Positions 1 through 64,000 of a stretch of DNA of 64,000 nucleotides are shown here, one piece after another (position 1 is the first letter of the stretch; the number at the start of each line of letters is the position of its first letter). The notes under the pieces were generated by a model. It was given only the letters and a program-made list of their open reading frames with translations, was not told the DNA's origin and did no database searches. The position numbers and the translations under genes are program-made. The stretch lies in assembly GCA_933228675.1 (NCBI GenBank), contig OW121743.1, positions 89,077,438 through 89,141,437 of the forward strand, in the 5' to 3' direction. The DNA is from Stomorhina lunata. Its lineage: Eukaryota; Arthropoda; Insecta; Diptera; Rhiniidae.

Positions 1-734
1 TATAAAAGAAATACTCAAGTAAATACAAAGGGAAGAAGATTAAGAAATCAACGGGTGATAAACATTAAAACTAAATTGATTTTTAGACATCAAATAAACT
101 ACACTCGTATAGATACGTACATTTACATATGAAATTATGCATAAAATGCTTTCGCAATCTTTGCTCGCATAAACGACGCAAAAATCTTTAAAATTTTTGA
201 AGACAAAAACTTATTTGTGCCAGAGTTTTTTTCTTTTTTATTAAAATTTTGGAACAACAGGTATTTAATTAAAATTCCACATAAATATTTTAAGTTTGTT
301 TTTATCTTTAAACACTGAATTTTTTTTGTCATTTAGAAAGAGAGATTTAGAATTCACGGAATTAAGAATGAGTCTAACTTTAATGAAACAAGTTGCGTTT
401 GAAGAGTGTTTTTTTTATAAGTTTTCTAAAATTTACGGGAATTATAATGGAATTAAAATATTTTTACATTTTGTCTATATATCCGTATATTAATGACGTC
501 GTTAGCTATTTATGTCTTTCAAGTAAATGGGGATAGGATAGATATTAGTGAGATCGTAATAATAACAATAACATATAGAGTTTTGTGGAAGGCTCTTTAG
601 AAGTTCACTTAAAAGTTTCCAGAAATAATCCAACGAGTGCTAAGTCTGGATTCTGAACCTGATACCATTTTTATGGTTGGTGTCCCCTTGGGGAAAGAGC
701 TTCAACAATATTCTTTTAAGTAAGCCATGATTAT
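1..734. other. AT-rich spacer, nothing recognised
   Basis: No coding frame, RNA gene or repeat that I can identify. Short frames here have no domain-like composition. Confidence 0.5.
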
Positions 735-925
735 GCAATAGGCCGCATCATGCAGCACTACAGCACAAGAGAGGTTTTGAGCTTTCACACCAAAACACCA
801 TGTATGAGTTACACTCAAATATGTTTGTCCCTCTCACACTTATGTGAAATTGTCAAAACTTTCAAAGCTGTTCAGCACAAATGCAAATATTAATGTATGT
901 GTTTCTAAACAAAATGGATAAAGTT
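735..925 (+). repeat. Dispersed repeat R1, copy 1
   Basis: This stretch matches 30983-31256 in the same orientation. Shared blocks include the segment around CTACAGCACAA, the block TTTTGAGCTTTCAC, and a final block running from CTTTCAAAGC to AATGTATGTGTTT. The family is unknown to me and no terminal repeats are visible. The second copy is longer because a small TIR element has landed in it. Confidence 0.6.
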
Positions 926-1230
926 TTCGTGTTTACTTCTCTTTATGACAACTTGAAGATCATATCTCGGTTATCGTATATCGCCATCTTGTCTTTGTTG
1001 TCCTCTCTGGAGCATTATTCTTGACTTAAGACATTTTATTTAACTCATTCCCACTACCAAAGGGGTCAGATTGGAAATTTATTTAGTATAATGAGGGGTA
1101 CTATTTCGTTGGATACCCCACAATTGCTTGAAAAAGGCTATCTAAAGAAGTAACTAAATAATTGAAACGATCGACTGTTGTGCTTCAAAAGACTCGTAGA
1201 AATTCGTGACAGCTGAGAACCATAAACAGA
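926..1230. other. Spacer, nothing recognised
   Basis: Unique-looking AT-rich sequence with no supported feature. Confidence 0.4.
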
Positions 1231-1362
1231 GGTCGACACAAAGAGAACAGAACAAAAAATGTTCAGCAGAGTTGCCGCTTTTTATACCTTTAACTGAAAT
1301 AGGTATTTTTCTGATGTTCTGATGTTTTAAAAAGAAAGTTTTCTACTCCATTTTCTGAAAGT
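1231..1362 (+). repeat. Conserved leader in front of a satellite array, copy 1
   Basis: A block of about 130 bp beginning GGTCGACACAAAGAGAACAG and ending in TTTTCTACTCCATTTT. It matches 34212-34345 closely. In both places it runs directly into an array of the 30-bp TTTATCAAAAATTTTTCTA satellite. The repeated junction suggests leader and array belong to one dispersed unit rather than meeting by chance. Confidence 0.6.
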
Positions 1363-1710
1363 ACTTTTATCAAAAATTTTTCAATAGAAAATTTTTTTAT
1401 CAAAAATTTTTCTTTGTAAATTTTGCTATCGAAAATTTTTCTATAGAATTTTTTTTATCTAAAATTTTTCTATAGAAAATTTTTTATTACAAATTTTTCT
1501 ATAGAAAATATTTTTATCAAAAATATTTATAAGTAAATTTTTTAAAGAAATTTTTTTATCCAAAATTTTTTTATTAAACATTTTTCAATAGAATTTTTTT
1601 TTATTAAAAATTTTTCAATAGAAAATTTTTTTATATAAAATTTTTTTAAAAATTTTTCTATAGAAAATTCTTTTATCAATTCTAAAGAAAATTTTTTATT
1701 AACAATTTTT
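1363..1710 (+). repeat. Satellite E (about 30-bp unit), short array
   Basis: About eleven degenerate units of a roughly 30-bp AT-rich repeat with the core TTTATCAAAAATTTTTCTA followed by TAGAAAATTT. It is interrupted at its right end by the INE-like element. The last 120 bp or so are nearly duplicated just after that element (4151-4275). Confidence 0.85.
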
Positions 1711-1848
1711 ATACCCTTCACCAATAGGTGAAAGGGTATTATAAGTTTGTAATTCCGTTTGTAATTTTTTTATTAGTGATCGTAGATCCCTTAAAAATTA
1801 TACCTATCGACTCAGAATCGGGAGGAGAATCGATTAAGCGATGTCCGT

Positions 1849-1889
<41 letters not shown>

Positions 1890-4150
1890 CGTCTGTCTGT
1901 CTGTCTGTTGAAATCAAGTTTCTGAAGCCCCTGGAGGATGGATCTACATAAATTATATATCAGATTTTAAGAAATTCTCCCGCAATGAACGCTATTAAAT
2001 TTCATTAAAATCGGTTTATAACACCGAAAATATCGAAAAAATACCAAAAATTAGACGAAAATTTAAAAATTTTTGATTGAAACACACTTTTAAATAATAA
2101 GAAAAACAAGATACTCTTGGTGTACATGTGATAATATATACTATATCAGATTGTAGGAAATGGTTCCCTAAAGCACTCTGTAAAATTTGAGCAAAATCGG
2201 TCTATAAACAACTGAGATACAGCCAAAACACTAAATTTGATGTATCGCAAATTGCCCAAAGTACGCGTTAGAGAATGTTTGTTGAAAAAATGAAATGCAG
2301 AAATAGAAAAAACCATCCTCCTGGAGCACGGACATACATAAATTTTATATCAGATTTTAGGAAATTCCCCCGCCAAGCACATTATAAAATTTTATCAGAA
2401 GCGGTCCATAAACAACTGAGATATCGCCAAGACACTACTTGTGATGTACAGCAAATTGCCCAAAGTACGTGTCTAAGAAATTTTGTTGACATTTTGTAAG
2501 TATTGTTTCAGCGATATCTCAGGTGTTTATGGACCGATTGTGATGAAATTTGACAGCGTTCTTTGTGGGAGGATTTCCTAAAATCTGATATAAACTCCAC
2601 AAATCTGATTATGAATACCATTTAAGTTGTACCGATTGTCTCAGAATCGGCAGGAGAATCGATTTCGCGACGTCCGTCCGTCCGTCTACCTGTCTGTCCG
2701 TCCGTTGGTCTACCTGTCTGTCCTTTTTTCTGTTGTAGTCAAGTTTTTGGAGCTCAGGGTGGGACGATATCCTAAAATTTTGTGTAAAATGCATATGGGT
2801 ATACCTTCCAGGAGCTCCACAAATCTGATTTTAGCAGACAGACACACTGCATTTATCTTAATTTTATTCCTAGGAAGTACTAAAATGCAGCTAAGTACAT
2901 GATATCCGTTCAAAACCTACATATGTATGTATGTATCTCACATATCAACGAAAATTTAAATTGTTTAATTGCAATTGGGAGAAATCCGTTCACGTTTGAC
3001 TATTGCTCCCGTATAACTTCGCCTAAGGCAATCTCTTAGTAGCTAATAAATGACAAATTATAATTATCTAATTAGCTAATTAATTATAATTATCTATCTA
3101 TTATAATAGATACGATGATGACATTTAGTATAAAGACGTTGTACAATATCGTTATTCAGGGCGATAGCGCCTAAAATAAACTTTCTAGAGGGACAACATT
3201 TGACAAAAGTATTTCTGATCTCTTGAAAAGTTCGGCATTGAAAATGGGCGAGCTCGGTTCACATTTACTGTTATCTCCCATATAACCCCGACCGGGAATT
3301 ACTTTAATGCTGACAAATTAAATCATATTATAATTGCACAAAGAACTAGAGCAAAACTTCCACACATTCATCGGACAGATCGAAAGAACAATAGATCTCA
3401 AATATTATTGTTGAAGTATTCATCTTAATAAGTTAACTAACTTCAGATTAATAAGTAAATCTTCAATAAATTTTCCGCCAAAGTTGATATCCATTCATTT
3501 AAAAGCTATATATTTCACGTATGTATCTAAAACTATGAGTGTATACCTTATAATTCTAAGGCTTGTATACATTGACAATCATTGTTAAAGCTTTGACCTA
3601 AATCAGTTCAGAATTTTACATAACTAATCATAAACTTTTAATAGTTGGACAATTCGTATGAATTAAAGTACATCTTCATCAAATCGATGTGCTTTTGCAA
3701 ATCTAAGGGCATCTACATTTTGAAGCATCTTTTCTGCATGGTTTATCTGGTCTATCGAACTTTATCAAATGTTCGTAAAATAGACACATATCACCTTAGA
3801 ATCGAAGTGACGCTGCCTTCGACATCAGCCACCTGCCCAACCTAACATTTGGGTCCATAACTATTTTAGATGATGACGCCACCAAAAAGCTTTTCGTTTT
3901 CCGACTCTTAATTTTAAAGATTCTTTGCATATAATACTAGTATAACCAAATATTGCTAGGAATTACATTTAGTATGAACAAAAGAAAATTAATATACATA
4001 TGAAGCATTTGTGTGGGGCTCAACTAAGTCAGTAATAAGAAACTATATAATTATCAATATATTCTTACGATTTTGTATTTTTCTTTTGGAACACCATTGG
4101 TGAAGGGTATCCAAGATTCGGCAAAGCCGAATATACCACTCTTACTTGTT
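1711..4150 (-). mobile_element. INE-like dispersed element, possibly two nested or tandem copies
   Basis: Read on the minus strand, the element starts with AAAACAAGTAAGAGTGG and a TCGGC/GCCGA hairpin followed by ATACCCTTCACCA. It ends with a GACGGACATCGC stretch, a split GACTCAGAATC motif and a TGAAGGGTATA terminus. The same architecture recurs at 15535-16265, 16590-18560 and 59811-60925. A second copy of the CTCAGAATCGG and GTCCGTCCGTC end signal lies at 2639-2705. Three direct degenerate copies of a 175-205 bp block (near 1965, 2140 and 2350) and one inverted copy (2510-2600) lie inside. It encodes no protein that I can see. The class is uncertain; fly INE-1/DINE-type (Helentron-associated) elements have a comparable layout, but that link is inference. 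Confidence 0.65.
1843..1911 (+). repeat. TCTG microsatellite
   Basis: About seventeen consecutive TCTG-type tetramers with a few TCCG and TTTG variants, inside the end region of the INE-like element. Expansion of the GTCCGTCCGTCTG end motif is the likely origin. Confidence 0.9.
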
Positions 4151-4425
4151 TTATTAAAAATTTTTCAATAGAAATTTTTTTTATTAAAAATTTTTCAATA
4201 GAAAATTTTTTTATATAAAATTTTTTTTTAATTTTTCTATAGAAAATTCTTTTATCAACAAGTTTTTTAGAAAATTTTTTATAGAAAGATTTTGTTTGAG
4301 AAAATTTTTCGATAGAAAAATATTTTTTTTTTTTTTCAAAAATTTCACAGAAAAATATTTTAATGGAAAAATTTTCTATAAAAAATAATTTTTTATTACA
4401 AATTTTCTTCTGGGTAAATTTTTTT
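4151..4425 (+). repeat. Satellite E, continuation after the inserted element
   Basis: Resumes the same roughly 30-bp repeat. Its first 125 bp repeat the sequence just left of the element (1585-1710), including shared single-base oddities such as TTTTTATATAAAATTTTT and AAAATTCTTTTATCAA. Confidence 0.8.
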
Positions 4426-6015
4426 TATGCTTACTTAAGTTTTATGTAAAATATATTTGAAAATTTTATTTAAAATCTTCTACAAAATAATTTCTTCAAA
4501 ATCGTCAACAAAAATTAAGATTCAAATTAAAAAAAGACTTGTTAAATAAGAAAAATATAAAATGGTCTGGCTAGGATTCAAACCTTCTGGGTAATTATTG
4601 CTTTATGCTTAATTTTGTTTTATGTTAAAAATTTATCTGAAATTCGGTTTTCTTCAAAATCTTAAAAAAAATTCTTCAAAATCTTCTAGAAAATTTTTCT
4701 TCAAAATATTCTTCAGAATCTTTTACAAAAATTTTCTTCAAAATCTTCTACAAAAATTTTCTTCAAAATCTACAAAAATTTTCTATGAAAATATTCTTCA
4801 AAATCTTCAACAAAAACTTGTTTCAAAATCTTTTACAAAAATATTCTTCAAAATATTTTACTTAAATATTCTTTAAAATATTTTACTTAAATATTCTTCA
4901 AAAATTTTCTTTAATATTTTCTACAAAAATTTTCTTCAAAATCTTCTATAACATTTTTTTTTTCATAATCTTCTACAAAAATTTTCTTTAAAATCTTTTG
5001 CAAAAATTTTCTTCAAAATCTTCTATAACATTTTTTGTTTAAAATCTTTTACAAAAATTTTCTTTAAAATCTTCTGCAAAAATTTTCTTTAATATTTTCT
5101 ACAAAAATTTTCTTCAAAATCTTCTACAAAAATTTTCTTCAAAATCTTCTACAAATTTTTTTTTTCAAAATCTTCTACAAAAATTTTCTATAAAATCTAT
5201 TGAATAGAAGATTTTATAGAAAATTTCCTCAAAATTGTTTACAAAAATCTTTCTTAAAATCGTCTATAAAATTTTTCTTCCAAATCTTTTACAAAAATTT
5301 TCTTCAGAAATTTCCAAAAAAAATTTTCTTCAATTTTCTTTAAAATATTCAACAAAAATATTCTTTAAAATCTTCTACAAAAATATTCCTTAAAATTTTT
5401 TACAAAAATGTTCTTTCAAATCTTTTACTAAAATGTTCTTCAAAATCTTCTACAAAAATTTTCTTCAAAATCTTTAACAAAAATATTCTTTAAAATCTTT
5501 TAGTGAAATTTTTTTCAATCTTTTACAAAAATATTTTTTAAAATCTTCTAGAAAAATTTTCTAATCTTCTACAAAATTATTTTTTAAAATCTTTTAATAA
5601 AATTTTCTTCAAAATCTTTTAATAAAATTTTCTTCAAAATCTTCTACAAAAATTTTCTGGAAAATCTACAAAAATCTTATTCAAAATATTCTACAAAAAT
5701 ATTCTTTAAAATCTTTTGCTATTTTTTTGAATCTTTTACAAAAATATTTATCAAAATCTTTAACATAAACATTCTTGAAAATCTTTTACAAAACAGATTT
5801 TGTTCTACAAAAATTTTCTTTGAAATAAAATAAAATTTTTTCAAATCTAACAAAAATATTCTTTAAAATCGTTTATTGAAATTTTCTTCAAAATCATCTA
5901 CAAAATTGGTCTTCAAAAATGTCTACAAAAAAAAATGTTCTTCAAAATCTTGTACAAAAATTTTCTTTAAAATCATCTACAAAAATATTCTTCAAAATCT
6001 TCTACAAAAATTATG
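4426..6015 (+). repeat. Satellite F (about 25-bp unit)
   Basis: A degenerate array with unit ACAAAAATTTTCTTCAAAAT plus CTTCT, about 25 bp, perhaps sixty copies counting the decayed ones. The frame at 4622-4876, rich in Phe, Lys, Ile and Asn, is a consequence of the repeat and not a gene. The unit lacks the CTATAG core of the other arrays. Near-identical tRNA-like blocks flank it at 4545-4625 and 6020-6105. Confidence 0.85.
4545..4625 (-). repeat. tRNA-like (SINE-type) block, left copy
   Basis: On the minus strand this reads as the 3' half of a tRNA: a box-B-like GGTTTGAATCC followed by TAGCCAGACCA. It matches 6020-6105 over about 75 bp in the same orientation. A shorter relic, CTTCTGGGTAA to TTATGCTTACTTAAG, lies at 4405-4450. 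No closed cloverleaf can be drawn, so this is a SINE-like fragment and not a tRNA gene. Confidence 0.45.
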
Positions 6016-6019
6016 ATTT

Positions 6020-6105
6020 AATATAAGAAAAAGATAAAATGGTCCGGCTAGGATTCGAACCTTCTGGGTAGTAATTGTTTGATGCGAAATTTAGTTTTAT
6101 TAAAA
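6020..6105 (-). repeat. tRNA-like (SINE-type) block, right copy
   Basis: The minus strand contains a perfect RNA polymerase III box B, GGTTCGAATCC, followed by TAGCCGGACCA, which resembles a tRNA acceptor end. Upstream, GGTTAGCG resembles a D arm, but the 5' acceptor strand is missing. It pairs with 4545-4625 as direct repeats bracketing the 25-bp array. Confidence 0.45.
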
Positions 6106-7790
6106 CGCTAACCGAATTTTTTTTTTGGGTCACATTTTACCTTATCTCAATGCTTTAAACCTGAAATGGTTTAACAAAAAGTGCAAGTGAAGTTGATAGA
6201 GAATAATGAAAACACATAAACGCACAAACAAACGTACATTTCATGAGCTTGCGTGTTTGCCTTAGCTTTATCTCATTGGATAATCGCCTCCATTAGTTGT
6301 TTGCGAACTAGAGTAAAAGCTGTATGCTCTATTTTTTGTGGGAGTTTTCAAAACGACCATACGAAAAATCAATGTCTCGAAGTGCATCCTCTTCATATTA
6401 TAGAGTCTTTGGTTTAACTTTACAAAAGTCTTTAAAAAATGATATAACGATAACAAAATTGAACAAATGAACACTTCTAAATTGAGCCGCATTTGACCTT
6501 AGTGGTATAGGGTATCATAGAGTCATTAAGTTTTACTTGAACTCCGATATGATGTTGCTTAAAGAAATATGAATATTTAGGTCATTCACACACAAATTTT
6601 TTTTCGCATATCCAAAAAATTTCAAAGAACTATTATAATTGATTAATTACTAAATCGTGGCGCCTGTTGGTAACTTTTGTAAAACAAAACCAGAAAAAAA
6701 GATAAAACTCTAATACTTCCTGCTGTTACTTCCTACTTATATTTGAAACCCCAAGAAAAAAAATCAAAATTTATCTAAGTGTTTGATTGTTTCAAAACTT
6801 GTAATAAAACTTTTTCAAAGATTTTCGAAACGATAATAGCGACAGCAACACAAAAAAAATGGCTGGCAATTTTTTTTTCAACACGATTTCATAAATCTTT
6901 TCGACAACTAGTAAAAATAACTGACAAATAAATTGAATTAATATAAAGAAAAAAAAAAATAGCAAACAAAAAAATTATGTATAAAAGAAAAGAAACCAAA
7001 TATGCAAGTCAAGCAGTTGTTAAACGATTAGATATTTTATCAACAAATTGTTTAGATTTTTTTGCTGTAATAAAATTTTTGGGTTTTTATTTCAAATCCA
7101 AAGTGTGTAATACACGATACGCACCTTTTACCTTTACGAGCGAGTGTTAAAAGACACCCAAATTTGGTCTTAGAGGCCCGGCCAATAATAAATTGTTTAA
7201 TTTTTTCTTCGAAAATTTTAAACAAAAAAACATGTTAGATATGGTTAAATAATGGCGTCTAATAGTTTGTCTGTCATAAAAAATGTTTCGATTTATTTCT
7301 TGAAATTTTTCAGACACTGTCAACTAAACGCTTTTGGCTTGTTAACTTTAAGTTTGTTACTCGATTTGAGTTCATATTCGAAAAATGTCTTGCCAATGCT
7401 AAAACAAAAGTTTGGGGGTTGTAAGTCTTTTTTCATGTTGCTGTCGCTGTCTTGTTTCAAATTTTGAATACGCATGTTATCGCATTTTGTTCTCAGCAAT
7501 TTCTATATGTTGTCATTAGCTTTGACAGTGCATTAGTCATGGACTATAGGCTTTTGTTGTGAACTTTAAGTCGGGTATTTGAGAGTTTTAAATTTTAACA
7601 ACCGTGGAACAGTTTGACCACATCGACCGAACAAACGACCTATCAATAAAACCAAATATCGGCTACATACGCACAATTGATGGTTAAATAAGAACTAAAG
7701 ACAAATGCACTCACACATAAAGACACGGAAGTACCAAAGAAACTCCCAGCAAACATAATATAGAGGAAGATAACAGCGAATATAAAAAAA
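6106..7790. other. Spacer containing one dispersed repeat
   Basis: Apart from the R2 repeat at 6240-6420 I see nothing but AT-rich sequence. No frame here is convincing. Confidence 0.4.
6240..6420 (+). repeat. Dispersed repeat R2, copy 1
   Basis: Matches 32725-32890 in the same orientation. Shared blocks include CCTTAGCTTT, ATTGGATAATCG, TTCAAAACGACCATACG and ATTATAGAGTCTTTGGTTT. The family is unknown to me. Confidence 0.6.
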
Positions 7791-7925
7791 TAAATTTATT
7801 ATAAAAATATTTCTATAGACAAATTTTTATTATAAAAATTTTTCTATAGAAAAATTTTCGTTATTAAAATTTTAAATGAAAGAAAGAAGAAAATTTCATG
7901 ATATTTGAATTCATGAAATTTGAAT

Positions 7926-10545
7926 TTTTATAGAAAATTTCATGAAATTTGAATTTTTATAGAAAATTTCATGAAATTTTAATTTTTATAGAAAATTTCA
8001 TGAAATTTTAATTTTTATAGAAAATTTCATGAAATTTGAACTTTTATAGAAAATTTCATGAAATTTTAATTTTTATAGAAAATTTCATGAAATTTAAATT
8101 TTTATAGAAAATTTCATAAAATTTCAATATTTTAAGAAAATTTCATGAAATTTTAATTTTTATAGAAAATTTCATTAAATTTTAATTTTTATAGAAAATT
8201 TCATGAAATTTGAATTTTTATAGAAAATTTCATGAAATTTTGATTTTTATACAAAATTTCATGAAATTTTAATTTTTATAGAAAATTTCACGAAATTTTA
8301 ACTTTTATAGAAAATTTCATGAAATTTTAATTTTTATAGAAAATTTCATTAAATTTTAATTTTTATAGAAAATTTCATGAAATTTTAATTTTTATAGAAA
8401 ATTTCATGAAATTTTAATTTTTATAGAAAATTTCATGAAATTTTAATTTTTATAGAAAATTTTATGAAATTTTAATTTTTAAAGAAAATTTCATGAAATT
8501 TTAATTTTTATAGAAAATTTCATGAAATTTTAATTTTTATAGAAAATTTCATGAAATTTTGATTTTTATAGAAAATTTCATGAAATTTTGATTTTTATAC
8601 AAAATTTCATGAAATTTTAATTTTTATAGAAAATTTCATGAAATTTTAATTTTTATAGAAAATTTCATGAAATTTAAATTTTTATAGAAAATTTCATAAA
8701 ATTTCAATATTTTAAGAAAATTTCATGAAATTTTAATTTTTATAGAAAATTTCATTAAATTTTAATTTTTATAGAAAATTTCATGAAATTTGAATTTTTA
8801 TAGAAAATTTCATGAAATTTTGATTTTTATACAAAATTTCATGAAATTTTAATTTTTATAGAAAATTTCACGAAATTTTAACTTTTATAGAAAATTTCAT
8901 GAAATTTTAATTTTTATAGAAAATTTCATTAAATTTTAATTTTTATAGAAAATTTCATGAAATTTTAATTTTTATAGAAAATTTCATGAAATTTTAATTT
9001 TTATAGAAAATTTCATGAAATTTTAATTTTTATAAAAAATTTCATGAAATTTTAATTTTTATAGAAAATTTCATGAAATTTGAATTTTTATAGAAAATTT
9101 CATGAAATTTGAATTTTTATAGAAAATTTCATGAAATTTGAATTTTTATAGAAAATTTCATGATATTTGAATTTTTATAGAAAATTTCATGATATTTGAA
9201 TTTTTATAGAAAATTTCATGAAATTTTAATTTTTATAGAAAATTTCATGAAATTTGAATTTTTATAGAAAATTTCATGAAATTTTAATTTTTATAGAAAA
9301 TTTCATGAAATTTGAATTTTTATAGAAAATTTCATGAAATTTTAATTTTTATAGAAAATTTTATGAAATTTTAATTTTTAAAGAAAATTTCATGAAATTT
9401 TAATTTTTATAGAAAATTTCATGAAATTTTAATTTTTATAGAAAATTTCATGAAATTTTGATTTTTATACAAAATTTCATGAAATTTTAATTTTTATAGA
9501 AAATTTCATGAAATTTTAATTTTTATAGAATATTTCATGAAATTTCAATATTTTAAGAAAATTTCATGAAATTTTAATTTTTATAGAAAATTTCATGAAA
9601 TTTTGATTTTTATACAAAATTTCATGAAATTTTAATTTTTATAGAAAATTTCATGAAATTTTAATTTTTATAGAAAATTTCATGAAATTTTAATTTTTAT
9701 ACAAAATTTCATGAAATTTTAATTTTTATAGAAAATTTCACGAAATTTTAACTTTTATAGAAAATTTCATGATATTTTAATTTTTATAGAATATTTCATG
9801 AAATTTTAATTTTTATAGAAAATTTCATGAAATTTCAATATTTAAAGAAAGTTTCATGAAATTTTAATTTTTATAGAAAATTTCATGAAATTTCAATATT
9901 TTAAGAAAATTTCATGAAATTTTAATTTTTATAGAAAATTTCATGAAATTTTAATTTTTATACAAAATTTCATGAAATTTTAATTTTTATAGAAAATTTC
10001 ACGAAATTTTAACTTTTATAGAAAATTTCATGAAATTTTAACTTTTAAAGAAAATTTCATGAAATTTTAATTTTTATAGAAAATTTCATTAAATTTTAAT
10101 TTTTATAGAAAATTTCATGAAATTTGAATTTTTATAGAAAATTTCATGAAATTTTAATTTTTATAGAAAATTTCATGAAATTTTAACTTTTAAAGAAAAT
10201 TTCATGAAATTTTAATTTTTATAGAAAATTTCATGAAATTTGAATTTTTATAGAAAATTTCATGAAATTTTAATTTTCATAGAAAATTTCATGAAATTTT
10301 AATTTTTATAGAAAATTTCATGAAATTTCAATATTTTAAGAAAATTTTATGAAATTTAAATTTTTATAGAAAATTTCATGAAATTTAAATTTTTATAGAA
10401 AATTTCATGAAATTTAAATTTTTATAGAAAATTTCATGAAATTTTAATTTTTATAAAAAATTTCATGAAATTTTAATTCTTATAGAAAATTTCATGAAAT
10501 TTTAATTTTTAAAGAAAATTCATGAAATTTAAATTTTGAAAGAAA
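7926..10545 (+). repeat. Satellite A (29-bp unit, about 90 copies)
   Basis: A regular array with a 29-bp unit made of GAAAATTTCATGAAATTT followed by TAATTTTTATA. Each unit holds a 16-bp perfect palindrome, AAATTTCATGAAATTT. Variant units (TTTCAATATTTTAAG, TTTCACGAAA, TTTTTATACAAAA) recur at fixed distances that are multiples of 29 (580, 899 and 261 bp), which shows higher-order duplication. About 130 bp before the array (7795-7925) are related but scrambled. Confidence 0.97.
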
Positions 10546-10940
10546 ATGTATGAACGAAATTTTCTATAAATGCTTTATTTGTTAAAAGATTCTATGAAAA
10601 GTCAAATTTCCATGAATAAAAAAAAAAATTCTTAAAATTTTCTATTATTATTTTTTTTAATTTCCATCAATTGCAAAATTTTATGAATTTCTTTTAATTT
10701 TTTGAAAAAAATTTCCATCAGTTGCAAAATTTCATAAAAAATTTCCAACAATTGCAAAAACAAACAAAATTTTTACTTTTGCATATTTTAAAATCTATAG
10801 TAAATTTTTCATTATAGGAAATAAAAAAAATTTATAATGATATTTTCTATAATGATAATTTCTATCAAAAAATGAAATTTTCTATAAATATTTTTCTAAA
10901 GAAAAATGTTCATTATAAAAATTTTCTGTACAAAAATTCT
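10546..10940. repeat. Degenerate junction between satellites A and B
   Basis: AT-rich sequence with scattered pieces such as AATTTCCATCAATTGCAAAA repeated two or three times (10660-10760) and broken CTATAGAAA units. It looks like decayed satellite at an array edge. Confidence 0.55.
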
Positions 10941-12700
10941 ATAGAAAAATTTTTATAATGAAAATTTTTCTATAGAAAAATTTTTATAATGAAAATTTTT
11001 CTATAGAAAAATTTTTATAATGAAAATTTTTCTATAGAAAAATTTTTATAATGAAAATTTTTCTATAGAAAAATTTTTATAATGAAAATTTTTCTATAGA
11101 AAAATTTTTATAATGAAAATTTTTCTATAGAAAAATTTTTATAATGAAAATTTTTCTATAGAAAAATTTTTATAATGAAAATTTTTCTATAGAAAAATTT
11201 TTATAATGAAAATTTTTCTATAGAAAAATTTTTATAATGAAAATTTTTCTATAGAAAAATTTTTATAATGAAAATTTTTCTATAGAAAAATTTTTATAAT
11301 GAAAATTTTTCTATAGAAAAATTTTTATAATGAAAATTTTTCTATAGAAAAATTTTTATAATGAAAATTTTTCTATAGAAAAATTTTTATAATGAAAATT
11401 TTTCTATAGAAAAATTTTTATAATGAAAATTTTTCTATAGAAAAATTTTTATAATGAAAATTTTTCTATAGAAAAATTTTTATAACGAAAATTTTTCTAT
11501 AGAAAAATTTTTATAACGAAAATTTTTCTATAGAAAAATTTTTATAACGAAAATTTTTCTATAGAAAAATTTTTATAACGAAAATTTTTCTATAGAAAAA
11601 TTTTTATAACGAAAATTTTTCTATAGAAAAATTTTTATAACGAAAATTTTTCTATAGAAAAATTTTTATAACGAAAATTTTTCTATAGAAAAATTTTTAT
11701 AACGAAAATTTTTCTATAGAAAAATTTTTATAACGAAAATTTTTCTATAGAAAAATTTTTATAACGAAAATTTTTCTATAGAAAAATTTTTATAACGAAA
11801 ATTTTTCTATAGAAAAATTTTTATAACGAAAATTTTTCTATAGAAAAATTTTTATAACGAAAATTTTTCTATAGAAAAATTTTTATAACGAAAATTTTTC
11901 TATAGAAAAATTTTTATAACGAAAATTTTTCTATAGAAAAATTTTTATAACGAAAATTTTTCTATAGAAAAATTTTTATAACGAAAATTTTTCTATAGAA
12001 AAATTTTTATAACGAAAATTTTTCTATAGAAAAATTTTTATAATGAAAATTTTTCTATAGAAAAATTTTTATAACGAACATTTTTCTATAGAAAAATTTT
12101 TATAACGAAAATTTTTCTATAGAAAAATTTTTATAACGAAAATTTTTCTATAGAAAAATTTTTATAACGAAAATTTTTCTATAGAAAAATTTTTATAACG
12201 AAAATTTTTCTATAGAAAAATTTTTATAACGAAAATTTTTCTATAGAAAAATTTTTATAACGAAAATTTTTCTATAGAAAAATTTTTATAACGAAAATTT
12301 TTCTATAGAAAAATTTTTATAACAAAAATTTTTCTATAGAAAAATTTTTATAACGAAAATTTTTCTATAGAAAAATTTTTATAACGAAAATTTTTCTATA
12401 GAAAAATTTTTATAACGAAAATTTTTCTATAGAAAAATTTTTATAACGAAAATTTTTCTATAGAAAAATTTTTATAACGAAAATTTTTCTATAGAAAAAT
12501 TTTTATAATGAAAATTTTTCTATAGAAAAATTTTTATAATGAAAATTTTTATAATGAAAATGTTTGTAATGAAAATTTTTCTATAGAAAAATTTTTATAA
12601 TGAAAATTTTTCTATAGAAAAATTTTTATAATAAAAATTTTTCTATAGAAAAATTTTTATAATGAAAATTTTTGTATGGAAAAATAAAAATTGTTTTCTA
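10941..12700 (+). repeat. Satellite B (31-bp unit, about 56 copies, very uniform)
   Basis: A strictly regular 31-bp unit consisting of AAAATTTTTCTATAG, AAAAATTTTTATAA, then TG or CG. The centre is a perfect 22-bp palindrome around CTATAG. Units from about 10945 to 11480 end TAATG, those from about 11485 to 12490 end TAACG with isolated exceptions (near 12041, 12075 and 12320), and the last few return to TAATG. Near-identity of neighbouring units implies recent expansion or homogenisation. Confidence 0.98.
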
Positions 12701-13199
12701 TAGAAAAATTTTCGTTAAAAATGGTATGTCTACATGGTATGTCTGTCCTACAGCCGCCAATTTCTATCATTTAAATTTCATTTATATTTAATTTTATCAA
12801 ATTAAGCCGACAATTGTTTATTGAATTTTGTTACTTATTTTGATACGATTATTATTTATTATTTGTTATAGTCAAATGTTGTTGTAGTTGTCTATAATAA
12901 TATTTGATTGTTTGCTAAACAAACTTTGATTAATTGTCATTGTTGTGTCAGCATTTTATTGTCAGAAATAAATTATTATATTAACAAGAGTTAAAAGCTC
13001 CAAATTCCAAAGAGGCTTAAGAGGGTAGCAACAATAAATTCTAATTGGTTTTTTTGATACAAATTTATTTGAAGAAAATTTAGTAGGATTAACACTTTTG
13101 ATCATAATTTAGCCTTAATATTGGTTAATTGATCGGTTTGTCTGAACAGAAAAATTTTTGATTTTCTAGAAACAAGTTCTAGAGTAGTATATAAATATA
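12701..13199. other. Spacer, nothing recognised
   Basis: AT-rich sequence between satellite B and the mariner-type element, with no supported feature. Confidence 0.4.
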
Positions 13200-14062
13200 G
13201 GGTGGTTAAATTGTAAGGGCCGATGTTGAATGTGAACCACACCTAAACGCCAAGTTTTTTTTCCGAATTTTATTTGACATTTCTCTATTTTAGACTTACT
13301 CAATTTGAACCATGGAGAGATACACAATCCAACAACGTGTTAAAGTTATCCAGACTTATTATGAAAATGGGCGTTCAAATCAAAATGCATATCGTGCACT
13401 TCGTGATTTTTTTGGTCAATTTGATCGTCCAAATGTGCGTACAGTCGCAAAAATCGTGGAAAAATTCGAGCAAACCGGGTCTGTAGAAGATGTGAGAACA
13501 CCAGTGCATGCTCGTACAGCTCGTACTGCAGAAAATATTGCTGCTGTTCGCGATAGTGTAGCTGAGGCCGGTCAGGCAGTTACTGTGAATGGTGTTTGCT
13601 ATCGTGAGATGATAACGAACTTTTTATGGTCTAAATTGGAAGATATGGATGCGGACGAGATGTGGTTTCAGCAGGACGGTGCCACTTGCCACACTGCTAA
13701 CGAAACAGTTGCTCTTTTGCGCAACAAATTCAATGGCCAAGATCATGTGATTTGACACAGTTGGACTTTTTTCTTTGGGGTTATTTGAAAGAAAAGGTGT
13801 ACGTCAATATTCCAGCAACAATTCAAGAGCTAAAGGATGAGATAATTCATCACATTAACGGCATAGAACCTCCATTATGCCTCAGGGTCATCGTAAATTT
13901 GGACCATCGGATGGAGGTACGTCGGCGCCCATTTGGCCGATATTTTGTTCCATACATAATTGAGTAATACCAATACATTATAATAAAATAAAATTACAAT
14001 AATTTCCTAAATAGTTTGTGTTTTATTCAAAATCAACATTGGCCCTTGAAATATAACCACCC
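13200..14062 (+). mobile_element. Internally deleted Tc1/mariner-superfamily element
   Basis: The ends are inverted repeats of about 31 bp: left GGGTGGTTAAATTGTAAGGG then CCGATGTTGA, right (reverse complement) GGGTGGTTATATTTCAAGGG then CCAATGTTGA. TA-containing sequence flanks both ends, as expected for this superfamily. Between them lies a defective transposase gene (13312-13967). At 863 bp the element is shorter than a full member of this family (normally above 1.2 kb), because a central block has been lost. It cannot move by itself but keeps both ends, so a related transposase could in principle act on it. Confidence 0.9.
13312..13967 (+). pseudogene. Transposase relic, Tc1/mariner superfamily
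   Basis: The ATG at 13312 opens MERYTIQQRVKVIQTYYENG, the N-terminal helix-turn-helix region of this transposase family, followed by VRTVAKIVEKFEQTGSVEDV. After about residue 83 the frame jumps to AVTVNGVCYREMITNF, so roughly 125 residues including the first catalytic Asp (usually in a SDEAHF-like motif) are missing. WFQQDGATCHTA with the second catalytic Asp is present. A second small deletion near 13738 shifts the frame, and RSCDLTQLDFFLWGYLKEKV (third catalytic Asp in SCDL) continues in another frame to the stop at 13967. The product would be non-functional. The 13274-13486 frame is only a shadow. Confidence 0.92.
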
Positions 14063-14432
14063 GATATTATAAACTAATTATTAACTAAACTTTAGAAATC
14101 CTTACCTTATGTATCTGGTTATAATGAACTTTCATTATCATACAATTATTTAATAGTATTGTTTTTGATTGCAAGTAATAAGAAAAATACCAATAAGTAA
14201 CAACAAAAAAATTTAATAAATCAGTTCATTGTTCATCTGACACATAGTCAGTCTCATTAACCCACAATCGCGCAAATAAACACAGATAAATCGCCACAAT
14301 TTGCTTAGTTCTCTTAAAGCCATGACTAGGATAAGGTTTTGCTAAATTGTAACAACAACAACGACACTAACAATAATAGTAAAAACTATGTAAAGTTAGT
14401 TGACGCATATTCAGTCACAATAACTCTACATC
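14063..14432 (+). repeat. Sub-repeats outside the left foldback arm
   Basis: Between about 14205 and 14432 lie degenerate versions of a roughly 120-160 bp unit (CATAGTCAG, CCCAC, GCGCAAAT, AGATAAATCG, AATTTG, GTTCTC) that recurs at 14380-14480 and 14530-14670 inside the arm. Direct sub-repeats in the arms are typical of foldback elements. 14063-14204 shows nothing recognisable. Confidence 0.5.
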
Positions 14433-15105
14433 GCTCAGACTGACAAACAGACAAAATCTCTCAATTTGCGCGGTTGTTTTGGAGACTTTTCTAAAACAAA
14501 ATAAAAATAAAAACCGCGATAGCAATAACAACTTTACAAAGTTAGTAACAAATACTATGAGATAATTGTCTATCTCACGCATAGTCACACTTACCCACTC
14601 ACTCACAGCCAAACAAATAGATAAATCGTCAGTCATAATTTGCGCGGTTGTCTCAAACTCACGAAGAGTTTTGGAGCTTTCGTTGCATTACAAAAAACAA
14701 CAAGAACATATTCGTGGGTGGTTTTGTTTTTGTGACTTTGCAATTCGCCTACAATTTGTTGTTGTTGGTATTTTCTAATCAATTTCATTTGCAAATAACA
14801 CTTTTAATTTAATAATTACCAAAAATATTTGTATTTCTTTAGGACACAAACACTTTAATTTATTTTGAGACACTTTTTATTTCACTCAAGAATTGCCAAA
14901 TTAATCACATTTTAATAAATTATTGTTACAAGATTTACACGGTAATTGTCGACTTTATCTATCAATGGGAGACGGAAAACTAAATTAAAGAAATAGAGGG
15001 ATGCCAGATCAATCATATATTAAGTTTAATTCAGTGTTGGTTAAATTTTTTAAAAGTCTATTTCATCCAAATTAGACTTGATTTTATTTTTTTTTTTTTT
15101 TGGGT

Positions 15106-15520
15106 GATGAAGGCGATGTTGGATTGGTCTTAACTTGGTAAGCCCCGACTTATCTTGGTCTATCCCTCATATCAACTGTGGACACCGACCTCCTCGTGGT
15201 ATCGACTGGTTAGCTATCTTAACACCCGTTCAGGTAGTGAGCAAACAAGTACCGTGAAAACTATTGTATAAAAATATGGGTTAGAAGTCGGGCTAGTAAC
15301 TCACTTCTGAAAAAAACAATAACTCTCCTCTTCTTAATGTAAGAAGAGGACGTCCGAAACTTGATGGAAAGACCACGTAGAAGAAAATCTTTCAAAGTTT
15401 GGCCTATGTAATTGGGGAATAGCGCAGAATCTCGATGCGCATGGAGTTCTAAAACATGCTCAGAGTTTAACCTTAACGGGTTTTAAATATAGGCCATTTA
15501 AGTATGTAAGTAAATATTTT
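15106..15520 (+). pseudogene. LINE relic: 5' scrap joined to ORF2 C-terminus and 3' end
   Basis: 15335-15475 translates to RRGRPKLDGKTT*, then NWGIAQNLDAHGVLKHAQ. This resembles the C-terminal tail RGRPKLRWKD...NWRxxAQDRxAWR of a LINE ORF2 found in many insects. The following 3' sequence (ATAGGCCATTTAAG, then GTAAGTAAAT) also ends the minus-strand LINE at 16905-17040 and the one near 28465-28510. The preceding 15106-15330 is not recognisable coding sequence and may be the element's 5' untranslated part brought in by internal deletion. Confidence 0.6.
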
Positions 15521-15534
15521 TAGTTATTGAAAAG

Positions 15535-16265
15535 AACTTTAGTCGGTCAAGCCCGACTATACTATACCCTTCACAACTAAGGTAAAAGATGCTCTTTTTC
15601 CTGTATAAAGACAAATATTTGTTAAATTTTGCTTTCATACTAACATTTTCTCAAAACTTATATATTAAAGCTGTTTCCGTCATTTGGACTTATATGAGAG
15701 CTAAGTTCAAATGTGAACCGATTATCTCGAAATTTGGCAAATTGATTACAGTTTTTACAAAAATTATGTATGCAAAAGAAAAACTTAAAATTCTTATCAT
15801 CATCAGACTTATGAGCGTTTTACTGATTTTTGTCTCATATAGTGCGTTTGACAGAAGAGTTTGTATGGGAGCTATGGTCAAATGTGGACCGATTTCAATG
15901 AAATTTGTTACAGTAATTTTGGTTTACACAACAGTATATGTTTTAAATTTCATGAAAAAATATTGATATTTGTAGCCAAAATATCAATTCCGGGAAGTGG
16001 GACCTATGGGAGGTACCATAAATAATGGACCGTTTTTGATGAATTTTAATAGTCATGGTTCCACTATCAAAAAAGTGATCTGTGCCAAATTTCATCAAAT
16101 TATATTTAGAATTGCGACCTGTAATTTGATTACGTGGTTTATATGGGGGTCCAGCCAGCAAGGCAGACGGACCGACTGACATCGCTAAATCAACTCAGAA
16201 AGTGATTCTAAGTCTATAACAAACTTATAAAACCCCTTCCACCTATGGTGGTGAAGGGTATAAAA
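15535..16265 (+). mobile_element. INE-like dispersed element, short copy
   Basis: Begins with AGTCGGTCAAGCCCGACTATA and TACCCTTCAC and ends with CATCGCTAAATC, ACTCAGAAAGTGATTCTAAG and GGTGGTGAAGGGTATA. It aligns along its whole length with 59811-60925, except for the SINE present only in the latter. The frame at 15589-15966 has no recognisable protein family. The inverted GTGGTGAAGGGTATA and TATACCCTTCACAAC ends could pair. Confidence 0.75.
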
Positions 16266-16676
16266 TTGATTTTTTCTTGAAGTTAGAAATTTGTATATAA
16301 AAAAGAAGGTAAATTTAAAATTCTTTAAAACTTAAAATAACTAATTAAAATCTTATATGAAAAGAAAAAAATCTAGCTTTTAAAATGATTCCAACCTTTC
16401 TATTATCTTGGAAGAGAAATGGAGTATAATTGTATTTATAAAACATGTTTACTAAAACAAGTAAGCAAGTTCTATAGTCGGTTTAGACCGACCATATGAT
16501 AAACTTACCCGCTGAGTTCAAATGTCTCTTCTGGTTCTTGCATAAAACAAAATTTTGTCATCACACAAAAATTTTCTCAAGACATATGTTTTTTTATACC
16601 CTTCACTACCAAAGCTGGAAAGGTTTTATTGGATTTGTGCTGATGTTTGTAACACACAGAAATATTGGTCTGAGAC

Positions 16677-17907
16677 TAGGGTTGCCAGTCAGGCTGGATT
16701 CGCTTTTTTAGTTCTTGTCCAGTGTCAAGCTAAAATTAAATTTGTCCAGCTAAAAGGTGTAGAATTGAATTTTTTATATTTTTAAAGAAAAACTATCTTT
16801 ATGATAATGAACGCAAAAGTGTATTTTTCTCTTTTTGACTAAGTGATTTATGCGTTGATTAATTAATCACTTGATCAAGTTAATTTTGTAATAAAATTAC
16901 CCTCTATCAAATTTCCCCCTTGTATTTACTTAACTTAAATGGCCTATTTTTAGAACCTGTTAAAGCCAAAGGTCGAGCCTATTTTAGAGTTCTAATTCTT
17001 CAAGTTCATAGGTCAAGCTTTAAAAGATTTTCCTCTACTTCTACTTACTATTGACTACTAGAAGCATTTTGTTAGATTTCTTCTCGATACATGAAAAGGC
17101 GGCAGCTACCTCGTGCACTGTGAGAGGTACGATTTCAGGTAACACAATATTGAAAAGATCGCATGAGAAACTATCGCCACGTCTAAGTCCCCGTTTAGTT
17201 ATGAAGGACTCCGAGAGGCTCTTAATTATTTTAACTGTTGTGGTTGTATCCGTTTATGTCATCCTGCATAGTTTCATTAACTTCCTAGGGTTGACAAACT
17301 CAGACATTGCATTAAACACCTTCGTTGGTATCGGGCTGTCAAAAGCAGCTTTGTAGTAAACAAGCAGATGATATGTACCAATTTGTTTCTCTTGTGTTTT
17401 TTTCAGGATTTGATGTAGCGTGATGATCTGGCCAGTGGTAGATTTACCCAGTCTAAAGGTTCCAATTATTTCGTTAACTTTGGCATTTTACCTTTCACAC
17501 AATATGGTCGATATTATCTTATGTGCAATTGAAAGAAGACTTATACCTCTATAATTGGCACATACAGTTTTATCTAATTTGTTTGTGGAATGAACCACAA
17601 AGAACACTGAGACTCTAATCGTCCGGCATAAGTTCTTCTAACTATATGGTTTTTATAAGCTGGGACATAAATGATTATCAACTCCCACCTCCTGCCTTAA
17701 AAAGCTCTGCCGGCAAACCATCGGCACCCGCAGATTTATTACTTTTCAGTTATTGTAATTCTAAACTCATTTTGATTTGTTGGGGCATGTCATCTTGTCC
17801 ACTTTCATTTGCTATTTACAATTTTTTAATGTCCAGCTAATTTTTGGGTTGTCAAGCTTTTTTTGTCTTATGTCCAGCTTTTTCCGGGTTTGTGTCTGGC
17901 AACCCTA
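16677..17907. mobile_element. hAT-like element with 8-bp target duplication
   Basis: The 12-bp terminal inverted repeat TAGGGTTGCCAG / CTGGCAACCCTA is flanked by a perfect 8-bp direct repeat, TCTGAGAC, at 16669-16676 and 17908-17915. Eight-base target duplications and short TIRs are the hallmark of the hAT superfamily. Copies of TGTCCAGCT and GTCAAGCT sit near both ends (16718-16757 and 17828-17880), like subterminal transposase-binding repeats. No hAT transposase is present. The interior is instead a LINE fragment in reverse orientation, so the element is non-autonomous and composite. Confidence 0.85.
16905..17785 (-). pseudogene. LINE reverse transcriptase relic
   Basis: Minus-strand translation shows, in order, NKSAGADGLPAELFKAGG (17695-17750), then CANYRGISLLSIAHKIIST (17500-17560), RLGKSTTGQIITLHQILKKT (17395-17450), GTYHLLVYYKAAFDS (17320-17375), and RRGDSFSCDLFNIVLPEIV (about 17105-17165). 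These are consecutive reverse-transcriptase blocks of a non-LTR element, perhaps RTE-related. The block that normally carries the catalytic Asp before KAAFDS reads YY, in-frame stops occur (for example after TILCER), and the FADD block is absent. 16905-17040 matches the LINE 3' end found at 15480-15520. It is dead, and lies entirely inside the hAT-like element. Confidence 0.88.
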
Positions 17908-18560
17908 TCTGAGACCCACTTTTTAGTATACCAATCGACTCCCTGAGTTGTTTTAAAGATGTCCGTCCGACTGGCTGGCGGCCAGGTTATCTATATAAGG
18001 TTGTTATAATTAAACATGTAGTAACTTTAAAGATAATTTTATATAATTTGGCACAGGCTCATATTTTGGTATAATTTCGGGTACCCCCTATAGGGATGCC
18101 TTCCCGGAAGTAAGTTTTTGGTGCTTTACAGCCTCTAATTTAGTTGTATTTTAATATTGCTTATGATAATTAGTGTGCTGAATTTTGTAGAAATCGGCCC
18201 ATATTTGAGCATACCTCCCATGAAAGAAAAATTCTGAAAAGTAGTTTAAATACCCATAAAAGCACAAAAACGCTTATAAATCTAAAGATAAATTCCTTTT
18301 ATTACTAAAACTTTGCACAGATTAATATTTTGTAAATATAAACCAATAACCAAAATTTGGTAACAATCGATCCACAATTAAACCTAGCTTTCATATCAGG
18401 CCATTAGGCGAAATCTACTTAAGTCTCTAAATTTTGAAAAAATAGGACATACATACATATACTTAAGAAAAACTTGTTAAATTGTTGGTCCATATATGAC
18501 CTTAGCCAAATCGGAGAATGTTAACACATGGCTCCTACGCCCTTAAGTTTAAAACTGTGT

Positions 18561-19114
18561 TTCCAAGGGGAAAATGGTTAGCTTTCCAGATTTTTCCAAA
18601 TTAAAGCTGTTTGGGCTATCTTTCATTAAAAAGTGGCCATTAATTTGTAATACAAACTTATTAATCATTCTTTTGAAGTATATGTCTTATAAATTACTCA
18701 CACAGTTTTTGTGTTATTGCGTTTTTTTAATTTCTTTCCACTATTATTTTTTTTACTTATCTTAGATATGTAAGTAATTAAGAATTTCGGAAACATAGCT
18801 TTTTTGAGAAATTTTAGAAAAAAAATATAATTTTATTTGATTTTTAGAAAAATATATTTTTAATTATTATGCGTTAAACCATGTAGAGTAAGTGGATATA
18901 GTTTTATTAGAATTGGAAATGTTTAACCCTTGTCTACCGTCGTCAAAATCAATTTTTATGCAAATTTCCACTTTTGGGAACATCTGAGCTATTGCGGTGA
19001 TTGAAACAATATTTATTTTGCTAAGCCCTAAAAAAAACTATTAAATTAATAACAAAGATCACATAAACTAAAAATATTTACCCTTTTGTGACCAACAGGG
19101 ACCAAAATGACCCA
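18561..19114. other. Centre of the foldback element, nothing recognised
   Basis: AT-rich sequence between the inner INE-like insertion and the right arm. No feature supported. Confidence 0.35.
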
Positions 19115-20125
19115 AAAAAATTAAATATTGTTTTTTTATTCTTATATATAATGACAAAATTTGGCAAATATGGATTCATGCAAGAAACAGAAAAGACATT
19201 TCAAATTAGCGGTCTTAACCGACTTTTGCATAAAGACAATTACACTTTTAGACAGGTTGAATTTATTTTAAAAAAGGTTTAAACTAGAGTTTTTACTTTT
19301 CATATAAGATTTTAATTACTTATTTTAGGCTCTGAAGAATTTAAAATGTACCTACTTTATTATATATAAATTTCTTACTTCAAGAAAAATTCCATGCTTT
19401 TAAGTAAATTTAACCAAAATCAGGTACGTTTCATGAACTTAAAAATAAACTCAAGTCTAATTTATTATTTTGTTTGAAATAACTTCTTAAAAAAATTACC
19501 AACACTGAATTAAACTTAATTTCCTCTATATGATCGATCTGGCATCCCTCTATCTCTTTAATTTAGTTTTCCGTCTCCCATCGAAAGATAAAGTCGACAA
19601 TTACCGTGTAAATCGTGTAATAATAATTTATTAAAATGTGATTAATTTAGCAACTCTTGAGTGAAATAAAAAGTTTCTCAAAATAACTGAAAGTGTTTGT
19701 GTCCTAATGAAATACAAATATTTTTGGTAATTATTAAATTAAAAGTGTTATTTGCAAATGAAATTTATTAGAAAATGCCAACAAATTGCAGGCAAATTGC
19801 AAAGTCACAAAAACAACACCACGGACGAGAAATTAAATTATCGATTATGTTGTTGTTGTTGTTTGTAATTCAACGAAAGTTCTAAAACTCTTCGTGAGTT
19901 TGAGACAACCGCGCAAATTACGACTGACGATTTATCTATTTGTCTGGCTGTGAGTGAGTGGGTAAGTGTGACTATGCGTGAGATGGACAATCATCTCATA
20001 GTATTTGTTACTTTGTAAAGTTGTTATTGCTATCGCTGTTTTTATTGTTATTTTGTTTTTTTTTAGAAAAGTCTCCAAAACAACCGCGCAAATTGAGAGA
20101 TTTTGTCTGATTGTCAGTTTGAGCC
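19115..20125 (-). repeat. Right arm of the foldback-like element
   Basis: Inverted counterpart of 14433-15095 plus 16266-16590. It is the less disturbed arm, so it shows the original continuity that two insertions broke on the left. It ends outward at GTCTGATTGTCAGTTTGAG (20125), matching the left edge CTCAGACTGACAAACAGAC at 14433. No target duplication could be recognised next to these edges. Confidence 0.8.
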
Positions 20126-20469
20126 AGGGAGGGAAAATTGCTTTCTGGTTTTGTACCAAATATAAAAACAAATTGTACTTTTTAGACCATGATGATAACA
20201 TTTTTTATACAGAATACATTATACTAAAAATTCAACATGTCGGCTTTAAAAAATGAGTCATCTGACGGGTATCAAATTCTAAACTATAGAATGGATCTTA
20301 TTTAATAACTTTTAATTAGAAAATGGTTTAAAATTTAACAATTGAAGTTTACATTAAAATTTCTTTTGGTAAATTTTCCGTAAACCGTGGATTTCGAGTA
20401 ATGACAATCGGTAAAAAAAAAAATAAAGTAACAACACAAATTGAATAGAAATTAATTTAAATTATAGAA
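20126..20469. other. Spacer, nothing recognised
   Basis: AT-rich sequence, no supported feature. Confidence 0.35.
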
Positions 20470-20830
20470 TTTTATATGCAAGTAAAGTTGGGCTCGACCG
20501 ATTCTGTGGTACCCTATACTACTATGGTCCGATGAACGATTTTCAACATATTTAGAAAAATATCTTGTAGTTTTATAAGTATGGTCAAGTATGGACCGCT
20601 TGTTAAGGGACATTAAAGTGATTTTTAAATGAAGACCTAAAATGGGAGGTATGATCAAATACGAAGCATTTCAACTAAAATATGATGCAGTCACAGTGAT
20701 CCTTTTTATATTATTGTTTAAATTTTCTGAAATTTCAAAAAATTGTGGCGATCATGAGCCCACATCTAAATTGCAAGGTTCCGGTTTTGTAGTTAGTTCC
20801 TGAAATAATCAACCTATTTAACCCAATTTC
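20470..20830 (+). mobile_element. Diverged INE-like element fragment
   Basis: Opens with CAAGTAAAGTTGGGCTCGAC and GGTACCCTATACTACTATGG. This matches the layout of the INE-like 5' end (CAAGTAAG, GTCGG/CCGAC hairpin, ACCCTTCACCACTA) at low identity. Inside are relics of the TATGGTCAAGTATGGACCG segment. No recognisable 3' end. Confidence 0.45.
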
Positions 20831-20989
20831 AATAGAAATGTCTTTCAAATTGCACTTGAACTTAAAATGAACTCAGAGTCATTCGGAATACTTTAAGTTA
20901 GTCTCATACCTATTTTTGAAAATTTCCTTTTTCTTACCCAATTTTGAAAATTTAATTCAATCGTCAGATTTAAATTTTGCGTATATTTT

Positions 20990-21630
20990 TGTGTCTTGGT
21001 GCCAAAAGGGTCAATGTCAAAAAAATCAGTTTTGAAAAAATTAGAAATTAAATTTTTATAAGATTTTGTTTTTTGTTTTGTTTACAGCTCAGCTAAGTTT
21101 CGCTCATAAAATTCGGATTAAATATGTATTATGATCTAGTAGTGGGCATGGTAAAACCAGTTGTTGGAAAAAATTCAAAATTAAGAAAAAAATCATGACA
21201 TTAGCTCTTTTTGCATTTACTAATTATTACATTTGATATATTTTTCTTTGGCGAACCGCCATGGTATATCAGGTTAGTCATCCGCCTAGCACACCAGAGG
21301 TCACAAGTTCAACCCCCGGCCAGACCAACTTGCAAAAAAAAAAAAAAAGAATTTTCAAAAAAAGCGGATGTTCAACTCATAACTCAGCTACAAAATTAAA
21401 AAAAATGGTTAGTGAAAAAAGGGCCAATGCCAACATTAGCCCTTTTACTACTAACAATTGTAGATGAGTTTAGATTGACATTGGCCATTAAATTTCTTAT
21501 GAAGCTGTTTTGCGATGAGCTAAAGATTGGCAGATGCAATACAAAAAAAGAGAGTAAAAAAAGGAACCTAATGCAATGACTAACTCAAAACATCCGAAAA
21601 TTGACATTGGCCCTTTAGCACCAAGCCACA
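20990..21630. mobile_element. TIR element of about 640 bp carrying a SINE
   Basis: Inverted ends of about 30 bp: left TGTGTCTTGGTGCCAAAAGG then GTCAATGTCAA, right (reverse complement) TGTGGCTTGGTGCTAAAGGG then CCAATGTCAA. The motif GGGCCAATGTCAA or close variants recurs inside at 21420 (direct), 21436 (inverted) and 21474 (inverted). A tRNA-derived SINE lies at 21250-21400. No transposase, so non-autonomous. The superfamily is not determined because no clear target duplication is seen. Confidence 0.6.
21250..21400 (+). mobile_element. tRNA-derived SINE, 5' part
   Basis: The head GCGAACCGCCATGGTATATC, then AGGTTAGTCATCCGCCTAGC, has a box A (TGGTATATCAGG) and a box B relic (GTTCAACCCCC). It matches the head of the complete copy at 60372-60679 (minus strand). 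After an A-rich stretch the body follows only as far as AACTCATAACTCAGCTA, so this copy is 3'-truncated or diverged. Confidence 0.75.
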
Positions 21631-22570
21631 GATTTAATATCAAAAATGCTTTTATATAATATTAGTATAGATTTGTTTGTTGAGTTAAATTGATCTAGTT
21701 TTACTCTACGGTTTGATAAATTTATTGTTGTTGTATATCATTAGGTATATCGTTGAGGGCGCCATCCAACTTTTTCGCTCCCGCTTATAATAGCATCTGA
21801 CCTATCTGACCAGCTGAAAGCTCAACCGTTAAACTTAATAATACTTTGCCCAATTAGCCTAAGATCGAAAAGACCTTATGTAAACATTTTTTGCTGGGAT
21901 TATAGATTTGTAAAAATTTCTTATAGTCATATCAAAATATCCATTTGCCAAGTCAAGCCACCGTTTGAGACTAAACATGCCATAAATCTTAATTGTAAAA
22001 TATCGTTACTGCCTTTTGTTCGCAACAATTAAAACATTTCAAGGTTCTGCCATAATTTTTTTATGAATGAAAAGTCTCTATCTCAGTCCCGACATCTGGG
22101 AAAATGATAAAGTGCTACATTTACCACATTAAACAACAACAAAAGAAATTAGACTAGAATCTAGTCACTAGACACAAAAATACATGTTTGAATTTACATT
22201 GGACGGACTGACTTTGTAGCAAAGATTAATCATGCAAAAAGTCAACGATTATTCATAAAAGAATGCAAAAGTATTGCAAACGATGAAATATTTATTGCAT
22301 TTTATTTGCCTTATGCATTTATTTCACTTAATCAGACAACGAGTTCCTACTCCGGCAGTCGATAGCATGTGAACTTTCGCTTTCACTGTGTTCATGACAT
22401 TTTGAAACAAAACAAAAAAAAAAAATTGAAATACATCTGGGTTCTATGGGATTTGTGTGATTAAATCTAGTTTAAACGGAGTAAATAATTGGTGAGAAGA
22501 TATCGAACAAAAAATAGTAATATAACACAGGAATTCTTGAAACAAAGAATGTTCCGAATGAAGTATGCAT
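21631..22570. other. Spacer, nothing recognised
   Basis: AT-rich, apparently unique. No frame or repeat supported. Confidence 0.4.
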
Positions 22571-22716
22571 TAAAATCATTCTATAGAAAAATATTTTTAA
22601 CGAAAATTTTCTAAAAAAAAAAATTTTAAAGAAATTTTTCTATAGAAAAAATTTTTTCAAGAAAATGTTTCTATAGAAAAAATATTTTAATTCTTAATAG
22701 TTATGTTTGTAAATTT

Positions 22717-22925
22717 AGTAATAATGCGAGGTTTTCGATCTGTCTAAATTGGGGATAATCCTTCTGAAGAGATGGCTTAACCAACCATCGAAACGCGTCG
22801 AGGAATTTGGTTTCTCCGCAAACATTTTTTGGCTTTTTATCAATAAATTGATCTGTTACATTAATAAATAAATGTAACAGGTTTGGGATCAAATGCAAAT
22901 ACAATTCTTTTTGAAAAATATTTTA
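22717..22925 (+). mobile_element. Hammerhead-bearing dispersed element H, copy 1
   Basis: Starts near ATAATGCGAGGTTTTCGATC and ends near GGGATCAAATGCAAATAC and TTCTTTTTGAAAAATATTTT. 58375-58592 matches it end to end; 34685-34925 (minus), 33600-33725 (minus) and 31490-31640 are relatives. It holds the ribozyme at 22759-22804 and a self-complementary stretch, GTTACATT, AATAAATAAATGTAAC. It encodes nothing. Hammerheads of this kind are known in Penelope-like elements and retrozymes, so a link to such a retroelement is inferred. It sits inside satellite C. Confidence 0.7.
22759..22804 (+). ncRNA. Hammerhead ribozyme, type I, intact core
   Basis: Order of parts: stem I strand TCCTT, core CTGAAGA (22764-22770, fits CUGANGA since position 7 is free), stem II GATGG/CCATC closed by a 9-nt loop, core GAAA (22790-22793), a minimal stem III of one A-U pair with a CGCG loop, cleavage triplet GTC (cut expected after 22799), then stem I strand GAGGA pairing with TCCTT with one G-U pair. 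All conserved positions of the hammerhead core are present. The very short stem III suggests action as a dimer through the self-complementary ACGCGT. Activity is not shown. Confidence 0.8.
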
Positions 22926-25900
22926 ATGGAAATTTTTGTATAGAAAAAATTTTTTAACGAAAATTTTTCTACAGAAAAAATTTTTTAATGAACATTTTTC
23001 TATAGAAAAAATTTTTAACGAAAATTTTTCTTTAGAAAAAATTTTTAACGAAAATTTTTCTTTAGAAAAAATTTTTATCGAAAATTTTTCTATAGAAACA
23101 TTTTTTTAACGAAAATTTTTCTATAGAAAAATAATTTTGACGAAAATTTTTCTATAGAAAAATAATTTTGACGAAAATTTTTCTATAGAAAAATAATTTT
23201 AACGAAAATTTTTCTATAGAAAAATTATTTTAACGAAAATTTTTCTATAGAAAAATAATTTTAACGAAAATTTTTCTATAGAAAAATAATTTTAACGAAA
23301 ATTTTTCTATAGAAAAATAATTTTAACGAAAATTTTTCTATAGAAAAATAATTTTAATGAAAAATTTTCAACCGAAAAATATTTTTAACGAAAATTTTTC
23401 TATAGAAAAAATTTTTTAACGAAAATTTTTCTAACGAAAAATATTTTTAACGAAAATTTTTCTAACGAAAAATATTTTTAACGAAAATTTTTTTAATGAA
23501 AAATATTTTTAACGAAAATTTTTCTATAGAAACATTTTTTTAACGAAAATTTTTCTACAGAAACATTTTTTTAACGAAAATTTTTCTATAGAAACATTTT
23601 TTTAACGAAAATTTTTCTATAGAAAAATTGTTTTAACGAAAATTTTTCCATAAAAAAATTTTTTTAACGAAAATTTTTCTATAGAAAAATTTTTTTAACG
23701 AAAATTTTTCTACAGAAACATTTTTTTAACGAAAATTTTTCTATAGAAACATTTTTTTAACGAAAATTTTTCTATAGAAAAATTTTTTTAACGAAAATTT
23801 TTCTGTAGAAAAATTTTTTTAACGAAAATTTTTCTATAGAAAAATTTTTTTAATGAAAATTTTTCTATAGAAAAATTTTTTTAACGAAAATTTTTCTATA
23901 GAAAAATTTTTTTAATGAAAATTTTTCTATAGAAAAATTTTTTTAACGAAAATTTTTCTATAGAAAAATATTTTTAACGAAAATTTTTCTATAGAAAAAT
24001 TTTTTTAATGAAAATTTTTCTATAGAAAAATTTTTTTAACGAAAATTTTTCCATAGAAAAATATTTTTAACGAAAATTTTTCTATAGAAAAAATTTTTTA
24101 ACGAAAATTTTTCTAACGAAAAATATTTTTAACGAAAATTTTTCTAACGAAAAATATTTTTAACGAAAATTTTTCTAATGAAAAATATTTTTAACGAAAA
24201 TTTTTCTATAGAAACATTTTTTTAACGAAAATTTTTCTATAGAAAAATTTTTTTAGAAAAATTTTTTTAACGAAAATTTTTCTATAGAAAAATTTTTTTA
24301 ACGAAAATTTTTCTATAGAAAAAGTTTTTTAACGAAAATTTTTCTATACAAAAATTTTTGTAACGAAAATTTTTCTATACAAAAATTTTTTTAACGAAAA
24401 TTTTTCTATACAAAAATTTTTTTAACTAAAATTTTTCTATAGAAAAATTTTTTTAACGAAAATTTTTCTATAGAAAAATTTTTTTAACGAAAATTTTTCT
24501 ATAGAAAAATTTTTTTAACGAAAATTTTTCTATAGAAAAATTTTTTTAACGAAAATTTTTCTATAGAAAAATTTTTTTAACGAAAATTTTTCTATAGAAA
24601 AATTTTTTTAACCAAAATTTTTCTATAGAAAAATTTTTTTAACCAAAATTTTTCTATAGAAAAATTTTTTTAACCAAAATTTTTCTATAGAAAAATTTTT
24701 TTAACCAAAATTTTTCTATAGAAAAATTTTTTTAACGAAAATTTTTCTATAGAAAAATTTTTTTAAAAAAATTTTTTAACGAAAAAAATTTTTTAACGAA
24801 AATTTTTCTAACGAAAAATATTTTTAACGAAAATTTTTCTAACGAAAAATATTTTTAACGAAAATTTTTCTAATGAAAAATATTTTTAACGAAAATTTTT
24901 CTATAGAAACATTTTTTTAACGAAAATTTTTCTATAGAAAAATTTTTTTAGAAAAATTTTTTTAACGAAAATTTTTCTATAGAAAAATTTTTTTAACGAA
25001 AATTTTTCTATAGAAAAATTTTTTTAACGAAAATTTTTCTATAGAAAAATTTTTTTAACGAAAATTTTTCTATACAAAAATTTTTTTAACGAAAATTTTT
25101 CTATACAAAAATTTTTTTAAATAAAATTTTTCTATAGAAAAATTTTTTTAACGAAAATTTTTCTATAGAAAAATTTTTTTAACGAAAATTTTTCTATAGA
25201 AAAATTTTTTTAACGAAAATTTTTCTATACAAAAATTTTTTTAACGAAAATTTTTCTATAGAATAATTTTTTTAACGAAAATTTTTCTATAGAAAAATTT
25301 TTTTAACGAAAATTTTTCTATAGAAAAATTTTTTTAACGAAAATTTTTCTATAGAAAAATAATTTTAACGAAAATTTTTCTATAGAAAAATAATTTTAAT
25401 AAAAATTTTTCTGTAGAAAAATAATTTTAACGAAAATTTTTCTAACGAAAAATATTTTTAACGAAATTTTTTCTAACGAAAATTTTTCTATAGCAAACAT
25501 TTTTTAACGAAAATTTTTCTAACGAAAAATATTTTTAACGAAAATTTTTCTAACGAAAAATATTTTTAACGAAAATTTTTCTAACGAAAAATATTTTTAA
25601 CGAAAACTTTTCTAACGAAAAATATTTTTAACGAAAATTTTTCTAACGATAAATATTTTTAACGAAAATTTTTCTAACGAAAAATATTTTTAACGAAAAA
25701 TATTTTTAACGAAAAATATTTTTAACGAAAATTTTTCTAACGAAAAATATTTTTAACGAAAATTTTTCTAACGAAAAATATTTTTAACGAAAATTTTTCT
25801 ATAGAAAAAATTTTTTTACGAAAATTTTTCTATAGAAAAAATTTTTTTACGAAAATTTTTCTATAGAAAAAATTTTTTAACGAAAATTTTTCTAAAGAAA

Positions 25901-26089
25901 AAATTTTCTAGACAAATTTTCGTAAAATTATTTTTTTATAGAAAAATAATTTTAACGACCATTTTCTATAGAAAACTAATTTTAATGACAATATTTCTAC
26001 AGAAAATTAATTAAAATGAAATTTTTTCTACAGAAAAACAATTTTAACGAAAATTTTTCTATAGAAAAAATTTTTTAACGAAAATTTTT

Positions 26090-26640
26090 CCATAGAAAAA
26101 AATTATTTTTGTATAGAAAAATTGTCATTAAAATTTCTATAGAAAAATTTTCGTTAAAATATGTTTTCCGTAGAAAATGTTTCGTTAAAATATGTTTTCT
26201 GTAGAAAAATTTTTGTTAAGAGAATTTTTCTATAGAAAAAAATTTTGTTAAAATTATTTTTCTATAGAAAAATTTTCATTAAAATTATTCTTCTATAGAA
26301 AAATGTTCGTTAAAATTATTTTTCTATAGAAAAATTTTCGTTAAAATTTGTTTTCTATAGAAAAATTTTCGTTAAAATTATTTTTCTATAGAAAAATTTT
26401 CTTTAAAATTATTTTTCTAAAGAAACATTTTCGTTAAAATTGTTTTTCTGTAGAAAAATTTTCATTGGAATTAATTTTCTGTAGAAAAATTGCCATTAAA
26501 ATTAGTTTTCTATAGAAAATGTTCGTTAAAATTATTTTTCTATAGAAAAATTTTCGTTAAAACTATTTTGCTATGGAAAAATTTTCGTTAAGATTATTTT
26601 TCTATAGACAAATTTTCGTTAAAATTATTTTTCTATAATA
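26090..26640 (-). repeat. Inverted end block of satellite C
   Basis: Here the repeat reads CTATAGAAAAATTTTCGTTA followed by AAATTATTTTT, the reverse complement of the TAACGAAAATTTTTCTATAG units that fill the array up to about 26090. The switch happens within one or two units, with mixed units near 26100-26220. Confidence 0.85.
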
Positions 26641-26889
26641 TATGAAAAAGGGAAATATCTGTAAACATAAAAATTTCTTAAGAAAAAATATCAAAGAATG
26701 AGTCACTCTTTAGTTGGAATAGGCTTTTAACAGCAAACACAGACCTCAACAATTTTTTTGCAATGACTGCCAGAGCAACATCTAAGCAAACACACAAATT
26801 TTGGGTTAGTTTAATTTTTTCAGCCTGATGCCAAAAATTACATTTGGTTTAGCTCAAAGACCCAAAAAGATATGTATGATTTGTCTATT

Positions 26890-27081
26890 CAGCAGTTCCA
26901 AATTAAAGGACGTCTCCAATACTTGTAGAAGGACAATACATGCTTGACATTAGAAACGATTACTTCGAGACAGCCGCTAGCTGTCTTCTGGAGGTATAGC
27001 CTCCCTTCAAAGACAAGCACCTGTTAAAGTTCCTAGTAGTTTCATCAGTATTGAAGTCTCGCCTTCAATTGGGAACTGCTG
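26890..27081. mobile_element. Short TIR element (MITE-like), copy 1
   Basis: Left CAGCAGTTCCAAATTAAAGG, then ACGTCTCCAATAC; right (reverse complement) CAGCAGTTCCCAATTGAAGG, then CGAGACTTCAATAC. The inverted ends of about 33 bp enclose a 192-bp element. A relative lies at 27893-28101. No coding capacity. Confidence 0.6.
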
Positions 27082-27892
27082 GGTAACTACTATTATAGCA
27101 TAAGACTTTTGTGTAGGTTGCTAAAAGCACTCGTTTTGTTAAGACACTGGGAAAATTGTGACTACTTGGAAAAGCAATTTTTCAGCAGTTTTTTTAAGAC
27201 AGACGGAAGAAACGCGTCATATGAATTCAAGTTGCCACCGTTTACAAGTTGTACTATGGATGCAGAAACTAACATACACATACATACATATACATGATGT
27301 AACTGTAACCGTTTGCTTCTGCTGCTGCCGAAGAGAATGACAATGTTGATGACGCTACGAATTCCGTTTAAATCAAAAATGTGTTAGACCTACTAATGTA
27401 AACGGATAAATGGACATGTGCATAAGGCATGAGACTCTCGAGGTACTTATCTAAGACATTACAAAATTGGCAATATTATTTTGGCTTTTAGCACCGCAAT
27501 GATCATGCCGTTGATGATGACTTTGACGACGACGATGATGTCGTCATTTAGCTTCTTGTTATTTGTAGTGTATTGCGGATTTTTTTGGCAATAAAACTAC
27601 AAAAATAATCAAGTGTTCGATATAAAATATTGGTCAAATGTGAATAGACTAAAGGAAAAACCATCAACATTTGGATAAACTCTAGTTAAATATAAATGCA
27701 AGTATGAGTACAAAGTATGGACCCCGCAGTTGCATATTGTAAGGTCATCTCTAATACCGCTTAAATATCTCTTCTATCGACTCCTTTAAATGACAAAAAG
27801 AGACTTTGACCTCTTCAGTACAAGAAGACAAGAAGAGACTTTGACCTTTTCAGTAACAGACTCGTATTCTATTCTTTACATTGCGTGGAAAC
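27082..27892. other. Spacer, nothing recognised
   Basis: Somewhat less AT-rich than the surroundings, with GATGATGATG-like and ACATACATA-like short repeats (27280-27295, 27500-27545) and a near-perfect 30-bp duplication around AAGAGACTTTGACC (27796-27850). The frames at 27109-27340 show no recognisable protein family. Confidence 0.4.
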
Positions 27893-28101
27893 GGTTCTAA
27901 ATTCAAGGAACGTCTCCAATACCGAGAAACTACTTGAGATTTGAACATGTTCTTATCATCGATAGGGGCATATAGCCGATTTTACTAAGGCAAAAGTCGA
28001 ATATCGGCTTTAAATTATTGACTTTTTACAATGACAAACACAAGTAAAAATCTTTGATCATCATTTCGCCGGTATTGAAGACGGCCTCCCCAATTTCGAA
28101 C
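27893..28101. mobile_element. Short TIR element (MITE-like), copy 2
   Basis: Left GGTTCTAAATTCAAGGAACG, then TCTCCAATACC; right (reverse complement) GTTCGAAATTGGGGAGGCCG, then TCTTCAATACC. It is homologous to 26890-27081 at the ends but diverged inside. Both copies are followed by GGGTTACTA- or GGGTAACTACTA-type sequence. Confidence 0.5.
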
Positions 28102-28439
28102 TAATGGGTTACTATAACAAGTAAAAAACTATTAGAGCTGGTTATTGACATTTTTCTTGTTTACGTTGGCGTCTACAACATCAGATTTGTCTACATAGTA
28201 CTTTACATTAGTGTACTTTTGTGCTCTTGCTGCTTTTTTCGATCATGTGAAGGTCTTTTGATTACAGAAATGGGTAATATTGTTTTCGTGGAAATTGAAT
28301 ATGGGGAAAACTTTGGTTAACAAAATAATATGTAATAAATTGTAGATTATTTTATAATAATGATGATTGTTATTAAATGCTAATTCACTTAACCTTGTCC
28401 ATTTACTGGAAAAAGGAAAATATTGATACTCTGCCTCAC

Positions 28440-28665
28440 CGATAAGTTATTTTACTCTACTTATTTAAATGGTATATATTTACATCCTGTAAAGGTCCAA
28501 AGGTGATAATTTTCTAGAATTCCACGCCCTTCGTTTTTGTGCTCATATTATCCAATTTCCGTCTTGGTCTTTCCATCGAAGTTTCGGACGTCCTTTTTTA
28601 CGAGTTCCCTTTGGGATCATTTTCCAACACTTCCTTGCAGAAGTATTTTTACCGATAACTACCAT
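28440..28665 (-). pseudogene. LINE ORF2 C-terminal relic and 3' end
   Basis: Minus-strand reading gives KNTSARKCWKMIPKGTRKKG, then RPKLRWKDQDGNWII*AQKRRAW (28522-28650). This is the same C-terminal tail as at 15335-15475, with one stop. The sequence beyond it (28465-28510) matches the shared LINE 3' end (CCTGTAAAGGTCCAAAGG, compare CCTGTTAAAGCCAAAGG at 16958). It is a truncated dead copy; upstream sequence to about 28900 is too decayed to assign. Confidence 0.7.
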
Positions 28666-28904
28666 TTTATTTTCTTGAACATTGTCCAAAAGCTCCTAGA
28701 TTTCTCATCTATTTACAATCTACGAATAGGGCCATCCGAAAAAAATCGACATTAATGCTTACAAAACTAAGTGTAGGGTGTTAAGGCATATGCGCTTGGT
28801 AGATCTTGTTACTTCATCTGAATCTATTGAAGGTGTAAATTTCCAGGAATCAGACGCTCTTAAAGTTCCGGACATGAAAATTAATGTGATGCTAACTGGA
28901 ACAA

Positions 28905-29060
28905 GCGCAGTTTTCAGGCATTAAAAGAAGCATTCCAGAGCATTCATTCCAACCGATATCTCTAATAACTACACCATCAATATTTAACTAAAAATATTAG
29001 ATCTTCTCGACCATTTGTAGGATAGGAGAGTATGTGCGCTTCGGCGAAAATTAAGATACG
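28905..29060 (+). repeat. Dispersed repeat R3, copy 1
   Basis: Matches 30095-30260 in the same orientation: TTTTCAGGCATTAAAAG, GCATTCCAGAGCATTCATT, CCAACCGATATCTC, CAATATTTAACTAAAAAT and GTGCGCTTCGGCGAAAAT. The copies are 1.19 kb apart. Both lie upstream of LINE-like material and may be part of one LINE's 5' region. Confidence 0.55.
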
Positions 29061-29406
29061 AAATTAAGGTAACCACTCCATTGATTCATTTAAGTATCGT
29101 CCCAATTATGGTCTCTAACACAGTTGTAGAGGAGATAGAACAGTATTCCTTGGCGGTTCCTTCTAAAAAATTTTTTCAACTCGGACGATCTCGATTTGAC
29201 CTTAATACATGTCTTTTTATCCTACACTTGGTGAAATTATATCTGGTATTTTGAAGAACTTAAAGCTACTAATTGACCAAATAGTTCTGAATTCATCTAC
29301 AATTTCTATGACAACTGACGGAGGCTAACAAACATCTCTTTACAGTTGTTGCCGGGAAATGATGTTGGTTATTAGATCTAATATCTCTTTTAATTGCATA
29401 TTACGT
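29061..29406. other. Spacer, nothing recognised
   Basis: Moderate AT content, no supported feature. Confidence 0.3.
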
Positions 29407-29963
29407 TGTTACGTTTTTCCTTTAAAAATGTGGAAGGATATCCTTTTGCAAACAACCGAAAACAAAATTAAAGCACTTTATGTAGTTTTACAAAGTTTAT
29501 TTTTTTAACTTTAGAGTTAATCACTTAAACACGCTTCACACTTCTTAGTCTCACTGTTCTCTTATATGCGTATCAATTAAAACTCTGCCACGATATCAGT
29601 TCGTCAGCCTTTTATTGTAGAGAAGAGATTTTCTGGCATTTTCTGTAGATGTAAGCAAAGAGCTGCTGTCGTTGATTACACTAACAATGTGGCTTAATGT
29701 TCAAGCATGTTCCAATACATTCACACATGATCAAGAACACACTCACCCATACGTTGTACAAATGGATTATCTGAAGTTAACAGCAACAGAGAGAGAGTGT
29801 AGATAAAGAGCAAAATGTTGTTCTTTTCTTACATCGATTACATTAAGAGAAAAATGTTGTTATAGACACTAACAGAACAGCAGAAAAATTATAGAAAACT
29901 ATGGGAAGAATTAAAGGTAGTGAATTTTGCACAATGGGGCGGAAAAATTAAAAATTCGTGACA
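29407..29963 (-). mobile_element. Possible solo LTR
   Basis: The minus strand begins TGTCACGAATTTTTAATTTT at 29963 and ends CGTAACA at 29407, so the ends are TGTCACG...CGTAACA, like a gypsy-type LTR of 557 bp. Inside, in the right order on the minus strand, are a TATA-like GCATATAAGAG (29568-29580) and an AATAAA polyadenylation signal (29496-29501) about 75 bp later. No internal retroviral-type genes flank it, and I could not find a clear 4-6 bp target duplication, so the call is tentative. Confidence 0.45.
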
Positions 29964-30094
29964 ATATGTTACCCAATTAGATATTAGAAGGCATCCAACT
30001 GGATATTAGATGTAATACCATCATTTTGCTGTTTTTTGACTTAACGCTCTTAATATTCTAGTAATGAGAACAAAATGTGACATTCATTGAAATA

Positions 30095-30260
30095 AACGCA
30101 TTTTTCAGGTGTTGAAAGTAGCATTCTAGAGCATTTATTTCAACTGATATCCTTAACAATTACACTACCGATATTTAACTGAAAATTTTAGGGCTTTTCA
30201 ACCATTTTTAGGACTGGAGGACATGTGCTCTTCGGTAAAATCAAATATGGTCTGTGATAC
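30095..30260 (+). repeat. Dispersed repeat R3, copy 2
   Basis: Second copy of the block at 28905-29060: TTTTTCAGGTGTTGAAAGTA, GCATTCTAGAGCATTTATTT, GATATTTAACTGAAAATTTT, ATGTGCTCTTCGGTAAAATC. Copy 1 carries about 50 extra bases before GTCTCTAACACAGTTGTA, compared with GTCTGTGATACAGTTCTA here. Confidence 0.55.
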
Positions 30261-30433
30261 AGTTCTATCGGCAAAAGATTGAAATGTGTTCTAACATAAT
30301 CAGGAATTTCGTTCCTAAAATGTTAATAATATATAAACCATCTATATCGGACCAAAAATTAAATATACATTTCATATTAGAGCTGCTCAACTGCGTGCAG
30401 AAGAGGTAGTGTTTCCCAGTTCCTATAAAAACA

Positions 30434-30735
30434 ACTAGTGGTGATCTAACCACTGCTACTAAAGATAATTTTATCTGTGCTATATCCTCAGTCTATATGC
30501 CTTATAAGGTAGCAAATCCGCCAGGTAGTTCTTTCACGAAGTCCATGGGAAGTGCCATAAATCCGCTGATCTTGGTTTCAACATAAACGATCGTTGTGAG
30601 TTTGTCTTTGATTTCATAACTACTCGTACTATCAATCTTGGGATCTGCAATAGAAACACTATGTCAACATTTAGAACATTCGGAAAAAGAATCCGAATCA
30701 TTCTATCTATCTTGGCTTCAAGACGCCAGACTTTT
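30434..30735 (+). pseudogene. LINE endonuclease-region relic
   Basis: Frame 1 from 30434 reads TSGDLTTATKDNFICAISSV, then YMPYKVANPPGSSFTKSMGS. After a frameshift near 30574 it reads GFNINDRCEFVFDFITTRTI, then NLGICNRNTMSTFRTFGKRI. The combination YMPY...PPG followed by NINDRGE-x-x-FDFI...NLxICNRGNTPTFRT is the middle of the APE-type endonuclease of Jockey/CR1-like non-LTR elements. Stops and frameshifts make it dead. Sequence to about 30960 may be more of it but is unreadable. Confidence 0.65.
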
Positions 30736-30982
30736 TGGGGTCTTTTGAGACAAGAAGATGAGATTTAGTTCAGAACCGAAAGTTGTAATTCCTGATTAGG
30801 TCAATTGGAAGGGTCGCACTTCCTTCTTTAAGGGAATTAGATCGTCGCAGATCGCACTGATTCTAAAATCTGAAGTCTACCAGGCAGAAATGTTTGCGAT
30901 ATAAAAGGTTAACTTATTTCAAATGGCTATTGATAATGAGATGACTTGGCATTCTTGCAGCATTTAAGATGTCCAACTCTAC

Positions 30983-31256
30983 AGCACAATGTGCTAACTT
31001 TTACAAAAGAGCTTTTGAGCTTTCACGTTGATACACTATGTATGAGCTAGACGCAACTAACACTGCTAACACTTACGTAAAATTGTATTTGTAAAGTCAG
31101 TGTTTCAAAGTCAGTGCTGCCAGATTAGAATTTTTTGCTCGATTATATGAAGAATATTTGAATATATGAAGAAAAATGTAAATCTGACAACACTGACCGT
31201 AAAAGCTTTCAAAGCAGTTTGCCACAAATGCAAATTTTAATGTATATGTTTTTAGA
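30983..31256 (+). repeat. Dispersed repeat R1, copy 2, with small insertion
   Basis: Matches 735-925: CTCTACAGCACAA, CTTTTGAGCTTTCACG, CTATGTATGAGCTAGA, AGCTTTCAAAGCAG and AATGTATATGTTTTTAG. About 100 bp are extra, explained by the small TIR element at 31112-31195. Confidence 0.6.
31112..31195. mobile_element. 84-bp hAT-like MITE
   Basis: Inverted ends of about 24 bp: CAGTGCTGCCAGATTAGAAT then TTTT, and reverse-complement right end CAGTGTTGTCAGATTTACAT then TTTT. The CAGTG...CACTG ends suggest hAT ancestry. It is absent from the homologous copy at 735-925, which supports insertion, but the 8-bp target duplication is not clean. Confidence 0.5.
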
Positions 31257-31489
31257 CAGGCCTGATTTAAGACTTTACAAGGACATAAAATTACTTCTAA
31301 ACTAGTTAAGAAATGTGGTTAAGATCCAATGGACACATCGGTCAAGGACAGGTTAGAATATTCTTGGTTCCTCTTCAGAGCGATAGAAACTTTAATTAAA
31401 TTGCCGATTAAGTAGCAAGACAAGGTTAAATCATAAACCCGAATCATATGAAATTAGATATGAATTGTAAAATGATCTTGGATCAAGGT

Positions 31490-31640
31490 GGAAGCCCCGA
31501 AAAGTCATCGAAACGCGTTCGTTTTATCAAAAAACTATTTATTACAATAATAAATAATTGTAATAAATTGGGATCTTAGTGCAATACACTGCAGTAAAAC
31601 TTTTTAATTAAATGTTTGATGTCCCAAAATTTTGGAGAAA
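31490..31640 (+). mobile_element. Element H, partial copy, ribozyme broken
   Basis: Begins with the right half of the ribozyme (CATCGAAACGCGTTC at 31506). It continues with TTTATCAAAAAACTATTTAT, a TTACAATAATAAATAATTGTAA palindrome and TTAGTGCAATACACTGCAGT. The last 115 bp are an inverted near-identical copy of 34685-34800. CTGANGA and the stem II 5' strand are missing. Confidence 0.7.
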
Positions 31641-33595
31641 CCCATTTTAATAAATACATTAATGTTGTGAAAGAATCAACGAATAAGATAAAAATAAATT
31701 GCATACGTTGAAAAAGTGCGATATTTCCGTAAATGGCATCAACAATGTTTATTCGTCCCAAATGTGTTCAATCGACAAATTTAAACAACGAGTTTTTTAA
31801 GTCGAATTCGTCGTGCGGGACGAAATTAGTCGTTCGTCCTAATTGTGTTTATACATTTAAATTAAATTATTTATTTTAAAAAGAAATCAATGGAATTTAT
31901 TTATTATGGTCATTCTATCGACGGAAATGAATATGTGTATATCGTCAGACTATCTTCAACAGTCCGATCTTAAAATTACTCCGAAAGTCTAAAAAAAAGT
32001 AAACTAATACCTATTAATTTATACCTATTTCAAATACCACGTCTACAAAAATTTCTAATTATTTATTTTCTTCAATTATGATTGGACAAATCTGATCCCC
32101 AATTTTTTTTCTCAAATGAATACTCATTACATTCAAGTTTTCGTTCTTATTCACGTTGACACAAATAACCATATTTGTACAAGAAAAAAAAACATACAAT
32201 AAAATTTAATTTTATTTTGTATTTTCTTGTATTTTTTTTTATTACTCTTGAAAACAAGAAACAAAGTTGTGTACTCGTATGAAGTTAATTTTCCCAACGT
32301 TCAGTCTGAATCTCATGCCCCAGAGTCTGTGTACTCGTACTTGACTTTAATATTTTCTTTAGCATTTGACAACAGACGACATGACAAGCTTAAGCTTAAC
32401 TGCAGCAGTAGTAGTGCCAATCGCACAAAAGACATTGATCTTTAGCAAAATTTTGACAATTTATGACAGCGAATTTGAAGTTGACATTTTGTTTCTGCGA
32501 TTTTGAGTCAAATTTTTTTTTATATGACAAAGAAATAAATAGACAAACGAAATCACTCTAATGATGATGGGGTTAAACCCGGGTAATTGAATGATATTTG
32601 TTTGAAATACGAAGGGTATTATTTAAGTTTTGGGAATAGCAAAATAAAGAAAACAAACATGGCTATGTACCATTCAGAATTGATAGTTCTACCAAAGACT
32701 TTATAATATAAAAGTGGATAAAACACGTGTATGTACCTTAGCTTTCTCTTATTGGATAATCGTCATTTGTTGTTTCCGAATTAGAGTAAAAGCGGTATAA
32801 TCTCTTTTATGGGACTTTTCAAAACGACCATACGCAAATCAATGTATGAAAGTGGAACTTATATATATTATAGAGTCTTTGGTTTTGTGTTTCTCAAGCT
32901 AACCTGAAGCTACATAACCAATTCGGCCAAAGAAATAGGTGACCATTTGCTTCGTTGTGCATCTTCCACGAACAACTTTTATTGGATTTAGGTCTTCTTG
33001 AAATACTCACAAGGACCGTAGCTTTTTTGTTTTTGGCTCATAAGTATATATCCATTTGACATCACGATGGTGTTACCATATTTTAGCTATAAATACTATA
33101 TAAATACTACCCCTCGTATGAGGAGGGTAAGATGTGAGATATGTCTAAGATCTTTGCCTTTGAATTGGCCAAATTTGAATATTACATTTTTCATTAGCGT
33201 TTATTTTTTGTTGTTGTTTATGGTTGAATAAAAATTCACATAAATTTACAAATTCTAGTGAAATACAACAAATTTATTTGTTATATATTTTTTGTTTTTG
33301 AAATTAGTCATAGACTATTTTACAAATTGTTGTAATCATTTGTTTTTCTCAAAATTTACGTCAAATTGTGCAATAATTGCATATGTAAATGTAATAATTC
33401 TGATGTGGTTTGAAATGTATTCGATTGTATTACACATTTTACATGGTGTCAGTTTTTGGCTTGTATTATAGAGCACGAGTCCAACAAGTTTTAGGGGTTT
33501 CGAAGGAAGAATTTTACGAAATAAAAATTATCTTTAATACTCTTAAAATAGAACTTTAGATGATAGTGTTTCTTGGTCAAATCGATCGATAAATG
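31641..33595. other. Spacer containing one dispersed repeat
   Basis: Apart from R2 copy 2 (32725-32890), no feature is supported. The frame at 32227-32445 has no recognisable family. Confidence 0.35.
32725..32890 (+). repeat. Dispersed repeat R2, copy 2
   Basis: Matches 6240-6420 (CCTTAGCTTTCTCTTATTGG, GACTTTTCAAAACGACCATA, TATTATAGAGTCTTTGGTTT), with some indels. Unknown family. Confidence 0.6.
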
Positions 33596-33599
33596 GTTT

Positions 33600-33725
33600 T
33601 TTGATAAAAACCAAAAAAAAATGTTGGTATATACCTTTCCTCGACGCGTTTTGATGGTTTGCTAGAATAGAATAATTCCTAATTCTAGACAGATTGAAAA
33701 CCATTAATTATATCTAATTTGCGAG
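33600..33725 (-). mobile_element. Element H, decayed copy
   Basis: The minus strand keeps TCTAGAATTAGG, CAAACCATC, AAAACGCGTCGAGGAAAGG and TTTTTTTGGTTTTTATCAA. CTGANGA is lost and the GAAA core is AAAA, so no ribozyme can form. Confidence 0.65.
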
Positions 33726-34211
33726 ACAGAATAAATTCAAATTATATTGTCTAAACAAATATTAACATTAAGTTTTCTTTTTAAAATTTTCTTTAACGGA
33801 ATTGTTTATCCGAAAATTTAATACGAAATCGTAAAAATGCGCCAATGAATTCTTAACAAAATCTTTTTAAAAGTTATTGTGAGATACCGACCGATCTGTT
33901 GGATAGAATATGCATAAGTCACTTTTAAATTTTGAATTCAAATTAGAAAAAAATAATAATAATAAAAATGTCAGCATCATTTTCATTTGCAGCCAACTTC
34001 GCTACAAAACGCTTTGTCAAAATCGGATTATCCAACCGCTTAGAGTTGTCGCTGCGTTGTTTTGTTTGATTCATACAAACTTATTTAGGTTGGTCTGTTA
34101 ATCAAATCCAAAAGCTCTTCAAAAATATAACACTTTAATGCTGGTAACTTTAAAACTTAACCAGATATGACGATAAAAATTCTCTTGAAGAATTTAGATA
34201 CTATCACCACG
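33726..34211. other. Spacer, nothing recognised
   Basis: AT-rich, no supported feature. Confidence 0.35.
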
Positions 34212-34345
34212 GGTCGACACAAAGAGAACAGAACAAAAAAAATAAGGGGCAGAGTTGCCGTTTTTTTTATAGCTTTAACTAAAATAAGGATTTTTCTCCA
34301 ACGTGTAGTTCTAAAAAGTTTAAAAAGTTTTCTACTCCATTTTTA
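34212..34345 (+). repeat. Conserved leader in front of a satellite array, copy 2
   Basis: Matches 1231-1362: GGTCGACACAAAGAGAACAG, GCAGAGTTGCCG, TTTAACTAAAATAAGGATTT and TTTTCTACTCCATTTTTATC. The satellite begins at once, as in copy 1. Confidence 0.65.
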
Positions 34346-34684
34346 TCAAAAATTTTCCTATAGAAATTTTTTCTATCAAAAAGTTTTTTAACAAAAATTT
34401 TTCTATAGAAAATTTTTTTATCAAAAATTTTTCTATAGACAATTTTTTTTCAAAAATTTTTCTACAAACAATTTTTTTATTAAAAATGTTTTTATGAAAA
34501 ATTTTTAAACAAAAATTTTTAATCATCAATTTTTCTATAGAATATTTTTTTATCAACAATTTTTCTATAAAAGATTTGAAAATTTTTGATATAAAAATAT
34601 TTTTATCGAAAATTATAACAGAAAAATATTTTTATACAAAAGTTTCTATAAAATATAATTTTTTAAAAAGGTTTATCAAAATTT
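34346..34684 (+). repeat. Satellite E, short array
   Basis: About ten degenerate units of the 30-bp TTTATCAAAAATTTTTCTA repeat between the leader and the hammerhead-bearing element. Frames here (34332-34559 on the minus strand) are repeat artefacts. Confidence 0.85.
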
Positions 34685-34925
34685 GGGACATCAAACATTT
34701 AATTAAAAAGTTTTACTGTAGTGTATTGCACTAAGAATCCCAATTTATTACAATTATTTATTATTGTAATAAATAGTTTTTTGATAAAACCAAAAAATGT
34801 TGGTGGGGAAACCTTTCCTCGACGCGTTTCGATGGTTGGTTTGACCATCTCATCAGGAGGATTATCCCTAATTCTAGACAGAGCGAAAACCTCACATTAT
34901 GTATAATTTGAGGGACTGAATAAAT
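34685..34925 (-). mobile_element. Element H, copy with intact ribozyme
   Basis: Minus-strand order: CATAATGTGAGGTTTTCGCT, TCTAGAATTAGGGATAATCC, ribozyme, AACATTTTTTGGTTTTATCA, a TTACAATAATAAATAATTGTAA palindrome, TTAGTGCAATACACTACAGT, ATGTCCCAAAT. It has the same build as 22717-22925, but its last third belongs to the subtype seen at 31490-31640. It abuts satellite E on its right (minus-strand downstream) side. No coding sequence. Confidence 0.75.
34816..34861 (-). ncRNA. Hammerhead ribozyme, type I, canonical core
   Basis: On the minus strand: stem I strand TCCTC (34861-34857), CTGATGA (34856-34850), stem II GATGG/CCATC around a 9-nt loop (34849-34831), GAAA (34830-34827), one A-U pair with a CGCG loop as stem III, cleavage triplet GTC with the cut expected after 34821, then GAGGA (34820-34816), perfectly complementary to TCCTC. 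All conserved core positions are matched with five-pair stems I and II. The minimal stem III is the type reported for ribozymes in Penelope-like elements and retrozymes, which often act as dimers. Self-cleavage is predicted, not shown. Confidence 0.88.
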
Positions 34926-35880
34926 ATTTATTGAACAATTTTCCAAAGAAAAATATTTTTATTAACAATTTTTCGATTAACAAATTTTTGAATAGAAAAT
35001 ATCTTAAAATATAAAAATCTAAAATTGTTTAAAATTAGAATTTATTTCTGTTTTGAAAAATATTTCCACTATATACAAAAATATTTCAAATGTTTACAAA
35101 AATAATATTGTCGTGGCAACAATGTTCGAGATTATATTTCTTTGTTCTCTCGAACCATGTTATCTCTGTTAACATTAAAATTCCAACTGAATGATGTTAA
35201 TACTCATTTTTACGAGTTTAATTAATGATCGTGGTATTTAACAAATTAAAAAATTCATCGGCTACTGGTGGTATGGGCTGCCTACTCCTGATTATCATCA
35301 ATGGCCACCTTTAAAATTGTTTGAGAATTGATGCATATTTGAATATATCTCCAATTTTTTTTTGTCGGAAAAAATTTCAATAAACTCGCATATGTAAAGG
35401 AAACCCCTAAATAGGCATTTATCATCTAAAACTATTACTTCATTTTTGTTCGATACAACAAAATTTTTATTGATTTACATGCAACCAAATGTAATTAGCA
35501 CAACCAAACCCGTTACTATTCATTCGCTGCTGCTGTAAATGATCAATTGTTCGAACAAATTTCAAAAATATTTCAATAAAAATAAATTCTTGTTTTCTGA
35601 AATACAATTTTCAAATGACTCTATGTGTTTGTTGTGATGTCATGCTCTTAAATGATCATTTGCTTCAATATGGATATAACTCAAAACTTCGAGATTTTGA
35701 GATAGGTAAATTCATGATTTTGGTAGACTTTTCGAAGAGGGTTGCAACATTTGCTAGAGGAACCAATGGCGAAAAGTACTTGAACTTATTGGTTTTCAAA
35801 CGATTTTCGGGGGTTGGTCTAATATGGATTATATGATTCGATCTGTTTTTTTTTTTGTTATTTAGGACCAACACTCACGG
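34926..35880. other. Spacer, nothing recognised
   Basis: A few decayed satellite units to about 35040, then AT-rich unique-looking sequence. The frame at 35615-35836 has no recognisable family. Confidence 0.35.
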
Positions 35881-35884
35881 GGTG

Positions 35885-36195
35885 ACCCCTAAGAAAAAGA
35901 GGTTATATGAAGAGGGATAGCAGGAGTAGGTTAATGAACATTTGATATTATTTTTTCTATATTGCAAATGGAAGGGAAAACTTCTGCGGGAAGTAAATTC
36001 CACATTCGGATGGCTTATTAATGAATTTTCTCTGTAATGCATTGTTCCGACTATAGAAGAATTGACAACGAAGGCATGAGCTCCAACAGATGAAGTTGTG
36101 TTGCGTATAAAAATACGAGTTTCAAGAACAACTTTCCTGATTTCGTTAGAACACATATCAAAGAACAAAAGATAGAACATTGAGACACAACCCAC
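35885..36195 (-). pseudogene. LINE ORF2 C-terminal relic (Jockey/CR1-like)
   Basis: The minus-strand frame reads RIFIRNTTSSVGAHAFVVNS, SIVGTMHYRENSLI and SCYPSSYNLFF. This resembles the tail of Jockey/CR1-type reverse transcriptases, where a RNT/SSxGAHxxVV block and a xHYRENSF block precede a final Tyr/Ser/Pro-rich segment. Its N-terminal parts are absent next door, so it is a truncated copy. Similarity is judged by eye, so confidence is moderate. Confidence 0.5.
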
Positions 36196-36567
36196 ACAGC
36201 GACGGTGTTCAAGTGCATAGACACTAAAACGAATATTTGAACTCTCCTGTGCTTAATATAGAAGCTCCAAAATAAACTTTGAAGCTCCGCACAGTGTTCG
36301 ATTCTTCAATCTAAAAGGTAAACGGTAAAAGGCATATAAAGGTGATTTCTTGCCCTTAACCTACTTGGTCCCATAAAAGATCCTTGGAAAAAATTGAGCA
36401 CAGACACACCAACCCAAATTCCGCCACAGACACACCCACTTTTCTTATACATGAGAATTGTATTTAATTTTCGGTCGGATATAGGTGGCGTAAATAGTAA
36501 ATCTAGAGAATCCAGCGAATAAGTGAGCAATATGTGGCACAATTCATGGTTTTTGGACATAAAAATT
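36196..36567. other. Spacer, possible further LINE debris
   Basis: The minus-strand frame at 36306-36596 contains LDSLDLLFTPPISDRK, faintly LINE-endonuclease-like, but the evidence is too weak for a gene call. Confidence 0.25.
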
Positions 36568-36620
36568 GAGAAGTAATAGTGTAATAGGGAATACATGTCC
36601 CTATTACACTATTACTTCTC
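36568..36620. repeat. Perfect 23-bp hairpin with 7-base loop
   Basis: 36568-36590 and 36598-36620 are exact inverted copies (GAGAAGTAATAGTGTAATAG plus GGA) separated by ATACATG. Such a perfect hairpin in decayed sequence must be recent or selected. It lies 10 bp from a transposase fragment. Confidence 0.97.
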
Positions 36621-36629
36621 AAGTGGAAA

Positions 36630-36715
36630 TTAACTTTTTTTTGCCAACGAAGCTCTTGCTGTGCATGCAGTCTCCCCATCCTGTTGAAACCACGTGAGTG
36701 AAGAGTACGATGGAT
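36630..36715 (-). pseudogene. Transposase scrap, Tc1/mariner superfamily
   Basis: The minus strand reads HPSYSSLTWFQQDGETACTA, then RASLAKK. The WFQQDGATxHTAR block is the signature round the second catalytic Asp of one group of Tc1/mariner-superfamily transposases, also seen in the element at 13312-13967. Only about 28 residues survive. Confidence 0.65.
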
Positions 36716-36771
36716 GAGCTTGCAAGTTTACCGAAAAGAATTTCTTAATAACGCGTCGAAAATTTTTACCG

Positions 36772-37641
36772 TTGATATTTATCGTCTGGCACCGAGAATT
36801 TTTGAAAAACAGATCGTCAAATGTTATTAAGCTGGGAATGAAAATGTTTATCCCAGTGAAAAACATTTCGATTAAACCAAAGGTAAACACTTGGTTTAAT
36901 CAGACGTGCAAACAAGCAGTCAGATCCCGAGAGGAAGATTTCAGAAACTTTCGTAATGACCAAAATCCAGTTATTGATTTGCAACGCAAATGTGCGAGGC
37001 GTATATGTGCCAAAGTATTAACACGTGAAAAATCTCTGTAGCAGCAGCGTCTTCGTACTAAAATTCATGCTGCTCCTTGGGGCAGGAAGAGTTTTTGGTC
37101 ATTCGTTAAAAGAGTTAAGAATAATGCTAGTTCTTCAATTTCTTCTCTTTTAAAGAATGGTCAAACATTCACTGACCCGGTTGACAAAGCTTACTTTTTA
37201 GCTGAATTATTTGCAAGTAGTTACCAATTGCCGGAAAGCACTTAAACTCCGCCCGAGCTCGAAAGAGTATCTGTAACTATGCCAAAGATAAAAAGGGTTT
37301 TAGCGGATCTCAACGTAAACAAGTGTTTAGAGCCGGATGGCATTCCAGCATTGGTCTTGAAGCAGTGCTGTTCGACGCTTTCGCGTCCATTAGCCAACCT
37401 TTTCAGCACCTTGTACCATGCTGGTACATTTCCTCGGTGTTGGACGGTTGCTAATGTAACGCCAATCCCTAAAAAGGGTGAGGCTACCAACCCTGAAAAT
37501 TACCGCCCAAAAGCAATTTGTTCTACACTCTCCAAAGTTTTGGAGAGTATGGTAAACCACCATCTTGTTAAATATCTGGAATCTAACGACCGCCAGTGTG
37601 GATTTCGTAGGGACGTAAGGACTCTACGGGAGATCTGCTAG
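36772..37641 (+). pseudogene. LINE reverse transcriptase relic (Jockey/CR1-like)
   Basis: One reading frame runs 36772-37641, broken by a TAG at 37039-37041 and a TAA near 37223. It encodes the endonuclease-RT linker (VNTWFNQTCKQAVRSREEDF; then, after the first stop, SFWSFVKRVKN). The first RT blocks follow: KRVLADLNVNKCLEPDGIPA, PRCWTVANVTPIPKKGEATN, ENYRPKAICSTLSKVLESMV and YLESNDRQCGFR. The catalytic FADD part is missing because the copy stops at GFR. Without the stops it would be about 290 residues of a protein normally near 900. The lack of other frameshifts suggests a younger copy than the other LINE relics here. Confidence 0.92.
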
Positions 37642-37689
37642 CCTTCCTTTCGCGAAAAATGATGTCACTCAATACACCGTTTTGGCGAA

Positions 37690-37860
37690 AGTAAATTTGT
37701 GTATTAATTCAAGCATAATTTTGGGCTTCCACAATCTCTTTTACTCTTAATCTGCGATCGGTAAAAACAATATCGTAAATTTTTTGAATTGTTTCGGATT
37801 TAGAGATCTCAACTTATCGTCTAGAACGTTTGCCATCTTCGGTGCTTGAACGGTCATAGA
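37690..37860 (-). pseudogene. mariner transposase N-terminal scrap
   Basis: The minus strand reads DRSSTEDGKRSRR*VEISKS, then ETIQKIYDIVFTDRRLRVKE and IVEA. This resembles the region between the two helix-turn-helix motifs of mariner transposases (ST-ED-x-x-RSGRP...I.KI...V..DRRLKVREI.EA). It has one in-frame stop, and both ends are lost. Confidence 0.75.
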
Positions 37861-38590
37861 AATATATGAAATCCCATTATATTTATCAATAACCGACTTT
37901 TTTAAGTGAGACGAATTTAATTTTAGCTTTTATGTTCAAAACGCCAGGTGGTCTGCTGTGAACGGCTGCCAAACAAAATCTAAATGACGCAGCTTGTTCA
38001 AATTTAGACAGTAGTTAACGGACAGTTGACTTTTAAAAGGAGCTGTTCGAATTTCCAAATGAAGAAGCTGTACTTAAAATCGTGATTTGTGTATTGATCA
38101 CAAGAATACGTGAAATAATATTGCCTGACAAGCTAATTTGGTAGACCTTTGGAGAGGTAGGATCAGTTGAAAACTTCACTTTGTTTTTGCGATTTTAGTA
38201 ATACACATCGTATTTAGTCCGAAGGTACCATTATTTTTAACAAAAATCGGAAAAACCAAGTGAAGCATTCAATTGATCTTACCTCTTTAAAGGTCTACCA
38301 AATTAGCTTCGTTTGAGGAACGCATTAAGTTAATGTCGAGCATTTTTTTTAAATTTTAATTTAATATGAGTCTTTTTTGACTCCACTGCACGATTAAAAT
38401 GATTATTTATGATATAACTTATGAGTCGAAAATGAATTTTTTGTATACGACTCTTCAGAAAGAGTCTTTAGTGACTCGTTTTTATGATTAAATTATGACT
38501 GCACATATTTTGCTAGATTTATTAAAAAAAAGAGATAAAGCATTACTCAACACTGTATATCTATTTTTACAACAGTGAAGTTGTGTTAAT
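37861..38590. other. Spacer, one short inverted pair
   Basis: No gene. GCTAATTTGGTAGACCTTTG at 38130 and its inverted counterpart CAAAGGTCTACCAAATTAGC near 38290 with matching flanks (about 25-30 bp each, 160 bp apart) suggest a small TIR element or hairpin. Confidence 0.4.
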
Positions 38591-38594
38591 AATT

Positions 38595-38700
38595 ACAGAA
38601 ATTGTTGTTGCCGAGACCGAAGATCAAACAGTCTAGGTTGAAAATGATATGTTATGGTTGGTAGTCGACGTGCTAACCAACTAAGCCACAGCATCCACAA
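38595..38700 (-). repeat. tRNA-derived sequence (SINE head or tRNA relic)
   Basis: The minus strand reads GATGCTGTGGCTTAGTTGGT, then TAGCACGTCGACTACCAACC, with a perfect box A (TGGCTTAGTTGG). The box B position is degenerate (TTTTCAACCTAG). A complete cloverleaf cannot be formed, so it is a relic or SINE head and not a tRNA gene. Confidence 0.5.
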
Positions 38701-38721
38701 TGAACAAACAGCATAAAAAAG

Positions 38722-39369
38722 CAGTCGTATTGGAATCATTTGAGTGATTACATTATGACTATGCACATTTTGCAAGAACTGTTAGTGCTTTTTTTAACTA
38801 GTCGCTTTCTAAGCGTTTCTGGGAGTATTTTTGTAAACTTGTTTGATCACCAAGCTTATAAATCAGTTTTTGATCATCTGAAGGACTCCTAAATTACTCA
38901 TTTTGCTGATATTATCATCAACAATCTCCCAATTGCTAAAAATCCATCATATATATAATTTCTTCACATATTTTTCCTTAAGTTATTTATAATAATTTTC
39001 CTTTAGTTATGCCTCTTTTCTCGAAACAGTCGTATTGGAATCATTTGAGTGATTACATTATGACTATGCACATTTTGCGCAAGAATTATTAGTGCTTTTT
39101 TAACTTTTTTTTAACGTTTCTGGGAGTCTTTTTGTAAACTTTTTTAGATCACCAAGCTGATTAATCAGTTTTTGATCATCTGAAGGACTCCTAAATGACT
39201 CATTTTGCTGATATTATCATCAACAATCTCCCAATTGCTAAGTACACTAAAAGTCTTAAAAGCAATATGCATTATAGTGTAAAAATCAATCATATATATA
39301 ATTTCTTCACATATTTTTCCTTAAGTTATTTATAATAATTTTCCTTTAGTTATGCCTCTTTTCTCGAAA
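38722..39369 (+). repeat. Tandem duplication of about 305-343 bp
   Basis: 38722-39026 and 39027-39369 are near-identical from CAGTCGTATTGGAATCATTT to CCTCTTTTCTCGAAA. The second copy has about 40 extra bases at 39241-39283 (GTACACTAAAAG ... TTATAGTGTA, with complementary ends). Otherwise there are only scattered changes, so it is a recent duplication. No coding sequence. Confidence 0.92.
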
Positions 39370-40164
39370 CTGAACAAACATGATCGTGCTTTTAAGATTT
39401 ACTATATGAATGTGTCTCAATGATGTATTTAAGTTATTTTTGGTTTTAATACTTTTAATAAATTTAAATATTTATTACACTATGATTTCATCAAATCGAA
39501 CATGCATGAACCCAACCAAACTCAATATATAAATTTTAATATGAGAAACATGAAATAAATTAAGTGAAATAGGCGTAATGTAGAGCTTTTAATGATTTAA
39601 ATGTAAATTTAAAATGATCTAATACTTTATATGGATTTATGCGATAATACTTATTGATCTAACGACGGAATAAAACCAATTTAAAGGCTTAGCAATTAGG
39701 CATAATCTTAGTTCTTTGAATTTAAGTAGACATGACAAGGTATTTTGTTTTTTAGTAAAGGAGTTTCAAGTTTAGCCGAATAGTTTTGAAATGATCATAA
39801 TTAATATTTGAAGCTTTTTTTAATGTCAAAAATTTGAAGACAACTTATTGTACAATTTATTAAAGAAAATTGATTCATGAAGAAAATAGACTTATGGTTA
39901 TAATACGCCGCACGGTGGGGCTCAGAATCAATTTACATTGGTCAAATATTTTTCCATGACATAGATTCTTAAAATTTGTATGCCATCAGAAAGGAAACCT
40001 AAGGTAGCCGAAAAATGTTGTCAAAATATTAGAAGTTGTAGGCGTGGCATGCTGCTGAAGGCAAAGAATTTAAGTTAATTTATAAATATAAAAAAAATGT
40101 AATATTTGATCTCATATTAATTACGCTTTTTGAAAAGTAGTATTTGTAATTTTGATTTTTTTGC
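39370..40164. other. Spacer, nothing recognised
   Basis: AT-rich, no supported feature. Confidence 0.35.
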
Positions 40165-41130
40165 AATGTTGAATTTTTCTACAGAAAATTTTTTATCAAA
40201 AATTTTTCTACAGAAAGTTTTTTTTATCAAAAATTTTTCAACAAAAAATTTTCTTAGAAAATTTTTTTGTCAAAAATTTTTCTATAGAAAATTTTTTTAT
40301 CAAAATTTTTTTTATAGAAAATTTTTTTATCAAAAATTTTTCTGTAGAAAATTTTGTTATCAAAAATTTTTCTATAGAAAATATTTTTACAAAAAATTTT
40401 GTTATCAAAAATGTTTCTATAGAAAATTTTTTTATCAGAAATTTTTCGGTCGAAAATTTTTTTATCAAAAAATTTTTCTATAGAAAATTTTTTTATCAAA
40501 AATTTTTCTATAGAAAATTTTTTTATCAAAAATTTTTCTATAGAAAATTTTTTATCAATAATTTTTCTATAGAAAATTTTTTATCAAAAATTTTTCTATA
40601 GAAAATTTTTTATCAAAAATTTGTTAATCAAAAATTTGTTTATCAAAAATTTTTCTATAGAAAATTTGTTTTATCAAAAATTTTTCTAAAGAACATTTTT
40701 TATCAAAAAAATTTTCTAAAGAACATTTTTTATCAAAAATTTTTCTATAGAAAATTTTTTATCAAAAATTTTTTTGATCAAAAATTTTTCTATAGAAAAT
40801 TTTTCTATCAAAAAATTTTCTATACAAGTTTGTTTTATCAAAAATGTTTCTATAGAAAATTCTTTTATCAAAAATTCTTTTATTTTTTTATCAAAAATTT
40901 TTCTATAGAAATTTTTTTTATCAAAAATTTTTCTATAGAAATTTTTTTATCAAAAATGTTTCTATAGAGAATTTTTTTATCAAAAGTTTTTCTATAGAAA
41001 ATTTTTTTTTATCAAAAATGTTTCTATAGAAAATTTTATTATCAAAAATTTGTCTATAGAATATTTTTTTTTTTATCAAAAATGTTTCTATAGAAAATTT
41101 TTTAATCAAACATTTATCTATAGAAATCCA
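40165..41130 (+). repeat. Satellite E (30-bp unit, about 32 copies)
   Basis: Unit GAAAATTTTTTTATCAAAAA plus TTTTTCTATA, 30 bp. The long frames rich in Phe, Lys, Tyr and Gln (40130-40483 and its minus-strand partners) are artefacts of a unit length divisible by three. The right edge is at the sequence CCACTCCAAAGTAGGGC. Confidence 0.95.
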
Positions 41131-42939
41131 CTCCAAAGTAGGGCAACTCAGACTCATAAATCACTTAAAACGATTTGAAGAATCATACTATACAATAAAT
41201 ACGTAGGTCAAGATCTACAAAAATCTAGCTACATGCATATCCTATCTTTTATGGTTTTAAAGATATTCGACTTCAAAAATTGAAATGTTTGTTCCCTGTG
41301 GGCCATCCTAATGAAAATACGGAAAATACCTCAATGAAAATAGGGGCCAACCTAAGGTTAACAAAATATTATATCGTCATCCAAGATTGGCTTGTGGCCT
41401 AAATTTGAATCCAAGATTGGCTTGTGGCCTAAATTTGAGCCAAATGAGTTAACAGGAAGTGGGTGAAAATGGGTTTGGAACGGAATTACAGATCGAAAAT
41501 TGAACTTTAAGCTTAAATTTCTTTACAACTGCTGTACAGATCTTAATAAAACCTAAACTCGATAAAAGCTTAAGATGTTATTTATTGACCAAAAAAGAAC
41601 TACTACGGAATCTTTATTACAGAGTTTTGAATAATGAAAAACGATTTTGAACCACTGTGCTCCGTCGATGTAAAAGAAATAAAACTGGCTGTGGAACAAA
41701 TTCATCTAAACAACAAACATGACGCTCGTTAACAGTGTTAAATAATATAAAAAGCTTTCTTTTCATTACCTTTCAACTCTCCACTATCCTCAGGAAGTGA
41801 TTCTGAGTCGGTACATACATCAGCATAAAATCCTTTATTCCTTTCCCATATAAGCTGATGTAGGGTAAAATAAAACTCATCTTAATTTATGTGAACAATC
41901 TAATATATCATGTACTTAACTAAAAATTTATATTGAAACACTTCAAAAATTAACTTGTAAATAAACCGCGATTTATTGAAAAGAATCTGATGTAAACGGA
42001 GCAAAAAATTAGAAAAATTATAAAACGTTAAAAACCAACACAAAACTTTAAACATTAAACCTCACACCAAAGAAATCACCTATTCATCCATCCATCCATC
42101 GAATCCACTTTATCAAATTCAATAAACCATTTAAGAGCTATTTGGTGGTTACTAAGAGCTACAATAATTTGCCAAAAGGCAGTTAGCGATACTCAGGTTT
42201 CTTTCTTAATTTTGTATTATTTCGACTTGATAACTTACCTGTTTCTGAAAACAGAAATTCATATAAAAACTCTTAATAGATCGTTTCTATTTCATTTGTA
42301 ATTGTATATATACACACGACGAGTATTATCCGAATTTGTTTGTTTATTTTAAAGCCTCCTAGATCACATTTCATATCATTTGTCAAAGATTAATGAAACT
42401 TTTTAACATAAAATTTATTTTCCGCGTGTGTTTTTAATTTGGTTTTATGAATGGATATTTTTTGAGTTAAAGATTTAAGATTTATGTAAAAGATACTGAG
42501 AAGATTGGCTTTGAAGATTTATGGCTAGTTAGTAAAAATTTAATTTTTTAAATTTATGCTTAAACATTTTTATTGAATTTAAGTAATGTTTAAAGTTTTG
42601 AACATAGTAACAAAAATCAATCTTCAGGTATAGTTTGTTTAACCGATTTATTAACAACTTTGTCACGAGATCTTTTAGTGGTAACGTAACACAAATGAAA
42701 CTTTTAATTGAAAAAGAACAAGTATCCCAGCAAAATTATTTACCTGTTATTGGTAGGATTTGAACCCGAGTCATTAAGTTTAAATTGCCATTTAAATTAC
42801 AAATAAGAACTTTCTTTAATGACTTAAAAGCATTCGTGGGCAGTCCATATAACCAGAAGCCGAAAACTTTTTGAAATTTTCGTAAATTTCACGATCATTA
42901 ATGAAACTCGTGAAAATGAGTATTAAAAGCATTTAGCAA
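41131..42939. other. Spacer with small fragments
   Basis: A perfect 30-bp tandem duplication (CCAAGATTGGCTTGTGGCCT and the following AAATTTGA, twice) lies at 41381-41440. 41780-41880 holds an INE-like scrap (AGGAAGTGATTCTGAGTCGG). 42745-42775 on the minus strand has a tRNA box B (GGTTCAAATCC). Nothing else is recognised. Confidence 0.45.
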
Positions 42940-45390
42940 AGTCGGTTTTCGATAGAAATATTTTTCTATCGAAAAATGTTCGATACAAATATTTTTCTAT
43001 AGAAAAATTTTCGATAAATAAATTTTTCTATAGAAGAATTTTCGATAAAAAAATTTTTCTATAGAAGAATTTTCGATAAAAAAAATTTTTCTACAGAAAA
43101 ATTTTCGATAAAAAATGTTTTCTATAGAAAAACTTTCAATAAAAAAAGTTTCTATAGAAAAATTTTCGATAGAAATATTTTTCTATAGAAAAATTTTCGC
43201 TAGAAATATTTTTCTATAGAAAAATTTTCTCTAGAAATATTTTTCTATAGAAAAATTTTATACAGAAATATTTTTCTATAGAAAAATTATCGATAAAAAA
43301 ATTTTTTATCGAAAGTTTTTCTATAGTAAAATTTTCGATAAAAAAATTTTTCTATTGAAAAATTTTCGATAAAAAAATTTTTCTATAGAAAAAAAATTTT
43401 TCTGTAGAAAAATTTTCGATAAAAAAATTTGTCTATAAAAAATTTTCGATAAAAAAAATTTGTCTATAAAAAATTTTCGATAAAAAAATTTTTCTATAGA
43501 AAAATTTTCGATAAAAAATTTTTCTATAGAAAAATTTTCGATAAAAAAGTTTTTCTATAGAAAAATTTTCGATAAAAAAATTTTTCTATAGAAAAATTTT
43601 CATTAAAAAATTTTTCTATAGAAAAATTTTCGATAAAAAAATGTTTCTATAGAAAAATTTTCGATAAAAAAATTTTTCTATAGAAAAATTTTCGATAAAA
43701 AATTTTTCTATAGAAAAATTTTTGTTAAAAAATTTTTTCTATAGAAAAATTTTCGTTAAAAAATTTTTCTATAGAAAAACTTTCAATAAAAAATTTTTCT
43801 ATAGAAAAATTTTCGATAAAAAAATTTTTCTATAGAAAAATTTTCGATAAAAAAATTTTTCTATAGAAAAATTTTCGATAAAAAAATTTTTCTATAGAAA
43901 AATTTTCGATAAAAAAAATTTTCTATACAAAAATTTTCGATAAAAAAATTTTTCTATAGAAAAATTATCGATAAAAAAATTTTTCTATAGAAAAATTATC
44001 GATAAAAAAATTTTTCTAGAGAAAAATTTTTGATAAAAAAATTTTTCTAGAGAAAAATTTTCAATAAAAAAAATTTTTCTATGAAAAATTTTCTATAAAA
44101 AAATTTTTCTATGGAAAAATTTTCTATAAAAAAATTTTTCTATAGAAAAATTTTCGATAAAAAAATTTTTCTATAGACAAATTTTCGATAACAAAATTTT
44201 GCTAGAAAAAAATTTTCGATAAAAAAATTTTTCTAGAGAAAAATTTTCGATAAATAATTTTTCTAGAGAAAAATTTTCGATAGAAATATTTTTCTATAAA
44301 AAAAATTTTGATAAAAAAATTTTTCTATAGAAAAATTTTCTATAGAAAAATTTTCGATAAAAAAATTCTATAGAAAAATTTCGATAAAAAAATTTTTCTA
44401 TAGAAAAATTTTCTATTTAGAAAAATTTTCGGTAAAAAAATTTTTCTATAGAAAAATTTTCGATAAAAAAATTTTTCTATAGAAACATTTTCGATAGAAA
44501 AATTTTTCTAAAGAAAAATTTTCGATAAAAAATTTTTTTATAGAAGAATTTTCGATAAAAACTTTTTTATAGAAGAATTTTCAATAAAAAAATTTTTCTA
44601 TAGAAAAATTTTCGATAAAAAAATTTTTCTATAGAAAAATTTTCGATAAAAAATTTTTCTATAGAAAAATTTTCGATAAAAAAATTTTTCTATAGAAGAA
44701 TTTTCAATAAAAAAATTTTTCTATAGAAACATTTTCGTTAAAAAATTTTTTCTATAGAAAAATTTTCGATAAAAAAAATTTTTCTATAGAAAAATTTTCG
44801 TTAAAAAATTTTTTCTATAGAAAAATTTTCGTTAAAAAATTTTTCTATAGAAAAACTTTCGTTAAAAAATTTTTCTATAGAAAAATTTTCGTTAAAAAAT
44901 TTTTTCTATAGAAAAATTTTCGTTAAAAAATTTTTCTATACAAAAACTTTCGTTAAAAAATTTTTCTATAGAAAAATTTTCGATAAAAAAATTTTTCTAT
45001 AGAAAAATTTTCGATAAAAAAAATTTTTCAATAGAAAAATTTTCTATAAAAAAAAATTTTCTATAGAAAAATTTTGGATTAAAAAAAAATTTTCTATAGA
45101 AAAATTTTCGATAAAACAATTTTTCTATAGAAAAATTTTCGATAAAAAAATTTTTCTATAGAAAAAGTTTCGATAAAAAAATTTTTCTATAGAAAAATTT
45201 TCGATAAAAAAATTTTTCTATAGAAAAATTTTCGATAAAAAAATTTTTCTATAGAAAACTTTTCTATAGAAATATTTTTCTATAGAAAAATTTTCTATAG
45301 AAATATTTTCGATAAAAATATTTTTCTATAAAAAATTTTTCGATAAAAATATTTTTCCATAGAAAATTTTTCGATAAAAATATTTGTCTC
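42940..45390 (-). repeat. Satellite D (31-bp unit, about 79 copies)
   Basis: Unit GAAAAATTTTCGATAAAAAA plus ATTTTTCTATA, 31 bp. On the minus strand it reads TTATCGAAAATTTTTCTATA, so it is close to satellite C but inverted relative to it. Most units have GATAAAA, with blocks of GTTAAAA (43725-43780 and 44730-44970). Confidence 0.96.
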
Positions 45391-46130
45391 ATATATGGAT
45401 CGACTCCAACAAAATTTGCTGTAGCGATATTTGTACTAAACAATATCGTATAGCCTTGAAGCTTTCATTGAATATTGGACAAATTTTTGCAGAATCTCTA
45501 ATAACAGTGAGAAAAATATAAAGATTTATTTTCTTCAAGCTTTTTGTTATAAGCTCTTCTTACAAGGAATTTTATAAATAACCTAAATGAACATTCAATA
45601 ATTTTTTTATAACCCTTTAATTAACAAAAGATTTAGTATAAAAACAAAACAAAAGCTTTCACAAAATCTCTTCCAAAGAAAACAAAATGATAAGCTTCTT
45701 CAGACTTTTTTTTTTTTTGGAAACTTTGATATTTGAATTAACGAATATTTATTATGTAGAGACCAAAATGTTTAGAATGGCACTTTAGACTAAAACGAAA
45801 AAATTCTTAACAAAATTTTGAAAATAAAAGAACTTGAAATTCTCGCGGATATTAAATGATTTCTGGAGAATTTTAGCAGGTTTTTCAAAAACAAAAAAAA
45901 TTTTATTGTTGATTTATTTGTAAACATTTTTTTTGGCAAACATTTTCAAGTTTCATTTTATTTGTGTGTTTTTTTTTGGAAATTGTAAAACAAAGCCCTG
46001 TCGTTTTTAAGACGTTTTTATTTCGTTTTAGAATTACTTTCAGTTTTTAAGAATTTTTAGTATAAAGTACATTAAAGGTAATAGTAAAGTACATTTAAAG
46101 CTAATGATGAGTTTGTTGAGAAGAAACATT
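45391..46130. other. Spacer, nothing recognised
   Basis: AT-rich sequence between two arrays, no supported feature. Confidence 0.35.
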
Positions 46131-48705
46131 TTCGATATGGAGAAAATTTATACTAAATTTTCAATATGGAATCAATTTTTGTGAATTTTTAATAAGAAAA
46201 TAAAAATTTGAGAAAATTTGTTGAAAATTTTCGATGTAGGGAAAATTTAAAGACAACTTATGGTAAATTTTCGTTATTAAAAAATTGATTGTAAATTTTC
46301 GATATAAACAAAAATTTATAGTAAGTTTTCGATATAAAAGGAAAATTTACATTAAATTTTCGGTATAAAAAAAATTTATAGTAAATTTTGGATATAAAAA
46401 AAAAATTATGGTAAGTTTTCGATATATAAATCATTTATAGTAAATTTTCGATATACAAAGAATTCATAGTAAATTTTATATTTAAAAAAAAATTAAAGCC
46501 ATTTTTCAATATAAAGAAAATTTATAGTAAGTTTTCGATATAACAAAAAATTATAGAAAAATTTCGATATACAAAAAGTGTATAGTAAATTTTCAATATA
46601 AGAAAAATATACAGAAAATTTTCGAAATAAAGAAAATTTATAGTAAATTTTTTTACACAAAAAAATTTATAGTAAATTTCCTATAAAGAGTAAATCTTAT
46701 ACATAGGAAAACTTATAGGAAATTTTCAATATAAGAAAATTTTAGTAAACTTTCGAATTAAAAAAAATTTATAGTAAATTTTGATATACTGAAAGTTAAT
46801 ACAATAGTAAATTTTCGATATAAAAAAATATGGTAAATTTTAATTAAATAAAAAATGTATAGTAAATTTTTGATATTATTTTGAAACTTACAGTAAATTT
46901 TCGATGCAGAGAAAATTTATTTTCGATATAGGAAAAATTTATAGGAAATTTTCGATATAAAGCAAATAAAAAACAAATCTTAAATGTGGAAAAAATAAAC
47001 AGTAAATTTTCGATACAAAAAAATTTATAGAAAATTGTTGATATAAAATAAAAATATATCAATAATTTGCTATAAATTTTTTCATTATTTAAAGTTTGCT
47101 ATAAATTTCTTCTATATAAAATGTTTACTATAAATATTTTCTATATCAAAAATTAACTAGATTTTTTTTTATATCAAACATTTGCTATAATTTTTTTCTA
47201 TTGAAAAGTTTGCTATAATTTATTTTTATGTCAAAAATTTGAGAAAAAAAATTTCTATAACAAAAATTTACTACAAATTTTTTCTATAAAAAAATTTAAT
47301 ATATTTTACATCAAGAATTTACTTAAAATTTTTTCTATATAAAAAATTTACTATAAATTTTTTCTATATTAAAAATTATCTATTAATTTTTTCTATATTA
47401 AAAATTTACTATAAATTTTTGTCATACAAAAAAATTTACTATAAATTTTTTTTATCAAAAATTTGCTATAAAATATTTTTTTATGAAAAATTTACTAACA
47501 AAATTTTCTATATCAAAAATTTATTTACTATAAGTTTTAGTCACATCAAATATTTGCTATAAGTTTTCTTACTTTAATTTTTTCTATATTAAAAATTTAC
47601 TATAAATTTTTTCTATACAAAAAATTAACTAAAAAATTTTTCTATATTAAAAATTTACAATAAATTTTTTCTGAATCAAAAGTTTACTATAACTTTTTTT
47701 TTTAAATAGCTAAAAATTTACTATAAATTTTTTCTAAATCAAAAATTTGCTATAAATTTTTTCAATGTCAAAAATTTACTATAAATTTTTTCTTTATCAA
47801 AAATTTGCTTTAACATTTTTTTTATCAAAAATTTACTAAAAACTTTTTATATATGAAAAACTTACTATAAATTTTTGCTACATCAAATATTTTGTGTAAA
47901 TATCAAAAATTTACTATAATTTATTTTTTATCAAAAATTTACTACAAATATTTTAATATCAAAAATTTTCTTTAAATTTTTCCAATATCAAAAATTTTGA
48001 TTTTATTTTATAAAACAATTTATTAAAAATTTACTATAATTTTTTATATTAAAAATTTACAATAAATTTTTTCTATATCAAAACTTTATATAAATTATTT
48101 CTAGATCAAAAATTTACTAAATTTTTTTATACCAAAAATTTACTATAAATTTCTTCTATATCAAAAACTTACCATAAAATGTTTCTATATCAAAGATTTA
48201 ACATACCAAAAATTTTTCTGTACCAAAAATTTGCTATAAATTTTTTCTATAATAAAAATCTACTATAAATTTTTTTCATATCAAAAATTTACTATAAATT
48301 ATTCTATATCAAAAATTTACTATAAAGTTTTTATGTATCAAAAATTTACTAAAAAAGTTATTCATATCAAAAATTTACTATTACTTTTTTCTATATAAAA
48401 ATTTACTATAATTTTTTTTATAACAAAAATTTACTATAACTTTTTTTTTATATCAAAAAATTTACTATAAAAATTTTCTATATCAAAAATTTACTATAAA
48501 TTTTTTCTCTATCAAAAATTTACTGTAAATTTGTTCGATACCAAAAATTTACAAACAAAAAATTTCTATATCAATAATTTATTATAAATTTTTTCTATAT
48601 AGAAAAAAATGTAAACTAAATTTTTGATATAGAAAAAAAATAGCAAATTTTTGATATAGAGGAAATTTGTAGTAAATTTTCGATATAAATAAAAATTAAG
48701 AAAAA
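46131..48705. repeat. Satellite G (28-29 bp unit) with two orientation switches
   Basis: 46131 to about 47060 reads TATAGTAAATTTTCGATATA. From about 47060 to 48580 the array reads the opposite way (ATCAAAAATTTACTATAAAT). From about 48600 it returns to the first orientation. The array is more degenerate than A-D. Frames inside are artefacts. Confidence 0.9.
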
Positions 48706-49790
48706 TTATAGTAAAAAATTTAAATTTCCAAAAAAAAAAAAAAAATAATTGACTTTTTTGGTTTCATTCACAAACTTTTTATAGAAAAGTTATTAATATT
48801 CCAAAGAAATCTTAAACTTTATTTAAGCGAATAATTTTTAAATAAATACAGACTTTGGCTGTATAGACAAAATAAAAAGACCCTTTTAGAATATGGGGCA
48901 AGTGTATCAGAGAATACAACAAAACTAATAATATCTATACAATAACCTCAGGAAAAACTTAGAATTCAGAACTTACATAGAAGCTTAACTGAAGAAAGAT
49001 AAAGCAGTGCACTATGGGGCAGAGCAAAAAAAAAAAAAATTGCCATAAATCTATATAAACCTAGGTTTTGGTGTCAATCCTTAGTTAAAACGATATGACT
49101 ATGAGTCAATAGAACCAAGGCTTTAAAAATTTCTAAATTATTTCCTAACTTACGTTGATCACCCCCATTGTGCAATGCCATAAAATATAATTGAACAAGT
49201 TGATGCAGTTGCTTCTTCAAATGAGTATGTATGAGAGATGCGGTTCAGTCTAATGACAATGCGACATGAGCTTCTTTCAATTCATCTTCAATTTTTAACC
49301 GAAAACCAAAAGAAAAAAAAATAAACTTAAGAATAGAAAATCCTTTATGGTTAAACAGTAGATATTTTGCAAACATGATTATGACAAAAACATTGTGGCA
49401 AACCACACACACAGAAAAGTTTTATTCTTGCGTTTGCGAAAAAGTCTTTATACTTCAGGGTAAATGGGTTGGAGTGCACCAGACTTTAACAATGTGTGAG
49501 TAGAATCTGTCTACGCAGTCAGACAAATTTCACAGGCTTAAAAGGATTGAGATATCGAAACACATCCAACCAACAACAAAACTGTTATAGAACACCAGAC
49601 ATTAAAATTAAGAATGGAATAAATGATGAATCGAAACTCAAAAAATTTTTCAGTAACTGCTAAAAAAAAAACTATCAGACAGTCAAAGATATACCGAACG
49701 ACAGACACACATCATTTTTACAAAAGTAAGAAAAGATATCTGCAGAAACAAAATCTAGGATTTGGTTTAATTTTTATGTTCAAAAATTTT
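48706..49790. other. Spacer, nothing recognised
   Basis: About 1.1 kb between satellite G blocks. The frame at 49623-49907 has no recognisable family, and its C-terminal part is satellite. Confidence 0.4.
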
Positions 49791-52585
49791 GAAACATACA
49801 AATTTATTATAATTTTTTTATTTAGCAAAAATTTGTCTTCATCGAAAATTCACTATAAATCAAAAATTAGTATAAATTTTTTCAATATTAAAAAATTTTT
49901 GATGTAGCAAAAAGTTATAGTAAATTTTGGTATAAAAAAAATTTATATTAAATTTTGGTATAAAAAAAAATTTTTAGTAAATTTTTGATATAGAAAATTT
50001 TTTGCTTAAAAAAATTTATAACAAATTTTTGAAACAGAAAAAATTTATGGAAAATTTTTGATATAGAAACAATTTATAGTAAATTTTTGGTATAGAAATT
50101 TTTGATGAAGAAAAAATTTATAATAAATTTTTGATATAGAAGAAATTTGGAGTAAATTTTAGACATAGAAAAAATGTATAGTAAATTTTTAATATGGAAA
50201 AATTTACAGTAAATTTTAGATTTAGAAAAAATTTATAGTAATTTTTTAATATAGAAAAAATTTATAGTAAATTTTTGATAAAGAAAAATTGTATAGTAAA
50301 TTTTTTGAAGTAGAAAATTTTTTTTTAGGAAATTTTTTGAAATAGAAAATTTTTTTAGGAAATTTTTGATATAAAAAAAATTCATAGTTAATTTTTGATA
50401 TAAAAATGTATAGTAAATTTTTAATACGAAATAATTTATAGTAAATTTTTAATATAGAAAAATTTTTTAGCAAATTTTTGATATAGAAAAAATTTATAAT
50501 TAATTTTTAATATAGAAAAAAATTAGAGTAAATTTTTGATATAGAAAAAATTTATAGTAAATTTTTGATATAGAAGAAATTTATAGTAAATTTTTGATAC
50601 AGAAAAATTTTCTATAAATTATTCTTTATCAAAAATTTACTATAAATTTTTCTGTATCAAAAACTTATAGTAAATTTTTGATAAAGAATAATTTATAGAA
50701 AATTTTTGATATAAAAAAGATTTATAGTAAATTTTTTATATAGAAAAAATTTATAGTAAAATTTTGATATGAAAACATTTATAGTAAATTTTTTTATATT
50801 GAAACAATTTATAGTAAATTTTTAATATAGAAAAAATTTATAGTAAATTTTTGGTATAAAAAAATTATAGTAAATTCTTAATATAGAAAAAATTTATAGT
50901 AAACTTTTTATATAGAAAAAATTTATAGAAAATTTTTGAAATAAAAAAAGTTACAGTAAATTTTTAATATAGAAAAAATTTATAGTAAATTTTTAATATA
51001 GAAAAAATTTATAGTAAATTTTTGATATAGAAAAAATTTATAGTAAATTTTTGATATAGAAAAAATTTATAGTAAATTTTTGATATAGAAAAATTTATAG
51101 TAAATTTTTGATACAGAAAAATTTATAGTAAATTTTAGATAAAGAAAAAATTATAGTAAAAATTCGATACAGAGAAAATTTATAGCAAATTTTTGTTAAA
51201 GAAAAAATTTATTGTAAGTTTTTTTTTATAGAAAAAATGTATAGTAAATTTTTGATATAGAAAAATTTATAGTAAATTTCTTATATAGAAAAAATTTATA
51301 GTAAATTTTTAATATGGATAAAATTTATAGTGAAAATTCGATATAGAGAAAATTTATAGTAATTTTTGACAAAGAAACAATTTATAGTAAATTTTTAATA
51401 TAAAAAAAAAATTATAGTAAAAATTAGATAAAGAGAAAAATTACAGTAAATTTTTGATATAGAAAAAATTTATAGTAAATTTTTGATATAGAAAAATTTA
51501 TAGTAAATTTTTGACAAAGAAAAAATTTATAGAAAATTTTAGATAAAGAAAAAAATTATAGTAAAAATTCTATACAGAGAAAATTTATAGCAAATTTTTG
51601 TTATAGAAAAAATTTATAGTAAGTTTTTTTTATAGAAAAAATTTGTAGTAAATTTTTGATATAGAAAAATTTATAGTTAATTTCTTATATAGAAAAAATT
51701 TATAGTAAAAATTCGATATAGAGAAAATTTATAGTAAATTTTTGATAAAGAAAAAATTTATAGAAAATTTTAGATAAACAAAAAAATTATCGTAAAAATT
51801 CGATACAGAGAAAATTTATAGCAAATTTTTGTTATAGAATGTATAGTAAGTTTTTTTTATAGAACAAATTTATAGTAAATTTTTGATATAGAAAAATTTA
51901 TAGTTAATTTCTTGTATAGAAAAAATTTATAGTAAATTTTTAATAGAGAAAAAATGTATAGTAAAAATTCGACATAGAGAAAATTTATAGTAATTTTTGA
52001 CAAAGAAAAAATTTATAGTAAACTTTTAATATAGAAAAAAATTATAGTAAAAATTAGATACAGTGAAAAATTACAGTAAATTTTTGATGTAGAAAAAATT
52101 TATAGGAAATTTTTTATATAGAAAAAATTCATAGAAAATTTTTGATATAGAAAAATTTATAGTAAATTTCTTATATAGAAAAAATTTATAGTAAATTTTT
52201 AATATAGAAAAAATTTATAGCAAAAATTCGATATAGAGAAAATTTATAGTAATTTTTGACAAAGAAAAAATTTATAGTAAATTTTTAATATAGAAAAAAA
52301 TTATAGTAAAAATTAGATACAGAGAAAAATTACAGTAAATTTTTGATATAGAAAAAATTTATAGTAAATTTTTGATATAGGAAAAATTGATAGTAAATTT
52401 TTTATATAAAAAAAAATGTGTACCAAATTTTTTATAAAGAAAAATTATAGTAAATTTTTTATATAGAAATTTTTGATATAGAAACAATTTATAGCTAATT
52501 TTTGATATAGAAAAAATTATAGAAAAAAAAATTATAGTAAATTTTTAATATAGAAAAAATTTGTAGTAAATTTTTGATATAGATT
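49791..52585 (+). repeat. Satellite G, second block
   Basis: Unit GAAAAAATTTATAGTAAATT plus TTTGATATA, 28-29 bp. A 60-bp reversed patch lies at 50605-50668. A characteristic run (AAAATTCGATACAGAGAAAA, TAGCAAATTTTTGTTA, GTAAGTTTTTTTTATAG) recurs near 51162, 51567 and 51798, which marks higher-order duplication. Confidence 0.95.
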
Positions 52586-53715
52586 TTTCCAAAATTTTTT
52601 GTATGCGATAATTTTAAACACGCGTAACTCAATCATGTCTTAAATGTTATTTAATTTTTCTTTTTTTTAATTTAATTATTTCACCTTTAAGCTATTAAAC
52701 ATTTTAATTTTTCATTTATTTTGTTGGTTTTTTTAACACATCTCTCTTAAAGACCTGAAACACCAAAAAAAAGCCTTATGAGGTAATTGGTTCAACACTT
52801 GATAATTTTTTTAGTTCGAAAAAATATTCACACGCTTCAAAATGCCTAAGAGTATTCAAATCTAAGTAGAGGCTCTCATAAGATTTTTTCTTAACATTAA
52901 ACATCTTTTAGTTTCAATTTAGATTTTTTCACATTTTAGACATTTTCGGGAAACAATAATCAAGTTAATGATTTTTTTTTTTTGGTTTCGAAAACTCTTA
53001 TAACTCGTAGATACTTTAATGATGGGTTAAATGTTGAAACTAGTTCAGAGTTCGTTCGAAGTTACTGCCCACTTTTGGTTGTTTTGTTTTTTTTTGTGTT
53101 TAGGGAAAATTGTAATTGAATGATTTCGATTTATTGGTTGGAGTTTGAATGGGTTTGATGGTGTTAGGCTTATATCTTTAAACGTTTTATAATTATTGCA
53201 GAATAACATGAGAGTAGATTGTTTAATTTTGTTAAACAATATATAAGAATTTTGTTTTTATTGTAAAAGGGATTTAAACTTATATTGTACTCTCCTCTCA
53301 GAGCCTTCCTTCTTTGAAGATCAATTCTATCAAGTTCTGTAGAATTAATAATATTTCTAAATTTATCTTAATATTGCCCCATAGTGTAATAATGTATTAC
53401 TTTCGATTCTTACTAATTTGAAACTTGTTTTTGTATAATTGTTTTTAATTAAAAATAATAAAACTTTAAAATATTTGGAATCATTTGAGGAACAATTATC
53501 AGCTAAAATGTACTCTTACGTATTTGAAAATTTTTAAGTAAATTCTTCTGAATTCTTAATAAGTTTTTGTCTTATTTTTATCACAAGGATTTTATCTTTA
53601 ACACGATCTTGTGTTAATTTTGAAACCAGAAAAAAACTATAAAATAATTTTAAGCCCCTAATCAAAAAACAAAACAATAAGAATAAGCAATTTACATCCC
53701 AAAATTGTAAAACAA
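52586..53715. other. Spacer, nothing recognised
   Basis: AT-rich sequence between satellite G blocks. Frames at 53045-53239 and 53534-53764 have no recognisable family. Confidence 0.4.
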
Positions 53716-56715
53716 AAATCAAATTTTCGAATAAAAAATTTATTGAATTTCGAAAATTTACCATACATTTTTCTCTATTTCGAAAATTTATAATAAATTT
53801 TCTCTATATCGAAAATTTACTATAAATTTTGTATTTTTCGAAAATTTCTTACAAATTTTCACTATAACGAAAATTCAATATGAATTTTTCTATATCAAAG
53901 ATTGACTATAAGTTTTCTCTATATCAAAAATTAACTACAAATTTTGTCTATATCGAAATTTTATTATAAATTTTCTCTATATAGAAAATTTACTACAATT
54001 TTTTAGTATCGAAAATTTACTATAAATTTTCGTACATCGAAAATTTACTTAAAATTTTGTTTATATCGAAAATTTCCTATAAATTTTCTTTATATCTGAA
54101 ATTTACTATAATTTTCTCTATATCAAAAATTTACTTCCAATTTTCGTTATATCGAAAATTTCCTAAAAATTTTCGTTATATCGAAAATTTACTATAAATT
54201 TTCTCTATATCGAAAATTTACTTAAAATGTTGTCTACATCGAAAATTGAATATAAATTTTTTCTATATCGAAAATTGACTATAAATTTTCTCCATATCAA
54301 AAATTTACTATAAATTTCCTCTATATCGAAAATTAACTATAAATTTTCTCTATCTCAAAAATTTAGTATAAATTTTCTCTATATCCAAAATTGACTATGA
54401 ATTTTCTCCATATCCAAAATTTACTTTAAATTTTCTCTATATCGAAAATTTACTATAAATTTTCTCTATATAAAAAATATACTATAATTTTTATCTATAT
54501 CGAAAATTTACTAGAAGTTTTCTCAGTATCAAAAAATTTACTAGAACTTTTTTCTATATCGAAATTTTACTATAAGTTTATTCTATATCAAAAATTATCT
54601 ATAAATTTTCTCTAAAACAAATATTTTCTATAAATTTTTTCTATATCAAAAATTTTCTATAAACTTTCTCTATATCAAAAATTTATTATAAATTTTCTCT
54701 AAATCGAAAATTTTCTATAAATTTTTTTCTATATCAAAAATTTATTATAAATTTTCTCAAAAAATTTACTATAAATTTTCTATTTATCGAAAATTCACCA
54801 TAAATTTTGTCTATATCTAAAAACTATTCTAAATTTTTTCTATCTTAAAAACATGCTATAAACTTTCTGTGTATCAAAAATTTACTATAAATTATTAATT
54901 TTTTCTATATCAAAAATTTACTATAATTTTTTTCAATATCCAAAATTTACTATGAATTTTCTCTATATCGAAAAATTATTTTTAATTTTCTCTATCTCGA
55001 AAACTTACTATAAATTTTCTATATATCAAAAATTACCAGAAATTTTCTCTATATTGAAAATTTACTATAAATTTTTTCTATGTAGAAAATTTCCTTTAAA
55101 TTTTCTCTATGTTGAAGGTTTACTATAAATTTTCTCTACATCGAAAAATTATTATAAATTTTCTCTATCTCAAAAATTTACTATAAACTTTTTTTATATC
55201 AAACATTTACTATAAATTTTTTCTATATCGAAAATTAACTATAAATTTTGTCTATATTGAAAATTAGCTAAAAAATTTGTTTATATCGAAATTTTACTAT
55301 AAATTTTATATAAATTTTTGTACTATAAATTTTCTATATATCGAAAATTTACTATTAATTTTTTCTATATTAAAAATTTACTATATATTTTCTCTATATC
55401 AAAAATTAACTATACATTTTGTCTATTTCGAAATTTTATTATAAATTTGCTCTATAAATTTCGTCTATAAATTTTATTTAAATTTTTTATTATAAATTTT
55501 CTATATATCGAAAATTTACTCAAAATTTTCTCAATATCAAAAATTTGCTATACATTTGCTCTATATCAAAAATTAAGTTTAAATTTTGTCTTTATCGAAG
55601 TTTTACTATAAATATTCTCTATATCGAAAATTAACTATAAATTTTGTCTTTATCGAAATTTTAATATAAATTTTATATACATTTTTTTACTATAAATTTT
55701 CCATATATCGAAAATTTACTATAAATTTTCCCTATATCGCAAATTTACTATAAATTTTCTTTATATAAAAAATTTACTAAAAATTTTCTCTATATCGAAA
55801 TTTTACTATTAATTTTTTCTATATCAAAAATTTACTATAAATTTTCTCTATATCAAAAATTAACTATAAATTTTTTCTTTTATTATAAATTTGCTCTATA
55901 TCGAAAATTAGCTATAAATTACGTCTATAAATTTTATTTAAATTTTTTATTATAAATTTTCTATGTATCGAAAATTTACTAAAAATTTTCTCAATATCAA
56001 AAATTTGCTATACATTTGCTCTATATAAAAATTAAGTTTAAATTTTGTCTTTATCGAAGTTTTACTATAAATTTTCTCTATATCGAAAATTAGCTATAAA
56101 TTTTGTCTTTATCGAAATTTTACTATAAATTTTATATACATTTTTTTACTATAAATTTTCCATATATCGAAAATTTACTATAAATTTTCCCTATATCAAA
56201 AATTTACTAAAAATTTTCTTTATATCAAAAATTTACTATAAATTTTCTCAACATTAAAAATTATCTATAAATTTTGTCTGTATCGAAATTTAACTATAAA
56301 TTTGATATAAATTTTATATAAATTTGTTACTATAAATTTACTATATATCGAACATTTACTATAAATTAACTATATATTGAAAATTTACTATAAATTTTAT
56401 ATATATCGAAAATTTTCTATAAATTTTCTCTATACCAAAATTTTTCTATGAATTTGCGCTATATTAAAAATTTACTATAAATTTTCCCTATATCAAAAAT
56501 TAACTATAAATTTTGTCTGTATCGAAATTTTACGATAAATTTTCTCAATATCGAAAATTTACTAGAATATTTTTCTTTATCAAAAATTTGATATGTATTT
56601 TCTGTGTGTCAAAAATTTTCTAATATTATTTCCATATCGAAAATTTATTATACAATTTCTTTACATCGAAAGTATACTATAAGTTTTACCTATATCGAAA
56701 ATTTACTATAAATTT
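53716..56715 (-). repeat. Satellite G, third block, reverse orientation
   Basis: Reads TTTACTATAAATTTTCTCTA plus TATCGAAAA, 29 bp, opposite to the blocks at 49.8-52.6 and 62-64 kb. A run of unusual units (ATAAATTTTATTTAAATTTT, GCTATACATTTGCTC, TTAAGTTTAAATTTTGTC) at 55460-55740 repeats at 55920-56200, about 459 bp on. Confidence 0.95.
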
Positions 56716-56855
56716 GGGAATAAAGGAAGATGAAACTAAAAAATGTTTGTGTTTTTTCTTTTGCTCAGTCGTTAATCTGAGCTTTTACCTTTGATTTAGG
56801 AACATAATTCGTAATGATTGTGTTTGTGAAATTATATTCTTAAACGAGCAATATT

Positions 56856-56859
<4 letters not shown>

Positions 56860-56887
<28 letters not shown>
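56860..56887. repeat. TA microsatellite
   Basis: About fourteen uninterrupted AT dinucleotides at the junction of the satellite spacer and the Helitron-like element. Confidence 0.95.
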
Positions 56888-56892
<5 letters not shown>

Positions 56893-57534
56893 GCTATCTC
56901 GAAAACGGCTCTAACGATTTTGATAAAATTTGGACAGTGGGTATCTTTTTTGATGTATAGGTCGAAGAAGAAGGGACTTTTGGAACTTTTACCTCTAAGA
57001 GGGTAAAAACGGGTAAAAAGGGGAAAAAATCGAAAACGCTATGTCTCCTAAAGTAATAGGTATAGAAACAAAATTAAAATTACGTTTTAAACAGCTTTGA
57101 AAATAAGCGGACAGGTGTTTGGTACTTTTTTGAAACTATGTCCGATAGGGGGTAAAAAAGGGTGAAAATAGTTTTTTTGGCACCTTTTTAACCCACTCTT
57201 ATATTTTAAACTAAAGAATATAGAAAGAAACTTGGTACTGCAATCAATAGATGTAAAAAAAACATGAAACACGTATTTGGTACTTTTTTGATTTTGGAGC
57301 CAAACTGGGTAAAAAAGGGATAAAATGATAACTTAACATCTCCAAAGTAATATGAATAGGAACATTATACATTATGTTAAATGCGTTTTAAAAAAATGTG
57401 CCGAATTCAATTGGCACCAAAAAAGTACCAAATATACATATGGAACTTTTAGAAATTAGGGAATAAAAAGGGGGAAAAATTAGTAATGTTATACCTATTA
57501 AACAAATAAATGTTTGTCTGTATGTATGTTCTTT

Positions 57535-58200
57535 ATAGAATAGTAAACTGTGAATTTGATTGTGTTATGCTCTTTAGCGAAGATGTTGCGGATAAGCCGG
57601 CGAAGGTTTTAAAGTTTATAAGACTAATTTCCGACAGATGGCGCCACTGAAAATTACTAAAAATTATTTAAATCGTAAACTGTACATTTGATCATGCTAT
57701 GATCTTTAGCAAAGTTGTAGCGCATGAGCCGACGAAGGCTTTTTAGTTGGTATGAATAATTTCCGACAGGTGGCGCTACTGAAATTTACTCAAAGTCAAT
57801 TTAATCGTATGCTGTACATTTAATCATGCTATAATCTTTAGCAAAGTTGTTGCACATGAGCCGACGAAGGTTTCTTAGTTGGTATGAAGAAATTTCGACA
57901 GGTGGCGCTACTGAAATTTACTCAAAGTCAATTTAATCGTATGCTGTACATTTAATCATGCTATAATCTTCAGCAAAGTTGTTACGGAAAAGCCGAAGAA
58001 GGTTTATGAATTGGAATAAGCAAAGTCCGATAGGTGGCGCCACAGAAAACTACTCAAAATGAATTAAATCGTAAACTGTGCATTTGATCAGACTATAATC
58101 TTTAGCAAAGTTGTTGCGCATGAGTCGACAGAGGTTTCTGTTGATATGAATAATTTCCAAAATTATTCAAAATGAGTTAAACTGTAAACTATGCAAACAT
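57535..58200 (+). repeat. Tandem repeat of about 130 bp, five units, with CTCF-like motifs
   Basis: The anchor GCAAAGTTGT or close variants recurs at 57577, 57719, 57841, 57973 and 58104, giving periods of 142, 122, 132 and 131 bp. Four units carry CCGACAGATGGCGCCACTG or variants: 57631-57649, 57773-57790, 57896-57913 and 58027-58045. The core AGRTGGCGC matches the known Drosophila CTCF consensus. The fifth unit has lost the motif. The repeat lies inside the Helitron-like element. Confidence 0.9.
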
Positions 58201-58344
58201 GTGTTGGTCGGACAAAATAAATCAAATAATTCAAAATTAACTGAATATTTCTACAATGTCTTTCCTCTAAATTTATTTTAGCACTTTATAATATAAAATA
58301 TATAAAAACTTTAAAATTTTCCTCAAAATGCTTATCATAAAGCT

Positions 58345-58374
58345 CCGAGCAAGGCTCGGTCTACCAGGTACTAG
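58345..58374 (+). terminator. Helitron 3' hairpin and CTAG end
   Basis: Six-pair GC-rich stem CCGAGC/GCTCGG with loop AAG, then TCTACCAGGTA and CTAG. In Helitrons this hairpin signals the end of rolling-circle transposition; it is not a transcription terminator. Confidence 0.75.
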
Positions 58375-58592
58375 ATAATAATGCGAGGTTTTCGATCTAT
58401 CTATAAGTAGGGATACTCCTACTTATCATGATGGCCTAACCAACTATCGAAACACTTCGAAGAATGGACAACCTATTCTTCGAAGCAGCTTTTGTCTTTT
58501 ATCAATAAATTGTCTATAACATTAATAAATAAATGTAATAGACTGGGATCAAGTGCGAATAATTTTTCTTTTTGAATAATATTTTCCTTCCG
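58375..58592 (+). mobile_element. Element H, decayed copy directly after the Helitron end
   Basis: Aligns with 22717-22925 from ATAATGCGAGGTTTTCGATC to CTTTTTGAATAATATTTTCC. The ribozyme is broken: CTGANGA reads CTTATCA, and GAAACGCGTC reads GAAACACTTC. Stem II GATGG/CTATC is partly kept. ACATTAATAAATAAATGTAA remains. Confidence 0.75.
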
Positions 58593-59810
58593 ACAATTTT
58601 GATAATTTTTGATAAATTTTGTTTTTAAAGAAAATTTACTATATTTTTTTGTCTTTTACTATGAATTAATATTTATCGATTAATATGAAGATACATTTCA
58701 TTCATCAAAGCTGACAGGTATATCTTTCAATTACTTTTCCCATAATTTAATGCCAAAACTTATGTTAGTAACTAGATACCTTTTTAAAATTTATTCAAAA
58801 TTTACGCTTATTTCTTGACTAATTTAATTTATATATTCAAATTAACAAGAAATTTTAAATACGCAATAGAATTTTGAATGAAAAATAATAGAATTCAAAA
58901 TAAAAGTGGGAAAGAAAGAAGGAAAGACATAAGTAAATTGCGTATTTTGCCATTCAAGATATACGTACTTTATGGCTTAGGAAAGTTTTAGCTTTAAGCC
59001 ATGAAGTTTTTTTTATAGCTTAAGCGTGTACTCGTATTTTGTACCATAAACGTGAGTTGAAATTGATGAATAGAAATTTGGCAAAAGGCTTATGAACTCT
59101 AGACCTAATAAAAATAGTTAAAAAGATACAGGCATTTGAAGATTTTTGGATAAAATGCACTGCGCAAATAAAGTATCAACAACTTTTTACTTTTTTGTTG
59201 TTAAAATTTTTGGACATGTAAAGTGCCTGTTTCGAAATTTAAGTCCCTAAGCCTGTGGTCAAGCTTTAGGTCTTTATTCTTTGGTTGCCTTGCATGACCT
59301 ATCTTTTGTCAATTCAAATTCTGCTGCCACGAAATATATGTCCAGCAAAAATGGAATGAATTCAATCAGCAGTCAGTCAACAGTTAAGATCTTCTATTAT
59401 TTTTATCTCCAAAATAAATTTATTCTAACCCATTGTGCTTCATATAGTACAGCAAGACAAGTCTGTCTTAAATCCGGAATTTAAACGGATTTTATCTAAA
59501 ATAAATTAGTCAATATTTCGCAGAAGCTTATCTTAAGCTTTAAACTTTTATAGGCCTTATGGCTAATTAAATAGGCCTCTATGCAAAAAAAACTTTTTGT
59601 AAATAATTTAAGTCATAAATCCCTTTTAAAGTTTAGAGTTTGGCAGTAAATTTAAGTTATACTAGTTTTTTTATTATAACTCTAAACAAATTCACATCGT
59701 TTTTAGAATCGTATAATATTGCGATAATTTGCGGTCTTTAAACTGAATTTAGTTTAATTTAAGTTAAGCTGATTAAAAAGTGATTTTAATTTTATGATTT
59801 TACGTTACAA
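58593..59810. other. Spacer, nothing recognised
   Basis: AT-rich, no supported feature. The frame at 59281-59484 has no recognisable family. Confidence 0.35.
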
Positions 59811-60925
59811 AAAAAAAAACAAGTAAGAAAGCGCTATAGTCGGTCAAGCCGACCATACGATATACCCTTCACCACTAAGGTCAAAGGTGTTATTTTTCCT
59901 GTATAAAGACAAATATTTGCTAAATTTTGCCATCATACAAACATTTTCTCAAAACATATATATTCAACCTGTTTCCGTCATTTGGACTTATATGAGAGCT
60001 AGGGTCAAATGTGGACCGATTATCTCGAAATTTTGCAAATTGATTACAGTTGTTACAAAAATTATCTATGTAAAAAAGAAACTCAAAATTTTCATTATCT
60101 TTAGATTTACGAGCGTTTTAGTGATTTTTTGTCTTATTTAGTGCGTTTTTGAAGAAGAGTTTGTATGGGAGCTATGGTCAAATGTGGACCGAAATTTGGT
60201 ACAGTGATTTATGTTTACATAAGCAGCATCTGTTTTAAATTTCATGAAAAAATATTGATATTTGTGGCCAATATAGCAATTCCGGGAAGTGGGACCTATG
60301 GGAGGTACCATAAATAATAGACCGATTTTGACCAATTTCAATAGCCATGGTCCCATTGTCAAAAAAATTATATATAATATATATAATTCCCCGACAACAT
60401 TCCAATTGGAACAAGGGGTACTTCTCTCAGACTGCATCCGATTATATTTTTAGACTCATTGAAAGGGACCTACGTTTTAAATCCGGCTCCGAACGGCAAA
60501 TGCATTAGTTTGAGAAGTTTTACATAGCCTAATACTCAATAACCAGTGGCTAGCTGAGTTATGAGGTGAACCGCCGCTTTTTTGAAAATTTATTTTTTCA
60601 AGTGAGTTTGGCCAGGGATCGAACTTGTGCCTCTGGTATGCTAGGCGGATGACTAACCTGCTATACCAAGGCGGTTCACAAAAATTATCTGTGCCAAATT
60701 TCATCAAATTATCTTTAGAATTGCGACCTGTCGTTTGATTTCAAGGTTTACATGGGGGTCCAGCCAGCCAGACGGACGGACGGACGGACATCGCTAAATC
60801 GACTCAGAAAGTGATTCTAAGTCTATTGGTATACTAAAAGGTGGGTCTAACACAAATATTTCTATGCGTTACAAACATCAGCACAAACTTATAATACCCT
60901 TTCCACCTATGGTGGTGAAGGGTAT
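59811..60925 (+). mobile_element. INE-like dispersed element, most complete copy, with nested SINE
   Basis: 5' end: a run of A, AACAAGTAAGAAAGCGCTAT, AGTCGGTCAAGCCGACCATA, TATACCCTTCACCAC. 3' end: GACGGACGGACGGACATCGC, TAAATCGACTCAGAAAGTGA, TTCTAAGTCTATTGG, then GGTGGTGAAGGGTATA. It aligns with 15535-16265 throughout, and the 308-bp SINE at 60372-60679 is the main difference. The terminal TATACCCTTCACCAC and GTGGTGAAGGGTATA are inverted repeats. It has no coding capacity beyond short frames. Confidence 0.8.
60372..60679 (-). mobile_element. Complete tRNA-derived SINE with 9-bp target duplication
   Basis: The minus strand begins GTGAACCGCCTTGGTATAGC, then AGGTTAGTCATCCGCC. Box A (TGGTATAGCAGG) and box B (GTTCGATCC) are both intact, about 37 bp apart as in a tRNA. 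A body of about 240 bp and an AT-rich tail follow. AAAAATTAT flanks it on both sides (60363-60371 and 60680-60688), and the homologous INE-like copy at 16065 lacks it, so this is a clean insertion. It needs LINE enzymes in trans. A truncated sister lies at 21250-21400. Confidence 0.9.
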
Positions 60926-61989
60926 AACAATTGACGAAAACTGTGGGACAAGAAGTCTGGAAAAAGTTTATTGTGTAAAAAATGTATGTAAATATTTTCA
61001 CATTGTTTAAACAATTTGACAACGATAACGAAACCCCAGACGACAAACTATGAAATTTATGCCTAAAAACCGAAAATACTGAATAGTTTTGCTTTATTTT
61101 GAACTCTTTCTTAACAAGGCTTGAAAGCCAACTTTATATGGGCTGTAAATTCGTAAGTACTTTCAAGTACTTGAGAAACTAAAATTTAAATATATACGCG
61201 TTTTTTGCATAAAATTTAAAAATTGAATATAAAAAGTAGTCATAAAAAAACTGCCTATTTTAATTAAAAAAAAAAAACTAAAATAATTATATGACAACAG
61301 GTAATCATAAAAAAGCTAAATAAATTCCAACCCTAAAAAAATCTATAAAACAAAAAATCTATTAAAAAACCTATAGACCAAATCAAAATTTAAGCAAAAG
61401 TGCGTAAACTCGGCAGTCAATGTCATTCATTTATTCATTCATTCATTCAAATATTTGTGCGAATATTAAAAATTCAAAACTATTCAAAAATTAAAACAGA
61501 CTTCTTATAGATACTCTTATCTAAAACCAAAAATCGTATCAATAGGCCTATTTATTCGCATAGTCAGTCCGTCTCATTTGCTGCTGCTGCTAAGTGTCAA
61601 AAATACATAAAAGCCTAGACTCAAAAAAAAGTAAAACTATTGTTTGCAAAAAAAGCAAAAGTTTTGCCAAAAATTAAATTCGAAACAAATTTGCAAAAAT
61701 AGCTTAAACTTTCCACTACTAATTACCCGGTTTTTGATAAAAGCGAAAATGTCTCTGTCATCAAGTCTTAATAAATATTGTGAGATTTGAGGTATTTGAG
61801 GAATCAAAACAGAACTGGAAAATCCAAAAATTTTAACAAAATTTTTAGGTTTTCAAAACAAAAAAAAAAAATTATAAGAAACATTTATTTTAGAATATGG
61901 TAGGCCTAAATATGTAGGTATACAATACACAAGTTTTACTTCTCAATTCCATTCTCAACCCAGTTGACCAAAGCTAACGAAATTCACTA
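60926..61989. other. Spacer with a CATT microsatellite
   Basis: AT-rich. A short (ATTC)n tract lies at 61422-61449. Nothing else is supported. Confidence 0.4.
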
Positions 61990-64000
61990 GTAAAAGCCGA
62001 AAGTATGTTTAAAAATTTATAGAAAATTTTTAAAAACTTAAGAAAATTTTTAGTAAATTTCCGATATTAGAGAAAATTTTTAGTCAATTTTCGGTATTGA
62101 CAAAGTTTACAGAAAATTTTCGGTATATAGAAATTTTTTGTAAATTTCAGACCTAGAGAAAATTTATAGTAAATTTCAGATATAAAGAAAATTTATAGTA
62201 AATATTCGATATAGAGAAAATTTATAACAAATTTTCGATTTTGGAGAAATTAATAGTAAATTTTTGATACAGAAATAATTTATAGTAAATTTCGAAATAG
62301 TTAAAACTTCTAATAAATTTTCGACATAGATAATATTTATAGTAAATTTTCGGTATAGAAAAATTTATAGTATATTTTCGATATGAAGAAAATTTATAGT
62401 AAATATTTGATTTAAATAAAATTTATAGTGAGTTGCCGATTTATAGAAAATTTATAGTTAATTTTAGATATTATAGTAAGTTTTCGATTTAAAAAAAATT
62501 ATAGTAAATTGTCGATTTAAATTTTTGATATAGAGAAAATTTATAGTAAGTTTTCGATTTAAAGAAAATTTATAGTAAATTTTAGATATATAGAAAATTT
62601 ATATTAAATTTTCGATATAGAGAGAATTTTTAGAAAATTTTCCATTTGGTTAAAATTTATAGTAAATTTCCGATATAAAGAAAATTTATAGTAACTTTTC
62701 GATAAAAAGAAAATTTATAGTAAATTTTCGATATAGGGAAAATGTATAGTTAATTTTTTATTTAAAGAAAATTTATGGTAAATTTGTAATGCAGAGAAAA
62801 TTTATAGTAAATTATTGATATAACGAAATTTTATAGTAAATTGTCGATTTATAGAAAATTTTTATTAAATTTTTGATATAGAGAATTTATATAGCAAATT
62901 TTCGATACAGACAAAATTTATAGTAAACTTTCGATGTAGAAAAAATGTATAGTAAATTTTTGAAATAAAGAAAATTTATATAAAATGTTTGAGATATAGA
63001 AAATTTATATAAAATTTTCAAAATAGGGACCACTTATAGTAAATTTTCGATATAGAAAATTTTATAGTAAATTTTTGACTTAGAGAAAATTTTTAGTAAG
63101 TTTTCGATTTAAAGAAAATTTATAGTAAATTTTAGATATATAGAAAATTTATATTAAATTTTCGATATAGAGAGAATTTTTAGAAAATTTTCCATTTAGT
63201 TAAAATTTATAGTAAATTTCCGATATAAAGAAAATTTATAGTAACTTTTCGATAAAAAGAAAATTTATAGTAAATTTTCGATATAGGGAAAATGTATAGT
63301 TAATTTTTTATTTAAAGAAAATTTATGGTAAATTTGTAATGCAGAGAAAATTTATAGTAAATTATTAATATAACGAAATTTTATAGTAAATTGTCGATTT
63401 ATAGAAAATTTTTGATATAGAGAATTTTTATAGCAAATTTTCGATACAGACAAAATTTATAGTAAACTTTCGATATAGAAAATTTTATAGTAAATTTTTT
63501 ACATAGAGAAAATTTATAGTAAGTTTTCGATTTAAAGAAAACATATGGTAAATTTTAGATATATAGAAAATTTATATTAAATTTTCGATATAGAGAGAAT
63601 TTGTAGAAAATTTTATAGTAAATTTTCGATATAAAGAAAATTTATAGTAACTTTTCGATATAAAGAAAATTTATAGTAAATTTTTGATTTAAAGAAAATT
63701 TATGGTAAATTTTTAATGCAGAGAAAATTTAAAGTAAATTATTGATATAACGAAATTTTATAGTAAATTTTCGATATAGAGAAATTTATAATCAATTTTC
63801 GATATAGAGAAAATTTATAGTAAATTTTTGATATAGAGAAAATTTACAAATTTTTGATGTAATGAAACTTTATAGTAAATTTTCGTTGTAGAGAAAATTT
63901 ACAGTAAATTTAATATAAACTTACAGCAAATTTTTGAGACAGGGGAAATTAATAGTAAATTTTCGATATAAAGAGAAAATTTGTAGTAAATTTTCGATAT
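61990..64000 (+). repeat. Satellite G, fourth block, running off the window
   Basis: Unit GAAAATTTATAGTAAATTTT plus CGATATA(GA), 28-29 bp, forward orientation. A run of distinctive units (AAGTTTTCGATTTAAAG, CCATTTGGTTAAAATTT, GATATAGGGAAAATGTATAG, TTTGTAATGCAGAG) at about 62548-62860 recurs at 63098-63420 (550 bp on) and partly again from 63521 (423 bp on). The array continues past 64000. Confidence 0.96.

Follow-up and report, generated by a model that had tools for sequence, protein, structure and literature searches.

Retrozyme-like hammerhead repeats with Penelope-type insertion scars in the genome of the fly Stomorhina lunata

Introduction

A short sequence on the minus strand of a 64,000-nt stretch of the Stomorhina lunata genome (contig OW121743.1, positions 89,077,438 to 89,141,437 of the forward strand; referred to here as the window) had been described in an earlier note as a canonical hammerhead self-cleaving ribozyme. 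This raised the question of whether the resemblance is genuine and, if so, what kind of element carries the ribozyme and by what route its copies enter the genome. The relevant features of the window are collected in Table 1.

Table 1. Hammerhead motif, related copies and adjoining satellite in the window
Feature	Position	Strand	Remarks
Type I hammerhead motif	34816..34861	minus	sequence reading and descriptor search; one-pair stem III, CGCG loop, GTC
Solo 5'-truncated copy of the 488-nt unit	34654..34926	minus	unit 384-488 joined to 1-167
AT-rich TTTTCTATAGAAAA-type satellite	34340..34664		abuts the 3' end of the window element; insertion environment
Old degraded copy	33589..33772	minus	hammerhead core lost
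Older partial copy	31508..31656	plus	unit 29-165 at 94%; ATCGAAACGCGT retained
Sister-subfamily copy	22711..22877	plus	CTGAAGA core from 22764, between satellite arrays

Results

Hammerhead motif

Read along the minus strand from 34861 to 34816, the motif consists of the successive segments TCCTC, CTGATGA, GATGGT, CAAACCA, ACCATC, GAAA, CGCG, TC and GAGGA. The core CUGANGA...GAAA...UH is present, the stems follow in the order I, II and III, and the open end lies at stem I. Stem I has five pairs (TCCTC/GAGGA) and, by eye, can be extended beyond an internal loop via GGGA/TCCC, while stem II, under a 7-nt loop, is built from six Watson-Crick pairs (GATGGT/ACCATC), one more than the five that the earlier note had counted. 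The other parts that it had named, CTGATGA, GAAA, the single-pair stem III with CGCG, the GTC triplet and the TCCTC/GAGGA stem I, were all found, and its cleavage position at minus-strand 34820 agrees with our reading, in which C17 is 34821 and the predicted cut falls between 34821 and 34820. Stems I and II are clear; stem III is a single A-U pair closing CGCG, and the monomer ribozyme is for that reason probably weak. The sequence ACGCGT is palindromic, and since ACGCGU is self-complementary two copies could form a common stem III, which would then have six pairs instead of one.

A strict descriptor (CTGANGA, five Watson-Crick pairs in each of stems I and II, GAAA and a short stem III) matched only 34816-34861 on both strands of the window and was matched by none of 1500 simulated third-order Markov windows, in keeping with the earlier view that a chance origin is very unlikely. 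A laxer descriptor with 4-bp stems and G-U pairs allowed gave 8 matches in 120 simulated windows, and about 0.9 occurrences of CTGATGA-gap-GAAA alone are expected by chance; the strength of the motif thus resides in its two perfect stems and short stem III. The exact 40-nt ribozyme occurs 750 times in the genome (367 + 383), against none for a reversed-pattern control, and these copies, together with conservation of the core in a sister subfamily described below, uphold the hammerhead identity. We therefore regard the motif as confirmed as a real hammerhead self-cleaving RNA sequence, cleavage itself being predicted.

Folding energy and curated models were less favourable. The 46-mer folded with unremarkable energy (z -1.4; 18 of 200 shuffles as good or better), as did an 81-mer (z -1.1; 27 of 200), and core bases of the 46-mer are paired in its minimum-energy fold, which counts against the ribozyme reading. 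The covariance-model check that the earlier note had proposed, half of its refuting condition, also failed, in that no Rfam model matched any part of the window at gathering cut-offs and, at permissive E-values in a 501-base search, only Hammerhead_3 was returned, with the wrong topology (16.3 bits, E 1.4). This type III reading was rejected as chance-level and poor in stem III. Rfam up to E 5 was equally silent on four resident Penelope regions with hammerheads (L046, L051, L052 and L053) and on the tandem copies of locus L009, in what was a larger search with correspondingly stricter E-values. Its silence on the window motif is thus weak evidence, and Rfam was set aside as an arbiter.

The 488-nt element and its copies

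The genome searched comprised 728 Mb in 104 contigs. A 161-nt query spanning the motif region gave at least 42 matches, the best 40 of 1406 candidates having been scored. At locus L009 the repeat recurs in exact tandem every 488 nt, and the tandem units of L025 are 99.7-99.8% identical to this 488-nt unit. The unit has a GC content of 0.314, and three units joined end to end contain open stretches of at most 85 codons. A diagnostic 23-mer of the unit occurs exactly 3025 times in the genome (1537 + 1488), with no occurrence of the reversed-pattern control. An exact search of viral contigs for the element found nothing.

The window copy is 98.9% identical to the L009 unit, with one loop-II difference within the ribozyme (unit 468 T>A), and its 3' end lies at site B as defined below; its final few bases at 34654 may be target sequence. 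In the sister subfamily, represented by 22711-22877 and other loci, the core is CTGAAGA with GAAA, and stems I and II are largely intact apart from a C-A mismatch at the sixth stem II pair; the core was preserved in six sister copies aligned with the 488-nt family. The older partial copy has lost the 3' strand of stem I to a deletion, and the remaining ribozyme is absent.

As expected of a retrozyme, the units are short, non-coding and in tandem, each with a type I hammerhead, their GC content is below 50%, and target duplications exceed 4 bp (11-14 nt in 8 of 11 paired loci, see below). No reverse transcriptase/GIY-YIG reading frame of the kind that defines a Penelope element was found in the unit, in which no open stretch is longer than 85 codons. 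The element is retrozyme-like and probably non-autonomous and non-LTR; it is not itself a Penelope element, though its insertions end in Penelope style. The earlier note had pointed to Penelope-like elements or retrozymes, and of these the second applies, the first surviving only in the manner of insertion.

Insertion ends, inverted pairs and target duplications

Thirty-four fetched loci (L009-L028 and L032-L045) and the window were mapped to the unit, giving 35 loci with 46 arms. Thirty-one of the 34 lie on contig C1 and, as all were drawn from the best-scoring genome matches, the sample is young and narrow. Single arms were found at 24 of the 35 loci and paired arms at 11. The 5' ends of the arms are variable; the 3' ends cluster at two sites about 43 nt apart. 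Site A, at unit 109-129 (108-128 nt past the cleavage position), accounts for 25 of the 46 arms, and 21 end at or beyond site B, at unit 157-168 (156-167 nt past the cleavage position), with two outliers, an arm of L012 ending at 182 and L034 at 147, classed as B. By eye, both sites bear CTTTTTAAT-type sequence, and a GGTTTTATCAAAA/TTTTGATAAACC pairing can close just upstream of B in the unit.

All 11 paired loci are head-to-head with their 3' ends outward, and all 11 combine one A end with one B end. The probability of such uniform mixing was 0.0029 when the 22 arm ends were re-dealt and 0.00045 when calculated from single-copy frequencies. Strict A/B exclusivity, which held in these first pairs, failed in two of three further pairs taken from the diagnostic 23-mer list (one mixed and two A/A, one of the latter without a clear duplication), so that mixed A/B pairs amount to 12 of 14, with no B/B pair. 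Four additional pairs, picked because one arm extended to B, all have A opposite and were excluded from the count of 14 owing to that selection; two more (84248858/84249462 and 75885896/75886385) were left unclassified. The second of these may be a duplicate of 75871206/75871695. Among the first 100 places of the ribozyme, inspection by eye showed ten head-to-head (minus-then-plus) neighbours less than 1 kb apart and no plus-then-minus neighbours, and the first 100 places of the 23-mer included six and none, respectively, with one plus-then-minus pair at 1.1 kb.

A flanking direct repeat of 11-14 nt exceeded all five shifted-flank controls at 8 of the 11 paired loci, for example AAATCGATTTAT in L009 and AATAAAATTTTATA in L037, while the pairs of L011, L025 and L040 showed no duplication above the shifted-flank background. 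Duplications of 11-12 nt were also seen by eye in two of the three further pairs. Among single copies, 5 of the 23 tested exceeded the shifted-flank controls, L020 being omitted from the duplication table. Single copies ended at A in 12 cases and at B in 10, with L013, L021 and L033 counted as one event on account of their common host flanks (14 and 10 uncollapsed). These three loci have the same 5' end and the same flanks at three places on contig C1, and one insertion was thus probably carried by a larger repeat.

Insertion environment

Insertions lie in AT-rich surroundings: AT content was 82.4% within 30 bp against 74.7% farther out, and higher in 29 of the 32 insertions. At least two TCTATAG/CTATAGA words were present in the 300-bp flanks of 16 of 32 sampled insertions, with L020, L021 and L033 left out of the count. 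The earlier note had spoken of a ribozyme-bearing repeat beside a satellite array; a satellite does adjoin the solo truncated copy, but it belongs to the environment and was rejected as part of the element, there being no satellite near 16 of the 32 insertions.

Other repeats were seen in the window. Many AT-rich satellite arrays with periods of about 29-31 nt, several of them TTTTCTATAGAAAA-type, occupy 7910-12685, 22913-26637, 42946-45385, 49893-52583, 53750-56715 and 62041-64000. A tandem array of 4.7 copies of a 132-bp unit, distinct from the AT-satellite, lies at 57539-58158. By eye, a 147-codon frame at 13312-13755 resembles a mariner-type transposase fragment, and a 120-codon frame at 37279-37641 resembles a fragment of a non-LTR (Jockey-like) reverse transcriptase.

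Predicted RNA and form of the template

When circularised, the unit has a predicted minimum free energy of -118.5 kcal/mol, compared with a shuffle mean of -82.3 (sd 5.1; z -7.1), a value reached by none of 200 dinucleotide shuffles. This predicted fold, together with the core kept in the six sister copies, suggests that the unit is under constraint at the RNA level. In the circular ensemble stem II has a probability above 0.9 and stem I of about 0.06; as the energy model is ignorant of the catalytic fold, we take the latter value as neutral to mildly negative.

The cleavage site is crossed by 41 of the 46 arms, and 9 are longer than one unit, so the usual template cannot be a linear, ribozyme-cut monomer. 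Both arms have private variants in common in L011 (a 3-nt deletion) and in L039 (104 C>T), as do successive units in L014 and L020, and a common 355 T variant is present in all units of L025. Other variants are confined to one arm (L012, L018) or to one of several units (L020, L025), as expected of later mutation. The shared variants fit a single RNA serving both arms together with a circle copied repeatedly, and they fit a homogeneous, uncut tandem transcript as well.

Resident Penelope-like elements

Locus L031 contains a Penelope endonuclease fragment with a GIY-YIG domain (E 1.1e-6). Used as a protein query, this endonuclease gave at least 150 matches, the best 150 of 206 candidates having been scored; these are matches and not elements, some being pieces of one copy. 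At least 11 of them lie inside stop-to-stop frames of 830-864 codons. A Pfam search for GIY-YIG returned only two matches against the 150 or more of the protein query, and would thus have been misleading alone. Penelope-like elements are abundant on contigs C1, C2, C7, C10 and C11, with several families having 830-864-codon frames, and inverted neighbours are frequent. The 30 relatives of the endonuclease include those of the flies Haematobia irritans and Eurosta solidaginis.

A pattern search of eight Penelope upstream regions (L046-L053) detected minimal hammerheads lacking stem III in four of them (L046, L051, L052 and L053), and L047 and L049 carry, by eye, apparent degraded remnants. The endonuclease fragment of L031 (L031:4730-5420) has a short inverted, head-to-head stretch as its 5' end; next comes a minimal hammerhead with an AUU cleavage triplet and a stem II offset by one base. 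This copy ends about 116-122 nt past its own predicted cleavage position (L031 compared with L046), and a second, L054, ends about 144 nt past its own (compared with L051), both within the range of the retrozyme. By eye, two features recur in L046, L047, L049, L051, L052 and L053: a GACC...GGTC pairing that lies downstream of the ribozyme, and a sequence resembling CGGAGGGCCCGCCG where the frame starts. These form a possible RNA recognition structure. Comparison of the unit with the eight upstream regions revealed no common sequence, only a satellite in L049 scoring above the reversed control; thus no helper can be named.

Discussion

Proposed route of insertion

The reading that we favour, and consider likely, assigns the motif, as its ribozyme, to a retrozyme-like element that is non-autonomous and non-LTR, has a 488-nt unit and moves by a Penelope-style cycle. 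The motif, the unit, its copy number, the ends, the pairs, the duplications, the AT-rich sites and the resident Penelopes are observed; transcription, cleavage, circles and the identity of the acting protein are inferred. Tandem copies would first be transcribed and, by analogy with known animal retrozymes, adjacent hammerheads would cleave, probably after pairing into dimers via the palindromic stem III (ACGCGU), with unit-length RNAs perhaps ligated into circles. A resident Penelope-like protein, as the scars suggest, would bind this RNA and cut AT-rich DNA on both strands, the two cuts being roughly a dozen nucleotides apart. The freed 3' ends would then prime reverse transcription at internal sites of the RNA downstream of the ribozyme, either A (about 109-129) or B (about 157-168), and the cDNA would proceed upstream through the ribozyme and might circle more than once. 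Where both DNA ends prime, the two cDNAs would meet head-to-head and leave a palindromic insertion with an 11-14-nt duplication, usually composed of one A arm and one B arm. Where one end primes, the truncated 5' end would be joined to the other DNA end, giving a solo fragment such as the window copy.

Alternative origins

The unit could instead be the pseudo-LTR of an autonomous Penelope-like element carrying this hammerhead, the copies then being solo pLTRs and pLTR concatemers. This would account for the Penelope-like insertion ends in a genome in which Penelope elements abound, but it is an unlikely origin for exact 488-nt tandems with no long open reading frame between the ribozymes. Moreover, apart from satellite, all eight Penelope upstream regions lacked similarity to the unit, and the ribozymes in four of them lack the stem III present here, although with eight regions covered a further family carrying the unit is possible.

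Rather less probable still is that a LINE-type retrotransposon mobilised a SINE-like element and that its twin priming gave rise to the inverted pairs. Copies that are short, non-coding and 5'-truncated, some with target duplications, would suit such an element. Of the two ends produced by LINE twin priming, however, one is a true 3' end and the other an arbitrary internal position, whereas the outer ends of the fly pairs are both located at or close to A or B; inspection by eye showed no consistent tail of poly(A) or simple repeats, and the 3' end falls inside the tandem unit, past the ribozyme.

We give even less weight to a foldback-type DNA transposon or plain satellite, whose arms would be terminal inverted repeats with internal tandems and the ribozyme a passenger. 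Palindromic insertions with duplications, and tandem units, are features that this origin would share; the prevalence of single arms (24 of 35 sampled loci), the variable 5' and clustered 3' ends, the apparent structural constraint on the RNA strand (circular fold z -7.1) and the preservation of the ribozyme core in both subfamilies all speak against it. A chance hammerhead resemblance within an ordinary repeat, to which the silence of the curated Rfam models and the ordinary folding energy of the motif alone might be held to point, is highly improbable given the absence of strict matches in 1500 simulated windows, the conserved core across subfamilies and the equal silence of Rfam on four resident Penelope hammerhead regions.

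Relation to known systems

The comparisons made here with PMC7229834, PMC7761336, PMC3846280 and PMC7936874 refer to the consulted parts of those reports. Animal retrozymes are tandem repeats with type I hammerheads, found in insects among others, with expressed RNAs of about 170-400 nt (Cervera and de la Pena 2020, PMC7229834). The favoured element resembles them in that its tandem units are short, AT-rich and non-coding and each contain one type I hammerhead, that its predicted circle is strongly self-paired and that its copies number in the thousands, and in these respects it matches the non-LTR animal retrozymes. It differs in its 488-nt unit, in residing in a fly genome, in a circle that is here predicted only and in loci that are mostly solo or of up to about three units. 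Head-to-head pairs with tail-like ends are absent from the consulted parts of PMC7229834.

A very weak stem III with a palindromic tetraloop also has a precedent, the axolotl HHR_Amex1 having a single-pair stem III of this kind, and amphibian hammerheads cleave efficiently as dimers (PMC7229834). The same one-pair stem III under a palindromic tetraloop is found in newt and axolotl satellite hammerheads, which are satellite repeats of about 330-350 bp, whereas the fly element occurs as dispersed truncated copies. The dipteran hammerheads linked to delta-like agents likewise occur in fly genomes, that of the house fly included, but are type III (PMC7936874), a reading that is at chance level for the present motif. 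No sequence common to the fly element and the newt and axolotl satellite hammerheads is known to us.

With Penelope, the element shares head-to-head inverted copies, short duplications and an optional tail on one of the outer ends, the pairs being mixed A/B in 12 of 14 cases, as well as AT-rich targets and an internal start of reverse transcription downstream of the hammerhead; unlike Penelope, it has no open reading frame, and its hammerhead possesses a stem III and a stem I that can be extended. In Penelope, head-to-head inverted pLTRs with a 31-bp tail on one of them are flanked by duplications of 8-10 bp (PMC3846280), compared with 11-14 nt in the fly element, and the authors preferred self-priming on an antisense template. 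The purified protein of an Anolis Penelope cuts and extends both strands at AT-rich targets and starts 111-118 nt into the open reading frame, the ribozyme cut being at 26, and the tail was interpreted as the stretch between two internal start sites (PMC11167929). Ribozyme mutants of this Penelope still inserted in vitro (PMC11167929), which counts against the role given to the ribozyme in our explanation.

Penelope-like elements have been considered strong helper candidates for retrozymes because of their common hammerheads, tandem copies and co-existence (PMC7229834), and retrozyme repeats carry no conserved motif that would betray a helper (PMC7761336). The titles and beginnings of abstracts searched contained no retrozyme with Penelope-type scars and no report of the fly family, in a coverage that was partial and with prior notice possible in Cervera and de la Pena 2014 or Lunse et al. 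2017; the term 'head-to-head' was absent from the papers, as far as consulted, that one full-text search returned. What is new here is the insertion scars of the sampled copies, which provide unusually direct evidence on the mobiliser of a retrozyme.

More tentatively, we propose that animal retrozymes may parasitise Penelope-like elements, and that the Penelope protein may open both strands and prime a pair of cDNAs, as a rule one at each of two start sites and probably on a single RNA, maybe circular, so as to leave a palindromic insertion with one A arm and one B arm. Young copies with a Penelope-type scar make the guess of a Penelope helper testable in one genome. Since each copy can be read end to end, and the diagnostic 23-mer marks about 3000 places, the family offers extensive natural data on Penelope integration, which would inform start sites, tail choice and two-ended priming. 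If our proposal is true, two-ended target priming, rather than self-priming, would explain the puzzling inverted pLTR and one-sided tail of Penelope.
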